A stretch of DNA of 64,000 nucleotides from Eunapius fragilis (taxonomy: Eukaryota > Porifera > Demospongiae > Spongillida > Spongillidae), in assembly GCA_963681505.1 (NCBI GenBank), contig OY811974.1, positions 13,309,565 to 13,373,564 on the forward strand, read 5' to 3'. Of the stretch, positions 1 to 64,000 are shown in pieces. The translations under genes and the position numbers were made by a program. The notes under the pieces are model-generated. The model was not told the origin of the DNA. It saw nothing but the letters and a program-made list of their open reading frames with translations, and did not search any database. Position 1 is the first letter of the stretch; each line of letters opens with the position of its first letter.

Positions 1-3000
1 ACTTGTGCTGTATTGCCACTCTTTGATACAGTGACAGTACTGCTCTCAAATGAGAATGGTACAGCTGAAGGAGATAGAGAGACCCCATCATTACACACAT
101 CACAGGATGGAGGACTCCTTTCTTACTAGATGAATCTACAATGGTGACCTGTGCAGTGGATGGAGTCCCAACTTTGACCACACCTCCAGTGGAGGTGGCC
201 TGTTGAATGGACACGTTGAACACCTTGTTATCTCCCTGGACACGATCATCCAATGTGGGGATGTTGACACATGTCTGTGTACCAGCGGGGCCAGCAGAAA
301 GGGTGTAGGGATAGGATCCATTTGTGAAATGCACCAGAGCTGTGGAGTTAAGGTGGAGGTTAAGTGGGAACACATAGTGAGTTGTGGTATCTGTACTCAC
401 GTGTTGCTGCATTGGGTGCCACTATGGGATAAGCTGTGATCACTCCCCTGATGTCACTGGCTGTCTCAAGGTCCTTGGTCACACACACTTGAGCAGGTTG
501 TCCTTTTTGGGTCGTATAACTGGTATTGGTCATGGTTACCGTGGGAACTGAAATATAATAATTGTGTGAAGTTATACTATTTTAGTATACACCTCCCAAA
601 TGTAGCAAAGTAACACATTAGCTGTGTTGTATACCATAACAGGAGTAGGGTCTTGAAGAAGCATATCAAAACCGTGCTACCAGTATATAAGATTATTGCT
701 GAAGAATGGTTTGTGATGGATTGTCATAGCAATAACAGCTTAGGGCATTGCATCTGTCCCTAGGTTAATTAAAGTGTGGTGCAGCATCGAGGAAGTGTAT
801 TGCAAAGTGACAGTCAAAGTATGTGGAAATATCATGGTCCATACAATTTCAATTCCTAAATCCGCCATATTGATATGAAGATTTATAGTCTAGAGCCTCT
901 ATTTTTAAAAGATGGTTTTTCAATTCTGGTACTGTGTTGATTACTTTTACTTGTAATCGGTTTCTATGGGATTTGGGGCATCAATAATATTTTTCCGCAA
1001 CTTTTTTCTGTGTTTTGTTCTAAAACTACATAATTCTTAAGTTTTTGCCCTTTTTTTCATGGTGTATAGGAGCAAAAACAACAATGAATAATTGAAGCAG
1101 CTCATGTTTCACTAGCTTATACACCCCCATTGTAGAAAATGGCTGCATCAAGTGAGTACTTCAGCCTCAAGTCTCAAGTTCACACTGGAAATAGTCATTT
1201 TCTCTTAAAACAGGGCAATTTCTTCAATGCATCAATATTGTGTTTGTTACCGCATGTGGAGGTAAGCCGCGATAAAAATGAGTAAAAAGGTACGAATTGT
1301 GTAGTTTGAGAACAAAATAAAGAAAGACGATGTTATGGATACCTCATAGAGACCTATTATAGTGAGGGGAAAAAATCACCCTGATACCAAATTGAGTCTA
1401 GAATATTTATTTAATATCACAATTTGAAGCTCTTTTTAACAATTTAGCAGATTTAAAAAGCTATCTACTAATGCATGGACCTTCTAATTGGACCATTGCA
1501 TTACAATATACTATCTTGATGCTCATCCCTACTGTAATACATTCAGTAGTTCGTTTACTTCTACTGCATTTATTTAACACTAACATCACTGTGTACTAAA
1601 TGTCTCTTTTTTCCTGTAGTGATTGCCCGATGTGGAAATTTATGTGCTTAAAATTCTCCGCATTTTTAGAATCTCCAAGTAAATATATATGCTTGGCTTG
1701 CAAGATGACATATTGAGATATACCTACCATAGTCGTCCACTATCAAGACCTTTGATGAAGCAGGAGGGGGGAAAATCACCCTTGGATTGGGGGGCTGAAG
1801 GAACACTGTGAAGGTCTTGTTTGGTTGGAGAGCAATTTTGTTGTCAGCAATTGAAATATTTGTACAGAAGGGTGTCAGAGATGAGGTATTTGCTGGAATG
1901 GTGATAACAAATGACCCAGCTGAAAAGTCGCTAGTATCTGGGTGAGGTGGAGGGAGTGGTGGGGTAGGTTATTGTGCAGGTATGCCAGCTCTCTTCCTCC
2001 CTTACCTCTGGCACTGGGAACTGGGTCCTGACCAGCAACAACTGTTACATTTATAGAAATATTAGCACTTGGGGTAGCCACAATGCATACAACAGCTGGA
2101 CCCTTGCTCTGGTATACCGTGTACAGTGGGCGGGTAAAGCTGACATTGACAACTGCACAAGAAAAAGGTATGACACAGCCAAGCATTGATACAACAATCC
2201 ATCAACCACCCTATACAAGTCACATACCACTTTGGTCTTGAATGGTGACTGTGGTCTCTGCTATTGGTCTCTTTGGATAAAGGGTTGGGGAGGGAGTGTT
2301 GAAGACCACTTTGAAGGTCTTGTCTCCAGTGAATGCTATCCCATTGTCCAAGATGGGGATCTGAACACACTTGATGCTCTCACTGGGTAGGAAGGTCAGG
2401 GGTGTCTGGACATGGGTGTAGTCAACAACAGCTAGAAGAGGAGGGGGTGAAGGTGAGGGGAAGATGGAGATAAGGGAGAGGGTCCCCTACGTGTAGCTGT
2501 CAGTGGAACAGTATTCACAGTGACTGTAATGCTCTTAGTTGTATTTCCCAACTTCAGAAGACACACTTGTGCTGTATTGCCACTCTTTGATACAGTGACA
2601 GTACTTTTCTCAAATGAGAATGGTACAGCTGAAGGAGATAGAGAGACCCCATCATTACACACATCACATGATGGAGGACACCTTTCTTACAAGAAGAATC
2701 TACAATGGTGACCTGGGCATTGGATGAAGTCCCAACTTTGACCACACCCCCAGTGGAATTGGTCTGTTGAATGGACACATTGAACACCTTGTTATCTCCC
2801 TGGACACGATCATCCAATGTGGTGATGTTGACACATGTCTGTGTACCAGCAGGGCCAGCAGGAAGGGTGTAGGGATAGGATCCATTTGTGAAATGCACCA
2901 GAGCTGTGGAGTTGAGGTGGAGGTTAAGTGGGAACACATAGTGAGTTGTGGTATCTGTACTCACGTGTTGCTGCATTGGGTGCCACTATGGGATAAGCTG

Positions 3001-6000
3001 TGATCACTCCCCTGATGTCACTGGCTGTCTCAAGGTCCTTGGTCACACACACTTGAGCAGGCTGTCCTTTTTGGGTCGTATAACTGGTATTAGTCATGAT
3101 TACCGTGGGAACTGAAATAAAGTAATTGAGTGAAGTTATACTATTTTAGTATACACCTCCCAAATGTAGCAAAGTAACACATTAGCTGTGTTGTATACCA
3201 TAACAGGAGTGGGATCTTGTAGAAGCATATCAAAACCATGCTACCAGTATATAAAACTAATAGATCATTGCTGAAGAATGGTTTGTGATCAGTGTTGGTG
3301 GATTGTCATAGCAATGACAGCTTAGGGCATTGCATCTGTCCCTAGGTTAATTAAAGTGGGGAGCAGCATCGAGGAAGTGTATTGCAAAGTGACAGTCAAA
3401 GTATGTGGAAATATCAAGGTCCATACAATGTAGAATCTGTCATTGATATAAAGTTTTGTCTGAGTTCAGAGCCTCTATTTTACAAATTAAAAGATGGTTA
3501 TTAAATTCCAGTACAGTGTAGATGCAATCGGTTTCTATGGGATTTGGGGCATCCATAATAACTTTCTGAAACTTTTTTCTGTGTAACATTTTTGTGTGTT
3601 TTGTTCTTGAACTACATGATTGATAAGTTTTTGCCCTTTTAACATGGCTGCATGATCTTTGGTCACACACACTTGAGCAGGCTGTCCTTTAGGAATCATA
3701 TAAGTGGTGCTAGTCAAGGTTACCATGGGAACTGAAATGGGATTGATTATGGCCTTCTTTAAAATATTACATATAGACAATATGGTATATATGATGGTTA
3801 ATATAGAAATGAAATACACTGGTGTTAGGAACATTTCTGCTGCTATTATGTGGCATGTGGTTTATGGCTATCATGTCTCACCATCATTCTCAATGATAGT
3901 AATCCTGCTCTCCTGAGCACCTTGGCCTAGCCATGGCTGTGGAGGTATACTGAATGTGACGTTGAACTCTCTGTTTGGTTCCAGTGCAATGAAATCATCT
4001 ATAATAGTTATGTTCACACACAGCTGACTAGCTGCAGCTGGGAAGGTGGCTGTAATACTACCACCACCAAAGTCTCTACCAACTGGAGTGATAAGGTCAA
4101 TGTGTTTGTGACATAGCTCATCACAGGGGGCTTGCTCAGGTTACCTTGAGCACTCATGGGGGTTAGTTCACCAGGGCTGAATGTTACATTGAAGTTCTGT
4201 GGTGTTGTCAGCGTCTTGTTGAGACATATGCGAACAACGCCTGCATTCTCAAGGACACTGTAGGATCCAGAGGAGAACTGGACCAGAGCCCCTAGTAGAA
4301 ATGGGACTAAAGGTAGAAGCAATTTATATGTCTAAGGAGGTTACCATTATTATTGATGATGTTGACAGTAGCCACGTTCATCACTAGTGCAACTGGTGGT
4401 CTGGAAGAGCTCAGTACTACTCTGAAGGTCGTGGATGACCCAGCTATTTGGCTGTTGAGAATGGCCACGGGTACTGACACTGTGGTGATCTGGTTACTGT
4501 CGGGTGGAATGTTAATGGTCTTAGAGAAGCCTGTATAATCCCGACCATCTGAGCAAAAAAATAGTAGTTTAAAATAGGCTAGCTGTATTGTCTAAGCACT
4601 TATATATACCTATTGCAGTTACATTGACTGTTGTTATGTTAACTGAGGTAACAACGTTAGACGTTCCATTCCTCTGAACTATCAAATTGACAAATCCAGC
4701 ATCCACAGTAGTGTTGTACACAGTTGGGTTAAACCCAAACTGCACTGTCCCTGTCATAAAATGAAATTACATGATTTGAAGGTATATAAAATAGTGATGA
4801 AGATGAATGTATTGGGTTAGAAGACCAGGGAGGAAGGAGGGAGGGAGGAGTGATAGTGGGGAGGAGGGAGAGGGGGAGGAGAGTAGTGGGGAGATGAACA
4901 CCAGAGCCATCTCAAAGGTCAGGGCCAGCCTATGGTTTTAGCCCTCCACTGGCAGCCATATTTAACTTGTTTCAAACATACATGTTCACACACATAGGCT
5001 AATGGAAAGCAAAAGTAACTGAGTCTGTGAACAAACTATTATAAATTATGCTCATCATGGGTAGGGGGAGCGGGGGGGTTAAATCACCACTAATAGGCCT
5101 TGTCTTGTACCCAGACCTATATTTATCACAGCTGTGGCTGGATTAAATCATCGCTACATGAAAAGCTTTCACTTTAGTTTCATGTAGTTTTCACTGTTCA
5201 TGTAGCGATGATGTAATCCTTCCGCAACTGTGAAATTATGGATCTGGGTATGAGACTACCTACAGGTGCTGCACCCAAGTGATCAGGGGGGTGATGGGGA
5301 GGGAGGGGGTGGGTAGTAGGGGAGGGAGAGGGTGGTAGTAGGGGAGGGAGGAGGCAGGTAGTAGGGGAGGGAGGGGGCTGGTAGTATGGGAGGGAGGGGG
5401 CTGGTAGTAGGGGAGGGGAGGGGGCTGGTAGTAGGGGAAGGAGGGGCTGGTGGTAGGGGAGGGAGGGGCTGGTGGTAGGGGAGGGAGGGGCTGGTAGTAG
5501 GGAGGGAGGGGCTGGTGGTAGGGGAGGGAGGGGCTGGTAGTAGGGAGGGAGGGGCTGGTGGTAGGGGAGGGGCTGGTAGTAGGGGAGGGAGGGGGCTGGT
5601 AGTAGGGGAGGGAGGGGCTGGTAGTAGGGGAGGGGGCTGGTAGTAGGGGAGGGAGGGGGCTGGTAGTATGGGAGGGAGGGGGCTTGTAGTAGGGGAGGGA
5701 GGGGCTGGTAGTAGGGGAGGGAGGGGGCTGGTAGTAGGGGAGGGAGGGGCTCGTAGTAGGGGAGGGAGGGGGCTGGTAGTAGGGGAGGGATGGGGCTCGT
5801 AGTAGGGGAGGGAGGGGGCTGGTAGTAGGGGAAGGAGGGGACAGGTAGTAGGGGAGGGAGGGGGCTGGTAGTAGGGGAGGGAGGGACTCGTAGTATGGGA
5901 GGGAGGGTGCATAGTAGGGAGGGAAGGGGTGGGTTGTAGGGGAGGGAGAGGCTGGTAGTAGGGAGGGAGGGGTAAGTTTGAGAGAACAGGTTATTCCAAA

Positions 6001-6678
6001 CGTCCACCCTCTCCCTCTTCCTCCCCTCTTCTCCCCACTCAAATTCCTCCTCTCCAGTCCCACTTCTTACTGTCTATAATGGTGACCACTGTGGTGTTGG
6101 GTGAGACCATCACTGATGGTGCGTTATCCCTCAAGGTGAGGGAATACAGAAGTGTCTGGTTTCCCTCAAAATCTAAATCAGAACGTGCCGTCACACTGAA
6201 GCACTTAGTCCTGACAACATTGTTAAATTCTCCAAGGAGAGATGTGGCAACTGAAACATCAGATGCGTCTATGGAGAGAGAAGGGGTTCATGGTGAAGAA
6301 TTTGAATGCATCTCCAACAGATCAATCACGACTCGATGTCTAAGCTATATGAAGGGCAACTACATTGGGCAAAAAGTAATGATGAAGGTTTAAAACACAT
6401 CATACGCTTAAACAAAGGTGGTCAATCAGTAAGGCAGTTTACAAGGGTGGACAGTGTTAATTAATTGGTAGGTGTGGCAGCAGATTACTACACCCTTGTA
6501 AATATGCGCGAGTACCGTAAACATTCACAAAAGTGCATAAATGTACCCAAGTGTGACAGCATTTTAAAAAGCAGCCATTTTTGTGCATTTATTCATGATG
6601 CAATGACAATTTCATCTGCATGGTGGCTGTAATGTCAGAGGGTGTTTTGACATTGATGGAATCGTTTCAGAACTAAAC

Positions 6679-6751
<73 letters not shown>

Positions 6752-9276
6752 CTGCAGTGAGAGGGATTAGCATTGCGTTAAGATAGAACTTTAACCCTAT
6801 CATTGAACTTGGACCAGGTTGAGTGACATTTGCGCACATATCAAACTTTTCTCCTTCAGTTACAACTTTCTCCCTACTAGTAAACCCAACAATAACCACT
6901 GCATGTGGAGAGATGACCATTACAAACAGATCATGTGATCCCTCATATGAACCCACCATGGTTATCCAAGATCTTAACAATGGTGGAGAACGTCATCCGA
7001 GCCGAAAGCCGAGTAGAATCAAGCTTGACCATTTTAGTTCCAGTAACTGAATTATCATCGTAAATGTTGATAGGAATGGAAATGTTTTGCTGGTCTGGTC
7101 TTATGGTGAAAGTCTGCACTGGATTGTTTGATATGTTTCGTATATCAAAGTCCCGTCCATACATGGCTGGAGTAGCCACTCCAATGCTCACTGTGGACAC
7201 CTGGACATCAAAGGTCTGCTCAGACACCACTCCATGATCCTTGACCAGTCTTATTGTGTCCATATGGTAGCCATCCCCTTTAGTAAAGGTGTACTCTGCC
7301 TGCTCAAAGACTATATCGATGGCTGCAGATAGGAAACAGCGATAAGTACCATTAGCTCTGAATTGTTTTGATTAAACTTCAAAGCAAAGGCATGTGAAAT
7401 TTGATCTAAGCAAACACTCCTTAATTAATAACTGAATAATAGTATAACACAACATGAATTAAGCCATATATAATAATGATAATTAGCACCAGGTCTGTGA
7501 ATATCAAACACTTTTTTTTGTTGAACCCAACTTTGTGAAAATTAGTTGGAAAACGCCAATTGCAGGAAAATCCTAACCAAGACACCTGGTGTTGTGGGCC
7601 CAAGTTGTATGCAGTCAAACTGTGCCTTGCCACTGTACATACATATGGCCGCATTTAATTCATTAAAAGGATCCAGTTGTTTGTAATCACATGGGCATTA
7701 TTTCAAAACAATGCAGTACTGTCAATTGTTCCAGGATCACCCACACAAGTGCTGGTGCAAGATCCATCCTACCATAACAAAGGCAGATCATCTCAATGTA
7801 TCCAGGTTACAGCCCTTTTATAAGGTGTGTTAAGTGACATGTACAGGGAGAGGTACCAATAACTAACTGGTTAAAACTATATGATGTAGACGTGCCACAT
7901 GACTATATAAGGATATGTGCCATCTACCCATATATATGGCATGACTTACGATCATTATCGACAATCCTGATGACTGTTGCGGGACGGATGATTTTGACAC
8001 GTCCAGATGTAACCAGTGAGGTATCTAAGACACTCACTATACAAACAAACTGCTGTTCTGCCTCATTGATAAGGTCATCCACAATGCCAACTAGTGGACT
8101 GAGCTCATTATTATTGGATGCAGTGGAGAAGGTGAGATTGAGAACTGTATTGTTGAAATCCTGAGGTCCATTGAGGATGTCTGAAGGAAAATAAACATAA
8201 CAAGTGTCCAGGGATATTCAATATGAAAAAAATCACTTACATTGGGCAGGATTAGGCAAACTATTGCCACCTGGTAGTGAAATGTTCAGAGAAAAAAACT
8301 GGCTAGCTGTCAGTGGTATCACCTGTACTTGAAGTGGCTGGACAAGCTCTACACTTGTCTCTATATTTTTGGCCAGCCTAATTTTAGGGTATTGGTCTGG
8401 AGGTGGTGCCCCTTCCGTCACACTATAGTCATTTTCTCTGAACCCAATAGTAATCACTGGAATGATATGGGGACAGTTACATCTACCACGTGACACAGTT
8501 CATGACCACGCCCACTCACCGTCTCCATCCAATATTGTAACAGTAAAAGGCATAACAAGTTCATTTGAACCATCGACTGTGGCACTGACTGGGACCAGTA
8601 GTGGAGGCTGTAAGACTTTGCTGTCAAAACGAACGTTCAGCGAAAATGGCACTCTGGGCGTATCCTCGCTCAAAACACCGTCTGAACTGATTTTGCTGTA
8701 TCGAGTAGGATCTGCAGAGAGAGAGGCACATATCAAAAGAACGGCGCGCAGACAAATGGTAGCGAACTTACTATCCGGCACTGCGAGGAAAGTCGCCTGG
8801 CCGTTTGCACTATTAAACGTTCCGTTCACGTATCCAAAGTACACGCTCAACTGGGACCCTTCGCTGATAGATATGCTAGTTATAGGCGAGGTGGAAGTCT
8901 GGTTTAGAAAGAACCCGTAAACTGTCGCGGGAGAGGGATACTAGCTGAGGGCAGCGGACGTACACGGAGGAGACAACACTTACCTACACAGGCCGTGCAG
9001 TCATCGGTACTAAGTTGGTAGGACACCCCGCCTCCGTTGACGCAACACGCGTACGGCCCATCCGGGTGGGTGCTCGGTATGTTGAAACTGGTAGAGGTGC
9101 ACGTGGTGCTAGTAGTGTAGCACTGTTGTGCAGAGACCACTGCGAGGGAAATGGAAGGGAAGCAAGTACACACATCAGCATGCAAAACTTGAAAACGAAC
9201 GAAACTTACGTCGGACGCCAACCGCAGCGATAAGTGCAAAGCACACGACGCCCACTGCTCGTTGGAGTAGCATCAT
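1..9276 (-). CDS. Gene A: secreted multi-Calx-beta protein, 5' part (3' end off the left edge)
   Basis: Twenty-two phase-1 exons were traced on the minus strand: 9276-9210, 9139-8984, 8921-8772, 8711-8520, 8456-8241, 8180-7950, 7322-6957, 6898-6752, 6268-6071, 4750-4610, 4548-4345, 4291-4145, 4082-3882, 3111-2965, 2903-2691, 2628-2491, 2431-2228, 2152-2006, 1919-1728, 547-401, 339-127 and 64-1. Together they keep one open frame of about 1293 codons that runs off the window. The start is the first of two adjacent ATGs and opens a hydrophobic signal peptide (MMLLQRAVGVVCFALIAAVG). A Cys-rich exon follows, then Calx-beta domains, each usually split into a first exon of 138-150 nt and a second of about 190-215 nt ending in ILDGDG, IVDNDR or similar. 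Exon 7 (366 nt) holds a whole domain unsplit. Calx-beta domains bind Ca2+ and mediate adhesion in secreted proteins; an extracellular role is inferred. The 1-4750 part is a close paralogue of gene B. Confidence 0.82.
3656..3731 (-). pseudogene. Broken Calx-beta first-half exon inside a gene A intron
   Basis: An acceptor (TTTCAG) and the first 75 nt of a 147-nt Calx-beta exon are present (VPMVTL..., KGQPAQVCVTKD). The match to the sister exons (3111-2965, 52355-52209) stops after that Asp codon. The sequence then passes straight into intron-type DNA that matches about 850-1080. There is no usable donor, so the exon is probably skipped, and exon 13 joins exon 14 in phase without it. It looks like the scar of a deletion or unequal crossover that removed part of a repeated module. 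Confidence 0.7.
5283..5975 (+). repeat. G-rich minisatellite in gene A intron 9
   Basis: About 28 imperfect copies of a roughly 24-bp unit, GGGGAGGGAGGGGCTGGTAGTA, lie in the intron between gene A exons 9 and 10. Each unit has three or four G runs on the plus strand, so the array could form G-quadruplexes. Open frames across it are low-complexity shadows. Confidence 0.9.
6679..6747. repeat. (CA)n microsatellite next to the gene A exon 8 donor
   Basis: About 34 uninterrupted CA units. On the minus strand the (TG)n begins immediately after the GTTTGTG splice donor of exon 8, so the 5' end of the intron is a TG tract. Confidence 0.95.
8984..9139 (-). other. Cys-rich N-terminal exon of gene A
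   Basis: This second exon of gene A encodes about 52 residues with eight cysteines, including QQCYTT, YACCVNGGG and DDCTACV. It starts just after the signal peptide and joins in phase 1 to the first Calx-beta exon. I do not recognise the module. The paired cysteines and the GxxYxCC-NGxGxSY spacing suggest a small disulphide-bonded extracellular domain. Gene B has no equivalent; an IgGFc-binding region takes that place. Confidence 0.6.
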
Positions 9277-9757
9277 CGTGCAGCAGCAACTTCACCTTGA
9301 GCTCTATCAGATGAGTGGCAACCGCTCGATATAAAATAATGCAGGCACCAATAAATGCATGTATAAGTTTATATAGAGCGTTTTTTTTTAATGACCACGT
9401 GCATGCGTTATAGTAGTATAGTTGTCCGCACGTTGTTATTATGTTACGATCACGAAGATTAATTTTCTGCTGGTACGTTAGCTGAGAGCCTCACATAGCC
9501 TGAGACGTTGGATTTATATCACAGGTTGTGGGTGTTCAAAACTACGGTGCAACGCACCATCGCAAAGGTTATTCGAAGCCGCGCAAGTGCACCGTGTTGC
9601 CTATGTGCATTTGTGCCTGTGCACCGCAGAACTTTAAGGGATGCGTCGGGACGAAGAAGTCTCCGCCCTTTATAACCCTCGAAGACACATTATAGCACAT
9701 TGGTGCGGATCGTGACATTAAAGACTGAGACAGAAGCAACTGCTCAAGGCCTAACTT

Positions 9758-10103
9758 CAGTGGCGTGGTGGCCAGGGGGGGCCGGGGGGGCAATTGCCCC
9801 CCCTGCGGGGCTTAAAAATAGGGGCGCCACCGAGCACAAGGGGTGCCAAAAACTGACAGTTTGTAGCAATTTATTTTCCTTCCGATACGTAAATCATACC
9901 ACGGTAATTGAATCGGCAATCACTTGTTACGTTGGAACAAAGGCCGTGAGACGCGCGTACGCACCCCAATGCAATAAAATACTATTGAAATAATAACCCA
10001 ATCTACCTAAGCAATGTACCTTGTTCAGTTAGCGCATGCGCACGCATGTAGTACTGATTATTATTTATTCATAGAGCGTACGCGCGTGGCTTGTGCGGCG
10101 CGG

Positions 10104-10136
<33 letters not shown>

Positions 10137-10195
10137 CGGGGAGGCGCCAAATATGCAAGTGCCCCCCCAGCCAATAAATAGCCACCACGCCACTG
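9758..10195. mobile_element. G-tract MITE with CAGTGGCGTGGTGGC termini
   Basis: The left end CAGTGGCGTGGTGGC is inverted at the right end as GCCACCACGCCACTG. Inside are G/C runs at both ends and an uninterrupted run of about 31 G at 10106-10136. There is no transposase, so it is a non-autonomous DNA element. The target duplication is not clear. Confidence 0.75.
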
Positions 10196-10621
10196 CCTAG
10201 CTTGCCTGCTGATTAGTTTATAGGAACGTTTTTTTTTTGCTCGTCAAGTTGATGCCTTACCCTTATGTTAAAGCTCGGTAAAGCGAATTATATAATATGA
10301 AGGCACCAATAAACGCATGTATAAGTTTACATAGTAATATTTAGAGCAAGGCCATGTGAGTTATAGTAGCAGTAAGCAGTTGCCCGCACGCTGTTATTGT
10401 GTTCCGATCACAAGTCAAAGATTAATTTTCTGCTGGTACATTTGCTGAGAGCCTCACATAGCTGAGACGTTGGATTTCACAGGTCGGGGATGTTCAAAAC
10501 TACGGTGCGCAACGCGCCAGCTGGAATATTCGCAAAGGTTATTCGAAGTCGCACAAGTGCACCGTGTGCCCTATGTACATGTGCGCCTGTGCAACCGCAG
10601 AATGAAAGACTTTATAATTAA

Positions 10622-10937
10622 GGGGGCTTGTCCAAACTATATTTGGAAAAATTAGCGTCATTGTGACGTTAGGGGGGGGGGGGGGGGGGAGGCTGTGACG
10701 TTAAGAAAAATTTTATTGTCCGCAAGTATTGTTTTATAATACGGAACATCTAGTTAGCTGCAGCGTTGACTCCAGTTGCAGCAGTTACGTCTATTCAGAC
10801 TACACTGCACATTGAGTAATGTTTCATGCTACTAATCTAACAAAAACGCTATGACGCTAAGAGGGGGGGGGGGGGGGGTTAATATGTTAACGTCACAATG
10901 ACGCTAATTTTTCCAAACATAGTTTGGACAAGCCCCC
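10622..10937. mobile_element. PIF/Harbinger-like MITE with TAA target duplication
   Basis: The termini GGGGGCTTGTCCAAACTAT and its inverse form inverted repeats of about 50 bp, with G runs inside both arms. TAA flanks each side. The paralogous segment at 9630-9645 reads CTTTAAGGGATG with a single TAA, which is the empty site. A 3-bp TWA duplication is typical of PIF/Harbinger elements; the superfamily call rests on that and the short size. Confidence 0.8.
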
Positions 10938-11087
10938 TAAGGGATGTGTCGAGACGAAAAGACCTCCACCCTTTATAACCCTCGAAGGCGCACTATAGCT
11001 ATAGCACGTCGGTGCGGATCGTGATATTAAAGACTGAGACAGAAGCAACTGGCGGGAAAACATGTAGCGGTGATGTAATCCTCTGGG

Positions 11088-11228
11088 GTCTGAGGAGCTT
11101 ACAGCGCTCCCCCTTACCCCCTAGCTGGGCGGGAGGGGGGCACCCTCCCCGGAGCGGCGCCGCTCACTACTATAATAGCCACACTTTCCATTGTGCCCCC
11201 CTCCCAAATCCTGGATCCGCGCCACTGC
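11088..11228. mobile_element. Remnant of a GGATCCGC-type MITE
   Basis: A GC-rich stretch with G and C runs ends in AAATCCTGGATCCGCGCCACTG, the same terminal signature as the element at 13109-13404. The left end is not recognisable. It occupies the same place in duplication copy 2 that the 9758 element has relative to copy 1. Confidence 0.5.
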
Positions 11229-11296
11229 CTAGCCTCCTGATTAGCTTTATGCCACAATGTTAGCTTAGGAACGTTTTTATTTTGCTCGTTCAAGTT

Positions 11297-12726
11297 GATG
11301 CCCTACCCTTATATATGTTCGCATGATATGATTGCACAAAAGGGTTGAAAGTTTGATATATAAAAACTCACTCCTTTAACATTTTAATACACGCAGGTTC
11401 ACATGTCGTATATAGGGGTATGAATCCACGTCAGATTGGATACATGTAAAAAAAACCCGGCCCTTAATTGCATGAGGGCTTGATAAATTAGTTCAACGCT
11501 TATAGGAAAAGATGTCTCAGGGTAAGAGACAACGAGATGTTTACCTAGTCCCGTGTTTGTTAATAAGCAAACACAATGACAATGTCACTTTATTCCAGCT
11601 GGCTCTATTTGACTCTGCCATCTGGGGTTAGCATGCCTGTGGTTTGGACAGATCAAAACTGATACCACCTAATGTGAGCGTAGGCTTCAAATCATAGAAA
11701 TATCCTTTCTTGGGGAAGTTTGTTATCCAAGCAACCATAGATATGGGTATACTTAAACAACCTTGGTGTTACAATAATGATGGAGTGTTGACCTAGGAGA
11801 TGGGGCAAGTTGTAGACACCTCTGGGATATTATGGTGTGATTGGTTGATAAAGAGAAGTGACCAGTAGGACCTGTTGATCTGAAGCACTAACAAACAGGC
11901 TGCATTGGAGGTGACCCATGGTCACCTGTTGTGAGGGTGTGTAAGGTGACATGCCCATGTGAGGGTACGTAAGGTGACACATGATCACCTGTTGTGAAGG
12001 TGTGTAAGGTTGACCAAATGCTTATGATCACGGTGTGTAATGTGACCAACACGCCCATGATCACCTGATATGAGGGTGTGTAAGGTGGCCAACACACCCA
12101 TGATCACCTGATGTGAGGGTGTGTAAGGTGACCAACACGCCCATGATCACCTGATGTGAGGGTGTGTAAGATGACCAACACGCCCATGATCACCTGATGT
12201 GAGGGTGTGTAAGGTGACCAACACGCCCATGATCACCTGATGTGAGGGTGTGTAAGGTGACCAACACGCCCATGATCACCTGATGTGAGGGTGTGCATGC
12301 CTTACCCTTATGTTAATTCACATCATAAGATTGCGCAAAAGGGTTGAAAACTATAAAAACTCACTCCTTTAACATTTTAATGCGCGCAGGTTCATAATTT
12401 CATATGTCGTATATAGGGATATGAATCCACGTCAGATTGGGTACATGTAAATCTGAAAACAACCCCGTGCATGGATGCATGGCTTGATATATTAGTTCAA
12501 TGCATATAGGAAAAGATGTCTCAGGGTAAGAGACAACGAGATGTTTACCTAGTCCCGCGTGTTTGTTTAACAATGACATGCAATGTCACTTTATTCCAGC
12601 TGGCTCTATTTGACTGGGGTTAGCATGCCTGTGGTTTGGACAGATCAAAACGGATACATGTACCACCTAACGTGAGCATAGGCTTAAAATCATAGAAATA
12701 TTCTTTCTTGGGGAAGTCTGGTGTCA
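11297..12726. repeat. Direct repeats of about 430 bp flanking a minisatellite
   Basis: About 11297-11740 and 12296-12726 are direct copies. Shared blocks include ACTCACTCCTTTAACATTTTAA, GATATGAATCCACGTCAGATTGG (one mismatch) and AAAAGATGTCTCAGGGTAAGAG. The 43-bp array lies between them. No gene was seen. Confidence 0.8.
11900..12295. repeat. 43-bp minisatellite
   Basis: About nine copies of a unit containing GGTGTGTAAGGTGACCAACA and CGCCCATGATCACCTGATGT. The distal copies are nearly identical and the proximal ones degenerate, as expected of an expanding array. Confidence 0.9.
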
Positions 12727-13108
12727 ACACCCCCATGATCACCTGATGTGAGGTGACCAACACCCCCATGATTACCTGATGTGCTGGTCTACTACATATG
12801 CCCAGTCTTGCAATCCTTTAAAGCAACAAAATGACCATCCAACCATCTGTCAGAGGTAATTTGAGAGGCCATTGAACTGTGGTACCTCTCATAACAATAG
12901 AGACATGACAGGCCTTAGCGACATGTTCCATCCCACAGGAGTAGGAGAGAGGGGATAGGGGGGAAGGGGGGATAGGGGGAGAGTATGAGTAAATGGGGAG
13001 GGGGGGGGGGGAAGGTACCATAGTCATAGGTCCAGACCACTTACCCACCCCTTACCTACCCCCCACCCCCCACCCCCCAAAAAAGGAGAACCACCATTTA
13101 ATTCTAAA

Positions 13109-13404
13109 CAGAGGCGGATCCGGGGGGGGGGGGGGGGGGCTATGGGGGCTGTAGCCCCCCCCTTTCAGATAAATAACGAAAATAATTACGACTAATTAAC
13201 TACATGTATATACGCGCTCACTGCATGTATTTTTATAATGTTATACCTGTATTAACTTATGCGCACAAAGTGAAGCATCGTTCCTACTTGAACCGAAATG
13301 GTATTTAATTAGTGCCCCATGCACAGATTTAGAATACAACTTTTTTATAATAAGCCCCCCCCCCCCCCCCCCCCCCCCTTTCAAAAATCCTGGATCCGCC
13401 CCTG
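13109..13404. mobile_element. MITE with CAGRGGCGGATCC termini and G/C homopolymers
   Basis: The left end CAGAGGCGGATCC is inverted at the right end as GGATCCGCCCCTG. A run of about 18 G follows the left terminus and a run of about 23 C precedes the right one, so the inverted repeat includes the homopolymers. About 200 bp of AT-rich DNA lies between. No coding sequence. Confidence 0.75.
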
Positions 13405-14387
13405 CTAAATCCATTCTGCAAGGTGGTGCAGTTTGATACAATCATCAGCTACATACTTTCACACTGTGCTCTCATTGGAACCAATCAGTATCCAATTTAA
13501 GCTCCCGTCAGAGGAATGTTGTTGTGCAATTTGACCCACCATTTTGATCCATCAAAGGCTGACCCAGCAGAGGGACATCAAAAGGCTTCTCTGCCACCAT
13601 TCAGAGCTAGTTCTCACCATCCACCCTCTTCACCCCAACTTCTCTGTTCATCTAATGTTGGTGTGAGCAGCACGTGGTTTGTATTTATTCATGCTTTCTG
13701 TGGAATCAATGGATAATTTTAACTTTGTGCTATGATAATTAATGAAATGATAGCTTGTATTAGTACACACTACTGTGGAAATGTTATGACCTCACAGATG
13801 CGGAAAATAATTGCTCTAAACCATAGTCGACCCCTCATGACAAAATGACAGTCCTTAATTGTCAGAGTATGTAGTGTACTTCTATTCTTTTTAACGCATT
13901 TCTCCCCCGATTTGTTCTAATTAAGTCGACTCTTGGTAAGGCCATTCTATCACGTACATGTACTAACTAAACAACGATTTAAGCAACCACATCTGTTGTA
14001 CATTAGAACCTAAAAGACTTGCACATTACATGGACTACAGCATGTTATGTATTTCATTTCATATGTGTGTGCATATGGGAACATGTTGTGGTACTCTGAT
14101 GTGCATTTTATGTTGTGGATCTGCATGCAAATCCATCTTACTCTAAAGCGTAACTAACCTGTGCTAGCTAGGGGTTAACATAGGTAACTAACCATGTGCA
14201 TGTAACTAACCATGTGCATGTGCTAGCCCAATTATTTGGTGCATCTCGCACTGTGGGCACACCAACCTTGCATTATGGCATTAAATGATAGAACAATGGC
14301 TTCTCTCTCCATACGATAACATTGCAACCTTTTGGTAAAGCCATCCATTTCGGCAGTGTGTTGATCATGACAACTTCGTTGGCATTG
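13405..14387. other. Intergenic DNA, no feature recognised
   Basis: AT-rich unique sequence. The longest open frame (66 codons at 13516) has no recognisable similarity and no convincing start context. No RNA gene was recognised. Confidence 0.5.
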
Positions 14388-14565
14388 TGCTATCAACCAC
14401 ACCCCTAACTATAGAGTGCCATCAACCACACCCCTAACTATAGAGTGCCATCAACCACACCCCTAACTATAGAGTGCCATCATCCACACCCTAACTATAG
14501 AGTGCCATCAACCACACCCCCTAACTATAGAGTGCCATCAACCACACCCCTAACTATAGAGTGCT
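14388..14565. repeat. 28-29-bp minisatellite
   Basis: Six copies of GCCATCAACCACACCCCTAA followed by CTATAGAGT, with small indels. Confidence 0.92.
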
Positions 14566-14811
14566 TTCATTACTATGCACGATAACTCTGATTGCAAATT
14601 ATTAATAGTTAATTGTATTTAGTCATCTTGTAATCGTGGGACCTCAGGAAGGGGTTAATTATTTTATACTAACAAGAATTGGACTGAGGACCGGGAAGTA
14701 CTGAATAATAGAGGGTACTGGACAGACCACACCTCCCATGGGAGGGGTCATAAAAAGGGAGACCTGTGATATGGTGGGTGTGGTCTTTGGTGAGCTTAGG
14801 CGGAATCAAAA

Positions 14812-14950
14812 AGGTTTGTCCCTATGTCTCTCTCACCTGGTCATCCTAAGGTTGTCCCTATGTCTCTACCACCTGGTCATCCTAAGGTTGTCCCTATGTC
14901 TCTCTCACCTGGTCATCCTAAGGTTGTCCCTATGTCTCTCCCACCTGTTA
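14812..14950. repeat. 34-bp minisatellite, copy 1
   Basis: Four copies of a unit containing CACCTGGTCATCCTAAGGTT and GTCCCTATGTCTCT. The same unit recurs at 15775-15995, in the partner copy of a larger duplication. Confidence 0.9.
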
Positions 14951-14974
14951 AATGTAATTACATAACTTATTCAC

Positions 14975-16740
14975 CTTGTTTCCTCCAATTCTTGAAATCA
15001 CACTGCACAGGGCAGTTTAAAACTTCAAGTATAATTGTTCTCAAAACCAATTTCCATTAGTCATTGGTAGAGATAGCCAAAGCATTGGTTGTTGCCATGG
15101 TGACCGAAATGTTTAGTGGATAGCTTATATAATGACTGCATGTGCCACTGTGTATTATAAGTGTACTACATTTATGTTCATGTATGCAGCCTCTTCAGGG
15201 CTGTTTGTCTGCAAAGACCTGAAATCTGATATCTGTAGCTCTGATCATCATGGTCATGTAATATTTCAAAACAAGACACCCCTCCCACCTAACCCACTGG
15301 GATTCTTAGGAAGGCAACTATATTTCCATAGAAGGCTATCAATGTCATGTGCAACTCAATGAATTCAATTATAACTTCAGTACATTCGTGTTGCAACATA
15401 GATGTTGAGGCTTTAAAATTTAATAATAAACGGGTCCCAAACAACACCCCACTGGCATTCTGTGAGAGCCTGCTTCCATGAACATTGCAACTATAAAAAT
15501 ATGATCAACAGTTTTGTTCCTGCTGCTCAAAGCGAACGTGCATTAGCCTTTGTAGGTATGCCCCTGATACTGGGCCGCTATATGGGTTGTAGTTATAATT
15601 GTAAGTAGTTTGGTATTCTATTTAAAGCGCATGTTCTTGTTCCGTTCGAATGTACGGCACAGGCTAGGTATGATGTTGCATACCTACCGTGAAACCAAAC
15701 TATGTTCTACCAAGGTCGACACAAGTTTTGAGCTGCAAAACACGCCAATAGGGGGAGGTCACAATCACATGTCACAATGTCATCCTAAGCTTGCCCCTAT
15801 GTCTCTCTCTCACCTGGTCATCCTAAGGTTCCCACCTAGTCATCCTAAGGTTCCCACCTGGTCATCCTAAGGTTCCCACCTGGTCATCCTAAGGTCGTCC
15901 CTATGTCTCTCCCACCTGGTCATCCTAAGGTTGTCCCTATGTCTCTCCCACCTGGCCACCCTAAGGTTGTTCCCACCTGGTCACCCTAAGATAAAATGTA
16001 ATTATATGACTTTGAAATACTAACAGATTTACTGCTGAGATGCACACATCTGTGTCAAAAATGTGTTTACCGTTACCAATGAATTCTTCCAGACCCTTTG
16101 AAAAATTATACCAATTTGAAGTTACTCATGTTCACGGCTTCAGATTATGTTGTTGTAACCCCCTTCCAGCTACCTAAGATTCCTCTTCTGCCTCATTTAG
16201 CTGTTTTTGGACAACTCTACTTTAGGTAAAACAAAAATATTCTAATGTTAATCGGTTAATCACCTTGTTGCCTCCAATTCTTGAAATCACAATGCACAGG
16301 CCAGTTTAAAACTTCAAGTATACTTGTTCCCTAAACCAATTTTGATTAGTCATCAGTAGAAAGCATTGGTTGTTGCCATGGTGACCGAAATGTTTAGTGG
16401 ATAGCTTATATAATGACTGCATATGTCACTGTGTATTATAAGTGTACTACATTTATGTGTATGTATATGCAGCCTCTTCAGGGCTGTTTGTCTGCAAAGA
16501 CCTGAAATCTGATATCTGTAGCTTTGATCATCATGGTCACCCAATAGTTCTGGGGTTTCCTTTGCTGGTGAAGTCAATATTTCAAACCCCCCCCCCCCCC
16601 CTCCCCCTCCCTCTTGACCCTCTGGGATTCTTAGGAAGGCAACTATATCTATATTCCCATAGAAGGCTATCACCTACGCAAAATGTTATGTGCAACTTAA
16701 TGAATCGATTGCAACTTCAGTACATGAAAATGTATAGTGT
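14975..16740. repeat. Segmental duplication, about 14975-15375 and 16258-16740
   Basis: Both segments carry TTGCCTCCAATTCTTGAAAT (or TTTCC...), GTTGTTGCCATGGTGACCGA, GTTTGTCTGCAAAGACCTGA and GGATTCTTAGGAAGGCAACT in the same order. Copy 2 has an additional C run at about 16587-16600. The second 34-bp array (15775-15995) lies between the two copies. Neither copy has a recognisable gene. Confidence 0.85.
15775..15995. repeat. 34-bp minisatellite, copy 2
   Basis: About eight degenerate copies of the CACCTGGTCATCCTAAGGTT unit, several shortened to about 21 bp by loss of the GTCCCTATGTCTC part. Confidence 0.85.
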
Positions 16741-16954
16741 TGCACACAACATATAATCTATGCACGCAACATGTTGCCTAATATGTTAAAGCAACACTCA
16801 CCATGTATGATGGTTCCGTCAGATGGTCTCTAGGCCAGTGCAGGGTTTGCATGCAGAATAGACAAGGAAAGTCAACAGAACTGGAATTTTGAGATACTGG
16901 AAACAAACACCATACCCTGTTGTCGCTCGACACTTGTTTGAACCTTTAGCTGCT

Positions 16955-19125
16955 CTCGTACGAAGTGGAGTGCGTCTGCCTGGCTGAAGCAGAGGGGCTA
17001 ACAAAAGAAGAGATAGTCAAGGACTACAAAGATGTGTTTAGCGCGGGACCGGCTGCCTGGCGGGAGAATACGACATCTCGGTGGACAGTTCGATACCAGC
17101 AGTACAGAATAGACTCCGACGAATTCCACTTACAGGCTGTAGAAGAGAAATTGAAAGCAATGGAGAAGGATGGGTGGATTACTAAAGTAGACACCTCGAC
17201 AGGTTGGATCAGTATATTCTAACGGCCGTATGGAAAGCTGACAAAGCACAAGTCAGAGTCTGCCTGGATCCGCGAGACCTTAATACAGAAATCAAACAGA
17301 GTCACTTTCAGATGCCTACCATGGATGACGTCCTGCCTTTGTTGGGCGGAGCCAAGGTATTCAGTCTCTTAGATGTCAAATATGGGTTTATGCACGTTCG
17401 TTTAAGTGAACGCTCAAGTTGGCTGACAACCTTCTGGGGACCCACATGTAGATATAGGTAGCGACGACTACCCTTTGTGATATCCTCAGCACCAAAAGAG
17501 TTCCAAAGAAGGCTGCAAGCTGCATTACACGGCCTCGAGGGGGTAGCAGTGGTTGCAGATGACATGGAAAAGGAACCTCTGGGGCAGAAGCTCACCGAAA
17601 TCATGATGAAGCATTGCTACAGCTGTTGAAGAGAGCCAGGGAATGCAACATAAAGCTAAACAGAAACAAAAGGAGGTTTCGCATGTCAGAACTATTATAT
17701 ATTGGACACCAGATCTCGGAAAAAGGGATAAGACCTGATCCAGCTAAAGTAACGGCAGTAAAGGGAATGGCTGCACCCAAATCAGCCACAGATGTCCGAA
17801 GGTTTCTAGGCATGTGCAACTATCTGTCATGCTTCATCCCAAAACTAGTGAGCCACTAAGGTGCCTCACATGCAGAGCACAATATCGGTGGGGAACTGCA
17901 AAACAAATGGCATTCGATAAGGTGAAGGAACTCATTAGTGAAGACCAGTTACTGGCATTCCGGCTATGATGTAACAAAACTTGTGGTAATACAATGTGAC
18001 GCCAGGGGAGAAGGGCTGGGGGCAACGTTGCTGCAAGAAGTGCGACCAATCACCTCAGCATCCAGAGCACTCTCAAAACGAGCTGAAAAAAATTATGTAG
18101 CATTGGAATTGGAGTGCTTGGCTCTATGGCACGAAAGTTCGCGTAGAAACTGATCACAAGCCACTGGAAACGATCACTCGGAAATCCATCCTGTCCGCTC
18201 CACGGCGATTGCAGCGGATGCTGTTGACATTGCAACGTTATAACCTGGATGTGGTCTACCACCCGAGTAGCCAACAAGTCATTGCAGATACCTTGTCCCG
18301 ACTTCCAGTATAGAAATGAGAGAGGAAGGGGATCATCACAGCAAGAGGTTCTCAACATAGCAACAATGGAGGAAGAGTCCCAAGAGCTGAGCAGGATTAA
18401 GGAACGGGATTATGTTAGGGTCAAGGATCAGAGATTAGTAGAGGTACAAAGAGTGGCAGCAACTGATCCAGAACAAAGAACATTGAACCAGGTGATCCGA
18501 CAGGGTGGCCCACCAGAATTCATGAAGTCCCTGCAAGCATTCAAAGTTATTGGACGTTTCGAGAGCAACTGCATGGTGATACAAGATGGAATTATATACA
18601 AAGGAGGGCAAGTAGAAGTGCCCCAACTACTCCGAGAAGATGATTTAAGGCGACTGCACTCCAGCCATATGGGAAGTGAAGCAACCCTAAGACGAGCAAA
18701 GGATGCGGTTAATTGGCCCAAGATGGCAGAGGACATCACGAGAGTGACAAAGCAGTGCCCAGTATGTGAAGAGGCAACCTATAGACAAATTACTGGTGCA
18801 ATGATATACCAAAGCTCCCATGGGCTAAAGTCGGGATGGATTTATTCGCAGTCAGAGGGAAAGAATACCTCATAATTGTAGACTATTTGACTGATTTTTT
18901 TGAGGTGGCTGAGTTATCGAACACCATATATATATATGGCAGCAACACATGCGACGAAGCAGCAATTTGCAAGGGCATGGGATCCGTCATTCTCTGGGAA
19001 TTCCAGCACTCGGTCTCCTCGCCATATAACAGCAGGTCCAACGGCAAAGAGGAGTCGGCCATCAAAATCGCAAAGAGGCCGTGGGGGAAGTCACCTTACC
19101 CGGAAATCAAGATAGTCGTCCGGTG
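16955..19125 (+). mobile_element. Decayed Ty3/gypsy retrotransposon pol region
   Basis: Reverse transcriptase signatures are in order: DGWITKV near 17170, VCLDPRDLN near 17260, VFSLLDVKYGF near 17360, VISSAPKEFQRR near 17480 and a degenerate catalytic box VADDM near 17555. An RNase H part follows (QCDARGEGLGATL near 17995, ELECLAL), then the integrase zinc-binding region (LHSSHMGSEATLRRA, CPVCEE near 18650-18770) and an integrase core start (MDLFAVRGKEYL near 18835). Several frameshifts, at least two stops and missing core segments interrupt it, so it is non-functional. No LTRs, primer-binding site or gag were seen. The family call comes from the RT-RNaseH-integrase order and the motifs. Confidence 0.88.
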
Positions 19126-19139
19126 AGGGATAACTCAGA

Positions 19140-20578
19140 GGTCAGCAAGAACTTCACACCCGTCCCATCAGACAATGGGAGTACCCAGGCCAAGGGACCC
19201 CATCAAGGAGTTACCCAGAGTGCCAACCCAGTGTGAAGTGACAACACTCAGTGGCAGGACAAGCAGGAACCCAAATCTCGTTATTTGGAACAATAACAAT
19301 ATTGACTTGTTGGGGGGGGGGGGGGGGGGGGGGAGATGTTTGGGGTATCCTTTAGGGGTCTGCGTATGTGCGCATGCGCGGTGATTAAAATACTTATGCT
19401 GCATGTGCGCTGGTTGTATCGCCATTGTGAGATATATTTGTGGTCATCCTTGAACTCTCAAAAAAAAGTCGCACTCGCGACTGCCTGCATATATCGTGAA
19501 CTGTCTTCTGGTAGCAATTCGATACCCCAGATGTGTTAGTAAAAAATGTAATTTTTTAAAAATTGTTGGTGCTGCGCAGTTGCTTCTTACTTTCTAATGC
19601 GTGCAAGTGACAGCGCGTGCGCAATGAGAGCTGTTTTCCGAGTGTTAAGTATGTCCCGATTTATTCAAGCAACTGGATAACTTTCTTGGTCTGCTTCCGT
19701 TCTTCAGCCATGTCCCCGATTTGAGTATATATTGAGCTCGACAAACACTGATATGAGCAGAGGCAGGGGGGGGGGGGGGGGGGGGGGGGGGGTAGCGGCC
19801 CGCCAAATATATCTCATTTAACGACTAATTGAACCTCATCGTTGTTAATTTGTGTTGTTAATTTGTGAATTCATTAATTACCCCCACCCGCAAATTAATT
19901 GAGATTTAGATATAGGCGTGAGGCATGGGGGCTACTCCCACTCTCTCATGCCAAATAATTAATTTGATGGAACTAATCATTTTCTTAATTGTGCATCTGC
20001 CTCACTAATCAAAAGACCGCCGCCCAGAAATATTAAAATGACAGCGCAACGGAAGATAGCAATGGAGCGACATTGGAATGCACGCTTGTCATGGGAGTAG
20101 TGATAACGTCTGAAATGCTGTTTTTCAAATTCACAATCCCTGCCCTATATATGTAAGTATTATCTTCAGCCGTTCGAATACTACGTGCCTCGATGCAGAT
20201 CAGTTGCGGTAGTCGGTCTACTAATAGACTTTGTGTCAAGCTCAGGAGGTTTTTGAGAAAAACGGCGTAGTAACTTTTGGTCTACATTATCGATGAACTT
20301 GTAATTTTAGGAATTTCTCTGTTATACGTTTTGGAGAAATATATATGTATCTTGGATTCAGCATCAGCTTTAATTTATTTTTGTGTAAAAACACACTGAA
20401 AACAGACTGAAAAATATATATGTATCCTGGATTCAGAATCAGCCTTTAATCTTTTGGTGTAAAACATATGTTGATTGCTGGTCTCTGAACAGTGAATCGA
20501 AATCAAATCCACTTGTGGCTGCATCCTTAAGTAATTGGTTGTGGCAAAATAATTAGCTTGCTTGCATGCTAATAGGAG
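19140..20578. other. Intergenic DNA with two G tracts, no gene recognised
   Basis: G runs of about 22 bp (19312-19333) and about 25 bp (19767-19792) sit in otherwise AT-rich DNA. The second follows GAGCAGAGGCAGG, possibly the end of a G-tract element, but no partner terminus was found. Two near-copies of a stretch containing ATATATATGTATC-TGGATTCAG lie at about 20340-20370 and 20412-20445. Confidence 0.5.
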
Positions 20579-20579
20579 C

Positions 20580-21500
20580 TCCAGGATGAACAGCACAAGG
20601 TTGAGTATGTGTGCCCCTGGTGAACAGCACAAGGTTGAGTATGTGTGCCCTGGTGAACAGCACAAGGTTGAGTATGTGTGCCCCTGGTGAACAGCACAAG
20701 GTTGAGTATGTGTGCCCTGGTGAACAGCACAAGGTTGAGTATGTGTGCCCCTGGTGAACAGCACAAGGTTGAGTATGTGTGCCCTGGTGAACAGCACAAG
20801 GTTGAGTATGTGTGCCCTGGTGAACAGCACAAGGTTGAGTATGTGTGCCCTGGTGAACAGCACAAGGTTGAGTATGTGTGCCCCTGGTGAACAGCACAAG
20901 GTTGAGTATGTGTGCCCTGGTGAACAGCACAAGGTTGAGTATGTGTGCCCTGGTGACCAGCACAAGGTTGAGTATGTGTGCCCTGGTGAACAGCACAAGG
21001 TTGAGTATGTGTGCCCCTGGTGAACAGCACAAGGTTGAGTATGTGTGCCCTGGTGACCAGCACAAGGTTGAGTATGTGTGCCCCTGGTGACCAGCACAAG
21101 GTTGAGTATGTGTACCCTGGTGACCAGCACAAGGCTGAGTATGTGTGCCCTGGTGACCAGCACAAGGTTGAGTATGTGTGCCCTGGTGAACAGCACAAGG
21201 TTGAGTATGTGTGCCCTGGTGACCAGCACAAGGCTGAGTATGTGTGCCCTGGTGACCAGCACAAGGTTGAGTATGTGTACCCTGGTGACCAGCACAAGGC
21301 TGAGTATGTGTGCCCTGGTGAACAGCACAAGGTTGAGTATGTGTGCCCCTGGTGAACAGCACAAGGTTGAGTATGTGTGCCCTGGTGACCAGCACAAGGC
21401 TGAGTATGTGTGCCCTGGTGACCAGCACAAGGTTGAGTATGTGTGCCCTGGTGAACAGCACAAGGCTGAGTATGTGTGCCCTGGTGACCAGTTACAAGGC
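20580..21500. repeat. 33/34-bp minisatellite
   Basis: About 27 copies of CCTGGTGAACAGCACAAGGT followed by TGAGTATGTGTGC. Units are 33 bp, or 34 bp when one C is added, and vary at two sites (AAC/ACC and GTT/GCT), giving long open frames on both strands. Switching between 33 and 34 bp breaks each frame, and there is no start, signal or splice context, so I read it as non-coding satellite. Confidence 0.92.
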
Positions 21501-21632
21501 CTGTATGCTGCTTAACACCTATGCACCTAGTTCAAGAAATATGACCAAATGACATTCGATGTGAAGAGATTGAAAAACAGGTGCACAACAGACACGGTGA
21601 GTTAAAATGAAATGCTGATTACATCACCACAT

Positions 21633-23697
21633 TCATTTGCCATCCTCCTTCTCTTCTATCAGCCGCTGGAATTAAAAGCACAATGTAAACCACATGCCAC
21701 CAGAGTTTCATATACCCACCCCACAAAAAGCTCCACCCCTAAGCCATTACATGCATAACCCTCACTATGCTTATAGATATCACCCCTCCCTAGACACCCC
21801 TCACCCCTTCCTAATAACTCCCCATCCCCTCCCTCTCCCTCCCCTCACCCTTCCTAAACACTCCCCTCCCCCTTCCTTAAACACTCTCACCCCTCACCCC
21901 TCCTTAAACACTCCCCTTCCCCTCACCCTTCCCTAAACTATCCCTCCCCCTCACCCTTCCCTAAACTATCCCTCCCCCTCACCCTTCCCTAAACACTCTT
22001 CCCCCTCACTCCTCCCTAAACACTCCCCTCCCCTCCCCCTCATACCAAAGCTGCAGGGACATCCATCCTGGACTCATCAGAGAACATGTCCAGCTGTGGC
22101 ACATCCTTACACTGCCTGAGGAGGTCACCCAGTTCATCACCACTCTCTGCAAAGGCTGGCTTCTACAACAGAGAGAAGTACACCATTGGACCATACCTCC
22201 CTATACACATGGAGTACACCATTGGACCATACCTCCCTATACACATGGAGTACACCATTGGACCATATCTCCCTATACACACGGAGTACACCATTGGACC
22301 ATATCTCCCTATACACATGGAGTACACCATTGGACCATACCTCCCTATACACATGGAGTACACCATTGGACCATATCTCCCTATACACATGGAGTACACC
22401 ATTGGACCATATCTCCCTATACACATGGAGTACACCATTGGACCATACCTCCCTATACACATGGAGTACACCATTGGACCATACCTCCCTATACACATGG
22501 AGTACACCATTGGACCATACCTCCCTATACACATGGAGTACTCCATTGGACCATACCTCCCTATACACATGGAGTACACCATTGGACCATACCTCCCTAT
22601 ACACACAAATCTCATAAATGACATTCCATTCATCTCACAAACACTTTACCACACACACACACAACCACATACACACACACTGGTGCAAACTAACCAGCTC
22701 TGTGAAATCCACAACGACATAGCCATCATTATGACTAACAAGTGTGACAGAAGGATGACGTGAGAGTGTCGTACCATCTGGTGTTGTCTGGAGAGAGGGG
22801 GAGGAGATGAGATGGAAAAGAGGTGAGGGGAGGAAGGAAGAGAGGAGGAGGAGGGGGAAGAAGGAGGAGGGGGAAGAGAGGAGGGAGGGGAAGAGGAGGG
22901 AGGGGGAAGAGACGAGAGAGGAGGGAGGAGAGAGGGGGAAGAGAGGAGGAAGAAGGGAGGGGAAAGGAGGGAGGGGAAGAGGAGGGTGGGGGAAGAGAGG
23001 AGGGAGGATGGAGGGGGAGGAGGAGGGAGGGGGAAGAGAGAGGAGGGAGGGTTAGGCAGCAAAAAGATGTGTGAGAGATGGTGACAGTGTTAAGGTGAAG
23101 CACACCACTCACGCATGCAGCTTTGCCTTGCCATTAACTCACACTTCCTTCATTATTGCTGGGACATGAGTCCTGGGTGTTGTAAGGTACCTTGGATGTC
23201 AGGTGTGAGCCAAATATGTGTACAGAGGAAGGTGATGGGATCTGAACGAGAGGGGAAAGGGAGGAGGGAGGGGAGAAGGGAGGAGGGAGGGGAGAAGGAA
23301 GGAGGGAGGGGAGAAGGGAGGAGGGAGGGGAGAAGGGAGGAGGGAGGGGAGAAGGGAGGAGGGAGGGGAGAAAGGGGAGGGAGGGGAAAAGGGGGAGGGA
23401 GGGGAGAAGGGGGGGGGAGGGGAGAAGGGGGAGGGAGGGGAGAAGGGGGAGGGAGGGGAGAAGGGGGGAGGGGTGGGAGGAGATGGAGGGAGGGAGGGGA
23501 AGGAGGGAAAGGGTTAGTGATAAAGGAGACCAGTGTATGGAATGTAGTGATGTGTGCCTAAATGAGGTAGACATTCTTACATTAGATTGAGCTGTGGTAG
23601 GTAAGAAGGGCAGTTGGAGAGTTCTGCAAGGATCGGCTGGACTGGAGTATGTGTGTGTGCATGTGTGTTAACAAGAATGTGTGTGTTACTAAGAAGA

Positions 23698-23736
<39 letters not shown>

Positions 23737-26193
23737 CATGCACACACAGCTGCACAGATCACTTGCCTACAGGCGACCTCTGCTACAGGCTTATCAACTG
23801 ATTCTGGTGATCTGGCAATGAAGGAAAGAAGCATAAGCTCAGCGTATGATGACCACACCCACATCACCTCACACTCCACCCAATGCCATCTACACATTCT
23901 CGTCTGGGGTTTAAGCCACACCCACACTAACATGACCTCCCACAACCATGTCAAACCTGTCTGGTAAGGTAATAACTGGTTGATAGTCAACAGCCAATAA
24001 TATTGTTCCATTTGGACAACTTGTCTTCGCAAACACCACATGCTTGAAGTCTATGATCAGGAAGGGTACTGCATCTAAGGCTATGATTCCAAATAAACCC
24101 CACCTTTCTTCTGTTGCTCTGAGAGATCAGGTGGCCCAACATACAAATTAAATCTGAGAGAGAGAGGGGGAGGGAGAGAAGAGAGAAGTGAGACGAGGGG
24201 AGAGAGAGGAGGGGAGAGAGGAAGAGGGAGAGAGAGGGAAAGGGAGAGAGGGGGGAGCGAAAGAGGGAGGAGAGAGGGAGGGAGAGAAAGGGAGAGAGAA
24301 AAAAGAAGAGAGATGAGATGGAGGAGAGAAAGAGAGGAGAGAGCAAATAGAGGGAGGGGGAGAAGGGAGCGAGAGAGAGTTAGCGGTGCACTTTGGTGGG
24401 ATGACTAAGAGGTGGGCATTATCTGGGGGTTTCAGGGCAATCAGGAGAGTAGGTTTCAAAGACATACTTGAAGTGAAACTCTCCATTAACGCGAGACAAA
24501 CGATATGCAGGTGTGGTCCGAGAGATGGCCAGGAGAGACTTAAGCATCAGTGTCAGCCGAGGGTAGAGAACATGGGTAATCGAGACAGTCACATCCCTCT
24601 GGCTGGCGTGTATGTGGAAAGAACAGTGATCATGGGGTGCATGTGGGGAACAGGTGCACAGGGGCAGCTGTCACATGGGGTCCATGTGGGTAATTTCATA
24701 TACATATATTTGCCACCCTTTTTGCATCATAGTCTAGTTTAGACATGCTGCTTTCCCTATGGGCTCTCCTCATAATATTGCTGTACATTTGTATACCCTA
24801 TAGTGTACAGTTTTTAAACGGCAAGGATTAAAATTTTCATTTTGTTTGTGACCTCCCTCATTTTGGTTTAGCATAACTTTAGCCTGCAACATTCTTGTCA
24901 GATCAATTTGTACTTAAACATTGTCAGTACGCAAAAATGATTCATTTTAATAACATCTTAGCTGTACCATGAATGGGGTCATGAATTTGTAATGAAGTAT
25001 GACCTATCCAAAAATATTAAAATACAGTTACTATTCCGACCAAACTTTTACCATAGTTAGCTAATCATAACACAAACATATTTAGCTAAACATCTTTCTG
25101 GAATACATATTCTCCAGGTTGGGACAGCTCATAAAATGGTTGGTAACCATTTCCCCCTCCTTACAACAGTTTGTTTGTTTAGGGCAGTAGATATGACAGA
25201 GCCATGCTGTCACAACAAAGCTACCACAATCAAAGCTAACTAATGATAGTCATATTGAAAGCACCCATAGCTGCCTACACTGCCCTATAGACAAACTGTG
25301 GAAAAATGGCTACCAAACATTTCATGAGCTGTCCCAGCCCGGAGAATATGTATCCCAGAAAGATGTTTAGTTAAAGATGTTTGTGGTATGATTAGGTAAC
25401 TATGGTTAGAATAGTATTTTTAGATAGGTCATACTTCATTCCAATTTCATGACCCCATTCTTGGTACGTGCTAAGAGGTTATTAAAATTAATCATTTTTG
25501 TGTTCTGCTCTGTATTTACAATGTTTAAGTACAAATTGATCTGACAAGAATGTTGCAGGGCTAAAGATATGCTAAACTGAAATGAGCGACGTCACAAAGA
25601 AAATGAAAATTTTAATTCCTTGCATTTTAAAAACTGTACACTATAGGGTATACAAATGTACAGCAATTTTGCATGTTCCTATGGTGAGAGCATATAGGGA
25701 AAATAGCATGTCCAAACTAGACTATGATGCTAAAAAGGTGGCAAAATATATATATAGAATTACCCATGTGGGAACAGGTGCACAGGGGAAGCTGTCACAT
25801 GGGCTGCATGTGGAGAACAGGTGGGTACACAGTGCTCACCTCTCGTCAAGGTTAATAGACCACACCTCTAAGACCACAGTGTTTTGCTGAAAGCAGACCA
25901 AACATTGATAAACTATATTTCTCCTCCCTATTCTATCTTTCCTTCTCCATCTCAATCCCTCCTCCACTTTATCTCTCCTCCTCCTCAACCTCTCTTCCAT
26001 CCCCTACTCAATTTCATTGCTCCTCCTCCCCACACCACCTCAACTCCTATGTACCCCCTCTGTACCTCAACAGTTTCCATTTGTATCTCAATACAAACTG
26101 GATTATTTCGTTCGGGCAGTCGGCCTCCAAGGGTCTTTTTTAACTCTCCGCTCACCTGCTTGTCATCGACAATGCTGAGGTTGAACTGAAAGG

Positions 26194-26229
<36 letters not shown>

Positions 26230-26744
26230 ATATACTGCCATCATATGCAGGCGTACATGTTAATACCACTTATACTGTACTCTTGGGTCCCCTTCCTAAT
26301 GACATGTGGCTATACGGACGCCTTCTTTACTATTCGTTTAGTGTCAAAACCGAACTAGCGTGCGGGCGGTACTAGCTGGTCGGGCGGGCCCTACCACCGC
26401 GTTTGGTCGGGTAGGGCCCGTCCGACTAGTACTAGCCGTATACCCCGTCGTGATAGGCCTAGAATGCCACCAAGCCAACAGATAATACGGCGGTGGGTGT
26501 GGCAGTATATACGCGCGAGGCGTACCCAGTCCTTGCCCTTTGGATCCGACCTGCTCCTGAAAGGGCTGCCTTGTCTGGACTGAACAACCACCTGAACGAC
26601 CTGTTGGTGTGTCAGGGGGAACGGGGGAACATATATGTATACGTGTGCTGGCAAGAATTGTGTTGTACGTATTAAAACAATAACCCTTGCCTTGTACGTA
26701 AGGTACTTCAGGTACTTTTCAAACTCTTTTTCAGCCGACGCCAT
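21633..26744 (-). CDS. ATG13: Autophagy protein ATG13
   Basis: ATG13 is the HORMA-domain adaptor of the ULK1/ATG1 autophagy-initiation complex. Exons: 26744-26691, 26600-26526, 26185-26066, 25886-25840, 24596-24468, 24153-24104, 24050-23957, 23811-about 23778 (end uncertain), 23241-23191, 22787-22695, 22162-22046, 21665-21633; about 298 aa. The HORMA part fills residues 1-190: EKYLKYLTYK then VVQVVVQSRQG, an RNNPVCIEI strand, VVLEVWSINL, LMLKSLLAISR then TTPAYRLSR, and a last strand with NGTILLAVDY, all matching vertebrate ATG13 in order. The C-terminal part is shorter than in vertebrates (517 aa) but keeps a LIR-like NDGYVVVDF and KPAF, the counterpart of human DDFVMIDFKPAF. Intron 1, and possibly intron 8, start with GC. 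The last coding exon (10 codons) is the least certain. Confidence 0.87.
22165..22607. repeat. 36-bp minisatellite in an ATG13 intron
   Basis: Twelve copies of GGAGTACACCATTGGACCAT plus ACCTCCCTATACACAT, nearly identical. A 36-bp unit keeps every frame open on both strands (for example EYTIGPYLPIHM), so the long open frames here are a by-product of unit length. The array sits just upstream of the acceptor of the exon starting at 22162. Confidence 0.95.
22795..23512. repeat. Purine-rich GGGAGGAG tracts in ATG13 introns
   Basis: Two blocks of degenerate GGGAGGAGGGAGGGGAAGA repeats (22795-23055 and 23245-23512) flank the 51-nt ATG13 exon at 23241-23191. On the coding strand they are long polypyrimidine tracts ending just before the acceptors at 23241 and 22787. 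Confidence 0.85.
23630..23740. repeat. (TG)n microsatellite in an ATG13 intron
   Basis: Imperfect then perfect TG repeats between ATG13 exon 8 and the next accepted exon. Confidence 0.9.
24150..24380. repeat. GAGAGA/GGGAGA purine tract in an ATG13 intron
   Basis: Degenerate AGAGAGGGAG repeats occupy most of the intron between the exons at 24596-24468 and 24153-24104. On the coding strand this is a polypyrimidine tract leading to the CAG acceptor at 24154. Confidence 0.85.
24687..25765. mobile_element. 1.08-kb foldback (palindromic) element in ATG13 intron 4
   Basis: The left half (about 24687-25190) and right half (about 25275-25765) are inverted copies of each other along some 490 bp, with scattered mismatches. 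Examples: TGGGTAATT / AATTACCCA at the ends, ACACTATAGGGTATACAAATG / CATTTGTATACCCTATAGTGT, and GTACTTAAACATTG / CAATGTTTAAGTAC. The spacer is about 85 bp. There is no protein. It is flanked on both sides by related sequence (GGTGCACAGGGGCAGCTGTC and GGTGCACAGGGGAAGCTGTC), suggesting insertion into or beside a local repeat. Confidence 0.88.
26365..26440. repeat. GC-rich hairpin in ATG13 intron 2
   Basis: GGTACTAGCTGGTCGGGCGG...CCCTACC is followed after 9 nt by GGTCGGGTAGGGCCCGTCC...ACTAGTACTAGCC, its near-perfect inverse. It could be a small foldback element. Confidence 0.75.
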
Positions 26745-27046
26745 TTTAGTGGCACGTGCGCCCGCATTGACTCGTTTCCATGGATAATGCAAATCAGCGG
26801 TAACTTACTAGCTTCGCATCCGCGCCCGCGAGGCCTATTTTAGTGAAACACGAAACCATTCCCATCCCGCACCAACGTTTATACAACCAGTTTTTCCACA
26901 CATTTGAGTCAGATCCGCTACTCAAAACTCAGCTGTGAGGCGGACTTATTAATTTCTGATCTTTACCGGATATTACAGTCGGATACCATGGGAAACTAAG
27001 TCCGATGGAAACTTATTCGTAGTTATTAAGAATTATTTCTGCGAAT
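26745..27046. promoter_or_regulatory. Shared ATG13/PCSK7 upstream region (bidirectional)
   Basis: The two start codons are divergent and only 302 bp apart, so both core promoters and 5' UTRs must lie here or overlap. It is moderately GC-rich near the ATG13 end (CATCCGCGCCCGCGAGGCC at about 26818-26836). No clear TATA box was seen. Bidirectional promoter use is inferred from spacing. Confidence 0.55.
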
Positions 27047-30000
27047 ATGTTGCTTACCCTGTTCATCCTCCTCGCACTAGCGCTCTTTGTGCCGTGCACC
27101 TTAGAAGGAAGCAGCAACGGTAGGGTGGCATATTCGTGGGCGGTAAAACTTTCCTCCGCGAGCACCGAAGCCGACCGACTAGCGAAGGAGTGTGGAGTGG
27201 TGAACCTCGGGGCCATTGGCAAAATGAGCAACCTCTACGAATTCGGGTTGAGAGAGACAGAAAACGGGTCCGGGTTGCCAGACCGCCTTGCTGTGGAAGG
27301 GAGACTAGCGAGTAACCCGGCCGTCCAATGGGCGACCATACAGCGGCCTTTGAAGCGGGTGGTGAGGAGCTTTCGTGACCCTTACTTCTTGAAACAATGG
27401 CACCTGGTGAGGAACCCTGACACTCGTATGTGCATATCTCCATAAGGTGCCCACTTAAGCATGCACGTGTGCGCACGCGTAACTACCCCATTGTGCCTGT
27501 GTAGCCGCGTGTGTGTGTACAGTGTGTGTGATGTGTGCAGTGTGTGTGTATGTGTGCAGTGTGTGTGTATGTGTGCAGTATGTGTGTTTGTTTGTGTGTG
27601 TGCAGTATGTGTGTTTGTTTGTGTGTGTGCAGTATGTGTATGTGTGTGTGTGTGCAGTATGTGTGTGTATGTGTACAGTGTATGTGTGTGTATGATGTGT
27701 GTGTGTGTGCAGTATGTGTGTATGCGTGTTTGCAGTATGTACATGTATGTGTGTATTCGTGTTTGCAGTATGTATGAGTATGTGTGTGTATGTGTGTATG
27801 TGTGTGCAGTATGTGTGCATATGTGTATGTATGTGTGTGTGTGTGTGTGTGTGTACATTTACCATTGCTCTATGTCTCACAGGTCAACACCAAGGAGCCG
27901 GGACACGACATCAATGTTACAGACGTGTGGGAGCTGAATATCACGGGTGAAGGAGTGGTGATTGCAGTAGTGGATGACGGTGAGTAGTTCTGTGTGTGCG
28001 CATGTAGGTACATGATGGTACGTGATGGTATGTATGTATGTGTGTATGCATATATGTGTGTATGCATGTATGTGTGTATGTGTGTATGTGTGAATATATG
28101 TATGTATGTGTGTATGTATGTGTATGTATGTATGTATGTATATGTACATGTACGTATGTATATGTACGTGTATATATGTACGTGTATGTATGCATGTGTT
28201 GTGTGTGTGTATGGTTAATCTCTAATATCTTTATCACTGTTTTGCAGGCTTGGAACACAACAACCCTGACCTGGCACTGAACTATGTGAGCACACATGTA
28301 CACACACACACACATGTACACACACACATGTACACACACACATGTACACACACACATGTACACACACATGTACACACACATGTACACACACACACACATA
28401 CATGTACACACATATGTACACACATGCACACACACACACACATGTAAACACACACATACACACTGGCTGCATGCATCTTCCACTTTCATTTTGCCCTATT
28501 CTCACCAACATGTATACACTTTCTTGTGCACACTGACTTTCTTAGAACGAAGCAGGAAGCTATGACTTCAACAGTAATGATAATGACCCTTCACCTGATA
28601 CTCACCATGCTTACAATTCACATGGTACAAAGTAAGGCCATGTCAGATTTGCAATGACATGACACCCTAACCATTTCTCTCCTCCATCTCATCTCCCTCC
28701 TCCCTCTCCTTTCCTCCATCCCCTCGCCCTTTACTCCCTCTCCCTCTGCTCCTTTCCCTCTCCTACCTCCCCTCTCTTCCCTCCAACCTCTCCTCTCCCT
28801 CCCTCTCCCTCCCTCTTCTCCCTCTTCCTCAAGGTGTGCAGGTGTCATTGCTGCTGTTCCCAATGATATATGTGTGGTGGGTGTGGCCTATAAAGCCCAG
28901 GTTTCAGGGCTGCGAATTCTGGATGGTCAAGTGACTGACATTTTGGAGGGAAGGTCATTTGTCTATGAGTCGCATATCAACCACATCTATAGCTGCAGGT
29001 CTGTGTTTTGTGTGTGTGGGTTTTGAACAGTGTATTGTTTATGGTATGTAAGTGCATGTATACCTGTGCACACATTCATTGAGTGGATGCATCTGACAGT
29101 TATTATTTGTGTGCTGATGTGGATGTGTGTGCTGATGGTGTGGATGTGTGTGCTGATGGTGTGGATGTGTGCTGATGGTGTGGATGTGTGTGCTAATGGT
29201 GTGGATGTGTGTGCTGATGGTGTGGATGTGTGCTGATGGTGTGGATGTGTGTGCTGATGGTGTGGATGTGTGTGCTGATGGTGTGGATGTGTGTGCTGAT
29301 GGTGTGGATGTGTGTGCTGATGGTGTGGATGTGTGTGCTGATGGTGTGGATGTGTGCTGATGGTGTGGATGTGTGTGCTGATGGTGTGGATTCAAATGTC
29401 AGTGGTTTACCACAAAGTGGTACAACAATATGTTATTTTTTATGACATGTATGATTCTGCTATGTCAGTTGGGGGCCGGATGATGATGGAAAGACAGTGG
29501 AAGGCCCTGGGTTTGTGACACAGGTGAGCAACTTGGAATGCTACTGCTAAAGGCGACCGACCACACATGTAACTCAATAAACCGATTATATTTTCAGTAA
29601 AACATTAGTTAACTGATATTTTACTAGAATTCATATTGTTGCATGCAACATGTTGCCTAGTGTATGGTCGCCTCTCCCCACCACCCTCCCCATCACTCCT
29701 CCTCACCCTCCACCCTCACTGGTTGCCTTAAGGCTGCCCTCCCCACCACCCTCCCCATCACTCCTCATCCTCCACCCTCACCCTGGTTGCATTAAGGCTG
29801 CCCTCCCCACCACCCTCCCCATCACTCCTCCTCGCCCTCCACCCTCACTGGTTGCCTTAAGGCTGCCCTCCCCACCACCCTCCCCATCACTCCTCATCCT
29901 CCACCCTCACCCTGGTTGCATTAAGGCTGCCCTCCCCACCACCCTCCCCATCACTCCTCACCCTCCCCCCTCACCCTGGTTGCTTTAAGCTGCCCTCCCA

Positions 30001-32752
30001 CTACCCTCCCCATCACTCCTCACCCTCACCCTGGTTGCCTTAAAGCTGCTCTCCCCACCACCCTCCCCATCACTCCTCATCCTCCACCCTCACCCTGGTT
30101 GCATTAAGGCTGCCCTCCCCACCACCCTCCCCATCACTCCTCACCCTCCACCCTCACCCTGGTTGCTTTAAGCTGCCCTCCCCACCACCCTCCCCATCAC
30201 TCCTCTCCCTCCACCCTCACCCTGGCTGCTTTAAGGCTGCCCTCCCCACCACCCTCCCCATCACTCCTCACCCTCCCCCCTCACCCTGGTTGTTTTAAGC
30301 TGCCCTCCCACTACCCTCCCCATCACTCCTCACCCTCACCCTGGTTGCCTTAAAGCTGCTCTCCCCACCACCCTCCCCATCACTCCTCACCCTCCACCCT
30401 CACCCTGGTTGCATTAAGGCTGCCCTCCCCACCACCCTCCCCATCACTCCTCACCCTTCACCCTCACCCTGGTTGCTTTAAGGCTGCCCTCCCCACCACC
30501 CTCCCCATCACTCCTCACCCTCCACCCTCACCCTGGTTGCTTTAAGGCTGCCCTCCCCACCACCCTCCCCATCATTCCTCACCTATCTCATACACACTTT
30601 CACATTCTGTCCAGGAAGCCCTACAGTTGGCAGCGGAACAAGGAAGGTGTGGCTATGGCAACATTTTTGTCTTTGCCTCTGGCAATGGTGGTATCCATGA
30701 CGATAACTGCAACTTCGATGGCTATGCAAATTCCATCTACACTGTCACTATCGGTTAGCACTAGCAATCAACTGGTAGCTTTGCACTCCTCCACATTCCC
30801 ACCTTCCCACTCCTCCCCATTCCCACCTTAGGTGCCATCGATGAGAGGAACGAGGTTCCCTCCTACGCTGAGAAGTGTGCGGCCATGTTGGCTGTTACCT
30901 ATAGCAACGGAGAAGCTGGTGGTGACAGAAACATCGTATGTGCACGTTGTACTTAAAACAAAATCCATTTAGTGCCCACCCTCGCGATGCAGGCAACCAC
31001 GGATACAATCAGCCTTGGTGGGTGCACTGAGAGCTTCACTGGTACGTCGGCAGCTGCTCCTATAGCCTCTGGTCTGATAGCCCTCATGCTTCAAGTGAGG
31101 TAAAATGAATGGACATGAGAGGAGGGAGGGTAGGGGAGGGGAGGAGGGAGGGGTGAGAGTAAGGAGCAAGGTGAGGGTGGGGAGGAAGGTGAGAGTGGGG
31201 AGGAGGATGGGAGGTTCACGAGGAGGGGGAGGGTAGGAGGTGTGAACAGAACCATGTTAAGTGATAGCAGAGAACCTTTTGGGACAGTGTTCATTGTGAT
31301 ACTTCCAGACAAGCAAAAGACAAGTAACGCTTGCATTGAAATGTATGGATAATTATGAATTCAGTGGTACATAATGATCACTAGAGACTCCTAGAACAAA
31401 ATAGGCTCTCCTCATGAGGCTTCTTATTGAGGGCTGCATAACTGATTTGTAATTATTATACATAAGTAGTTATTATTTCAAGTATATCATAGCAATTATT
31501 ATTATTCTTATTTTTAAAAATTAAATTACATAAACTACACAAATGCAACAATAACAATCCTGATATAGATTATGAACACTAAACAGAATAATACGTAAAC
31601 AACACATTACGTAGAAAAATTCAAAAGATATCCTGGAGGCCAAGGGAGGGAGCACATCTTGCCAACAAGGCTCTAGCCACAGCCCGAACCAGGGTGAAGT
31701 TCAGCCTGCTGTATAGCACCTTACCTTTGTGGGAAGAGGTGATAATGGCCAGCCAGGTGAGAAGCTAGGCGAGAGAAAGTGGATTGGGCTTCCCTTCCCC
31801 AGTTTCCATCAGTCTCTACCGCAAGTGGGATACACACCCAACCCAGCTCTGAACACTTTGGATCATTTGCTCTGTGCTTCCTGACCTCCGCCTCCTCTGC
31901 TGCAGCCCCTTCAGACAAGCTTGCTGCTGTTAGGATAGAAGGGATTAAGGGAGAGGTCACTGTGATGTCAAGGGCAGCATGTTTCCCTCTCTCCCAATTG
32001 AGAACAAGTACATCCGCTGGCCGGGTGCGGCTTAAGTCGGGTGTAATGCCACTGCCCGACTCTACTCTCACTCCAAGATGGGCACGATGGCAAAACTCAA
32101 CAATCACGTTACGCAGATTGTTGTGGCGGGTAACGACATCACCACCCCGTTTACAGGTAGTAGCGTGGTTGCCAAGGCGGTCAAGAGCTAAGCCAGGACA
32201 CAGAGAGCACAAGGAGCCTCTAGCTGTGTCTGTCCCTAGCCTCCATTGGATGGAAATTTGCAGCTCATTAGGGTCAAGGTGTAGGTCGAGGCCAGGAGAA
32301 GGTGTGACCAGTAGCCAGGATGCAGCATGAGGTGCTGACAGAGAGAGCAGCCGAGCCTTGTCGGCAGGTGATGATGCTTCCAACAACAAAGAGAACTGGT
32401 GGTCCTATATAATTTGTTCATTACTAGAAAAATAAAAAATAAAAATATTATCTCTGTTGATGTCAGTGTTGGGTGTGTGAGGGTGTGGAGCCATCACTTG
32501 TTCCTGCTCTGTTTTTTTTCAGGCCATGTCTGACGTGGCGGGATGTCCAGTACCTTCTGGTGTTCACAGCGGTGAGGGTAGACCCGCAGCACAGTGCCTG
32601 GGTCACCAACGCAGCAGGCCTGTCTCACAGCGACTGGCACGGCTTTGGTCTGCTGGACGCTTTCAGAATGACCCAAGTGGCTAAGGTATGGCCTAGTGTA
32701 CGTGTAGGTGTGTGTATTCGTTGTACATGTATTCTAGATCTGCATGTCTTTT

Positions 32753-32786
<34 letters not shown>

Positions 32787-33665
32787 TGGGCACGCCCCTT
32801 GGTAATTTAGGATACATAGCCCTCAGTGTTCTCTCTAAAATGTTTTAACGGACCTTTGCCCCTTCGAGGTTTACCCTCCGTCTGCCCTCCCCCCTCCCTC
32901 CGCATGATGAAACTCTCTATCCCTATCCCTACTGCCTTTTGTCCTTGCATAATATAGGGGACATAGGGTGAAGTCACGTCAGAGGGATCAACTTATATGC
33001 CATGACATTGTCCAATGTTGTTCATCACTCTCCTCCACTTTGATGATATCATGTTAAGATGTACACACAAAATCTTGGGGTCTATTTTACTAACCACTGA
33101 TAAACTGTAACTAATTAAATTATTGCCATGTTTAGCAATGCTATGTAAACAGGGGGGCGTTTTTGCTTACAGAAGGGCTATTTCTTGTGTTGTGCACTAT
33201 AATTCAACACGATTTGATATCATGTACAGTACCTGGGTGGTGGTTGGATATAATTATTAAGCCAGCATGTTTATATGTAGTTTATTAATATTATGCAAGG
33301 ACACACCCCTTACATGCATGTACCCTATGTCCCCTTCCATCATGGCACAGGACACACCCCTTACATGTACCCTATGTCCCCTTCCATCATGGCACAGGAC
33401 ACACCCCTTACATGTACCCTATGTCCCCTTCCATCATGGCACAGGACACACCTCTTACATGTACCCACTCACACCTGCTTGTTCCTTTTCACACTACACA
33501 CCTACACTCCCTTCTCACCCTCATCATATAGGTGTGGCCCTTAGTACCACCAATGGTTCACTGGAGTTCACCACGTGACAAACAACACTATGTGATACCT
33601 CCAGATGGGAAACCACTTCAGCTGTCGATAAATGGTGTGTGTATGTATGTGAGTCAGAGTATGTG

Positions 33666-33721
<56 letters not shown>

Positions 33722-36043
33722 TGTGTGTGTGTATGTGTTACAACTTTGTTCTATGCACACTGCTCAGTGAAGGGAACAAGTGTGTCTACTGACCTGGTCA
33801 CAGTGGAGCATGTTGCTGTCACCGTAAGTATACCAACACACCCCTAACACGCCCTCATCATCCTATGGTCCATTACCTTACCTCATCACCACACCCTTAC
33901 CTCATCACCACACCCCTTACCTCATCATCACACCCCTTACCTCATCATCACACCCCTTACCTCATCATCACACCCCTTACCTCATCACCACACCCCTTAT
34001 CTCATCACCACACCCCTTATCTCATCACCACACCCCTTATCTCATCACCACACCCTTACCTCATCACCACACCCCTTACCTCATCACCACACCCCTTACT
34101 TCTTACACAGATTACTATGGAACATCCATTCAGAGGGGCAGTCTCCATTACCCTCACCTCTCCCCAAGGGACAAAGTCCCTACTGGCCAGCTACAGGAGG
34201 AATGATGAGTACGTATGGGGCAAGGGAGTACTTATGTGGCTAATGGATTGTGTGTGTGTGATGATGTGAGGATGGTATGTGTGTATGTGTGTGTGGTGAT
34301 GATTTGTGGTGATGTGTGGTGATGTGTGTGATGGTGTGTGGTGATGATGGTGTGTGGTGATGATGGGATGATGTTGTCTGGTGATGTGTGTGATGTGATG
34401 ATGGTGTGTGGTGATGATGTGGTGATGATGTGATGATGGTGTGGTGATGTTTGATGGTGGTGATGGTGTGTGGTGATTTGTGTGGTGATGTCTGTGATGA
34501 TGGTCTGGTGATGGTGTGGTGATGGTGTGAGGACCGCCTTATACATGTAGCTAACTGTGCATGATTTGTTCACTAGTTCTGATGCAGCATTTACTGCTTG
34601 GACATTTGCAACTGTCAAAAACTGGGGAGAATCTCCCCTTGGTGTGTGGAAATTGGAAATTATTAACAATCCAAAAAGTTAGTCCTCTGTTTTGTGGGTG
34701 TGGCTTGGCTGCACACATCACATCTGTATTCATCCCACACCTTTCCTCCCCCCCCTTCCCCACACCTTTCCTCCTCCCCTTCCCCACACCTTTCCTCCTC
34801 CCCTTCCCCACACCTTTCCTCCTCCCCTTCCCCACACCTTTCCTCCTCCCCTTCCCCACACCTTTCCTCCTCCCCTTCCCCACACCTCAGTTGGACCTGC
34901 AGAGCGTTCCAGTGGTAGTGTCCAGAGTTGGTACCTTACCATATATGGAACATCAGTGTCTGAAGCTGACATCATCAAGAGGCAGAGGTACACAAGAGGT
35001 GCTAATGGCTACACCTGAGGTGCTAATGGTCACACCTGAGGTGCTAATGGTCACACCTGAAGTGCTAATTGTTACACCCGAAGTGCTAATGGTTATACCT
35101 GAAGTGCTAATGTCCCACACCCTCACCTCAATACATTACGTCCCCACCCCATCACACCCTCACCTCAATACATAACACCCCCACCCCATCACACCCTCAC
35201 CCCAATACATTACGTATCCACCCCCATCACACCTCACCTCAATACATTACGTCCCCACCCCATCACACCCTCACCTCAATACATTACGTCCCCACCCCAT
35301 CACACCCTCACCTCAATACATAATGTCTCCACCCCATCACACCCTCACCTCAATACATTATGTCCACACCCTCACCTCAATACATAACACCCCACCCCAT
35401 CACACCCTCACCCCAATACATTATGTCCCCACCCCATCACACCCTCACCTCAATACATAACACCCCACCCCATCACACCCTCACCTCAATACATAATGTC
35501 CTCACCCCATCACACCCTCACCTCAATACATAATGTCCCCACCCCATCACACCCTCACTTCAATACATAAATCCCCACCCACACCTCAATAAATAACAGC
35601 CACACCCACCATCACTCACAGGTTGGTGGAGGCTGTGGTCAGAGGTACATCAGTGGTGGTCCCTCTGGAGTGTCCCATGGCTGTGCAGTGCCCAGGAGAG
35701 CTAAGGCTACCAGCCCTGCAGCCAAGCATTAAGAGGGTACACATACATACATACATACATACATACATACATACATACATACATACATACATACATACAT
35801 ACATACATACATACATACATACATACATACATACATACATACATACATACATACATACATACATACATACATGCATGCATGCATGCATACATACATGCAT
35901 ACATACATACATACATACATACATACATACATGCATACATACATACATACATGCATGCATACATACATACATACATACATACATACATACATACATACAC
36001 GCACACTTGAATGCACGCATGCACACACATGCACACATACATG

Positions 36044-36074
<31 letters not shown>

Positions 36075-36398
36075 TGCACACCCATACATATCATTCTCCC
36101 ACTCTCACAGTGGTTCTTGTTGGTACTGCTGATCGTTGCTGGTACGGGGGTGCTCTCACTGTGCTGTTGGATGGTGAGCAGTATTTGGAATTGGCTGAGG
36201 GTGCAAACCTCACGAAGGGGAACCGCCATATCTGCGTATACGAGGCGCCACAACCAGAATGGTGTAGAGGAGGCTGCCCTGCTTCAGGGGTTGGAGGAGG
36301 AGGAGCAGGAGGACGAAGAGAAGAGGAATGAACACCTGCTCCCACCTGCACAGGACAAAAGTGATGCACCAAGGCCAAGTGGTATGTGTAGCTCCTAG
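27047..36398 (+). CDS. PCSK7: Proprotein convertase, PCSK7-like, type I membrane protease
   Basis: Subtilisin/kexin-family protease that cuts precursors after basic residues in the secretory pathway. Seventeen exons: 27047-27406, 27883-27979, 28248-28285, 28546-28631, 28834-28998, 29469-29523, 30615-30753, 30832-30935, 30993-31099, 32523-32685, 33532-33634, 33768-33823, 34111-34208, 34577-34677, 34891-34987, 35622-35736, 36111-36398; 2172 nt, 723 aa. Signal peptide [17 protein letters not shown]; prodomain ending at a basic site near QRPLKR; catalytic Asp151 (VVDDG), His191 (SHGTKCAG), oxyanion Asn291 (ASGNGG) and Ser367 (GTSAAAP). A P domain follows, then a membrane span at about 629-654 and a tail with an acidic cluster ([10 protein letters not shown]). 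[28 protein letters not shown] and [10 protein letters not shown] match vertebrate PC7 better than furin. The frame closes exactly at the stop. All catalytic residues are intact. Confidence 0.95.
27510..27862. repeat. TG-rich microsatellite filling PCSK7 intron 1
   Basis: Degenerate GTGTGTGTGCAGTATGTGTG repeats ending in a pure (GT)n about 20 bp before the exon 2 acceptor. Open frames on both strands here are artefacts. Confidence 0.93.
28005..28215. repeat. GTAT/GTGTAT microsatellite in PCSK7 intron 2
   Basis: Tetra- and hexanucleotide repeats of the TGTATGTA type occupy almost the whole intron between exons 2 and 3. Confidence 0.92.
28286..28466. repeat. ACACATGTAC microsatellite in PCSK7 intron 3
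   Basis: Repeats of CACACACATGTACA start directly after the exon 3 donor. Confidence 0.92.
29110..29396. repeat. 21-bp minisatellite in PCSK7 intron 5
   Basis: About 14 copies of GTGGATGTGTGTGCTGATGGT, some shortened to 19 bp by loss of one TG. Confidence 0.95.
29655..30592. repeat. About 62-bp minisatellite in PCSK7 intron 6
   Basis: About 14 copies of a unit with GGTTGCTTTAAGGCTGCCCT, CCCCACCACCCTCCCCATCA and CTCCTCACCCTCCACCCTCA. It fills the intron between exon 6 and exon 7 and is strongly pyrimidine-rich on the coding strand. Confidence 0.93.
31630..32389 (-). mobile_element. Retroelement C-terminal fragment with CCHC and PD-(D/E)XK-like motifs, in PCSK7 intron 9
   Basis: A 222-codon open frame (32389-31724) lies antisense inside the 1.4-kb intron between PCSK7 exons 9 and 10. 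It has a zinc-knuckle-like C-x2-C-x9-H-x4-C (CSLCPG...NHATTCKR) followed by [12 protein letters not shown] and [10 protein letters not shown]. Spacing and residues recall the restriction-like endonuclease region of R2-type LINEs (inference). After the stop near 31724 a further homologous tail reads in another frame ([19 protein letters not shown], about 31650-31710). Related pieces lie at 55826-56059, 57343-58490 and 58640-59690. It is a 5'-truncated dead copy with no reverse transcriptase. Confidence 0.7.
33290..33475. repeat. 48-bp minisatellite in PCSK7 intron 10
   Basis: Four copies of GGACACACCCCTTACATGTA plus CCCTATGTCCCCTTCCATCA TGGCACA, the last one diverged. Confidence 0.93.
33652..33740. 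repeat. (GT)n microsatellite in PCSK7 intron 11
   Basis: GT repeats begin about 20 bp after the exon 11 donor and end about 25 bp before the exon 12 acceptor. Confidence 0.95.
33865..34105. repeat. 21-bp minisatellite in PCSK7 intron 12
   Basis: About eleven copies of CACACCCCTTACCTCATCATC with small variants. Confidence 0.93.
34245..34535. repeat. GTGATGATG/TGTG-rich simple repeat in PCSK7 intron 13
   Basis: Irregular mixture of GGTGATGATG and GTGTGTG words filling the intron between exons 13 and 14. Confidence 0.9.
34736..34888. repeat. 24-bp pyrimidine minisatellite in PCSK7 intron 14
   Basis: Six copies of CACACCTTTCCTCCTCCCCT TCCC running up to the exon 15 acceptor CTCAG, so the array is also its polypyrimidine tract. 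Confidence 0.93.
34990..35615. repeat. Two minisatellites in PCSK7 intron 15
   Basis: First, about six copies of a 21-bp unit GGTGCTAATGGTCACACCTGA (34997-35110). Then about thirteen copies of a 36-37-bp unit with ACACCCTCACCTCAATACAT and TACGTCCCCACCCCATC (35117-35560). Confidence 0.92.
35738..36000. repeat. (CATA)n tetranucleotide array in PCSK7 intron 16
   Basis: About 65 CATA units with a few CATG interruptions, starting right after the exon 16 donor. A (CA)n follows at 36045-36071. Confidence 0.96.
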
Positions 36399-36404
36399 CT
36401 CACA

Positions 36405-36695
36405 TCCAGTGGTCCTACATGTAGCTCTGGTAGTGTGGACATCCAGTAATCCTACCTCTGGTAGTGTGGACGTCCAGTGGTCCTAGCTCTGGTAGTGTGG
36501 ACATCCAGTGGTCCTAGCTCTGGTAGTGTGGACATCCAGTGGTCCTAACTCTGGTAGTGTGGACATCCAGTGATCCTAGCTCTGGTAGTGTGGACATCCA
36601 GTGATCCTAGCTCTGGTAGTGTGGACATCCAGTGATCCTAGCTCTGGTAGTGTGGGCGTCCAGTGATCATACCTCTGGTAGTGTGGACATCCAGT
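36405..36695. repeat. 31-bp minisatellite in the PCSK7 3' UTR
   Basis: About nine copies of TCCAGTGATCCTAGCTCTGG TAGTGTGGACA start just after the stop codon, so they are probably transcribed. Confidence 0.92.
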
Positions 36696-36950
36696 AGTTG
36701 CACTTAATGACCCAGAAGTGATGAATATGGCCTTCCCCTGTGTACCAGTCAGTCTACCATATATGTGTATGTGGTCAAAGAGTTGTACTTCTTTTATTGT
36801 AATGTATGTAACACTGGTTTAAAAAAAAGTATTATATTTCCAAGGTCTATCCACACATAATGAAAATTGGAACAATTGAAAACAAACGTTTCTTGTTACG
36901 TAATACGTCATTGTTTTGTTATTGTATCTACATGTATAGGAGCGATACTG

Positions 36951-36956
36951 AATAAA
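36951..36956 (+). terminator. Possible PCSK7 polyadenylation signal
   Basis: First AATAAA found on the plus strand after the PCSK7 stop (about 550 bp downstream), in the context ACTGAATAAAGTTGC. No transcript evidence. Confidence 0.4.
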
Positions 36957-37172
36957 GTTGCTATAAATATGTACTGCGTATATCAATCTCCGCCTTCTTC
37001 CCTCCGTCGTTCGCTTTCGTCCGCTTGCGCTTTTCGTGCGCTGCATTATGCAGATACACATGTTTCAGTGTAACTGCTTAGGATTTGTATACGTTCAGAA
37101 CTATAAATACGCTCCTGGTTATTCATTTAGTTCACGAAATTCTAGGATTTATACAAGTACGTTCAGAGCTCC

Positions 37173-37277
37173 ATGGGCGTCCCCAGCTTTTCTGGAAGGG
37201 AGGGGCCAGGATAGGGCAAGGGGGGCGCCATTTGACAGCCGCGAATACGTTGTCCACTTTCGGCCGATTCAACCAGT

Positions 37278-37314
<37 letters not shown>

Positions 37315-37448
37315 GCTGTCCGCTTTCGGCCGATTCAACCAGTGGGGGGTGGACGCTCAGCTACGGGAGGGGTGCGCATGTATATAAACAAGGGGGGGGG
37401 GGGCGCCATGGCCCCTCCTCCTCCCCCCCCCCCCCCGGGGACGCCCTT
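37173..37448. mobile_element. G-tract MITE with GAGCTCC target duplication
   Basis: Termini ATGGGCGTCCCC and GGGGACGCCCTT are inverted. GAGCTCC lies on both sides (37166-37172 and 37449-37455), a 7-bp target duplication. Inside is a G run of over 30 bp (37279-37312), shorter G and C runs and a direct repeat of TTTCGGCCGATTCAACCAGTG. It is non-coding; the superfamily is unknown to me. Confidence 0.75.
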
Positions 37449-37455
37449 GAGCTCC

Positions 37456-38520
37456 TGGTTAGGATTTTCGATTCAAAACGAAGATGTTGATTATGTAACA
37501 TCATTGATATCGCGCAGGCGTATCTGTCTGATCGATCGCGCCTTCAATGTTATGCCGTACCAGAAATACCTAGGATCTTAAAATAAGAATATATATAATT
37601 CTTAAGAGTAAGCTACTTTTCTAAAGCCTTGTAAGATGTTTATAAAAAATTTAAACCGGCTCTTGTAAGAATTACCTTAATTAAAAACAAAACTGGATTA
37701 GGCGTCTTCTACTTTTAAAAACAAAACTGTGCGCTAAATACCTGCAAATGAATTAAAATTGAGTACTCAAAAAGTTGAGAAGTAAACTTAAGTAGGCAAA
37801 AGGGAGGTTGGCATGGCCTGAAAGAGAAAAGGAGGCGTTTAAAGGGTATCTTTATGTAACAGTTGCACAATTGCTGCAAATTAGCAACAGTGTACAGTTA
37901 TGAACAAACGTTGACCACGGTGAATGCAGGGGGTGTCTATTTCTACCTTCTAATGAGGTTAATATTCAACTGTAGGCATAAGAGTTAATAAGACTGCCTA
38001 AGAACAAAACTAATCTTATAAGAATCGACACGGTATAGGATTCCATATAGGAGTATTGTACGGAATCTTAATCATAGATTGACCAATGTTAAGTCACAAT
38101 AAACTTTAATGAAGAAATACGACACATTATACAGTGAATTAAACACTTCGGCCTCACACACTGGATGCATGTGCGTTCTCAGTATGTAAATATAAACACG
38201 TGGCTTTACAATACATGGCATACTCTGTATACGATCTCACATAAAACGCGTAACTACTGCATCATTGCCGTTAATATACTAATCTAAGAACTGCAAGATA
38301 CTAGTGACTTCCACTTAGCACTCGAAATATTTTTTGTGAAGTGACATGGAGTGTGATGCATCAACCTTTTTTGTTGTGCAAGTAGTTGACATCATCTATG
38401 ACATAATCAGGGTGTTAGCATGGCCACTTCAAACGTAATTCTTTAAATAGAACAAGCCGTATTTGTTTATAAGTAATTTCACGTGACGTTGTTGACGTTG
38501 CCATTTAACCATTATATATA
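37456..38520. other. Intergenic DNA upstream of DAGL, no gene recognised
   Basis: AT-rich unique sequence. The last 60 bp before the DAGL start contain CGTGACGTTGTTGACGTTGCC (two CGTTG/TGACGT words, CRE-like TGACGT) and TATATATA directly before the ATG, too close to act as a TATA box for that start. Confidence 0.4.
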
Positions 38521-40632
38521 ATGCCTGCGCTCGAGGCGTGTTGTAGAAGATGGGAATTCGGTAGTGATGATTTGGTTTTCCCTGGTTTCGGTTCGCTTAT
38601 CGTTCGCATAGCGTGGCTGCTGGGGACTGTGGTCGCAGTGGGCTATTTCAGCGAGGCGCTCGGATGTTCACAGTCGCACCTCCTGACTGGCTTCACGTTC
38701 GCTGTTATCGCAATCATTATGATAACCATCGTCATAGAAGGCGCCATTGTGCTGGTCAGCGCCCGCGGGCCCATCGTAAAACCCAAGAAGCGATGGCCTG
38801 TCAAACACCTGCTCCACCTTCGACTGTTTGTGTTTCTGTGCGAAGTGGTGCTACTTGTTATCGGTACAGGACTGTCCTTCACTTCAGCTAGCAACGACGC
38901 CTTCGTTAGCCACGCTAACGGCAGCAACGGCAGTAGCAACGCGGTGGGGGACTGCCCCAAACTGCATCAAGCCTATCTCCTCGTGCAGGTTATCGCCGTC
39001 ATCGACTGGTGTGTGTTGGTTATGCTTGTCGTCTTCACCGTCCTCTACCTCGACCCCTGTCACTGCTATTCGGTGCGGTTTGACCTCTCGCCATTGGCAG
39101 CTGAGACAGCCCGCCATCTGGAGGGAACGGCAGCGGAGACAGCCCGCCATTGGCACGCCGTTGAGAGCGCATGGGAGAGACGTTTCCAGGTGGCATGCTG
39201 CTTTGCCGGGAGCGACGACAAACACCAGCTGGCCTACCGGGAAGTGGCGCAGCTGTTCGCCCATTTCTTCGGCGACATGAACGTCGTCATGTCCGACGTG
39301 GCCGCCGGGCTTGTCCTCCTGCAGAAGCAACACTTAGCCAACAGGCAGCGCGACCCTGAGGAAGCGGGCGGGAGGCCCGTGGACCTTCGCAGCCGCGACG
39401 ACGTGGAGGCGTTTAAGAGTGCTGCGTACTTCATGAAGTACGCTCTTGCGGTGTACTCGTGGCCCCTGTACACGTACATGAACCCCCTGTGCGGGTGCTG
39501 CAAGCTGGTCCGACGCCTCTCCTGCTCGCCGCGCTCGGAACCACCGAGCCACGTTGTTGTGGGCGACAACTGCTGCAGTTGCTACTTCGCCGGCATCAGG
39601 CAAATAGCTGATCTAGACGACACAGACATTGTCTACGTGTCGCTGGCAAACGACCTGTACCAGTCCCCCTTCTTTGTCGCGCTGGACCACGATTGCGCGT
39701 CTGTTGTGGTGTCCATACGCGGTACGCTCAGCATGAAGGACGTTGTGACGGACCTGGTGGCCCACCCTAAACCCATCGAGCTTCCCGACAGCCCCGGGTT
39801 CACCGTCCACAAGGGAATGCTCCAGACGGCCATGTGGATACATGACAAGCTTCTTCAGGAACGCATATTGGAAGAAGCCTTTCGGAGTGCCCCCGAGTAC
39901 AGCCTCATCATCGCAGGCCACTCCCTGGGCTCTGGGTGCGCCTGCATCTTGGGGATGCTGCTCCGACCCCGGTACCCAGACCTTCACTGTTACTGCTACT
40001 CCCCGCCCGGCAGCGTCGTCAATGAGGCAGGGGCCAGGTACACTGAGAGCTTCATCACCTCGGTCACGCTGGGACAGGACCTGGTGTCGTGCGCCAACGT
40101 AAACACCTTCCACGCGATGAAGGAAGACCTGGTGAGGGTGATTGAGGGGTGTAAGAAGCCCAAGTACCGCATACTGCTGGAGGGCGGGCTGGAGACAACG
40201 TGCTGGTGCCTGGGGAAGGGGGTGGTGTTTCACGATCGCACAGTTACGAGGGGCGAGGAGGAAGAGGAAGGGGAGCATGGGCCTGGGGAGGAGCTCAAAC
40301 CCCTCCACAGCCCCGACCCAGAGAGCAGTCTAAGCTTCACTCCTATTATCTCCAAGCACCTGGCAAAGACTGAAGAGCACCCAGAGAAACTGTTTCTTCC
40401 AGGTAGGATCATCCATCTTGTTGACGTTGGTGAGGCCAGGGGCTATTGTGGCAGGGAGAGAAGGTTACGGCCGTACTGGACACCTTGCACGGCATTCGAT
40501 AAAATCCAGGTATCACCTGACATGATACGTGATCATTTCCCCGATGTACTGTTTGCTGCAATGGACAAAATATTGGAAGATACAAACAGCAACATTGAAG
40601 GATCAACTGTCAACGACTCCATGCTGCCATAG
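38521..40632 (+). CDS. DAGL: sn-1-specific diacylglycerol lipase (DAGL), intronless
   Basis: Integral-membrane serine lipase that cleaves diacylglycerol to 2-monoacylglycerol (the endocannabinoid 2-AG in animals). One uninterrupted 703-codon frame. The N-terminus (RRWEFGSDDLVFPGF) matches the conserved start of DAGL-alpha and -beta and fixes the ATG. Four membrane spans lie at about 24-46, 58-86, 100-122 and 150-178, the usual DAGL topology, followed by the lipase domain. The triad is Ser468 (AGHSLGSG), Asp520 (LGQDLVSC) and His632 (PGRIIHLV). A Cys-rich stretch precedes the domain, and an insert of about 50 residues before the His (EEEEEGEHGPGEE..., Ser/Pro-rich) matches the position of the regulatory loop. 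Length is close to DAGL-beta (672) and shorter than DAGL-alpha (1042). The lack of introns contrasts with its many-exon neighbours and may reflect retroposition. Confidence 0.94.
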   Translation: MPALEACCRRWEFGSDDLVFPGFGSLIVRIAWLLGTVVAVGYFSEALGCSQSHLLTGFTFAVIAIIMITIVIEGAIVLVSARGPIVKPKKRWPVKHLLHLRLFVFLCEVVLLVIGTGLSFTSASNDAFVSHANGSNGSSNAVGDCPKLHQAYLLVQVIAVIDWCVLVMLVVFTVLYLDPCHCYSVRFDLSPLAAETARHLEGTAAETARHWHAVESAWERRFQVACCFAGSDDKHQLAYREVAQLFAHFFGDMNVVMSDVAAGLVLLQKQHLANRQRDPEEAGGRPVDLRSRDDVEAFKSAAYFMKYALAVYSWPLYTYMNPLCGCCKLVRRLSCSPRSEPPSHVVVGDNCCSCYFAGIRQIADLDDTDIVYVSLANDLYQSPFFVALDHDCASVVVSIRGTLSMKDVVTDLVAHPKPIELPDSPGFTVHKGMLQTAMWIHDKLLQERILEEAFRSAPEYSLIIAGHSLGSGCACILGMLLRPRYPDLHCYCYSPPGSVVNEAGARYTESFITSVTLGQDLVSCANVNTFHAMKEDLVRVIEGCKKPKYRILLEGGLETTCWCLGKGVVFHDRTVTRGEEEEEGEHGPGEELKPLHSPDPESSLSFTPIISKHLAKTEEHPEKLFLPGRIIHLVDVGEARGYCGRERRLRPYWTPCTAFDKIQVSPDMIRDHFPDVLFAAMDKILEDTNSNIEGSTVNDSMLP

Positions 40633-40962
40633 TATCCTGTATTATTTATTATACTTGTATGGTTTGTACACTGGCATTATGATATATACATACCATCTCA
40701 GGTACTAACATGATCATTGAATGAATAACTCTCAACCACTCCATGCTGCCGTAACATCCCATAATTATACATGTACGATTGCATGGATGATATATATTGC
40801 TGCATCCATGCCAATCGTACCACCTGACTTGAGCACAAGTAATGGTTGCTGCAATTTGAAGAGTGAAAGTACAGTACAATGTATTACTTTCACATATATG
40901 TAAGCTGCTGTACAAATTAGTAGACAGCTGTACATGTGCCATGTAGTGCATTCAGATGGATA

Positions 40963-42140
40963 TCAGTTAGCATCCAAACGAGGACACTTGCTGTGAGTAA
41001 ACTCTCGTGGACCAATCATTCCTCCATAGCGCTTGCTGCAATAAAGGGAGTAACAAATCACGACATGGGCAGGCCGCATAAAGCTCAGAACTCACGCCTC
41101 GTCAGAAAGGAACTGAATCACGGCCGACACTTTTTCTTTTGAAACCCCACCATCCACACCTGCCAGGTAGCTGTAGAGAGAGCTGAATTGTTCCAAGGGT
41201 ATTCTCGATCCTCCTCCCTCTTGATCCTTGGTGAGGACCTCACAAAGAACCTTCAGAGCACCAGAGAGGGACTACAAGAGAAGTTGATAAAAATCTCAAC
41301 AGCTCCTCTACACATAACGCCACAACTGTCAAGTGTCCTCAAACCCCTCACACATGCCATACATACCCATGTTACATGTACCAAGACCACACCCTCTGGA
41401 TCTAATTTTATTTACGTACAAACGGAAGTGACATCATGATGGGGTGGAGGTATGATGAGATAATGAGGCATGCATGTATTGACTGTACTAACCTTTTCCA
41501 AAGCGGTGCACGCCACTGCTAACAGCTTTTCCCACTCAATTGTTTCACCCTGAATGTCTCCAACACTGAAAACGAAACCATATTTAAAGCGTGAATGATC
41601 CATCATGTTTCGAGCCTATGGTCGTCGTCTTCCAGTAACGCGGGCCACAATGGCGAACGCTTACGGCTTAATACCTCATGAGTTCATTGAGCTTTGCCGG
41701 GTTGCAGCCCGCCTGACACCATTTCTCACGCAAGACACACGTTGCAATAGCTTTTTGCTGACCTAGCTGAAACAGAGAGCACTCAATGAATTCATTCGTA
41801 GGCTAGCCGCCGAGTAAAATAATAACTAACCTGTTTGTGAAGCACACCGAGCACGCCTTTTGATATGCCTCCCAGTCGTTCTGAACCAGCGGCGGGCTCT
41901 AAACGCGCCTTTGTTGGAGGAATATGCCCTTGAGATAACGCCTCGAAGTAGCTACGGAAGAAGAAAGAGTAAATTGAGTCCCCTTTATTAAACGTTGGCT
42001 TACGCCGCAGACCACTGCAGAACATCTACTGGTTGTGTCCTGATGGCGGCCTTTGTAAATTCCTTTAGAATATCAGGGAGATCGGATGGGACCTTGATCT
42101 GTTCGGCGCAATACATTGGTCCGGAGGAGTCAGGGTTCAT
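40963..42140 (-). CDS. ROPN1L: Ropporin-1-like protein (RIIa-domain flagellar protein)
   Basis: ROPN1L-type proteins bind A-kinase anchoring proteins through an R2D2/RIIa domain and sit in radial spokes of motile cilia and sperm tails. Six exons: 42140-42004, 41951-41831, 41766-41675, 41565-41493, 41271-41096 and 41035-40963; 672 nt, 223 aa (human about 230). The RIIa domain is residues 17-52 (VPSDLPDILKEFTKAAIRTQ, then VDVLQWSAAYFEALS). Further family blocks are GVLGVLHKQ, GALKVLCEVLT, IPLEQFSSLYSYLAG and a C-terminal GGMIGPREF (human NGMIGLSDF). Reading through the exon 5 donor would give an early TGA; the sixth exon restores the conserved C-terminus, which favours splicing. The gene converges on DAGL with about 330 bp between stop codons. 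Confidence 0.93.
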
Positions 42141-42252
42141 GGTGGCGAGGTTTGTGTAACCATAGCTTCGAGCACGTGATATGCAGGTTATTAAAAATAA
42201 TACGTATTCTATCATGCATGCATGCATAAATTATGTATGCAAGCATGATGGC

Positions 42253-42366
42253 GAAGTGTTAAGAAAAGTTCCAAATAGAGTTTAATAAAAGTATTATGCT
42301 TTTATTAAACTCTATTTGGAACTTTTCCTAACACTTCATGCATGAAGTGTTCCAAATAGAGTTAAA
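42253..42366. repeat. Foldback hairpin upstream of ROPN1L with an extra partial copy
   Basis: Arms 42253-42291 and 42299-42337 are inverted with one mismatch and a 7-bp loop (GAAGTGTTAAGAAAAGTTCC ... AATAGAGTTTAATAAAAG). A third partial direct copy (GAAGTGTTCCAAATAGAGTT) follows at about 42343-42363. Confidence 0.9.
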
Positions 42367-42837
42367 TGTCTATTGTCCTGAGTGTCCACCCGGGGGTATT
42401 TATAAACAAACGACGTTTTGTTCTCTCACCAGAAAATACGTCTAGACATAAACTAAACACGTATAGAATGTGCAATGATTTCTCTTTACGGAAAGGTAAG
42501 TTTCATGCCCAAGTATCAGGCGTTTTTTTCGAGAAAAATTGGTTGCCGTTTGAGTGTCTCATAATATCCTTAATATGACCGTGACCTGCGCGGAGTTAGT
42601 AGGTAAAAAAATAACACGCCTTGACTGTGCGCATATATCTTATCTAGTACAGAAATGAATGTAAAAATGCTTAAAAGATTATCCTTCTTTTATTGCAAGC
42701 TTTTTGTGATAAAAACAAGTTTAAGAACATTTTAATGAGCTCCTAAGAATACCGTAAATGTAATACGGTTCTAATTAGAAACCTAATGTCCAACTCGAAA
42801 CAGAAATGAAATTTTATAAAGTACATAGTTTATTAAC

Positions 42838-42871
42838 TGGACCTTGGAGGGGGGTGCCCGAGCACCCTAAG

Positions 42872-42914
<43 letters not shown>
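42838..42914. mobile_element. Remnant of a C/G-tract element
   Basis: GGACCTTGGAGGGGGGTGCC CGAGCACCC is followed by a C run of about 39 bp (42874-42913). The GGGGTGCCC word recalls the termini of the elements at 45003 and 37173. The other end was not found. Confidence 0.4.
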
Positions 42915-42995
42915 CCTATCAGTATGAAAGGTATCGTCTTGGTCCAACATCGACGTCATACTAGCACCATGCGAGTAGGCCTAGCTAGATAAGGA

Positions 42996-43305
42996 GCGTA
43001 GCCCGACCTTCGCGTATTGGCGGAAGGTCGGGTACCAAACCCGCACAGTTTTTGTACAAGCTGCAACGGGGATTGCAGTCCAATCAGAATGCAGCATTTC
43101 ACTGCGGGCAATTATCGCCCAATAAATATATTTTGCGCAGCTGGTAGTAAAGCCAATCTGATGTACACTTAATTTATACAATTATTCATTGATCACGATT
43201 GTATAACACGCCAAAATTCAGTGACAAATTGCATAATACGTCTGTACAAAAACTGTGCGGGTTTGGTACCCGACCTTCCGCCAATACGCGAAGGTCGGGC
43301 TACGC
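42996..43305. mobile_element. 310-bp foldback MITE with perfect 63-bp terminal inverted repeats
   Basis: 42996-43058 and 43243-43305 are exact inverted copies (63/63) beginning GCGTAGCCCGACCTTCGCGT. Each arm contains its own hairpin (CCGACCTTC...GGAAGGTCGG). The 184-bp middle is AT-rich and non-coding. Perfect arms imply recent insertion or strong homogenisation. No target duplication was identified. Confidence 0.9.
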
Positions 43306-43899
43306 CCAACTATGATACGTACTCACTGCTGCAGCGCGCAGGATGTTTAATTGCGCATGAATAATATGTGTTAAATTTAAATTTTCAGACTCGACCGTGT
43401 GATATTTCTGTGCACTCTAAAATGTCAAATTTCAACAACGCATACATCATATACACGTTTCGAGCAAATTTTACATATGCACATAATGTGACGTTCTGTA
43501 CAGGGGATGAAATCTGTACTAAAATGTCTCATTTTGCATATACCTAAAATATAATATATAATCACAAAATAATTACAGAAATCATACACTCAATTAACTA
43601 TACTAATAAAAAGTTACTGAAAAAAGTCTTCCACTGCATGCTGGCCCACAGAACCCATAACAGAAGTGGCATTTCCACGTTGGACTGCAACTGATAGCCT
43701 TTGCAGCAAGTAGGAGTAGGCATTACACTGAAACTTGGAATGGCCATACACATTTCCACAGTTGCAAGCAATGTCATATTTCGTGTGAATTTCACGTGGA
43801 GGAAATGCGACAGGCCATACAGCAGGCTAAATTTTGTATTAAATGTCGCATTATGTGTATAGCCGAAATAATCTGAAATTCCACTTTTGGCCCAGTGTT

Positions 43900-44240
43900 G
43901 GCTGACACCTTGATGGTAAGATAGTTGAATTTTCCCATAGAGAATGTATGGGAGGGAACCATCTTTTTAATCACATTCTAAAACAATACTGATGTATGCA
44001 TGAAGGAGTCAAAACTTTTGAGAGAAAGAGGATGCATCAGTGCTAACTTTTAATCATACTATGACTTACTCCTCTAAGTGCCTTAATCAACACATTAATC
44101 AGTGGTAAGATAGTCAAATTTTCTCATAAGAATGTATGGGAGGGAACCTACTTTTGAATCGCATCCTGAATCTGCATCAATGTATGAGTGAATGAATCTA
44201 AACATCTTAGAGAAAGAGGATGCATAGGGGCTATCTTTTA
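43900..44240. repeat. Two copies of a TTTTCCCATAGAG-type repeat
   Basis: About 43912-44040 and 44100-44230 share GTAAGATAGTYRAATTTTCY, ATAGAGAATGTATGGGAGGGAACC and AGAGAAAGAGGATGCAT. They are relatives of the tandem block at 45295-45870. Confidence 0.75.
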
Positions 44241-44371
44241 ACCATACACTGACTTTATACCTTAGTTTACACCTTTGTCTATAAGCTAGGCAGTCAAGTA
44301 AAAACACTGCCACTGCATTTCTAAGTGTTGTAACTATATGACACACACACAGTTTTTATAAATTTGGAAAG

Positions 44372-44784
44372 ATGCCACTGCTACTTCAGCATCTGCAGTC
44401 AAAGTCTCACATTGAAGCTGTTGAAACCATTGTTATTCTTCCAAAAGCAACGAAGGATGTTGGTGTGCAGCTTAGTTCTGCTCACAAAGCAGAAAAGGGG
44501 TGTGTGTTGCGGATGATTCCATCAAGTGTTCGCTTCCTTGCCAGGCAAGGACTGGCCCTTCGTGATTAAACCTCACTCAGATTCTTAATGTGAGAGCTGA
44601 AGACACACAAATACTACAGTGGATTTCCAAGAAGGCTTGCAAGCACATGCATCCTGACAATCAGAATGAGATGCTAGAACTTCTGGCACATCAAGGGCTG
44701 AGAAGAATACTTGATGATGCACACACACACCTCTCGCTACATTGTAACAGTGATTGGACTATCAAAAAATGTAACTGCTTTTGA
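44372..44784 (+). pseudogene. Fragment of a hAT-type (ZMYM1/DUF4371) transposase
   Basis: Two short frames separated by a stop and frameshift read VRFLARQGLALRD, then RAEDTQILQWISKKACKHMH and QNEMLELLAHQGLRRI. This order (FLARQGLxLRG ... RxEDxxxLxxWxxKK ... QNEMLxL) is typical of DUF4371 domains in hAT-derived ZMYM1-like proteins (family knowledge). The intervening residues and the catalytic region are missing, so it is a dead fragment. Confidence 0.65.
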
Positions 44785-44861
44785 TTTATGTTTAGTGCCG
44801 ATTAGATTTCATCTTGACTGTTTCCAATAAACGAGTATTGGTTTCTCATGGAACGGATGTT

Positions 44862-45262
44862 AACGTTGGCTTACGCCGCAGACCACTGCAGAACATCTAC
44901 TGGTTGTGTCCTGATGGTGGCTTTTGTAAATTCCTTCAGGACATCAGGGAGATCACATGGAACCTTGTTCTGTTCAGCGCACTACATTGGTCCCGTCCGG
45001 AGCATGGGCACCCCGGCCCCACCCCCCCCCCAGCCCTTCTAGTAAATTGCCTGTTAAGTTATTTAACCCTGTCCCAGTATTTCCACATAGCCCCCCACTC
45101 CCCCTCCCAATAATTGGCACCACCTCCCCCTCACCTCTGGCCCCTCTCTCCCCCCCCCCCCCTTTTCTAGAAAAGCTGAGGGTGCCCATGTGGAGGAGCC
45201 ATAGTTCATGGTGGCGAGGTTTTTGTAACCATAGCTTCAAGCATGTGATATGCAGGTTATCC
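44862..45262 (-). pseudogene. Duplicated, interrupted copy of ROPN1L exon 1
   Basis: 44862-45000 plus 45200-45262 match 41992-42190, covering ROPN1L exon 1, its donor and the upstream flank (CGTTGGCTTACGCCGCAGAC, CCATAGCTTC-AGCA-GTGAT). The copy has substitutions and is split by an insertion of about 190 bp. No later ROPN1L exons are present. Because it includes intron and promoter-side sequence it arose by DNA duplication, not retroposition. Confidence 0.85.
45003..45190. mobile_element. Short G/C-tract MITE inserted in the ROPN1L exon 1 copy
   Basis: Ends CATGGGCACCCC and GGGTGCCCATG are inverted. The insert is absent from the parental sequence at 42119-42135, which acts as the empty site. 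The termini resemble those of the 37173 element (ATGGGCGTCCCC). It holds several C runs and no coding sequence. Confidence 0.65.
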
Positions 45263-45294
45263 TTCAATCAAAGTGTTAATAAAGCAACCTAGTG

Positions 45295-45870
45295 GAGAAT
45301 GTAACTCTATGCATGAGAGATACCAGTGAATGTCCTCTTTCTCTAATTAGTGCCTCCTCATCTACACATAAATAATGTATGGCTTTACGATGCGATTAGA
45401 AAGATGGATCCCTCCCATACATCACTATGGGAAAAATAGACAAGTCAATTTTTCCCATAGAGATGTAATGGAGGGAACCATCTTTCTAATCGCATAGTAA
45501 AGCCAAACTAATGTATGTGTAGATGAGCCTTTGAGGAGGGACTAATCAGAGAAAGAGGACACCTTACTGGTATCTCTCATGCACATAGTATGTTACTGCA
45601 CTAGGTTGCTTTATTAACACGTTCATAATAAGATAGTCAATTTTTCCCATAGAGATGTATGGGAGAAAACCATCTTTCTAATTGCATTGTAAAGCCATAC
45701 TAATGTATGTGTAGATAAGGAGGCAGTATTTAGAGAAAGAGGACACCTCACTGGTATTTTTCATGCATACAGTATATTACTCCACCAGGTTGCTTTATTA
45801 ACACCTTGATTGTAAGATAGTCTATTTTTCCCACAGATCTAGAGATGTATGGGAGATTATATGTTTTCAT
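45295..45870. repeat. About 180-bp tandem repeats between ROPN1L and gene B
   Basis: About three and a half copies of a unit with AGGTTGCTTTATTAACA, AAGATAGTCAATTTTTCCCA, TAGAGATGTATGGGAGGGAA, CCATCTTTCTAATCGCAT and AGAGAAAGAGGACACC. The first copy is partly inverted (45390-45430 against 45440-45490), giving a local palindrome. No gene. Confidence 0.82.
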
Positions 45871-46075
45871 TTGAGCATCAAAAAAAGTGCTGTAAGGTAG
45901 GCCACTTCATGAAGTGTGGGGTAATGTTCAACCATAGATAGATGGTTCAACCCACCATGCCATCACAGCTGCAGCGAAATTAGAATTATTTTTTGTATAC
46001 AGTAACAACGTAATTGCGCACAAAGTAGAAGCATGAAAATAGAGCACACCGTAACTACACAGTTCAGTAGTTGTT

Positions 46076-47449
46076 TTAAGAAGCAACCACGAGGGGAGGG
46101 CAGCCTTTAAATTGCTTGTAACGAAACACGGGGCTGAAAATGTTGCTTGTAACATAATCCATGTAGGTCCCTTCAATTACGGAGTCGTCAGGTTTGGCAA
46201 CACCAGTACTTTCCCCTTGGGCACCTCCACTATAATAGCAGGTCTTCTTTGTGTTGTCCCAGGTACGGTCATATTGTTCTCCCAGGAAGCTTCTCGGTGG
46301 TCCACTTGGTGGGTTGACTGTGATGATGTACAATGGCTCTGTGGAGTCATATCCAGCGGGCAGAGCACCAGAGTAATGAATCATTGAGATCGGGATATTC
46401 CAGAATTGTCCTACAAGGATTTGGAAGGTAAAGTGTAATCATAACCTTGTCCAATAAAATTTATTATTCAGGCTACACTTCTTGTAATCCATGAACCAGC
46501 CTCTTGGGTAGTTAATACCAGTGAATATGAATGTCAGTTTCTTTGCTCCATTAATTAAGGTTGAACAAAATTTTATGCCTGCGATCCATGACAGCAATAA
46601 AAAGCACTAATCTTAGTGAAGGCAATTGTACATGACCTTGTGCTGCTTTGTATAGTAACACTTCTGAATCAAAATGATCTGTATGCACTTTTGCTAAGAT
46701 ACAACCTGACTAAAGTGATATTGCATTGTTCAATAGTGTTCTCACAACAGCTGCACATATTTCATCATCTGTGTTGCCTCACAATGCAGCAATGCCAGGT
46801 GTAATAGGTAAGACTATCAATGTGATTGATTGTACCCACTTCCATCACCCACACCCTCTTCTATAATCCACCTCCAATTCCTACCTCCACATCTAATATA
46901 CCCCCACACCAATTCCACATCCAAATGATTCGGAATCACAAGGGGTAACGCCCTCACCAATGATTCCATGAGATGTTGGTCTAAGGTTCAGTCCGCGAGA
47001 TATAACAAAACGAATCATCTTCACGCCGAGCGTCTGTTCACACACAACCCACGAGACCAGATTGGGGCTGCCACCATTGGGAACAGAGACCCTCACCCTA
47101 TCACCGATCTGTCTGATCCCAATGTCGGCCTGCTGGTATGAAGTAACCTGGGCACCGTTAACAAAGGCAGTACACCCATCCAAGTCCACCAGTATCCTCT
47201 GGCAGGCACCACTGCTGTCAATGGCAAGTATTCCAATCTTAGTGATAATGTTGATGGGAACAGGGTTAGAGCCGCTGATAGCTGGGCTGTAGTAGGCATT
47301 CACAGAGGTATAGGTGTCTGATACAAGATTAAACGTCTTGTTGGCTGCTCCGTGGACTTCATAGCACAATGCAGGACCGTCCAGTGGGTTTGATATATTC
47401 AGCAGCAGTGGCACGGCATAGAGGGGGTCTCCAATGACTGTGTCATTGA
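46076..47449 (-). other. ITI_HC_C domain exons of gene B
   Basis: The last two exons (47449-46958 and 46410-46076) encode about 275 residues matching the C-terminus of inter-alpha-trypsin inhibitor heavy chains. VIGDPLYAVPLL corresponds to their GDPHF start. HGIIGQF, rebuilt across the splice, matches HGLLGQF, and VIEGTYMDYVTSNIF matches LIDGAYTDYIVPDIF at the end. The acceptor at 47449 is preceded by a C-rich tract (G run on plus, 47477-47490). Confidence 0.88.
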
Positions 47450-50400
47450 CTGTGGTATTGCCATGGGTGTGGTAAGGGGGGGGGGGGGGAAAGGGACAAG
47501 TGTGATAACATGATAAAGCACTACAGTTGGTGTGTGTGTATGCAAGAGTGAATGTGAGGTACCTATCACATCTGTTTAATGGTTATTGAATGTGTACACT
47601 GTAATTATATAGCACCAATGTACATAACTTACGCTCCTCTTCATCTATACATAGCACTGTGCATATACTTTATGCATGAGTACTTTCTGTAATCGCCTGG
47701 TTAAAACAGGTACCCATGGAAAACCCAAGGGAACCCAGCAGACTTACCAATGGTGGCAGGTGCTGGAGTAGGAGTTGTTCCATTGATTGTAATCACTGTT
47801 GTGTCATTTCCCGGAGCGCGAGGAGGGTTTACATTCAGCTGTGGTACAGGCCTTACTATCACATTGGTGATGTCAGTGGAGTTGGTAAATCTAGCACAAG
47901 CCACAGTGCTATTGGGATAGAAGACTATGGTAGTAATGGTCTCCCTCCTGGTCGTTGTCCCTGCAATATGGATAGTCACAAAAACATGAAGTAGCCAGTG
48001 ACGGCTATGTGGCTGCCATTCTCACCTGTATTGTAGTTTGCCGAAATGGTCACAGACGTTTCAGTGGCAACAGTGAGGTCTGATTTGAAGCACACCGGAG
48101 GCACTGCGGGGTATGTACCGTTTGGAGTGATAGTTTCCAATGTAATCTCTAAAACATGAGGGGCATCACAGTGGAACTGTGTGTAATAGCTATGGAAACC
48201 TTACTATGGTCATCCACTATCAGGACCTGTGATGGAGGGGAGACAATGATCACCCTTGGATTGGGGGGCTGAAGGGATACTGTGAAGGTCTGGTTTGGTT
48301 GGAAAGCAACTTTGTTGTCAACAATTGGAATATTTGTACAGAAGGGTGTCAGAGGTGAGGTATTTGCTGGAATGGTGATCACATATGACCCAGCTGAAAA
48401 GTCGCTAGTATCTGGGTGAGGTGGAGGGAGTGGTGGGGTAGGTTATTGTGAAGGTATGCCAGCTCTCTTCCTCCCTTACCTCTGGCACTGGGGACTGGGT
48501 CCTCACCAGCAACAACTGTTACATTTATAGGAACATTAGCACTTGGGGTAGCCACAATGCATACCACAGCTGGACCCTTGCTCTGGTATACCGTGTACAG
48601 TGGGCGGGTAAAGCTGACATTGACAACTGCACAAGAAAAAGGTATGACACAGCCAAGCATTGATACAACAATCCATCAACCACCCTATACAAGTCACATA
48701 CCACTTAGGTCTTGAATGGTGACTGTGGTCTCTGGTATTGGTCCCTTTGGATAAAGGGTTGGGGAGGGAGTGTTGAAGACCACTTTGAAGGTCTTGTCCC
48801 CAGTGGATGCCATCCCATTGTCCAAGATGGGGATCTGAGTACACTTGATGTTCTCACTGGGTAGGAAGGTCAGGGGTGTCTGGACATGGGTGTAGTCAAC
48901 ACCAGCTAGAAGAGGAGGGGGTGAAGGTCAGGGCAAGATGTAGGTAAGGGAGAGGGTCCCCTACGTGTAGCTGTCAGTGGAACAGTATTCACGTTGACTG
49001 TAATGCTCTTAGTGGTACTTTCCAACTTCAGAAGACACACTTGTGCTGTATTGTCGCTCTTTGATACAGTGGCAGTACTGTTCTCAAATGAGAATGGTAC
49101 AGCTGAAGGAGATAGAGAGACCCCATCATTACACACATCACATGATGGAGGACACCTTTCTTACAAGAAGAATCTACAATGGTGACCTGGGCAGTGGATG
49201 GAGTCCCAACTTTGACCACACCTCCAGTGGAGATGGCCTGTTGAATGGACACGTTGAACACTTTGTTATCTCCCTGGACACGATCATCCAATGTGGAGAT
49301 GTTGACACATGTCTGTGTACCAGCGGGGCCAGTAGGAAGGGTGTAGGGATAGGATCCATTTGTGAAATGCACCAGAGCTGTGGAGTTAAGATGGAGGTTA
49401 AGTGGGAACACATAGTGAGTTGTGGTATCTGTACTCACGTGTTGCTGCATTGGGTGCCACTATGGGATAAGCTATGATCACTCCCCTGATGTCACTGGCT
49501 GTCTCAAGGTCCTTGGTCACACACACTTGAGCAGGCTGTCCTTTTTGGGTCGTATAACTCGTGCTACTCAGGGTTACCGTGGGAACTGAAATATAATAAT
49601 TATGTGAAGTTATACTATTTTAGTACACACCTCCCAAATGTAGAAAAGTAACACACTAAGACTACTTAACATCTAATTTTCTCAGGTTGCGGTAGGGGGG
49701 GGGGGGTCTCCCATAGCAATTCCCCAATATGGAAAATGTGTGTGCATATCTGTGCTTATAATTCCAGATCTCCATATCTATGCTGACTGGCAAGATGACA
49801 CATTGTAAGGCTCCGCTTATAGGCCACCCTCCCGCCATAACCCGCTAATGTTTCCATGAACTTGGTCAGCTGCATTTCTGGAAATACAATAGTGCCCCTG
49901 TGTGATTATTAAAAGTTACAAAGAAGGGTTTGTGATTATGAAGACATTGATGTTTAAAGATGAGCCCTTTTCCCCTCTGGAGGTGGAGGCTAAAACACCA
50001 TAGTTGTCCACTATCAAGACTGACACAGCCAAGCATTGATACAACAATCCATCAACCACCCTATACAAGTCACATACCACTTTGGTCTTGAATGGTGACT
50101 GCGGTCTCTGGTATTGGTCCCTTTGGATAAAGGGTTGGGGAGGGAGTGTTGAAGACCACTTTGAAGGTCTTATCTCCAGTGAATGCTATCCCATTGTCCA
50201 AGATGGGGATCTGAACACACTTGATGCTCTCACTGGGTAGGAAGGTCAGGGGTGTCTGGACATGGGTGTAGTCAACACCAGCTAGAAGAGGAGGGGGTGA
50301 AGGTGAGGGGAAGATGGAGGTAGGGGAGAGGGTCCCCTACGTGTAGCTGACAGTTGAACAGTATTCATGCTGACTGTAATGTCCTGAGTGGAATTTTCCA

Positions 50401-53400
50401 ACTTCTGAAGACACACTTGTGCTGTATTGTCGCTCTTTGATACAGTGACAGTACTGTTCTCAAATGAGAATGGTACAGCTGAAGGAGATAGAGAGACCCC
50501 ATCATTACACACATCACATGATGGAGGACACCTTTCTTACAAGAAGAATCTACAATGGTGACCTGGGCAATGGATGGAGTCCCAACTTTGACCACACCTC
50601 CAGTGGAGGTGGCCTGTTGAATGGACACGTTGAACACCTTGTTATCTCCCTGGGCACGATCATCCAATGTGGGGATGTTGACACATGTCTGTGTACCAGC
50701 GGGGCCAGCAGAAAGGGTGTAGGGATAGGATCCATTTGTGAAATCCACCAGAGCTGTGGAGTTAAGATGGAGGTTAAGTGGGAACACACAGTGAGTGGTG
50801 GTATCTGTACTCACGTGTTGCTGCATTGGGTGCCACTATAGGATAAGCTGTGATCACTCCCCTGATGTCACTGGCTGTCTCAAGGTCCTTGGTCACACAC
50901 ACTTGAGCAGGCTGTCCTTTTTGGGTCGTATAACTGGTGCTAGTCAGGGTTACCATGGGTACTGAAATATAATAATTATGTGAAGTTATACTATTTTAGT
51001 ACACACCTCCCAAATGTAGAAAAGTAACACACTAAGACTACTTAACATCTAATTTTCTCAGGTTGCGGTGGGGGGGGGGGTCTCCCATAGCAATTCCCCA
51101 ATATGGAAAATGCGTGTGCATATCTGTGCTTATAATTCTACAAATTTAAGATCTCCATATCTATGCTGACTTGCAAGATGACACATTGTAAGGCTCCGCT
51201 TATAGGCCACCCTCCCTCCATAACCCGCTAATGTCTCCATGAACTTGGTCAGCTGCATTTCTGGAAATACAATAGTGCCCCTGTGTGATTATTAAAAGTT
51301 ATGAAGAAGGGTTTGTGATTATGAAGACATTGATGTTTAAAGATGAGCCCTTTTCCCCTCTGGAGGTGGAGGGGTGTGGGGGACTAAAACACCATAGTTG
51401 TCCACTATCAAGACTGACACAGCCAAGCATTGATACAACAATCCATCAACCACCCTATACAAGTCACATACCCCTTAGGTCTTGAATGGTGACTGCGGTC
51501 TCTGGTATTGGTCCCTTTGGATAAAGGGTTGGGGAGGGAGTGTTGAAGACCACTTTGAAGGTCTTGTCTCCAGTGAATGCTATCCCATTGTCCAAGATGG
51601 GGATCTGAACACACTTGATGTTCTCACTGGGTAGGAAGGTCAGGGGTGTCTGGACATGGGTGTAGTCAACAGCAGCTAGAAGAGGAGGGGGTGAAGGTAA
51701 GAAGAAGATGGAGGTAAGGGAGAGGGTCCCCTACATGTAGCTGTCAGTGGAACAGTAGTCACGTTGACTGTAATGCTCTTAGTGGTATTTTCCAACTTCT
51801 GAAGACACACTTGTGCTGTATTGCCACTCTTTGATACAGTGACAGTACTGTTTTCAAATGAGAATGGTACAGCTGAAGGAGACAGAGAGACCCCATCATT
51901 ACACACATCACAGGATGGAGGACACCTTTCTTACTAGAAGAATCTATAATGGTGACCTGGGCAGTGGATGGAGTCCCAACTTTGACCACACCTCCAGTGG
52001 AGGTGACCTGTTGAATGGACACGTTGAACACCTTGTTATCTCCCTGGACACGATCATCCAATGTGGAGATGTTGACACATGTCTGTGTACCAGCGGGGCC
52101 AGCAGGAAGGGTGTAGGGATAGGATCCATTTGTGAAATGCACCAGAGCTGTGGAGTTAAGGTGGAGGTTAAGTGGGAACACATAGTGAGTTGTGGTATCT
52201 GTACTCACGTGTTGCTGCATTGGGTGCCACTATGAGATAAGCTGTGATCACTCCCCTGATGTTACTGGCTGTCTTAAGGTCCTTGGTCACACACACTTGA
52301 GCAGGCAGTCCTTTTTGGGTCGTATAACTGGTACTAGTCAAGGTTACCATGGGAACTGAAATGGGATTGATTATGGCCTTCTTTGTATGTGTGTTTAATA
52401 TTGACAATATGGTATATTTGGTATGAGCTTTTAATGGTTAATATAGAAATTGAATGCAAGGTGTAAGGAACATTTCTGCTGCTATTATGTGGCATGTGGT
52501 TTATGGCTATCATGTCTCACCATCATCCTCAATGATAGTAATCCTGCTCTCCTGAGCACCTTGGCCTAGCCATGGCTGTGGAGGTATACTGAATGTGACG
52601 CGGAATTCTCGGTTTGGTTCCAGTGCAATGGAATCATCTATAATAGTTATGTTCACACACAGCTGACTAGCTGCAGCTGGGAAGGCGGCTGTAATACTAC
52701 CACCACCAAAGTCTCTACCAACTGGAGTGATAAGAAGGTCAATGTGTGTTTGTGACATAGCTCATCACAGGGAGCTTGCTCTGGTTACCTTGAGCACTCC
52801 TGGGGGTTAGTTCACCAGGGCTGAATGTTACACTGAAGTCCTCTGGTGTTGTCAGCGTCTTGTTGAGACATACGCTAACAACGCCTGCATTCTCAAGGAC
52901 ACTGTAGGATCCAGAGGAGAACTGGACCAGTGCCACTAGTAGAAATGGGACTAAAGGTAGAAGCAATTTTTATGTCTAAGGAGGTTACCATTTTTATTGA
53001 TGATGTTGACAGTAGCCACGTTCAATACTAGTGCAACTGGTGGTCTGGGAGAGTTCAGTACTACCCTGAAGGTCGTGGATGACCCAGCTATTTGGCTGTT
53101 GAGAATGGCCACGGGTACTGACACTGTGGTGATCTGGTTACTGTCAGGTGGAATGTTAATGGTCTTAGAGATGCCTGTATAATCCTGACCATCTGAGCAA
53201 AAAAATATTAGTTTAAAATAGGCTAGTTGTATTGTCTAAGCACTTATACATACCTATTGCAGTTACATCCACTGTTGTTATGGTAACTGAGGTAACAACT
53301 CCAGATGCTCCATTCCTTTGAACTATCAAATTGACAACTCCAGCATCCACAGTAGTGTTGTACACTGTTGGGTTAAACCCCACCTGCACTGTCATGGCTG

Positions 53401-56400
53401 GAGAAAAATGAAATTACGAAGATATGAATGCATTGGGTTAAAAGAGTGGTGAAGGTGAATGTATTGGGTTAGAAGAGTGGTGAAAATGAATGTATTGGGT
53501 TAGAAGAGTGGTGAAAATGAATGTATTGCGTTAGAAGAGTCGGGATGAATGCATTGGGTTAGAAGAGTGGTAATGAGTAGGAAGAAGTATGACACTACTT
53601 TAATAGCCCTTCCCATACCCTTACCACCGTCATCATCAAGTATGGTTACTGTAGCATTTGGGTATGGGGCCAGCAGAACTGACGATGATAGTTTGAGATT
53701 GAACTGCCTGTTTTGTTGTGGTGTTTTGTTTCCGATGATTGTGAAATTCACCAGCTTCTGATCTTCTCCAGGGGCAAACATGAGGGATGATGTGACATCA
53801 GAAATGTCTGTGTTAACTGTAAGGGGTTGGACAAGAGCACATGGCATTTAAGCAGTACTGTGTGTATGAGCAAGAGATGGTCTTACGTTGAGCAGTCAAT
53901 GCTTCAAAACCCACGTTCACTGTTACTGTGCTGAGCACCTGTAGGTCATCTTGCTTCACTACCGTCACAGAAACTACACGCGAGACATTTCCTTCAGCGA
54001 AAGTGTAGGCATTGGCTGAAAAGCTGAAAGCTGGTACTGAGTGGGTGCATATGTTGAACATTATGATCACATAGCACTCTGCTGTTTGTCAACTGTACTG
54101 ACCTTGTAGTGCCTCCATCTCATACCCTGCAGAGTGACCAAATGATATTTGCTCATTGATACCCTGAACATTGACAAATAGGCCAGCCTTCGGGTTTGTG
54201 TGCCTGATGTAACGGGATAAGCCTGCTTCTGGGTTGGAGATTATTGCGCTACGTCCGCACTCTGATTGACCTCCTTGGTCATCAGCACAGAAGAGTGGGT
54301 ACCACTTGTCCATCTTCAAAGTACCATCCAATGTTGCCTCATCGTATGTTGTGTTGTCCACGTAGATTTGCTTCGGATCATAGAAATCCTTAAGGACTGC
54401 TATTGTCAAGTAAAATTGACTTGGTAAGAGAGCTGACTTTAAAAAATCTTTAACTTCCCAAGATGTTACCACATAGCTGTTGAGGTACTGTTCCACGGGA
54501 GCTATAGTTGCCATGTAAGGGTCTCCAAGACCTGACGCAGGCTTGTTGGAGCCATATCCCTGTTGATACTGCATCACATAGATGGCTTTGTTTGATTCTA
54601 TAGTTATAAATGTGTCCTGAGGTATCAGCAGCTCCTTCATACCACCCTGTGTTATGTTGTACGTCCTGCTGGAGACATAACCCCTAGACCCTGACATGGT
54701 GACAGTGATTGTTGTGCATGATGCCATGGCAATAACTCTGTACACGTCCCCTCCAGTCCTTCCACCAATGGGAGCAGAAAAGAACAGTTTGCCCCAAGTG
54801 GCAGTCGGTGTCACCTGCTCCACCATATGGTCACATGAGGCATTATTCACATACCCACATGTGTGGCCACTGTACACAGCTATGGGCCTGGAAGACTTTA
54901 TGCTGATGCCTGTTAGGTCTGTTTTCTCACCCTGAAAGTAGTAGGTTTGCCTCTGCTGAAGGGCCATAGTGTAGTTGTAGAAGCCATTAAGTGGCTTAGT
55001 AATCTGTGCAAATCCAGCAATTGGTGCAATGCGGTAAGGTCTCGGGGCATACAGGTCCTTGGTGAGGTATTTAGTGGATATGGAATAGGATATGCTGACA
55101 TTTTGACTTGCTACTACCATAAAACCAGGTAAATTAGCTACCACTGCTGGGTCAGGGTCACTTCCACTTGAGAATATGTAATATTCATAAGGGTATTGGA
55201 CGTTTGGGTTGAAGAAGCTGTAGTTGACAGTTGGGGCAGCGACAAAGGTATCCAAACTGGCAGAGGCAGCATTGCCTCCATACACTGAGACCTTGCGGTT
55301 GTTTGCTGCCTTTATGTACACACCCTTGTCTACTTCTCTGTTGTTGCCTAAGACATTTGATACACTTGTCGGCTTCAGCTCAAAAGGGAGTGATATTCTT
55401 GTAGCTCCATAGGCTGGAACTGTCAGATTTTGAGTCGTTGTCAGGTACTTAACAGTGACGGTAACATTGTTTGGTTCATCTGTGGTGATGGTTAGAAACA
55501 GTGACTGTGGCTCTTTTTGATTTTCCAAAAACCCAACATAGAGCTCGCTGGCTTTCGTAGATGGTCCCCCTCCAACCTCTGTCCACATGGAGAGGAGAAA
55601 GAGAACAGAGTATTAATAATAATGTATGTGTACAATGGCTCATCTAACCTCTTGATTTGATTAAACTAACAATAACAATCTTTAATAACTGGTGATGGTA
55701 AAATAAATGTTGATGCTAAAAATTATTATTTTAATGTAATAAGATGCATAAATGCATGTACAGGATTATACTGAGCTCAGTACAATCCTGTACGTGCATT
55801 TATTACATTAAAATAATCAAAGTGTTCTGAGCTGGGGTGGACATGCATTCCCCTTGTGGCAGAGTCTTATGGAGCTTGGGGCAAAGAAGCTGTTTCACGG
55901 CTTGCATCGCACCTTGCCACAAGGAACAACACCCCCAAGTCCAAGGTGGTCTCCAGCATGTATGGCTGCCTGAATATGACCCTTGTGCGGGCCAATGCTC
56001 AGGCCCTCCTCTTACGGGGTGGATGCCAACTCCTGGAAGGGAACTTAACTCTGTACTGAGGGGTTTTAGTTTTCAACATTGTATCGTGTTATTCTCTCCG
56101 GCAATGGTTTGGTACTATTATTATTTTTAATATAGACATACACATGAACATATATTATTTTTAGGTGTCTTTAAAACATATCCGCTAGAAACTTCCATGT
56201 AGGATTTTGACCCCGACTATGAACTCATTAAAAATACGCGACCCGTCTCAAACAAGACTCCCGACGATTGGATCGTTTAGCTTGTTAGGGGGCGTCTCCA
56301 AACTATTTTGGAAAAGATTAGATAAAGCCATCTTGACGTTAGGGGCGGGGGGAGGGTCAGTCAGGCTCGTTTTCAGATGTACTGAAGAAAAAAATGGAGT

Positions 56401-59400
56401 CCGAACTCCACAACCTTCTATCAATGACGTTAAGAGGGGGGGGGGGGGGGGGGGGGTTATAATGAAACGTCACAATGACGTTAAATAGTATGGAGACACC
56501 CCCTTATAGCAATCGAGCTAGAAGTCAAATACATGTATGAGCAGTTTCGTCATTGTTTTATGTCGCAGAACCGCGCGGTACAAGAGAGCAAAAAGGTTAC
56601 TGCCCGGCAGTCCGGGAACATGGTCTCCTCCTTCTTCTTGGCAACGCGTATCTCGGGATAGGAACACTTTGAAAATCTCAGAAAAGTTCATATTTTGGTA
56701 AACAATCGACTATACGGTCTATGTAAGACGCATAATTAGATAACTTGTAAAATGTAATTTTAGATATCTTTAAATACTAGTGAACAACTAGAGTTGTAAC
56801 CTTTTTTTGTTAGTGAAGTTGTTTTTCTCAAAATGCCTTCACGTCAGTAAATGAAACGAGCGAAACGACGTGCGAAATACCTTCAAGTTCGAGACGATGT
56901 TTAGAATAGGCACGGGCATGCAACCACATCCTACAGCGATGCATATTCACAGTGATTTCAGTGATTTGGGTACATGTATGAACAAAAAATCAAGGAAACA
57001 AGTAACCAGAATCATTCTCTACGAGAAAGATGGTGGTTTATAGGATTTGAAGGCAATTGGTGGTGTAAAAAGCAAGGAAACAAGGTCTTATCAGAAGGGA
57101 AGAAGTAATAGTCTTATAGTTAACACATTTCTAGGGCATGTGTTGTTTGTGTGCTAAACATAGGGCTATTACATTTTCCCTTCTGATAAGACCTTGTTTC
57201 CTTGCTTTTTACACCACCAATTGCCTTCAAATCCTATATACCACCGTAGAGAAAGTTTTTAATTACTTGTGCAAGTAATAACAATATATGCTTGTTATTT
57301 ATTATAATATACACAAATGTGAAAACCAAATCATCACCTGACCATCCTTACAGCCTGCACACCTTGCTAGTAGAGCTCTAGCATTTGCTCGCACCAGAGT
57401 TATGCTATTATTGAATAATAATAATAATAATGGAAGACTCAAGAATACATAAGCCGGTTAACATTGAAGTCTCAGATACTGCCTGGAAACCAGCTCAGCT
57501 TATTTTGAGATTTGGGGGCTTAGGCCTTCGTTCTCTCTCTTGCCATGCCGCCACTGCCTTTATTGCTTCGCTTTCCTTATCAGGCTTGGGCCAATCCAAC
57601 AATCACCATCTTCAGCAGGCAGTCATAGCCTATAACTCCAAGGTCTCCTCACATCATGCAATCATGGCTGAGTCTGCCCTCACTTCTCCCACAACTCAGC
57701 GAGAGCTATCCAGCAAGATTGATGAGGATCAATTCAAATCTTTGTTGGGAGCATCCTACCCAGCCGACAAAGCCAGTCTCCTGTCTGTTTCAGCCCCTCA
57801 TTTATCTTTATGGGTGTCAGTGGTCCCTTCCATGTGCTTAGGTCTACATATGGAGTCTACTGAGTTCCAGACTGCAGTGAGGTGGTGGCTAGGTGTGGGT
57901 GTTGTAGGACTGTGTGCCCGTTTTGCCAGGATGTGGCTCTTGATCCCCTGGGTCACCATGCTGTAACCTGCAGGCATGTGGGAGATGTGGTGATAAGGCA
58001 CAATCACTTGTGTGATGTCTTTGTGGACTTCTGTCAGTGAGCTCATCTGAGTGTGAGTGTGGAGAAGGGTCATGGCCTTACGAGAGATCACAGCCACACC
58101 AGACCTGCATATGTGCTCATTGCTGGGTGGGACAGGGGCAGGCCTGCAGCTCTTGATATCACTGTAACATCACCTCTCTGCCCAGCCATACTAAGGGAGT
58201 CTGGTGGAACGTCTGGTGCAGCTTCTATGGCAGCGGAGACCTGCAAGCTTCTCACCAATGGTCCCAAATGTGAGGAATTGGGGTGGACGTGCATTTCCTT
58301 AGCTGTCAATACGTTCTGCAACTGGGATAAGGAGGCTCATCTCACATTCTCTAATTGGCATCCCACCTTGCCATCAGCTTGTCCTCTCCCAATCCTTACA
58401 TCTTGGCAGACATTTATAGTAGGATGAACTTCACCTTGGTCAGGTCCATTGCCAGAGCCATCTTGGCAAGGGAGCCCTCGTGACTTTTATTTATTTGTGG
58501 GCGCATGATTATGTAATAATATATGGGCAACTATAAACTCTCAACATAAATGGCTAACAACAACACAGCCTAACATATACTCATACTAACGCACTCAATC
58601 ACTCACACACAGAACTAAAAATCACCTAAGCCATCAAAGGAACTTAATCTTAATGTTCCCATAACAGAGGAGGAATTCCTCTCTGGATTGCCACAGAAAG
58701 GCACTGGAGTAAGAACTGGTAGGATTGTGAGTCTCCAGTGGTTTGGTGCAGACAATGGCCAAGGTCCTTAAGAGAGGACAATGTTTTGGCACCAAACACA
58801 CCAAGAGACTCACATGCTATGGGAACAAAGAAGTACTTAGCTCCAAGAGAAGAATACTACTTCCTCTTTTGGGATTTAGCCTCTGCTGCTGCCAAACCTG
58901 GTCCTCTTTCAGCAGTGGAGAAATGTGATGGTGCCAAGGTCTCTCTGCATGTAGCATCCCACACAAGGAGTTTTCCCCTCTTTCCAGGGAACCATTGAAA
59001 TACCATGCATCTGGCCTTTTACCATCTGATCTAGCTTCTCCAGAGGCTCCAAACAAGCAGGTATTTTTTTGCAGCTGACAGGGCTCTGTGGATGATGTCG
59101 TTTAAGCTAGAATGCCTGGAGTGGTGACCTTCACTCCATCTACAACTGAGGCCATGAGTAGCAAGGTCATTCACGTGAGAACCACAATGGCAGCAAGTAC
59201 AAGAGAATGTTTTACAATGTAACACATAATAACTGTCAATTAAGGTTAGTTAATGATCATGGAATGCTTTGCCCTGATGTTGGCTCTAACAAGGGTAAGG
59301 TTTAGCTTCCCATATAGAGCTGTGATGGCTATGGACTTTGGGCAGTTCTGTCTGGTACCCAATCAGGAAGCAAGCTGAGATAATGCCCACTTAGCTTCTG

Positions 59401-60554
59401 TACCCCAGCAACCATATGTTTCTACTGCAAGTGGGATGGACACCCGTCCCAGTTCAGCACATTTGGCATTATTGGACCTATGCTTCCGTTTCTTGGCGAC
59501 AAAGGCTGCAGACCCCGCTGTCACACTCGCTTCAGGTAAACTGTTAGTGAAGTCAAATGCAGCCAGCTTGTCCATCATCCAGTTTGCAGCAAGAACATCA
59601 GCTGGTCGTTTGCTGTGCTCATGAAGACCATAACCACTCCCCACCTCTACCTGCTCATGAAGACCACAATCACTCCCCACTTCTACTTACTCATGAAGAC
59701 CATAACCCCTCCCTCTACCTGAACACCAACACAGGCTCTCCGGCATGACTCCACAAAAACATCTATATAAGAAAACATGAACTGTGTCTAGTGAGATAAC
59801 AGATAGCGGTATATATTATGGTTGAAATCTGCGCAAAAACAGAGAACTATAATACAAGTAGCTACACTTGCATTGTTTTCCATGTTCTTCTTCTCGATCT
59901 CTTCTATCCTTTATTCTTATATACCTCACAATTTCAAATGATGCCATTTGTACCAAACGTTGTGAAATGATTCCTTCACGAACCAGCAGTGTGCATGGCG
60001 TTGAATTAATGTTTTATCTTCATGATGGCCAGCTGCTAATTCATAGTTTGCTGCTACAATGACTAAGGCTCTGTATTTGTATTTTTCAATGTTAAATCGA
60101 CTGACCATCTACACGTAGACGAAATCGGTCAAAATCATCTACCCACAGACCTAATTCAGAGCAATTTTCGGGTATTAATATCCTCCAAAAAAATATTCAT
60201 TTTCTTACTGCACCATCTAAACAGGATAAGCAACACGTGGGTAGGTAGCCTTTACTCCATCGATAAGTAGGATACTATATACAATCGTCTACATGTACAG
60301 CGGCGGATTGAGGGGGAGGGGGGGGGGGGGGGGGGGGAATTCAGATGCTTCATAACGCGGAACTCGCAAAACTTCTGCAGTGACGGATACCGGGGAAGGG
60401 GGGGGGGGGGGGGGGGGGTCGAGGAGGTTCCTTCAAGCCGATCATGAATAAATTAACGTGAATTGAAGTACGCAAATCAACCTGGTTCAACCATATCTTC
60501 ACCACATTAACCACTTGGCGACAATGCGGTCAGCTACCACAGAGGCTGATATGG

Positions 60555-60589
<35 letters not shown>

Positions 60590-63301
60590 TCAGACTTGAT
60601 GATGAATAGAATTAAGTATCAATACTATTAACGATGCAATTAAGAACACCCCACGTGATATAGCGTATCATCAAGATGGCAAGCAAACGTGTTCACTCAC
60701 CTCATTGATTCGGCAAGTATCTTGAGTTACTTTTCGAAGAAAAGCAGAATGTAATTATGTAATGTGCTAAAAGATTTACGGATTTAAGGCGCCATACACA
60801 AAGCAACATGTTGCGTGAATTTTGTAAGTTTATCCGAAATAAAAAATGTAATTGCATTCATTGAGTTGCACGCCGAACGGGGGGCAACCATTGTTCGCCG
60901 CCATTTTCTTTCTCCCAAGTTTAAGGCTTCAATATAGATTATTCATGTCCGACACCCCCCTTATAGAATATCGAATTCCTGTATCCGCCCCTGTCTGGGG
61001 TCTGGGGGGGAGCTTATACAGCACTCCCCCATACCCCCTAGTTGGAGAAGGAGAGGCTGTGGCCCCCTCCCGCACCCACCCCCTTTTGTACCCTCTGCCC
61101 TTTGCGCCCCCCCCCCCCCAACTCTAAATCCTGCGTCCGCCCCTGATGTAGATGATATGCGTCTACGTGTGTCTAGACGGCAATTTAACATTATGACGTA
61201 ATTGGAAGGTATTCTCTTTTGAATAGGCGAAGTGACGTTTTTTCCTCAAAATGCCTTTGCCTTTGTGTCAATAAAAGAATAAAGCCAAGCGACACACACC
61301 TCCTGAGCCGAGAGTAAGTATTGAAAGGTATCAATTGTCAGAAGCGTGCTTAGCCAATGCCCGCGTTCATGATCATTACGAAGAGAAGTGACGCCGAAAA
61401 GAAACGTGCTGTTGTACGCAATTATCGAGAAAAACATCAAACTTCCTAGAGGCTACGTACGTTATCAGAAAACCCAGAGCCGAGTCTGGCTGCTAAAGTA
61501 AAATGACAACCCGGAAGCAAAGCTAGAACCGAGAGAAAGAAAACCAACTGAGAAGAAACTCTTCTGAATAAATCTACCACACAACCAAAAAAAATGTTTG
61601 TTGTTCTACGTGATTGTACATGCTGCTGCAGGTGGATTGCAAGCATAGCACGAGACTCAATCACAGTCATAATGCATGTATGGAGCCATACAGTACCAAT
61701 GCATTGGGTCTGGGCACGAGCCTAGGGAAATGCTGCGAGTGTCAAACACATCTTTGTCCACCCCAACGTACACTTTGCAGCTTCTATTAGAAACATGCAT
61801 CCTTTTAAAAATCACTACTGAATTGTCCGCGCCCTAAACGCGTAGGTTGCAAATTTATAAATGGTTCGGACTGCTTCAACTTACTTATTATCAAATACAA
61901 AATCGAGCGTAGCACCTTTATTCCTGCACGGAACGTATTTGAGTTCTATACTACCCCCATGTCCTATTGCTTGCAACCACAAATAAAAACAAAAAAAAGG
62001 ATCAATGGAAAGAGAGGCCCAAAAGGTACCAGAAACCCACAACGGCATATAAATCATGCAACTTATAGCGCTATCGTTGATTGGAGTGCATGTATAGCCC
62101 CACGACGGAAAATTGCAATGCGGATCGATGGATTAAGTGCCCTTGTCTCGTGCTAAAACACTTATGATGGGTTTGATCAAAGGAACAATTAATATTACAA
62201 GTAAAGAAAAACATTCTCTAACGAGAAAGTTGGTGGGATATAGGAATTGGAGGCAATGATGCACGTGTTAAAAGGAAGGGAACAAGGTTTTGAGAAAAGG
62301 GTAATGGGACAAAAATCCTATATTTAGCACTTCTTTTGGTTCTGTTACATTTACACGTGCTCAATATAGGATTTTTGTCTCATTACCCTTTTCTCAAAAC
62401 CTTGTTCCCTTCCTTTTAACACCATCATTGCCTCCAATTCCTATATCCCACCAACTTTCTCGTTAGAGAATGTTTTTCTTTACTTGTTTCCTCTATTTTT
62501 TAATTTATCGATTATTAATACTGGCAAGCGCCCCCCCCCCCACCCCCCACCCACCCACCCACCACCCCCCACCCACCACCCCACCCCTCCCCCCCTCCGC
62601 TTGAATTATCGTCACGAGCTGACGCCCGCTTTTGTTTGGGATCACTGTAAGGAACGCGGGAGAATTCTAACACGTCGTCTGCTCTCCTCCTTTGTTTGCA
62701 CAATTCTAAATATACGTATATGTCGCCATGGGAACGCTTCTATATTACACTACGCATTACGTAATGTATATCATTTTAATGCTTTATTCATATAATTGAT
62801 ACCTGAAGATGTCCTTCCAGGAGATTCTAAAGCGATTGGTATAACTTGCGCTCTTTAAAACCATTCCTATTCCGAGTTGTACTCGCGCGAGAAGAATTAG
62901 ACGACGACGGAGAAGAATTGGCCTGGGGACGAGGTAAAACACGAACTTTTTTGTTCACTTAAAGCAAACAGTTTGAGGCCTGGAATAAAACACTAAAATG
63001 ACCGTCTTTGCCTTCTGGTTCGATAGCAACAAAGAGCTACACTATCCGTTTCTTGGTACATGTACGCGAGTTATACGCGGGTCGCGTTTAAAAAAATGAT
63101 ATTCACGACCCGGGTCAATTCCTATATAGGAACTACTATCGTAGTTCCTGATACGCGTACTTCTTACATATTAAGCCTGATTACGCAATGCAAGAATAAC
63201 GTACCTTTAAAACGCTGCACGCTGAGGGGTAGTGCCAACGTTGCTGTCACTGCTGTCGCAATGAAAACGGACAGGGACAACATAGCGGGTGTTTTCCCCA
63301 T
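46076..63301 (-). CDS. Gene B: secreted IgGFc-binding / Calx-beta / ITI_HC_C protein
   Basis: Twenty-six exons keep one frame (6216 nt, 2071 aa) that closes exactly at a stop: 63301-63205, 55578-54103, 54036-53887, 53816-53625, 53397-53254, 53192-52989, 52935-52789, 52721-52521, 52355-52209, 52147-51935, 51872-51735, 51675-51472, 50961-50815, 50753-50541, 50478-50341, 50281-50078, 49585-49439, 49377-49165, 49102-48965, 48905-48702, 48626-48480, 48393-48205, 48148-48026, 47960-47748, 47449-46958, 46410-46076. Every intron is phase 1. The order is signal peptide, IgGFc-binding region (about 33-524), eleven Calx-beta-like domains of two exons each (525-1796) and an ITI_HC_C domain (1797-2071). 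A large adhesive, Ca2+-dependent extracellular protein is inferred; sponge aggregation factors are the nearest functional analogy. The weakest step is exon 1, joined across a 7.6-kb intron on phase, signal peptide and TATA evidence alone. Confidence 0.82.
48702..52355 (-). repeat. Three tandem copies of a four-exon Calx-beta unit in gene B
   Basis: Exons 9-12, 13-16 and 17-20 have identical lengths (147, 213, 138 and 204 nt) and nearly identical sequence. Unit starts are 52355, 50961 and 49585, spacings of 1394 and 1376 bp. The introns are duplicated too, including a segment of about 430 bp at 49600-50030 and 51000-51420 with a G run. Each unit encodes two complete Calx-beta domains. The same unit occurs in gene A (exons at 3111-2228 and 547-1). 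Confidence 0.95.
53405..53575. repeat. 31-bp minisatellite in gene B intron 4
   Basis: Five copies of GAATGTATTGGGTTAGAAGA GTGGTGAAAAT with small changes. Gene A has one copy of the same word at about 4800, in the equivalent intron. Confidence 0.88.
54103..55578 (-). other. IgGFc-binding-type N-terminal exon of gene B
   Basis: One 1476-nt exon encodes about 492 residues. Motifs of the IgGFc_binding family found in FCGBP and many invertebrate secreted proteins are present: SSRPIAVYSGHTCGY, CDHMVEQVTPTATWGKLFF, RTGGDVYRVIA and YVMQYQQG. The exon joins in phase 1 on both sides. Function of the region outside mucus and extracellular-matrix proteins is poorly known. Confidence 0.88.
55826..56059 (+). 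mobile_element. Retroelement tail fragment, gene B intron 1
   Basis: The frame reads [20 protein letters not shown], then CLNMTLVRANAQALLLRG, matching the C-terminal tails at 31650-31800 (SRLASHLAG..., [16 protein letters not shown]) and 58380-58490. It starts abruptly, so it is a 5'-truncated copy. Confidence 0.65.
56288..56503. mobile_element. PIF/Harbinger-like MITE with TTA target duplication
   Basis: Termini GGGGGCGTCTCCAAACTATT and its inverse, with TTA on both sides (56285-56287 and 56504-56506). A G run of about 22 bp lies at 56437-56456. The termini and the internal GACGTTA...G-tract resemble the 10622-10937 element (GGGGGCTTGTCCAAACTAT), so both belong to one family with a TWA target. 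Confidence 0.82.
56998..57270. mobile_element. Foldback MITE, copy 1 (ACAAGTAA termini)
   Basis: Arms of about 110 bp are inverted: ACAAGTAA/TTACTTGT at the ends, and CAAGGAAACAAGGTCTTATC / GATAAGACCTTGTTTCCTTG inside. The middle is about 60 bp. It is a relative of 62197-62487. Confidence 0.87.
57343..58490 (+). mobile_element. Retroelement C-terminal fragment, gene B intron 1
   Basis: A 178-codon frame from 57430 (FGGLGLRSLS, DEDQFKSLLGASYPADKASL, then SAPH) is followed after frameshifts by [39 protein letters not shown] and a tail MNFTLVRSIARAILAR. It parallels the 32389-31630 fragment and extends further upstream in the element, before the CCHC part. It is broken by stops at about 57963 and 58036. 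Confidence 0.68.
58640..59690 (-). mobile_element. Retroelement fragments on the minus strand, gene B intron 1
   Basis: One piece (59690-59360) reads SKRPADVLAANW, KCAELGRVSIPLAVETYGCW and WALSQLAS, the endonuclease-like part of the same family. The second (59230-58640) has a CCHCGSHVNDLATHGLSC zinc motif, SLNDIIHRAL and, after a frame change, CESLGVFGAKTLSSLKDLG and SVAIQRG, the C-terminal signature of a related element. Two different truncated copies are probably adjacent. Confidence 0.62.
60300..60590. repeat. Cluster of three long G tracts
   Basis: G runs at 60321-60337, 60398-60418 and 60557-60587. The first two are preceded by GGCGGATTGAGG and GTGACGGATACCGG, variants of the GGCGGATCCGG terminus seen at 13109, so they are probably left ends of broken G-tract MITEs. 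Confidence 0.7.
60976..61143. mobile_element. Nested remnants of GGCGGATNC-type MITEs
   Basis: TCCTGTATCCGCCCCTG at 60976-60992 is a right terminus. A GC-rich segment similar to 11090-11160 (GGGGTCTGGGGGGGAGCTTA...ACCCCCTAG) follows, ending in AAATCCTGCGTCCGCCCCTG at 61124-61143. Two elements are therefore abutted or nested. Confidence 0.6.
61144..62196. other. Part of gene B intron 1, no feature recognised
   Basis: Unique sequence with only short frames that lack similarity or splice context. Confidence 0.4.
62197..62487. mobile_element. Foldback MITE, copy 2 (ACAAGTAA termini)
   Basis: Arms of about 130 bp are inverted: ACAAGTAAAGAAAAACATTC / GAATGTTTTTCTTTACTTGT at the ends, and AGGAAGGGAACAAGGTTTTG / CAAAACCTTGTTCCCTTCCT inside. 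Terminal and subterminal words match copy 1 at 56998-57270. Confidence 0.9.
63205..63301 (-). other. Proposed exon 1 of gene B (signal peptide)
   Basis: An ATG opens MGKTPAMLSLSVFIATAVTA and LALP, a good signal peptide, and the frame reaches a GTACGT donor in phase 1, the phase needed by the IgGFc exon at 55578. A TATA box lies just upstream. Linkage across 7.6 kb is inference; the exon could instead belong to an unseen gene. Confidence 0.55.
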
Positions 63302-63336
63302 CTTTTGCTAAAATTGCATGTCGTATGCCCCCATAG

Positions 63337-63346
63337 CTTTATATAC
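63337..63346 (-). promoter_or_regulatory. TATA box of gene B exon 1
   Basis: GTATATAAAG on the minus strand, about 36 bp before the proposed ATG at 63301. This implies a 5' UTR of only about 10 nt. A GTTGCTAAGAAACGG word lies a little further upstream (about 63364-63378). Confidence 0.5.
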
Positions 63347-63379
63347 CGCTGTCACACGGCCGTTTCTTAGCAACGCGCG

Positions 63380-64000
63380 CAAAACCCACCCACCTTACAA
63401 ACAGCTTGTAGTGTAACAGTGTTAAACGCTAACGTTGTTTAGTTCCCTTTGGGAGGGAGGGAGTTTGCATTGCGCGACTTTACGCACTGAAACTAATAAG
63501 TTTAGTTCATGCACGAATCCTATACGAAGGTAATCATGCAATATGATATATAGTACAAGCGAAATAACAACACCTCTACCCCTCTCCTGGTCTTCCTGCA
63601 AGTGGATATCTAAACTTGGGTGTTTTCAACTTTCTTGTGCATCAGGGGCCTTTCTCAATCTTTGTGGAGGCGTCTCCCTTTCTTTTTTTTCGTTAGGTTG
63701 GCTGCATGCTGTCATCTCCATACTAGCTTCTGTCAGTATTCTCACATACTCTTCTCTCCGTTCACCACGTGCACTGGTAGTCATTGACGGTAGCACATGT
63801 GACACATGTCCTAGCTTGCTCCAACTGGGAAAACGTTCGTTGTGATTTTGTATATATAGCCCAGCATAAGTTATTAGACATGTATGAACGTGCTGATATG
63901 CTGATATGCCGTTCTACATCAATCAGCGTTACTCATATGACCACACTTTTAGACTGGGGAAGCACAAATAATTACTTCACAAGAAATCGTGCAATTTAAC
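63380..64000. other. Right-edge sequence, no feature recognised
   Basis: The longest frame (100 codons from 63543, plus strand) shows no recognisable similarity, signal or splice structure. I see no RNA gene. Confidence 0.4.

Follow-up and report, generated by a model that had tools for sequence, protein, structure and literature searches.

The question raised by this locus is whether an IgGFc-binding head, a long array of Calx-beta domains and a C-terminal cap, read along its minus strand, belong to one secreted protein and, if so, what such a protein would do. The window, i.e. the whole 64,000-base stretch of DNA that was analysed (C4:13309565-13373564), lies in a 218.9-Mb genome made up of 24 contigs, and the gene in question, denoted gene B, belongs to a tandem cluster of four copies at C4:13.275-13.424 Mb. 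Splicing of gene B from the raw strand, with splice sites and frame picked by hand at GT-AG, gave 26 exons on the minus strand (63301..46076) and a 2080-aa frame with no internal stops; once the GT-AG sites are set, every one of the 25 introns is in phase 1. Twenty-three of these introns measure 38 to 510 bases, with intron 1 reaching 7626 and the intron inside the tail 547. An earlier note on this DNA had claimed a 26-exon gene, which this open, phase 1 model bears out. The order which that note gave, from head to Calx-beta rod to C-terminal cap in an apparently secreted protein, also stands, being seen in the spliced frame, in the Pfam matches of head and rod, and in the next tandem copy, copy 4; a signal-peptide-like stretch was read by eye in exon 1. 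The features of the window are as follows.

63338 to 63345, minus strand: TATA box TATATAAA, 37 bases upstream of the gene B ATG; TATATAAA also precedes exon 1 of copy 4
63205 to 63301, minus strand: exon 1, with the ATG and signal-peptide-like stretch; 97% identity to copy 4 exon 1
55579 to 63204, minus strand: intron 1, 7626 bases; its copy 4 counterpart, about 4.95 kb long, has local blocks at 78-100% identity
54103 to 55578, minus strand: exon 2, the IgGFc_binding head, 492 aa in a single exon (PF17517, E 2.8e-41; dN/dS 0.71 against copy 4)
53625 to 54030, minus strand: Calx-beta 1 (exons C1a, C1b), from Pfam scan and splice model
52989 to 53397, minus strand: Calx-beta 2 (C2a, C2b), from Pfam scan and splice model
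52521 to 52950, minus strand: Calx-beta 3 (C3a, C3b), from Pfam scan and splice model; acidic residues best retained, by eye
51472 to 52355, minus strand: Calx-beta 4 and 5, forming repeat unit 1 (884 bases including introns; 95-96% identity to units 2 and 3)
50078 to 50961, minus strand: Calx-beta 6 and 7, forming repeat unit 2, from splice model and unit identity
48702 to 49585, minus strand: Calx-beta 8 and 9, forming repeat unit 3, from splice model and unit identity
48205 to 48626, minus strand: Calx-beta 10 (C10a, C10b), from splice model and Pfam scan
47748 to 48148, minus strand: Calx-beta-like 11 (C11a, C11b), its end rich in Pro/Thr; two-exon layout, no Pfam match alone
46958 to 47449, minus strand: tail exon a, 164 aa, putative core of a VWD-type cap, from paralogue comparison and structure models (dN/dS 0.06)
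47424 to 47429, minus strand: codons of Asp1813 and Pro1814, occupying the site where GDPH motifs have their D-P bond, here DPL; the Asp codon was mapped and Pro is the next codon in the same exon
46076 to 46410, minus strand: tail exon b, from QFW through the stop, 111 aa, from the splice model (dN/dS 0.38)
1 to 4750, minus strand: Calx-beta exons from the N-terminal part of tandem copy 2, in which no head was detected; the copy 2 tail lies just outside the window

Copy 4 begins 50 kb further on, start to start, and was spliced by a script requiring AG, GT and phase 1, which returned 36 exons, 2674 aa and no internal stops in the same order of parts. Its exon 1 differs from that of gene B at one of 32 residues, and the TATA stretch is common to both genes together with the neighbouring sequence. 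That copy 4 splices into the architecture of gene B without stops argues against head, rod and tail being two or three separate genes, a reading which we reject at the level of sequence. In copies 1 and 2 the arrays are shorter and a tail is present, with no head found within 13.265-13.433 Mb, and in copy 2 the frame of tail exon b is broken. As just two of the four tandem copies keep a detectable head, the full head–rod–tail order may be a local and recent state. The two copies without a detectable head, one copy with a broken tail exon, and the transposon-like frames and minisatellites which surround gene B could even suggest a chimera of local origin or a duplicate in decay, serving no special role; set against two copies of 26 and 36 exons that contain no internal stop, share a TATA region and have a dN/dS of 0.48 overall and 0.06 in tail exon a, we find this very unlikely.

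The head of gene B matches IgGFc_binding (PF17517) with 142.2 bits against a gathering cut-off of 25.6, so that the HMM check of this domain came out well over cut-off. Across the genome IgGFc heads match at four places, namely gene B, copy 4, a partial one on contig C3 and a distant one on contig C23, the last being followed by Ig-like frames when read by eye. A search of the open-licence literature found no paper describing the order of head, Calx-beta and tail, and brought up IgGFc with Calx-beta as domain names listed in a figure legend, in the part of that source which was accessible. The combination does not stand alone, given the second intact copy and the recurrence of the same tail after other Calx-beta and EGF domains.

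An IgGFc_binding domain forms the N-terminal part of FCGBP, a long repeat protein, and gene B resembles it both in carrying such a head in a long repeat protein and in a suggested VWD-type fold further along the chain; it differs in that DPH occurs in none of ten tails compared. Gene B might, like FCGBP, serve as an immune or mucus-type recognition molecule, in which the head traps microbes and the rod and tail crosslink into surface mucus. The head gene B does possess, and FCGBP itself, as described in the accessible text of PMC10880436, has 13 VWD domains, 11 of them with a GDPH site; in gene B, however, the head is followed by Calx-beta domains rather than VWD–C8–TIL repeats, and there is no direct sign of microbe binding. 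We consider such a use rather unlikely.

The rod occupies residues 525-1805, which match Calx-beta (PF03160) at E 1e-105 with 348.6 bits, above cut-off, in ten stretches at E<=5. Of the eleven Calx-beta domains that had been proposed, these ten are matched by the profile, whereas the eleventh exon pair, C11, shares the two-exon layout and alone gives no Pfam match. The pairs C4-C5, C6-C7 and C8-C9 form units of 884 bases, 95-96% identical with introns included. Copy 4 has 16 Calx-beta exon pairs (recognised through similarity to gene B, not by Pfam) compared with 11 in gene B, and its rod contains four three-domain units of 1379-1384 bases that are 95-98% identical, again with introns. Since these near-identical units differ between the two genes, the array seems to grow and shrink, and the rod to change its length, by exchange of repeat units. 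The rod also holds 30 N-glycosylation sequons, compared with 16.7 +/- 3.5 in 1000 shuffles.

Tandem Calx-beta domains are shared with other Calx-beta matrix and adhesion proteins, those of gene B being encoded by two exons each, but gene B departs from these proteins in that each of C3-C11 has two Cys and most domains have acidic stretches that look reduced. The 18 cysteines of its Calx region are all in C3-C11, with none in C1-C2, and 14 of the 16 Calx-beta domains of copy 4 have 2 or 3 Cys. Compared by eye with what we take to be the canonical Calx-beta calcium-ligand pattern, the acidic stretches are best in C3, partial in C1 and reduced elsewhere, with C4, C6 and C8 retaining some Asp. Calcium dependence appears doubtful for most of the rod, given the Cys pair in every domain from C3 to C11 and acidic stretches that look diminished in all but C3 and C1; a canonical calcium-dependent rod across all domains was rejected on this reading. 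Ca2+-dependent self-association by the rod, which the earlier note had put forward, is similarly disfavoured, most domains looking by eye poor in calcium-type acids and carrying a Cys pair.

Sponge aggregation factors, such as those of the Amphimedon AF cluster and Microciona MAFp3/MAFp4, also combine Calx-beta domains, a tandem gene cluster and a rapidly changing number of domains. Gene B shares with them its Calx-beta array in a tandem cluster whose copies differ in length, and probably a VWD-type domain, this fold being suggested for the tail by one of two structure models. It might then be a genuine aggregation factor, or a direct variant thereof, with Calx-beta arms and a C-terminal ring-forming domain assembling a self-recognition proteoglycan, and seven Wnt matches at about three loci in the genome fit the number expected of a sponge. 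Against this, the tails scanned gave no Pfam VWD match and gene B has an IgGFc head, which to our knowledge is absent from the published aggregation-factor description; we regard the reading as a serious possibility that falls short of being probable.

A comparison of gene B with copy 4 reveals how differently the parts have changed. Calculated over 14 of the 26 exons (1369 codons), with the repeat-unit exons omitted for want of a clear partner, dN/dS was 0.48 overall, 0.71 in the head, 0.54 in Calx-beta and 0.21 in the tail, the last splitting into 0.06 for tail exon a (15 synonymous and 3 non-synonymous differences) and 0.38 for tail exon b. Fisher tests gave p 3e-5 for head versus tail exon a and 6e-4 for Calx-beta versus tail exon a, and in pairwise comparison of all four copies (six pairs) 2-5 non-synonymous and 7-15 synonymous differences fall in tail exon a. 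The tail core is under tighter selection than the head (0.06 versus 0.71), these dN/dS values being rough, as dS itself differs by part (0.07 in Calx-beta, 0.15 in the tail), which also makes gene conversion between the copies likely. A head at 0.71 would suit the trapping of microbes by an FCGBP-like protein, although the value is not >1.

The tail is not confined to this cluster. With the gene B tail (the last 275 residues) as query, at least 31 matches and at least 15 tail-a loci on contigs C1-C4 were found, gene B included. Ten of 15 tail-a loci were aligned (alignment A1, where gene B is the window locus, L001), leaving out the near-identical L002, L003, L004, L009 and L010; two further alignments, A3 and A4, are plain translations, of which A3 took L004 and not L009 and A4 took both. 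The position of the tail intron is constant in all ten loci checked, with HG[LI][LI] before it and QFW after it, and the junction residue is Gly in seven, Ala in two and Ser in one. Upstream of the tail, L014 and L015 have a Calx-beta frame above cut-off, L013 a weak one (E 0.0098) and L008 an EGF_CA domain by Pfam, with L009 and L010 looking like L008 by eye; judged from position, these frames would lie in the same genes as the tails. L008, L009 and L010 (C1:21.90-21.99 Mb) are near-identical, have EGF-like frames preceding the tail, and have the Asp of Asp-Pro replaced (GPR).

The tail had been assigned to ITI_HC_C, the C-terminal domain of inter-alpha-trypsin inhibitor heavy chains. The gene B tail itself has no Pfam match at E<=5, nor at E<=10, so that the HMM check for ITI_HC_C, set beforehand as one able to overturn the observation, yielded no significant match. 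Two of the ten paralogous tails match PF06668 around HGLIGQF, L013 with 15.5 bits (E 0.014) and L014 with 12.8 bits (E 0.088), neither reaching the cut-off of 27. The tails of L012, L015 and L027, with junction residues Ala, Ala and Ser, did not match ITI_HC_C, and neither did a majority consensus of the tails or the reversed consensus, the junction residue being off in three of the ten source rows. Searching the whole genome exon by exon with PF06668, a search run without a positive control, returned nothing. A clean ITI_HC_C assignment is rejected on these results, the best paralogue standing at 15.5 bits. The LCF and IDG..DY stretches presumably characteristic of ITI_HC_C do resemble LCY and IEG..DY of the tails, which we treat as a lead.

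Other comparisons bear on the neighbouring families. Pfam VWD (PF00094) matched none of the ten tails at E<=10, Pfam scans of the parts of gene B contained neither VIT nor VWA, and none of the 22 VIT matches listed overlaps a tail locus. Using A1, in which the junction residue is off in three of ten rows, a profile search against solved structures gave one chance match, a cystatin, and a comparison with NCBIfam likewise gave one chance match. A VIT gene cluster with several equal scores is located at C11:6.94-8.11 Mb, where L048 looks by eye like a VIT-VWA gene of the VWA5 type.

The L013 tail, modelled with both exons, reached a mean pLDDT of 68.4 and a pTM of 0.64, residues 146-209 being mostly read-through intron and unfolded. 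In Foldseek its top four PDB rows were 24ne (Cypridina luciferase), two of MUC5B and RGMB, at E 2e-4 to 5.6e-3 and probability 1.00, and we take Cypridina luciferase and MUC5B to be VWD-containing; TM by query for these matches was low (0.26-0.32), the query holding the 64-residue unfolded stretch. VWD domains are carried by mucins and RGMB, according to the accessible text of PMC10880436. The gene B model, built from exon a only, had a pLDDT of 74.9 and a pTM of 0.72 and gave no VWD match in Foldseek, its first 20 residues lying below pLDDT 50 and so not confidently folded. We read the gene B tail as a putative VWD-type cap that has diverged and may have a link to ITI_HC_C. Should this reading hold, a mucin-type, VWD-like and perhaps heavy-chain-like module caps Calx-beta rods in an early animal lineage, and would give sequence-level access to the way in which rods of protein become part of an animal matrix.

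Taking these parts together, we propose with moderate confidence that the product of gene B is a rod-shaped protein, secreted to serve in the extracellular matrix or in adhesion, with a variable ligand-binding head, a Calx-beta spacer and an anchoring tail; expression, secretion, disulfides, anchoring and ligand binding by the head are here inferred. The animal it comes from is most likely a sponge, which the short introns, the Wnt matches and the Calx-beta clusters on C4 and C5 (150 of 325 candidates scored) all fit. The IgGFc-binding head would be the more variable, outward end and could bind a ligand, microbes, mucus or an adjoining cell. The Calx-beta domains would act as a spacer, its length shifting via unequal exchange of two- or three-domain units, and to judge from the sequence its cohesion probably owes more to one disulfide per domain in C3-C11 than to calcium. 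At the other end the cap (divergent VWD-type, possibly ITI_HC_C-related) would anchor or assemble the molecule in the matrix, and the same module would end other Calx-beta and EGF proteins of the genome. Coupling of self-association to matrix glycans is possible. With two intact genes having the same ends and differing rod lengths, rod length, head variation and tail anchoring would be separable in tests.

The vertebrate heavy chains offer a comparison for the cap, ITI_HC_C being, as we take it, their pro-domain. In vertebrate heavy chains a 239-244-aa pro-domain is removed as the chain attaches via its C-terminal Asp to chondroitin sulfate, as the accessible portions of PMC7170535 and PMC4661386 describe, which does not agree with the suggestion that ITI_HC_C is the hyaluronan-linking part. 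The gene B tail is like the ITIH pro-domain in its C-terminal position, in having 267 residues after the Asp compared with 239-244 aa, in an Asp-Pro near the tail start, and in the HG..GQF stretch of the two profile-matching tails; furthermore, the accessible text of PMC10880436 places GDPH of ITIH3, 5 and 6 within a domain of VWD-like predicted topology. Unlike the heavy chains, gene B has no VIT or VWA, carries DPL for DPH and falls below the Pfam cut-off. One could imagine that in the tail we see an early relative of the pro-domain of heavy chains which still uses the Asp-Pro step, that the precursor is cut at Asp1813-Pro1814, and that an ester bond then joins the Asp left at the C-terminus of the rod to a matrix polysaccharide. 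We rate this as a long shot and very improbable: DPL is found in eight of ten tails and DPH in none, Leu replacing His in all eight that have DP, and the ITI_HC_C relation is weak, with two of ten tails sub-threshold. In FCGBP D10, changing His to Asn inhibited cleavage, according to the same accessible text (PMC10880436), so with Leu here cleavage at Asp-Pro is not assured. A genome search for the link module (Xlink), run without a positive control, gave no match. If Asp-Pro processing were true, covalent protein–glycan assembly of the inter-alpha-inhibitor type would predate VIT-VWA heavy chains and be part of sponge-type adhesion.

Several neighbouring sequences were also noted. Another Calx-beta-like gene is present in the window at 6615-8940 on the minus strand, where two of three frames scanned match Calx-beta (E 0.004, below cut-off), and additional dense Calx-beta clusters, candidate classical aggregation-factor genes among the 150 of 325 candidates scored, occur at C4:12.56-12.71, C4:13.14-13.22 and C5:3.38-3.55 Mb. 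Gypsy-like retroelement frames were read by eye on the plus strand at 16950-19123, one with Integrase_H2C2 (E 6.7e-12), followed at 20378-22760 by long minisatellite arrays that are open in several frames. On the plus strand at 27023-27442 a Peptidase S8 pro-domain (E 9.6e-14) marks a proprotein-convertase-like gene start beside the adhesion cluster, and at 38509-40629, also on the plus strand, a 707-aa open frame matches Lipase_3 (E 4.1e-17) and looks diacylglycerol-lipase-like by eye.
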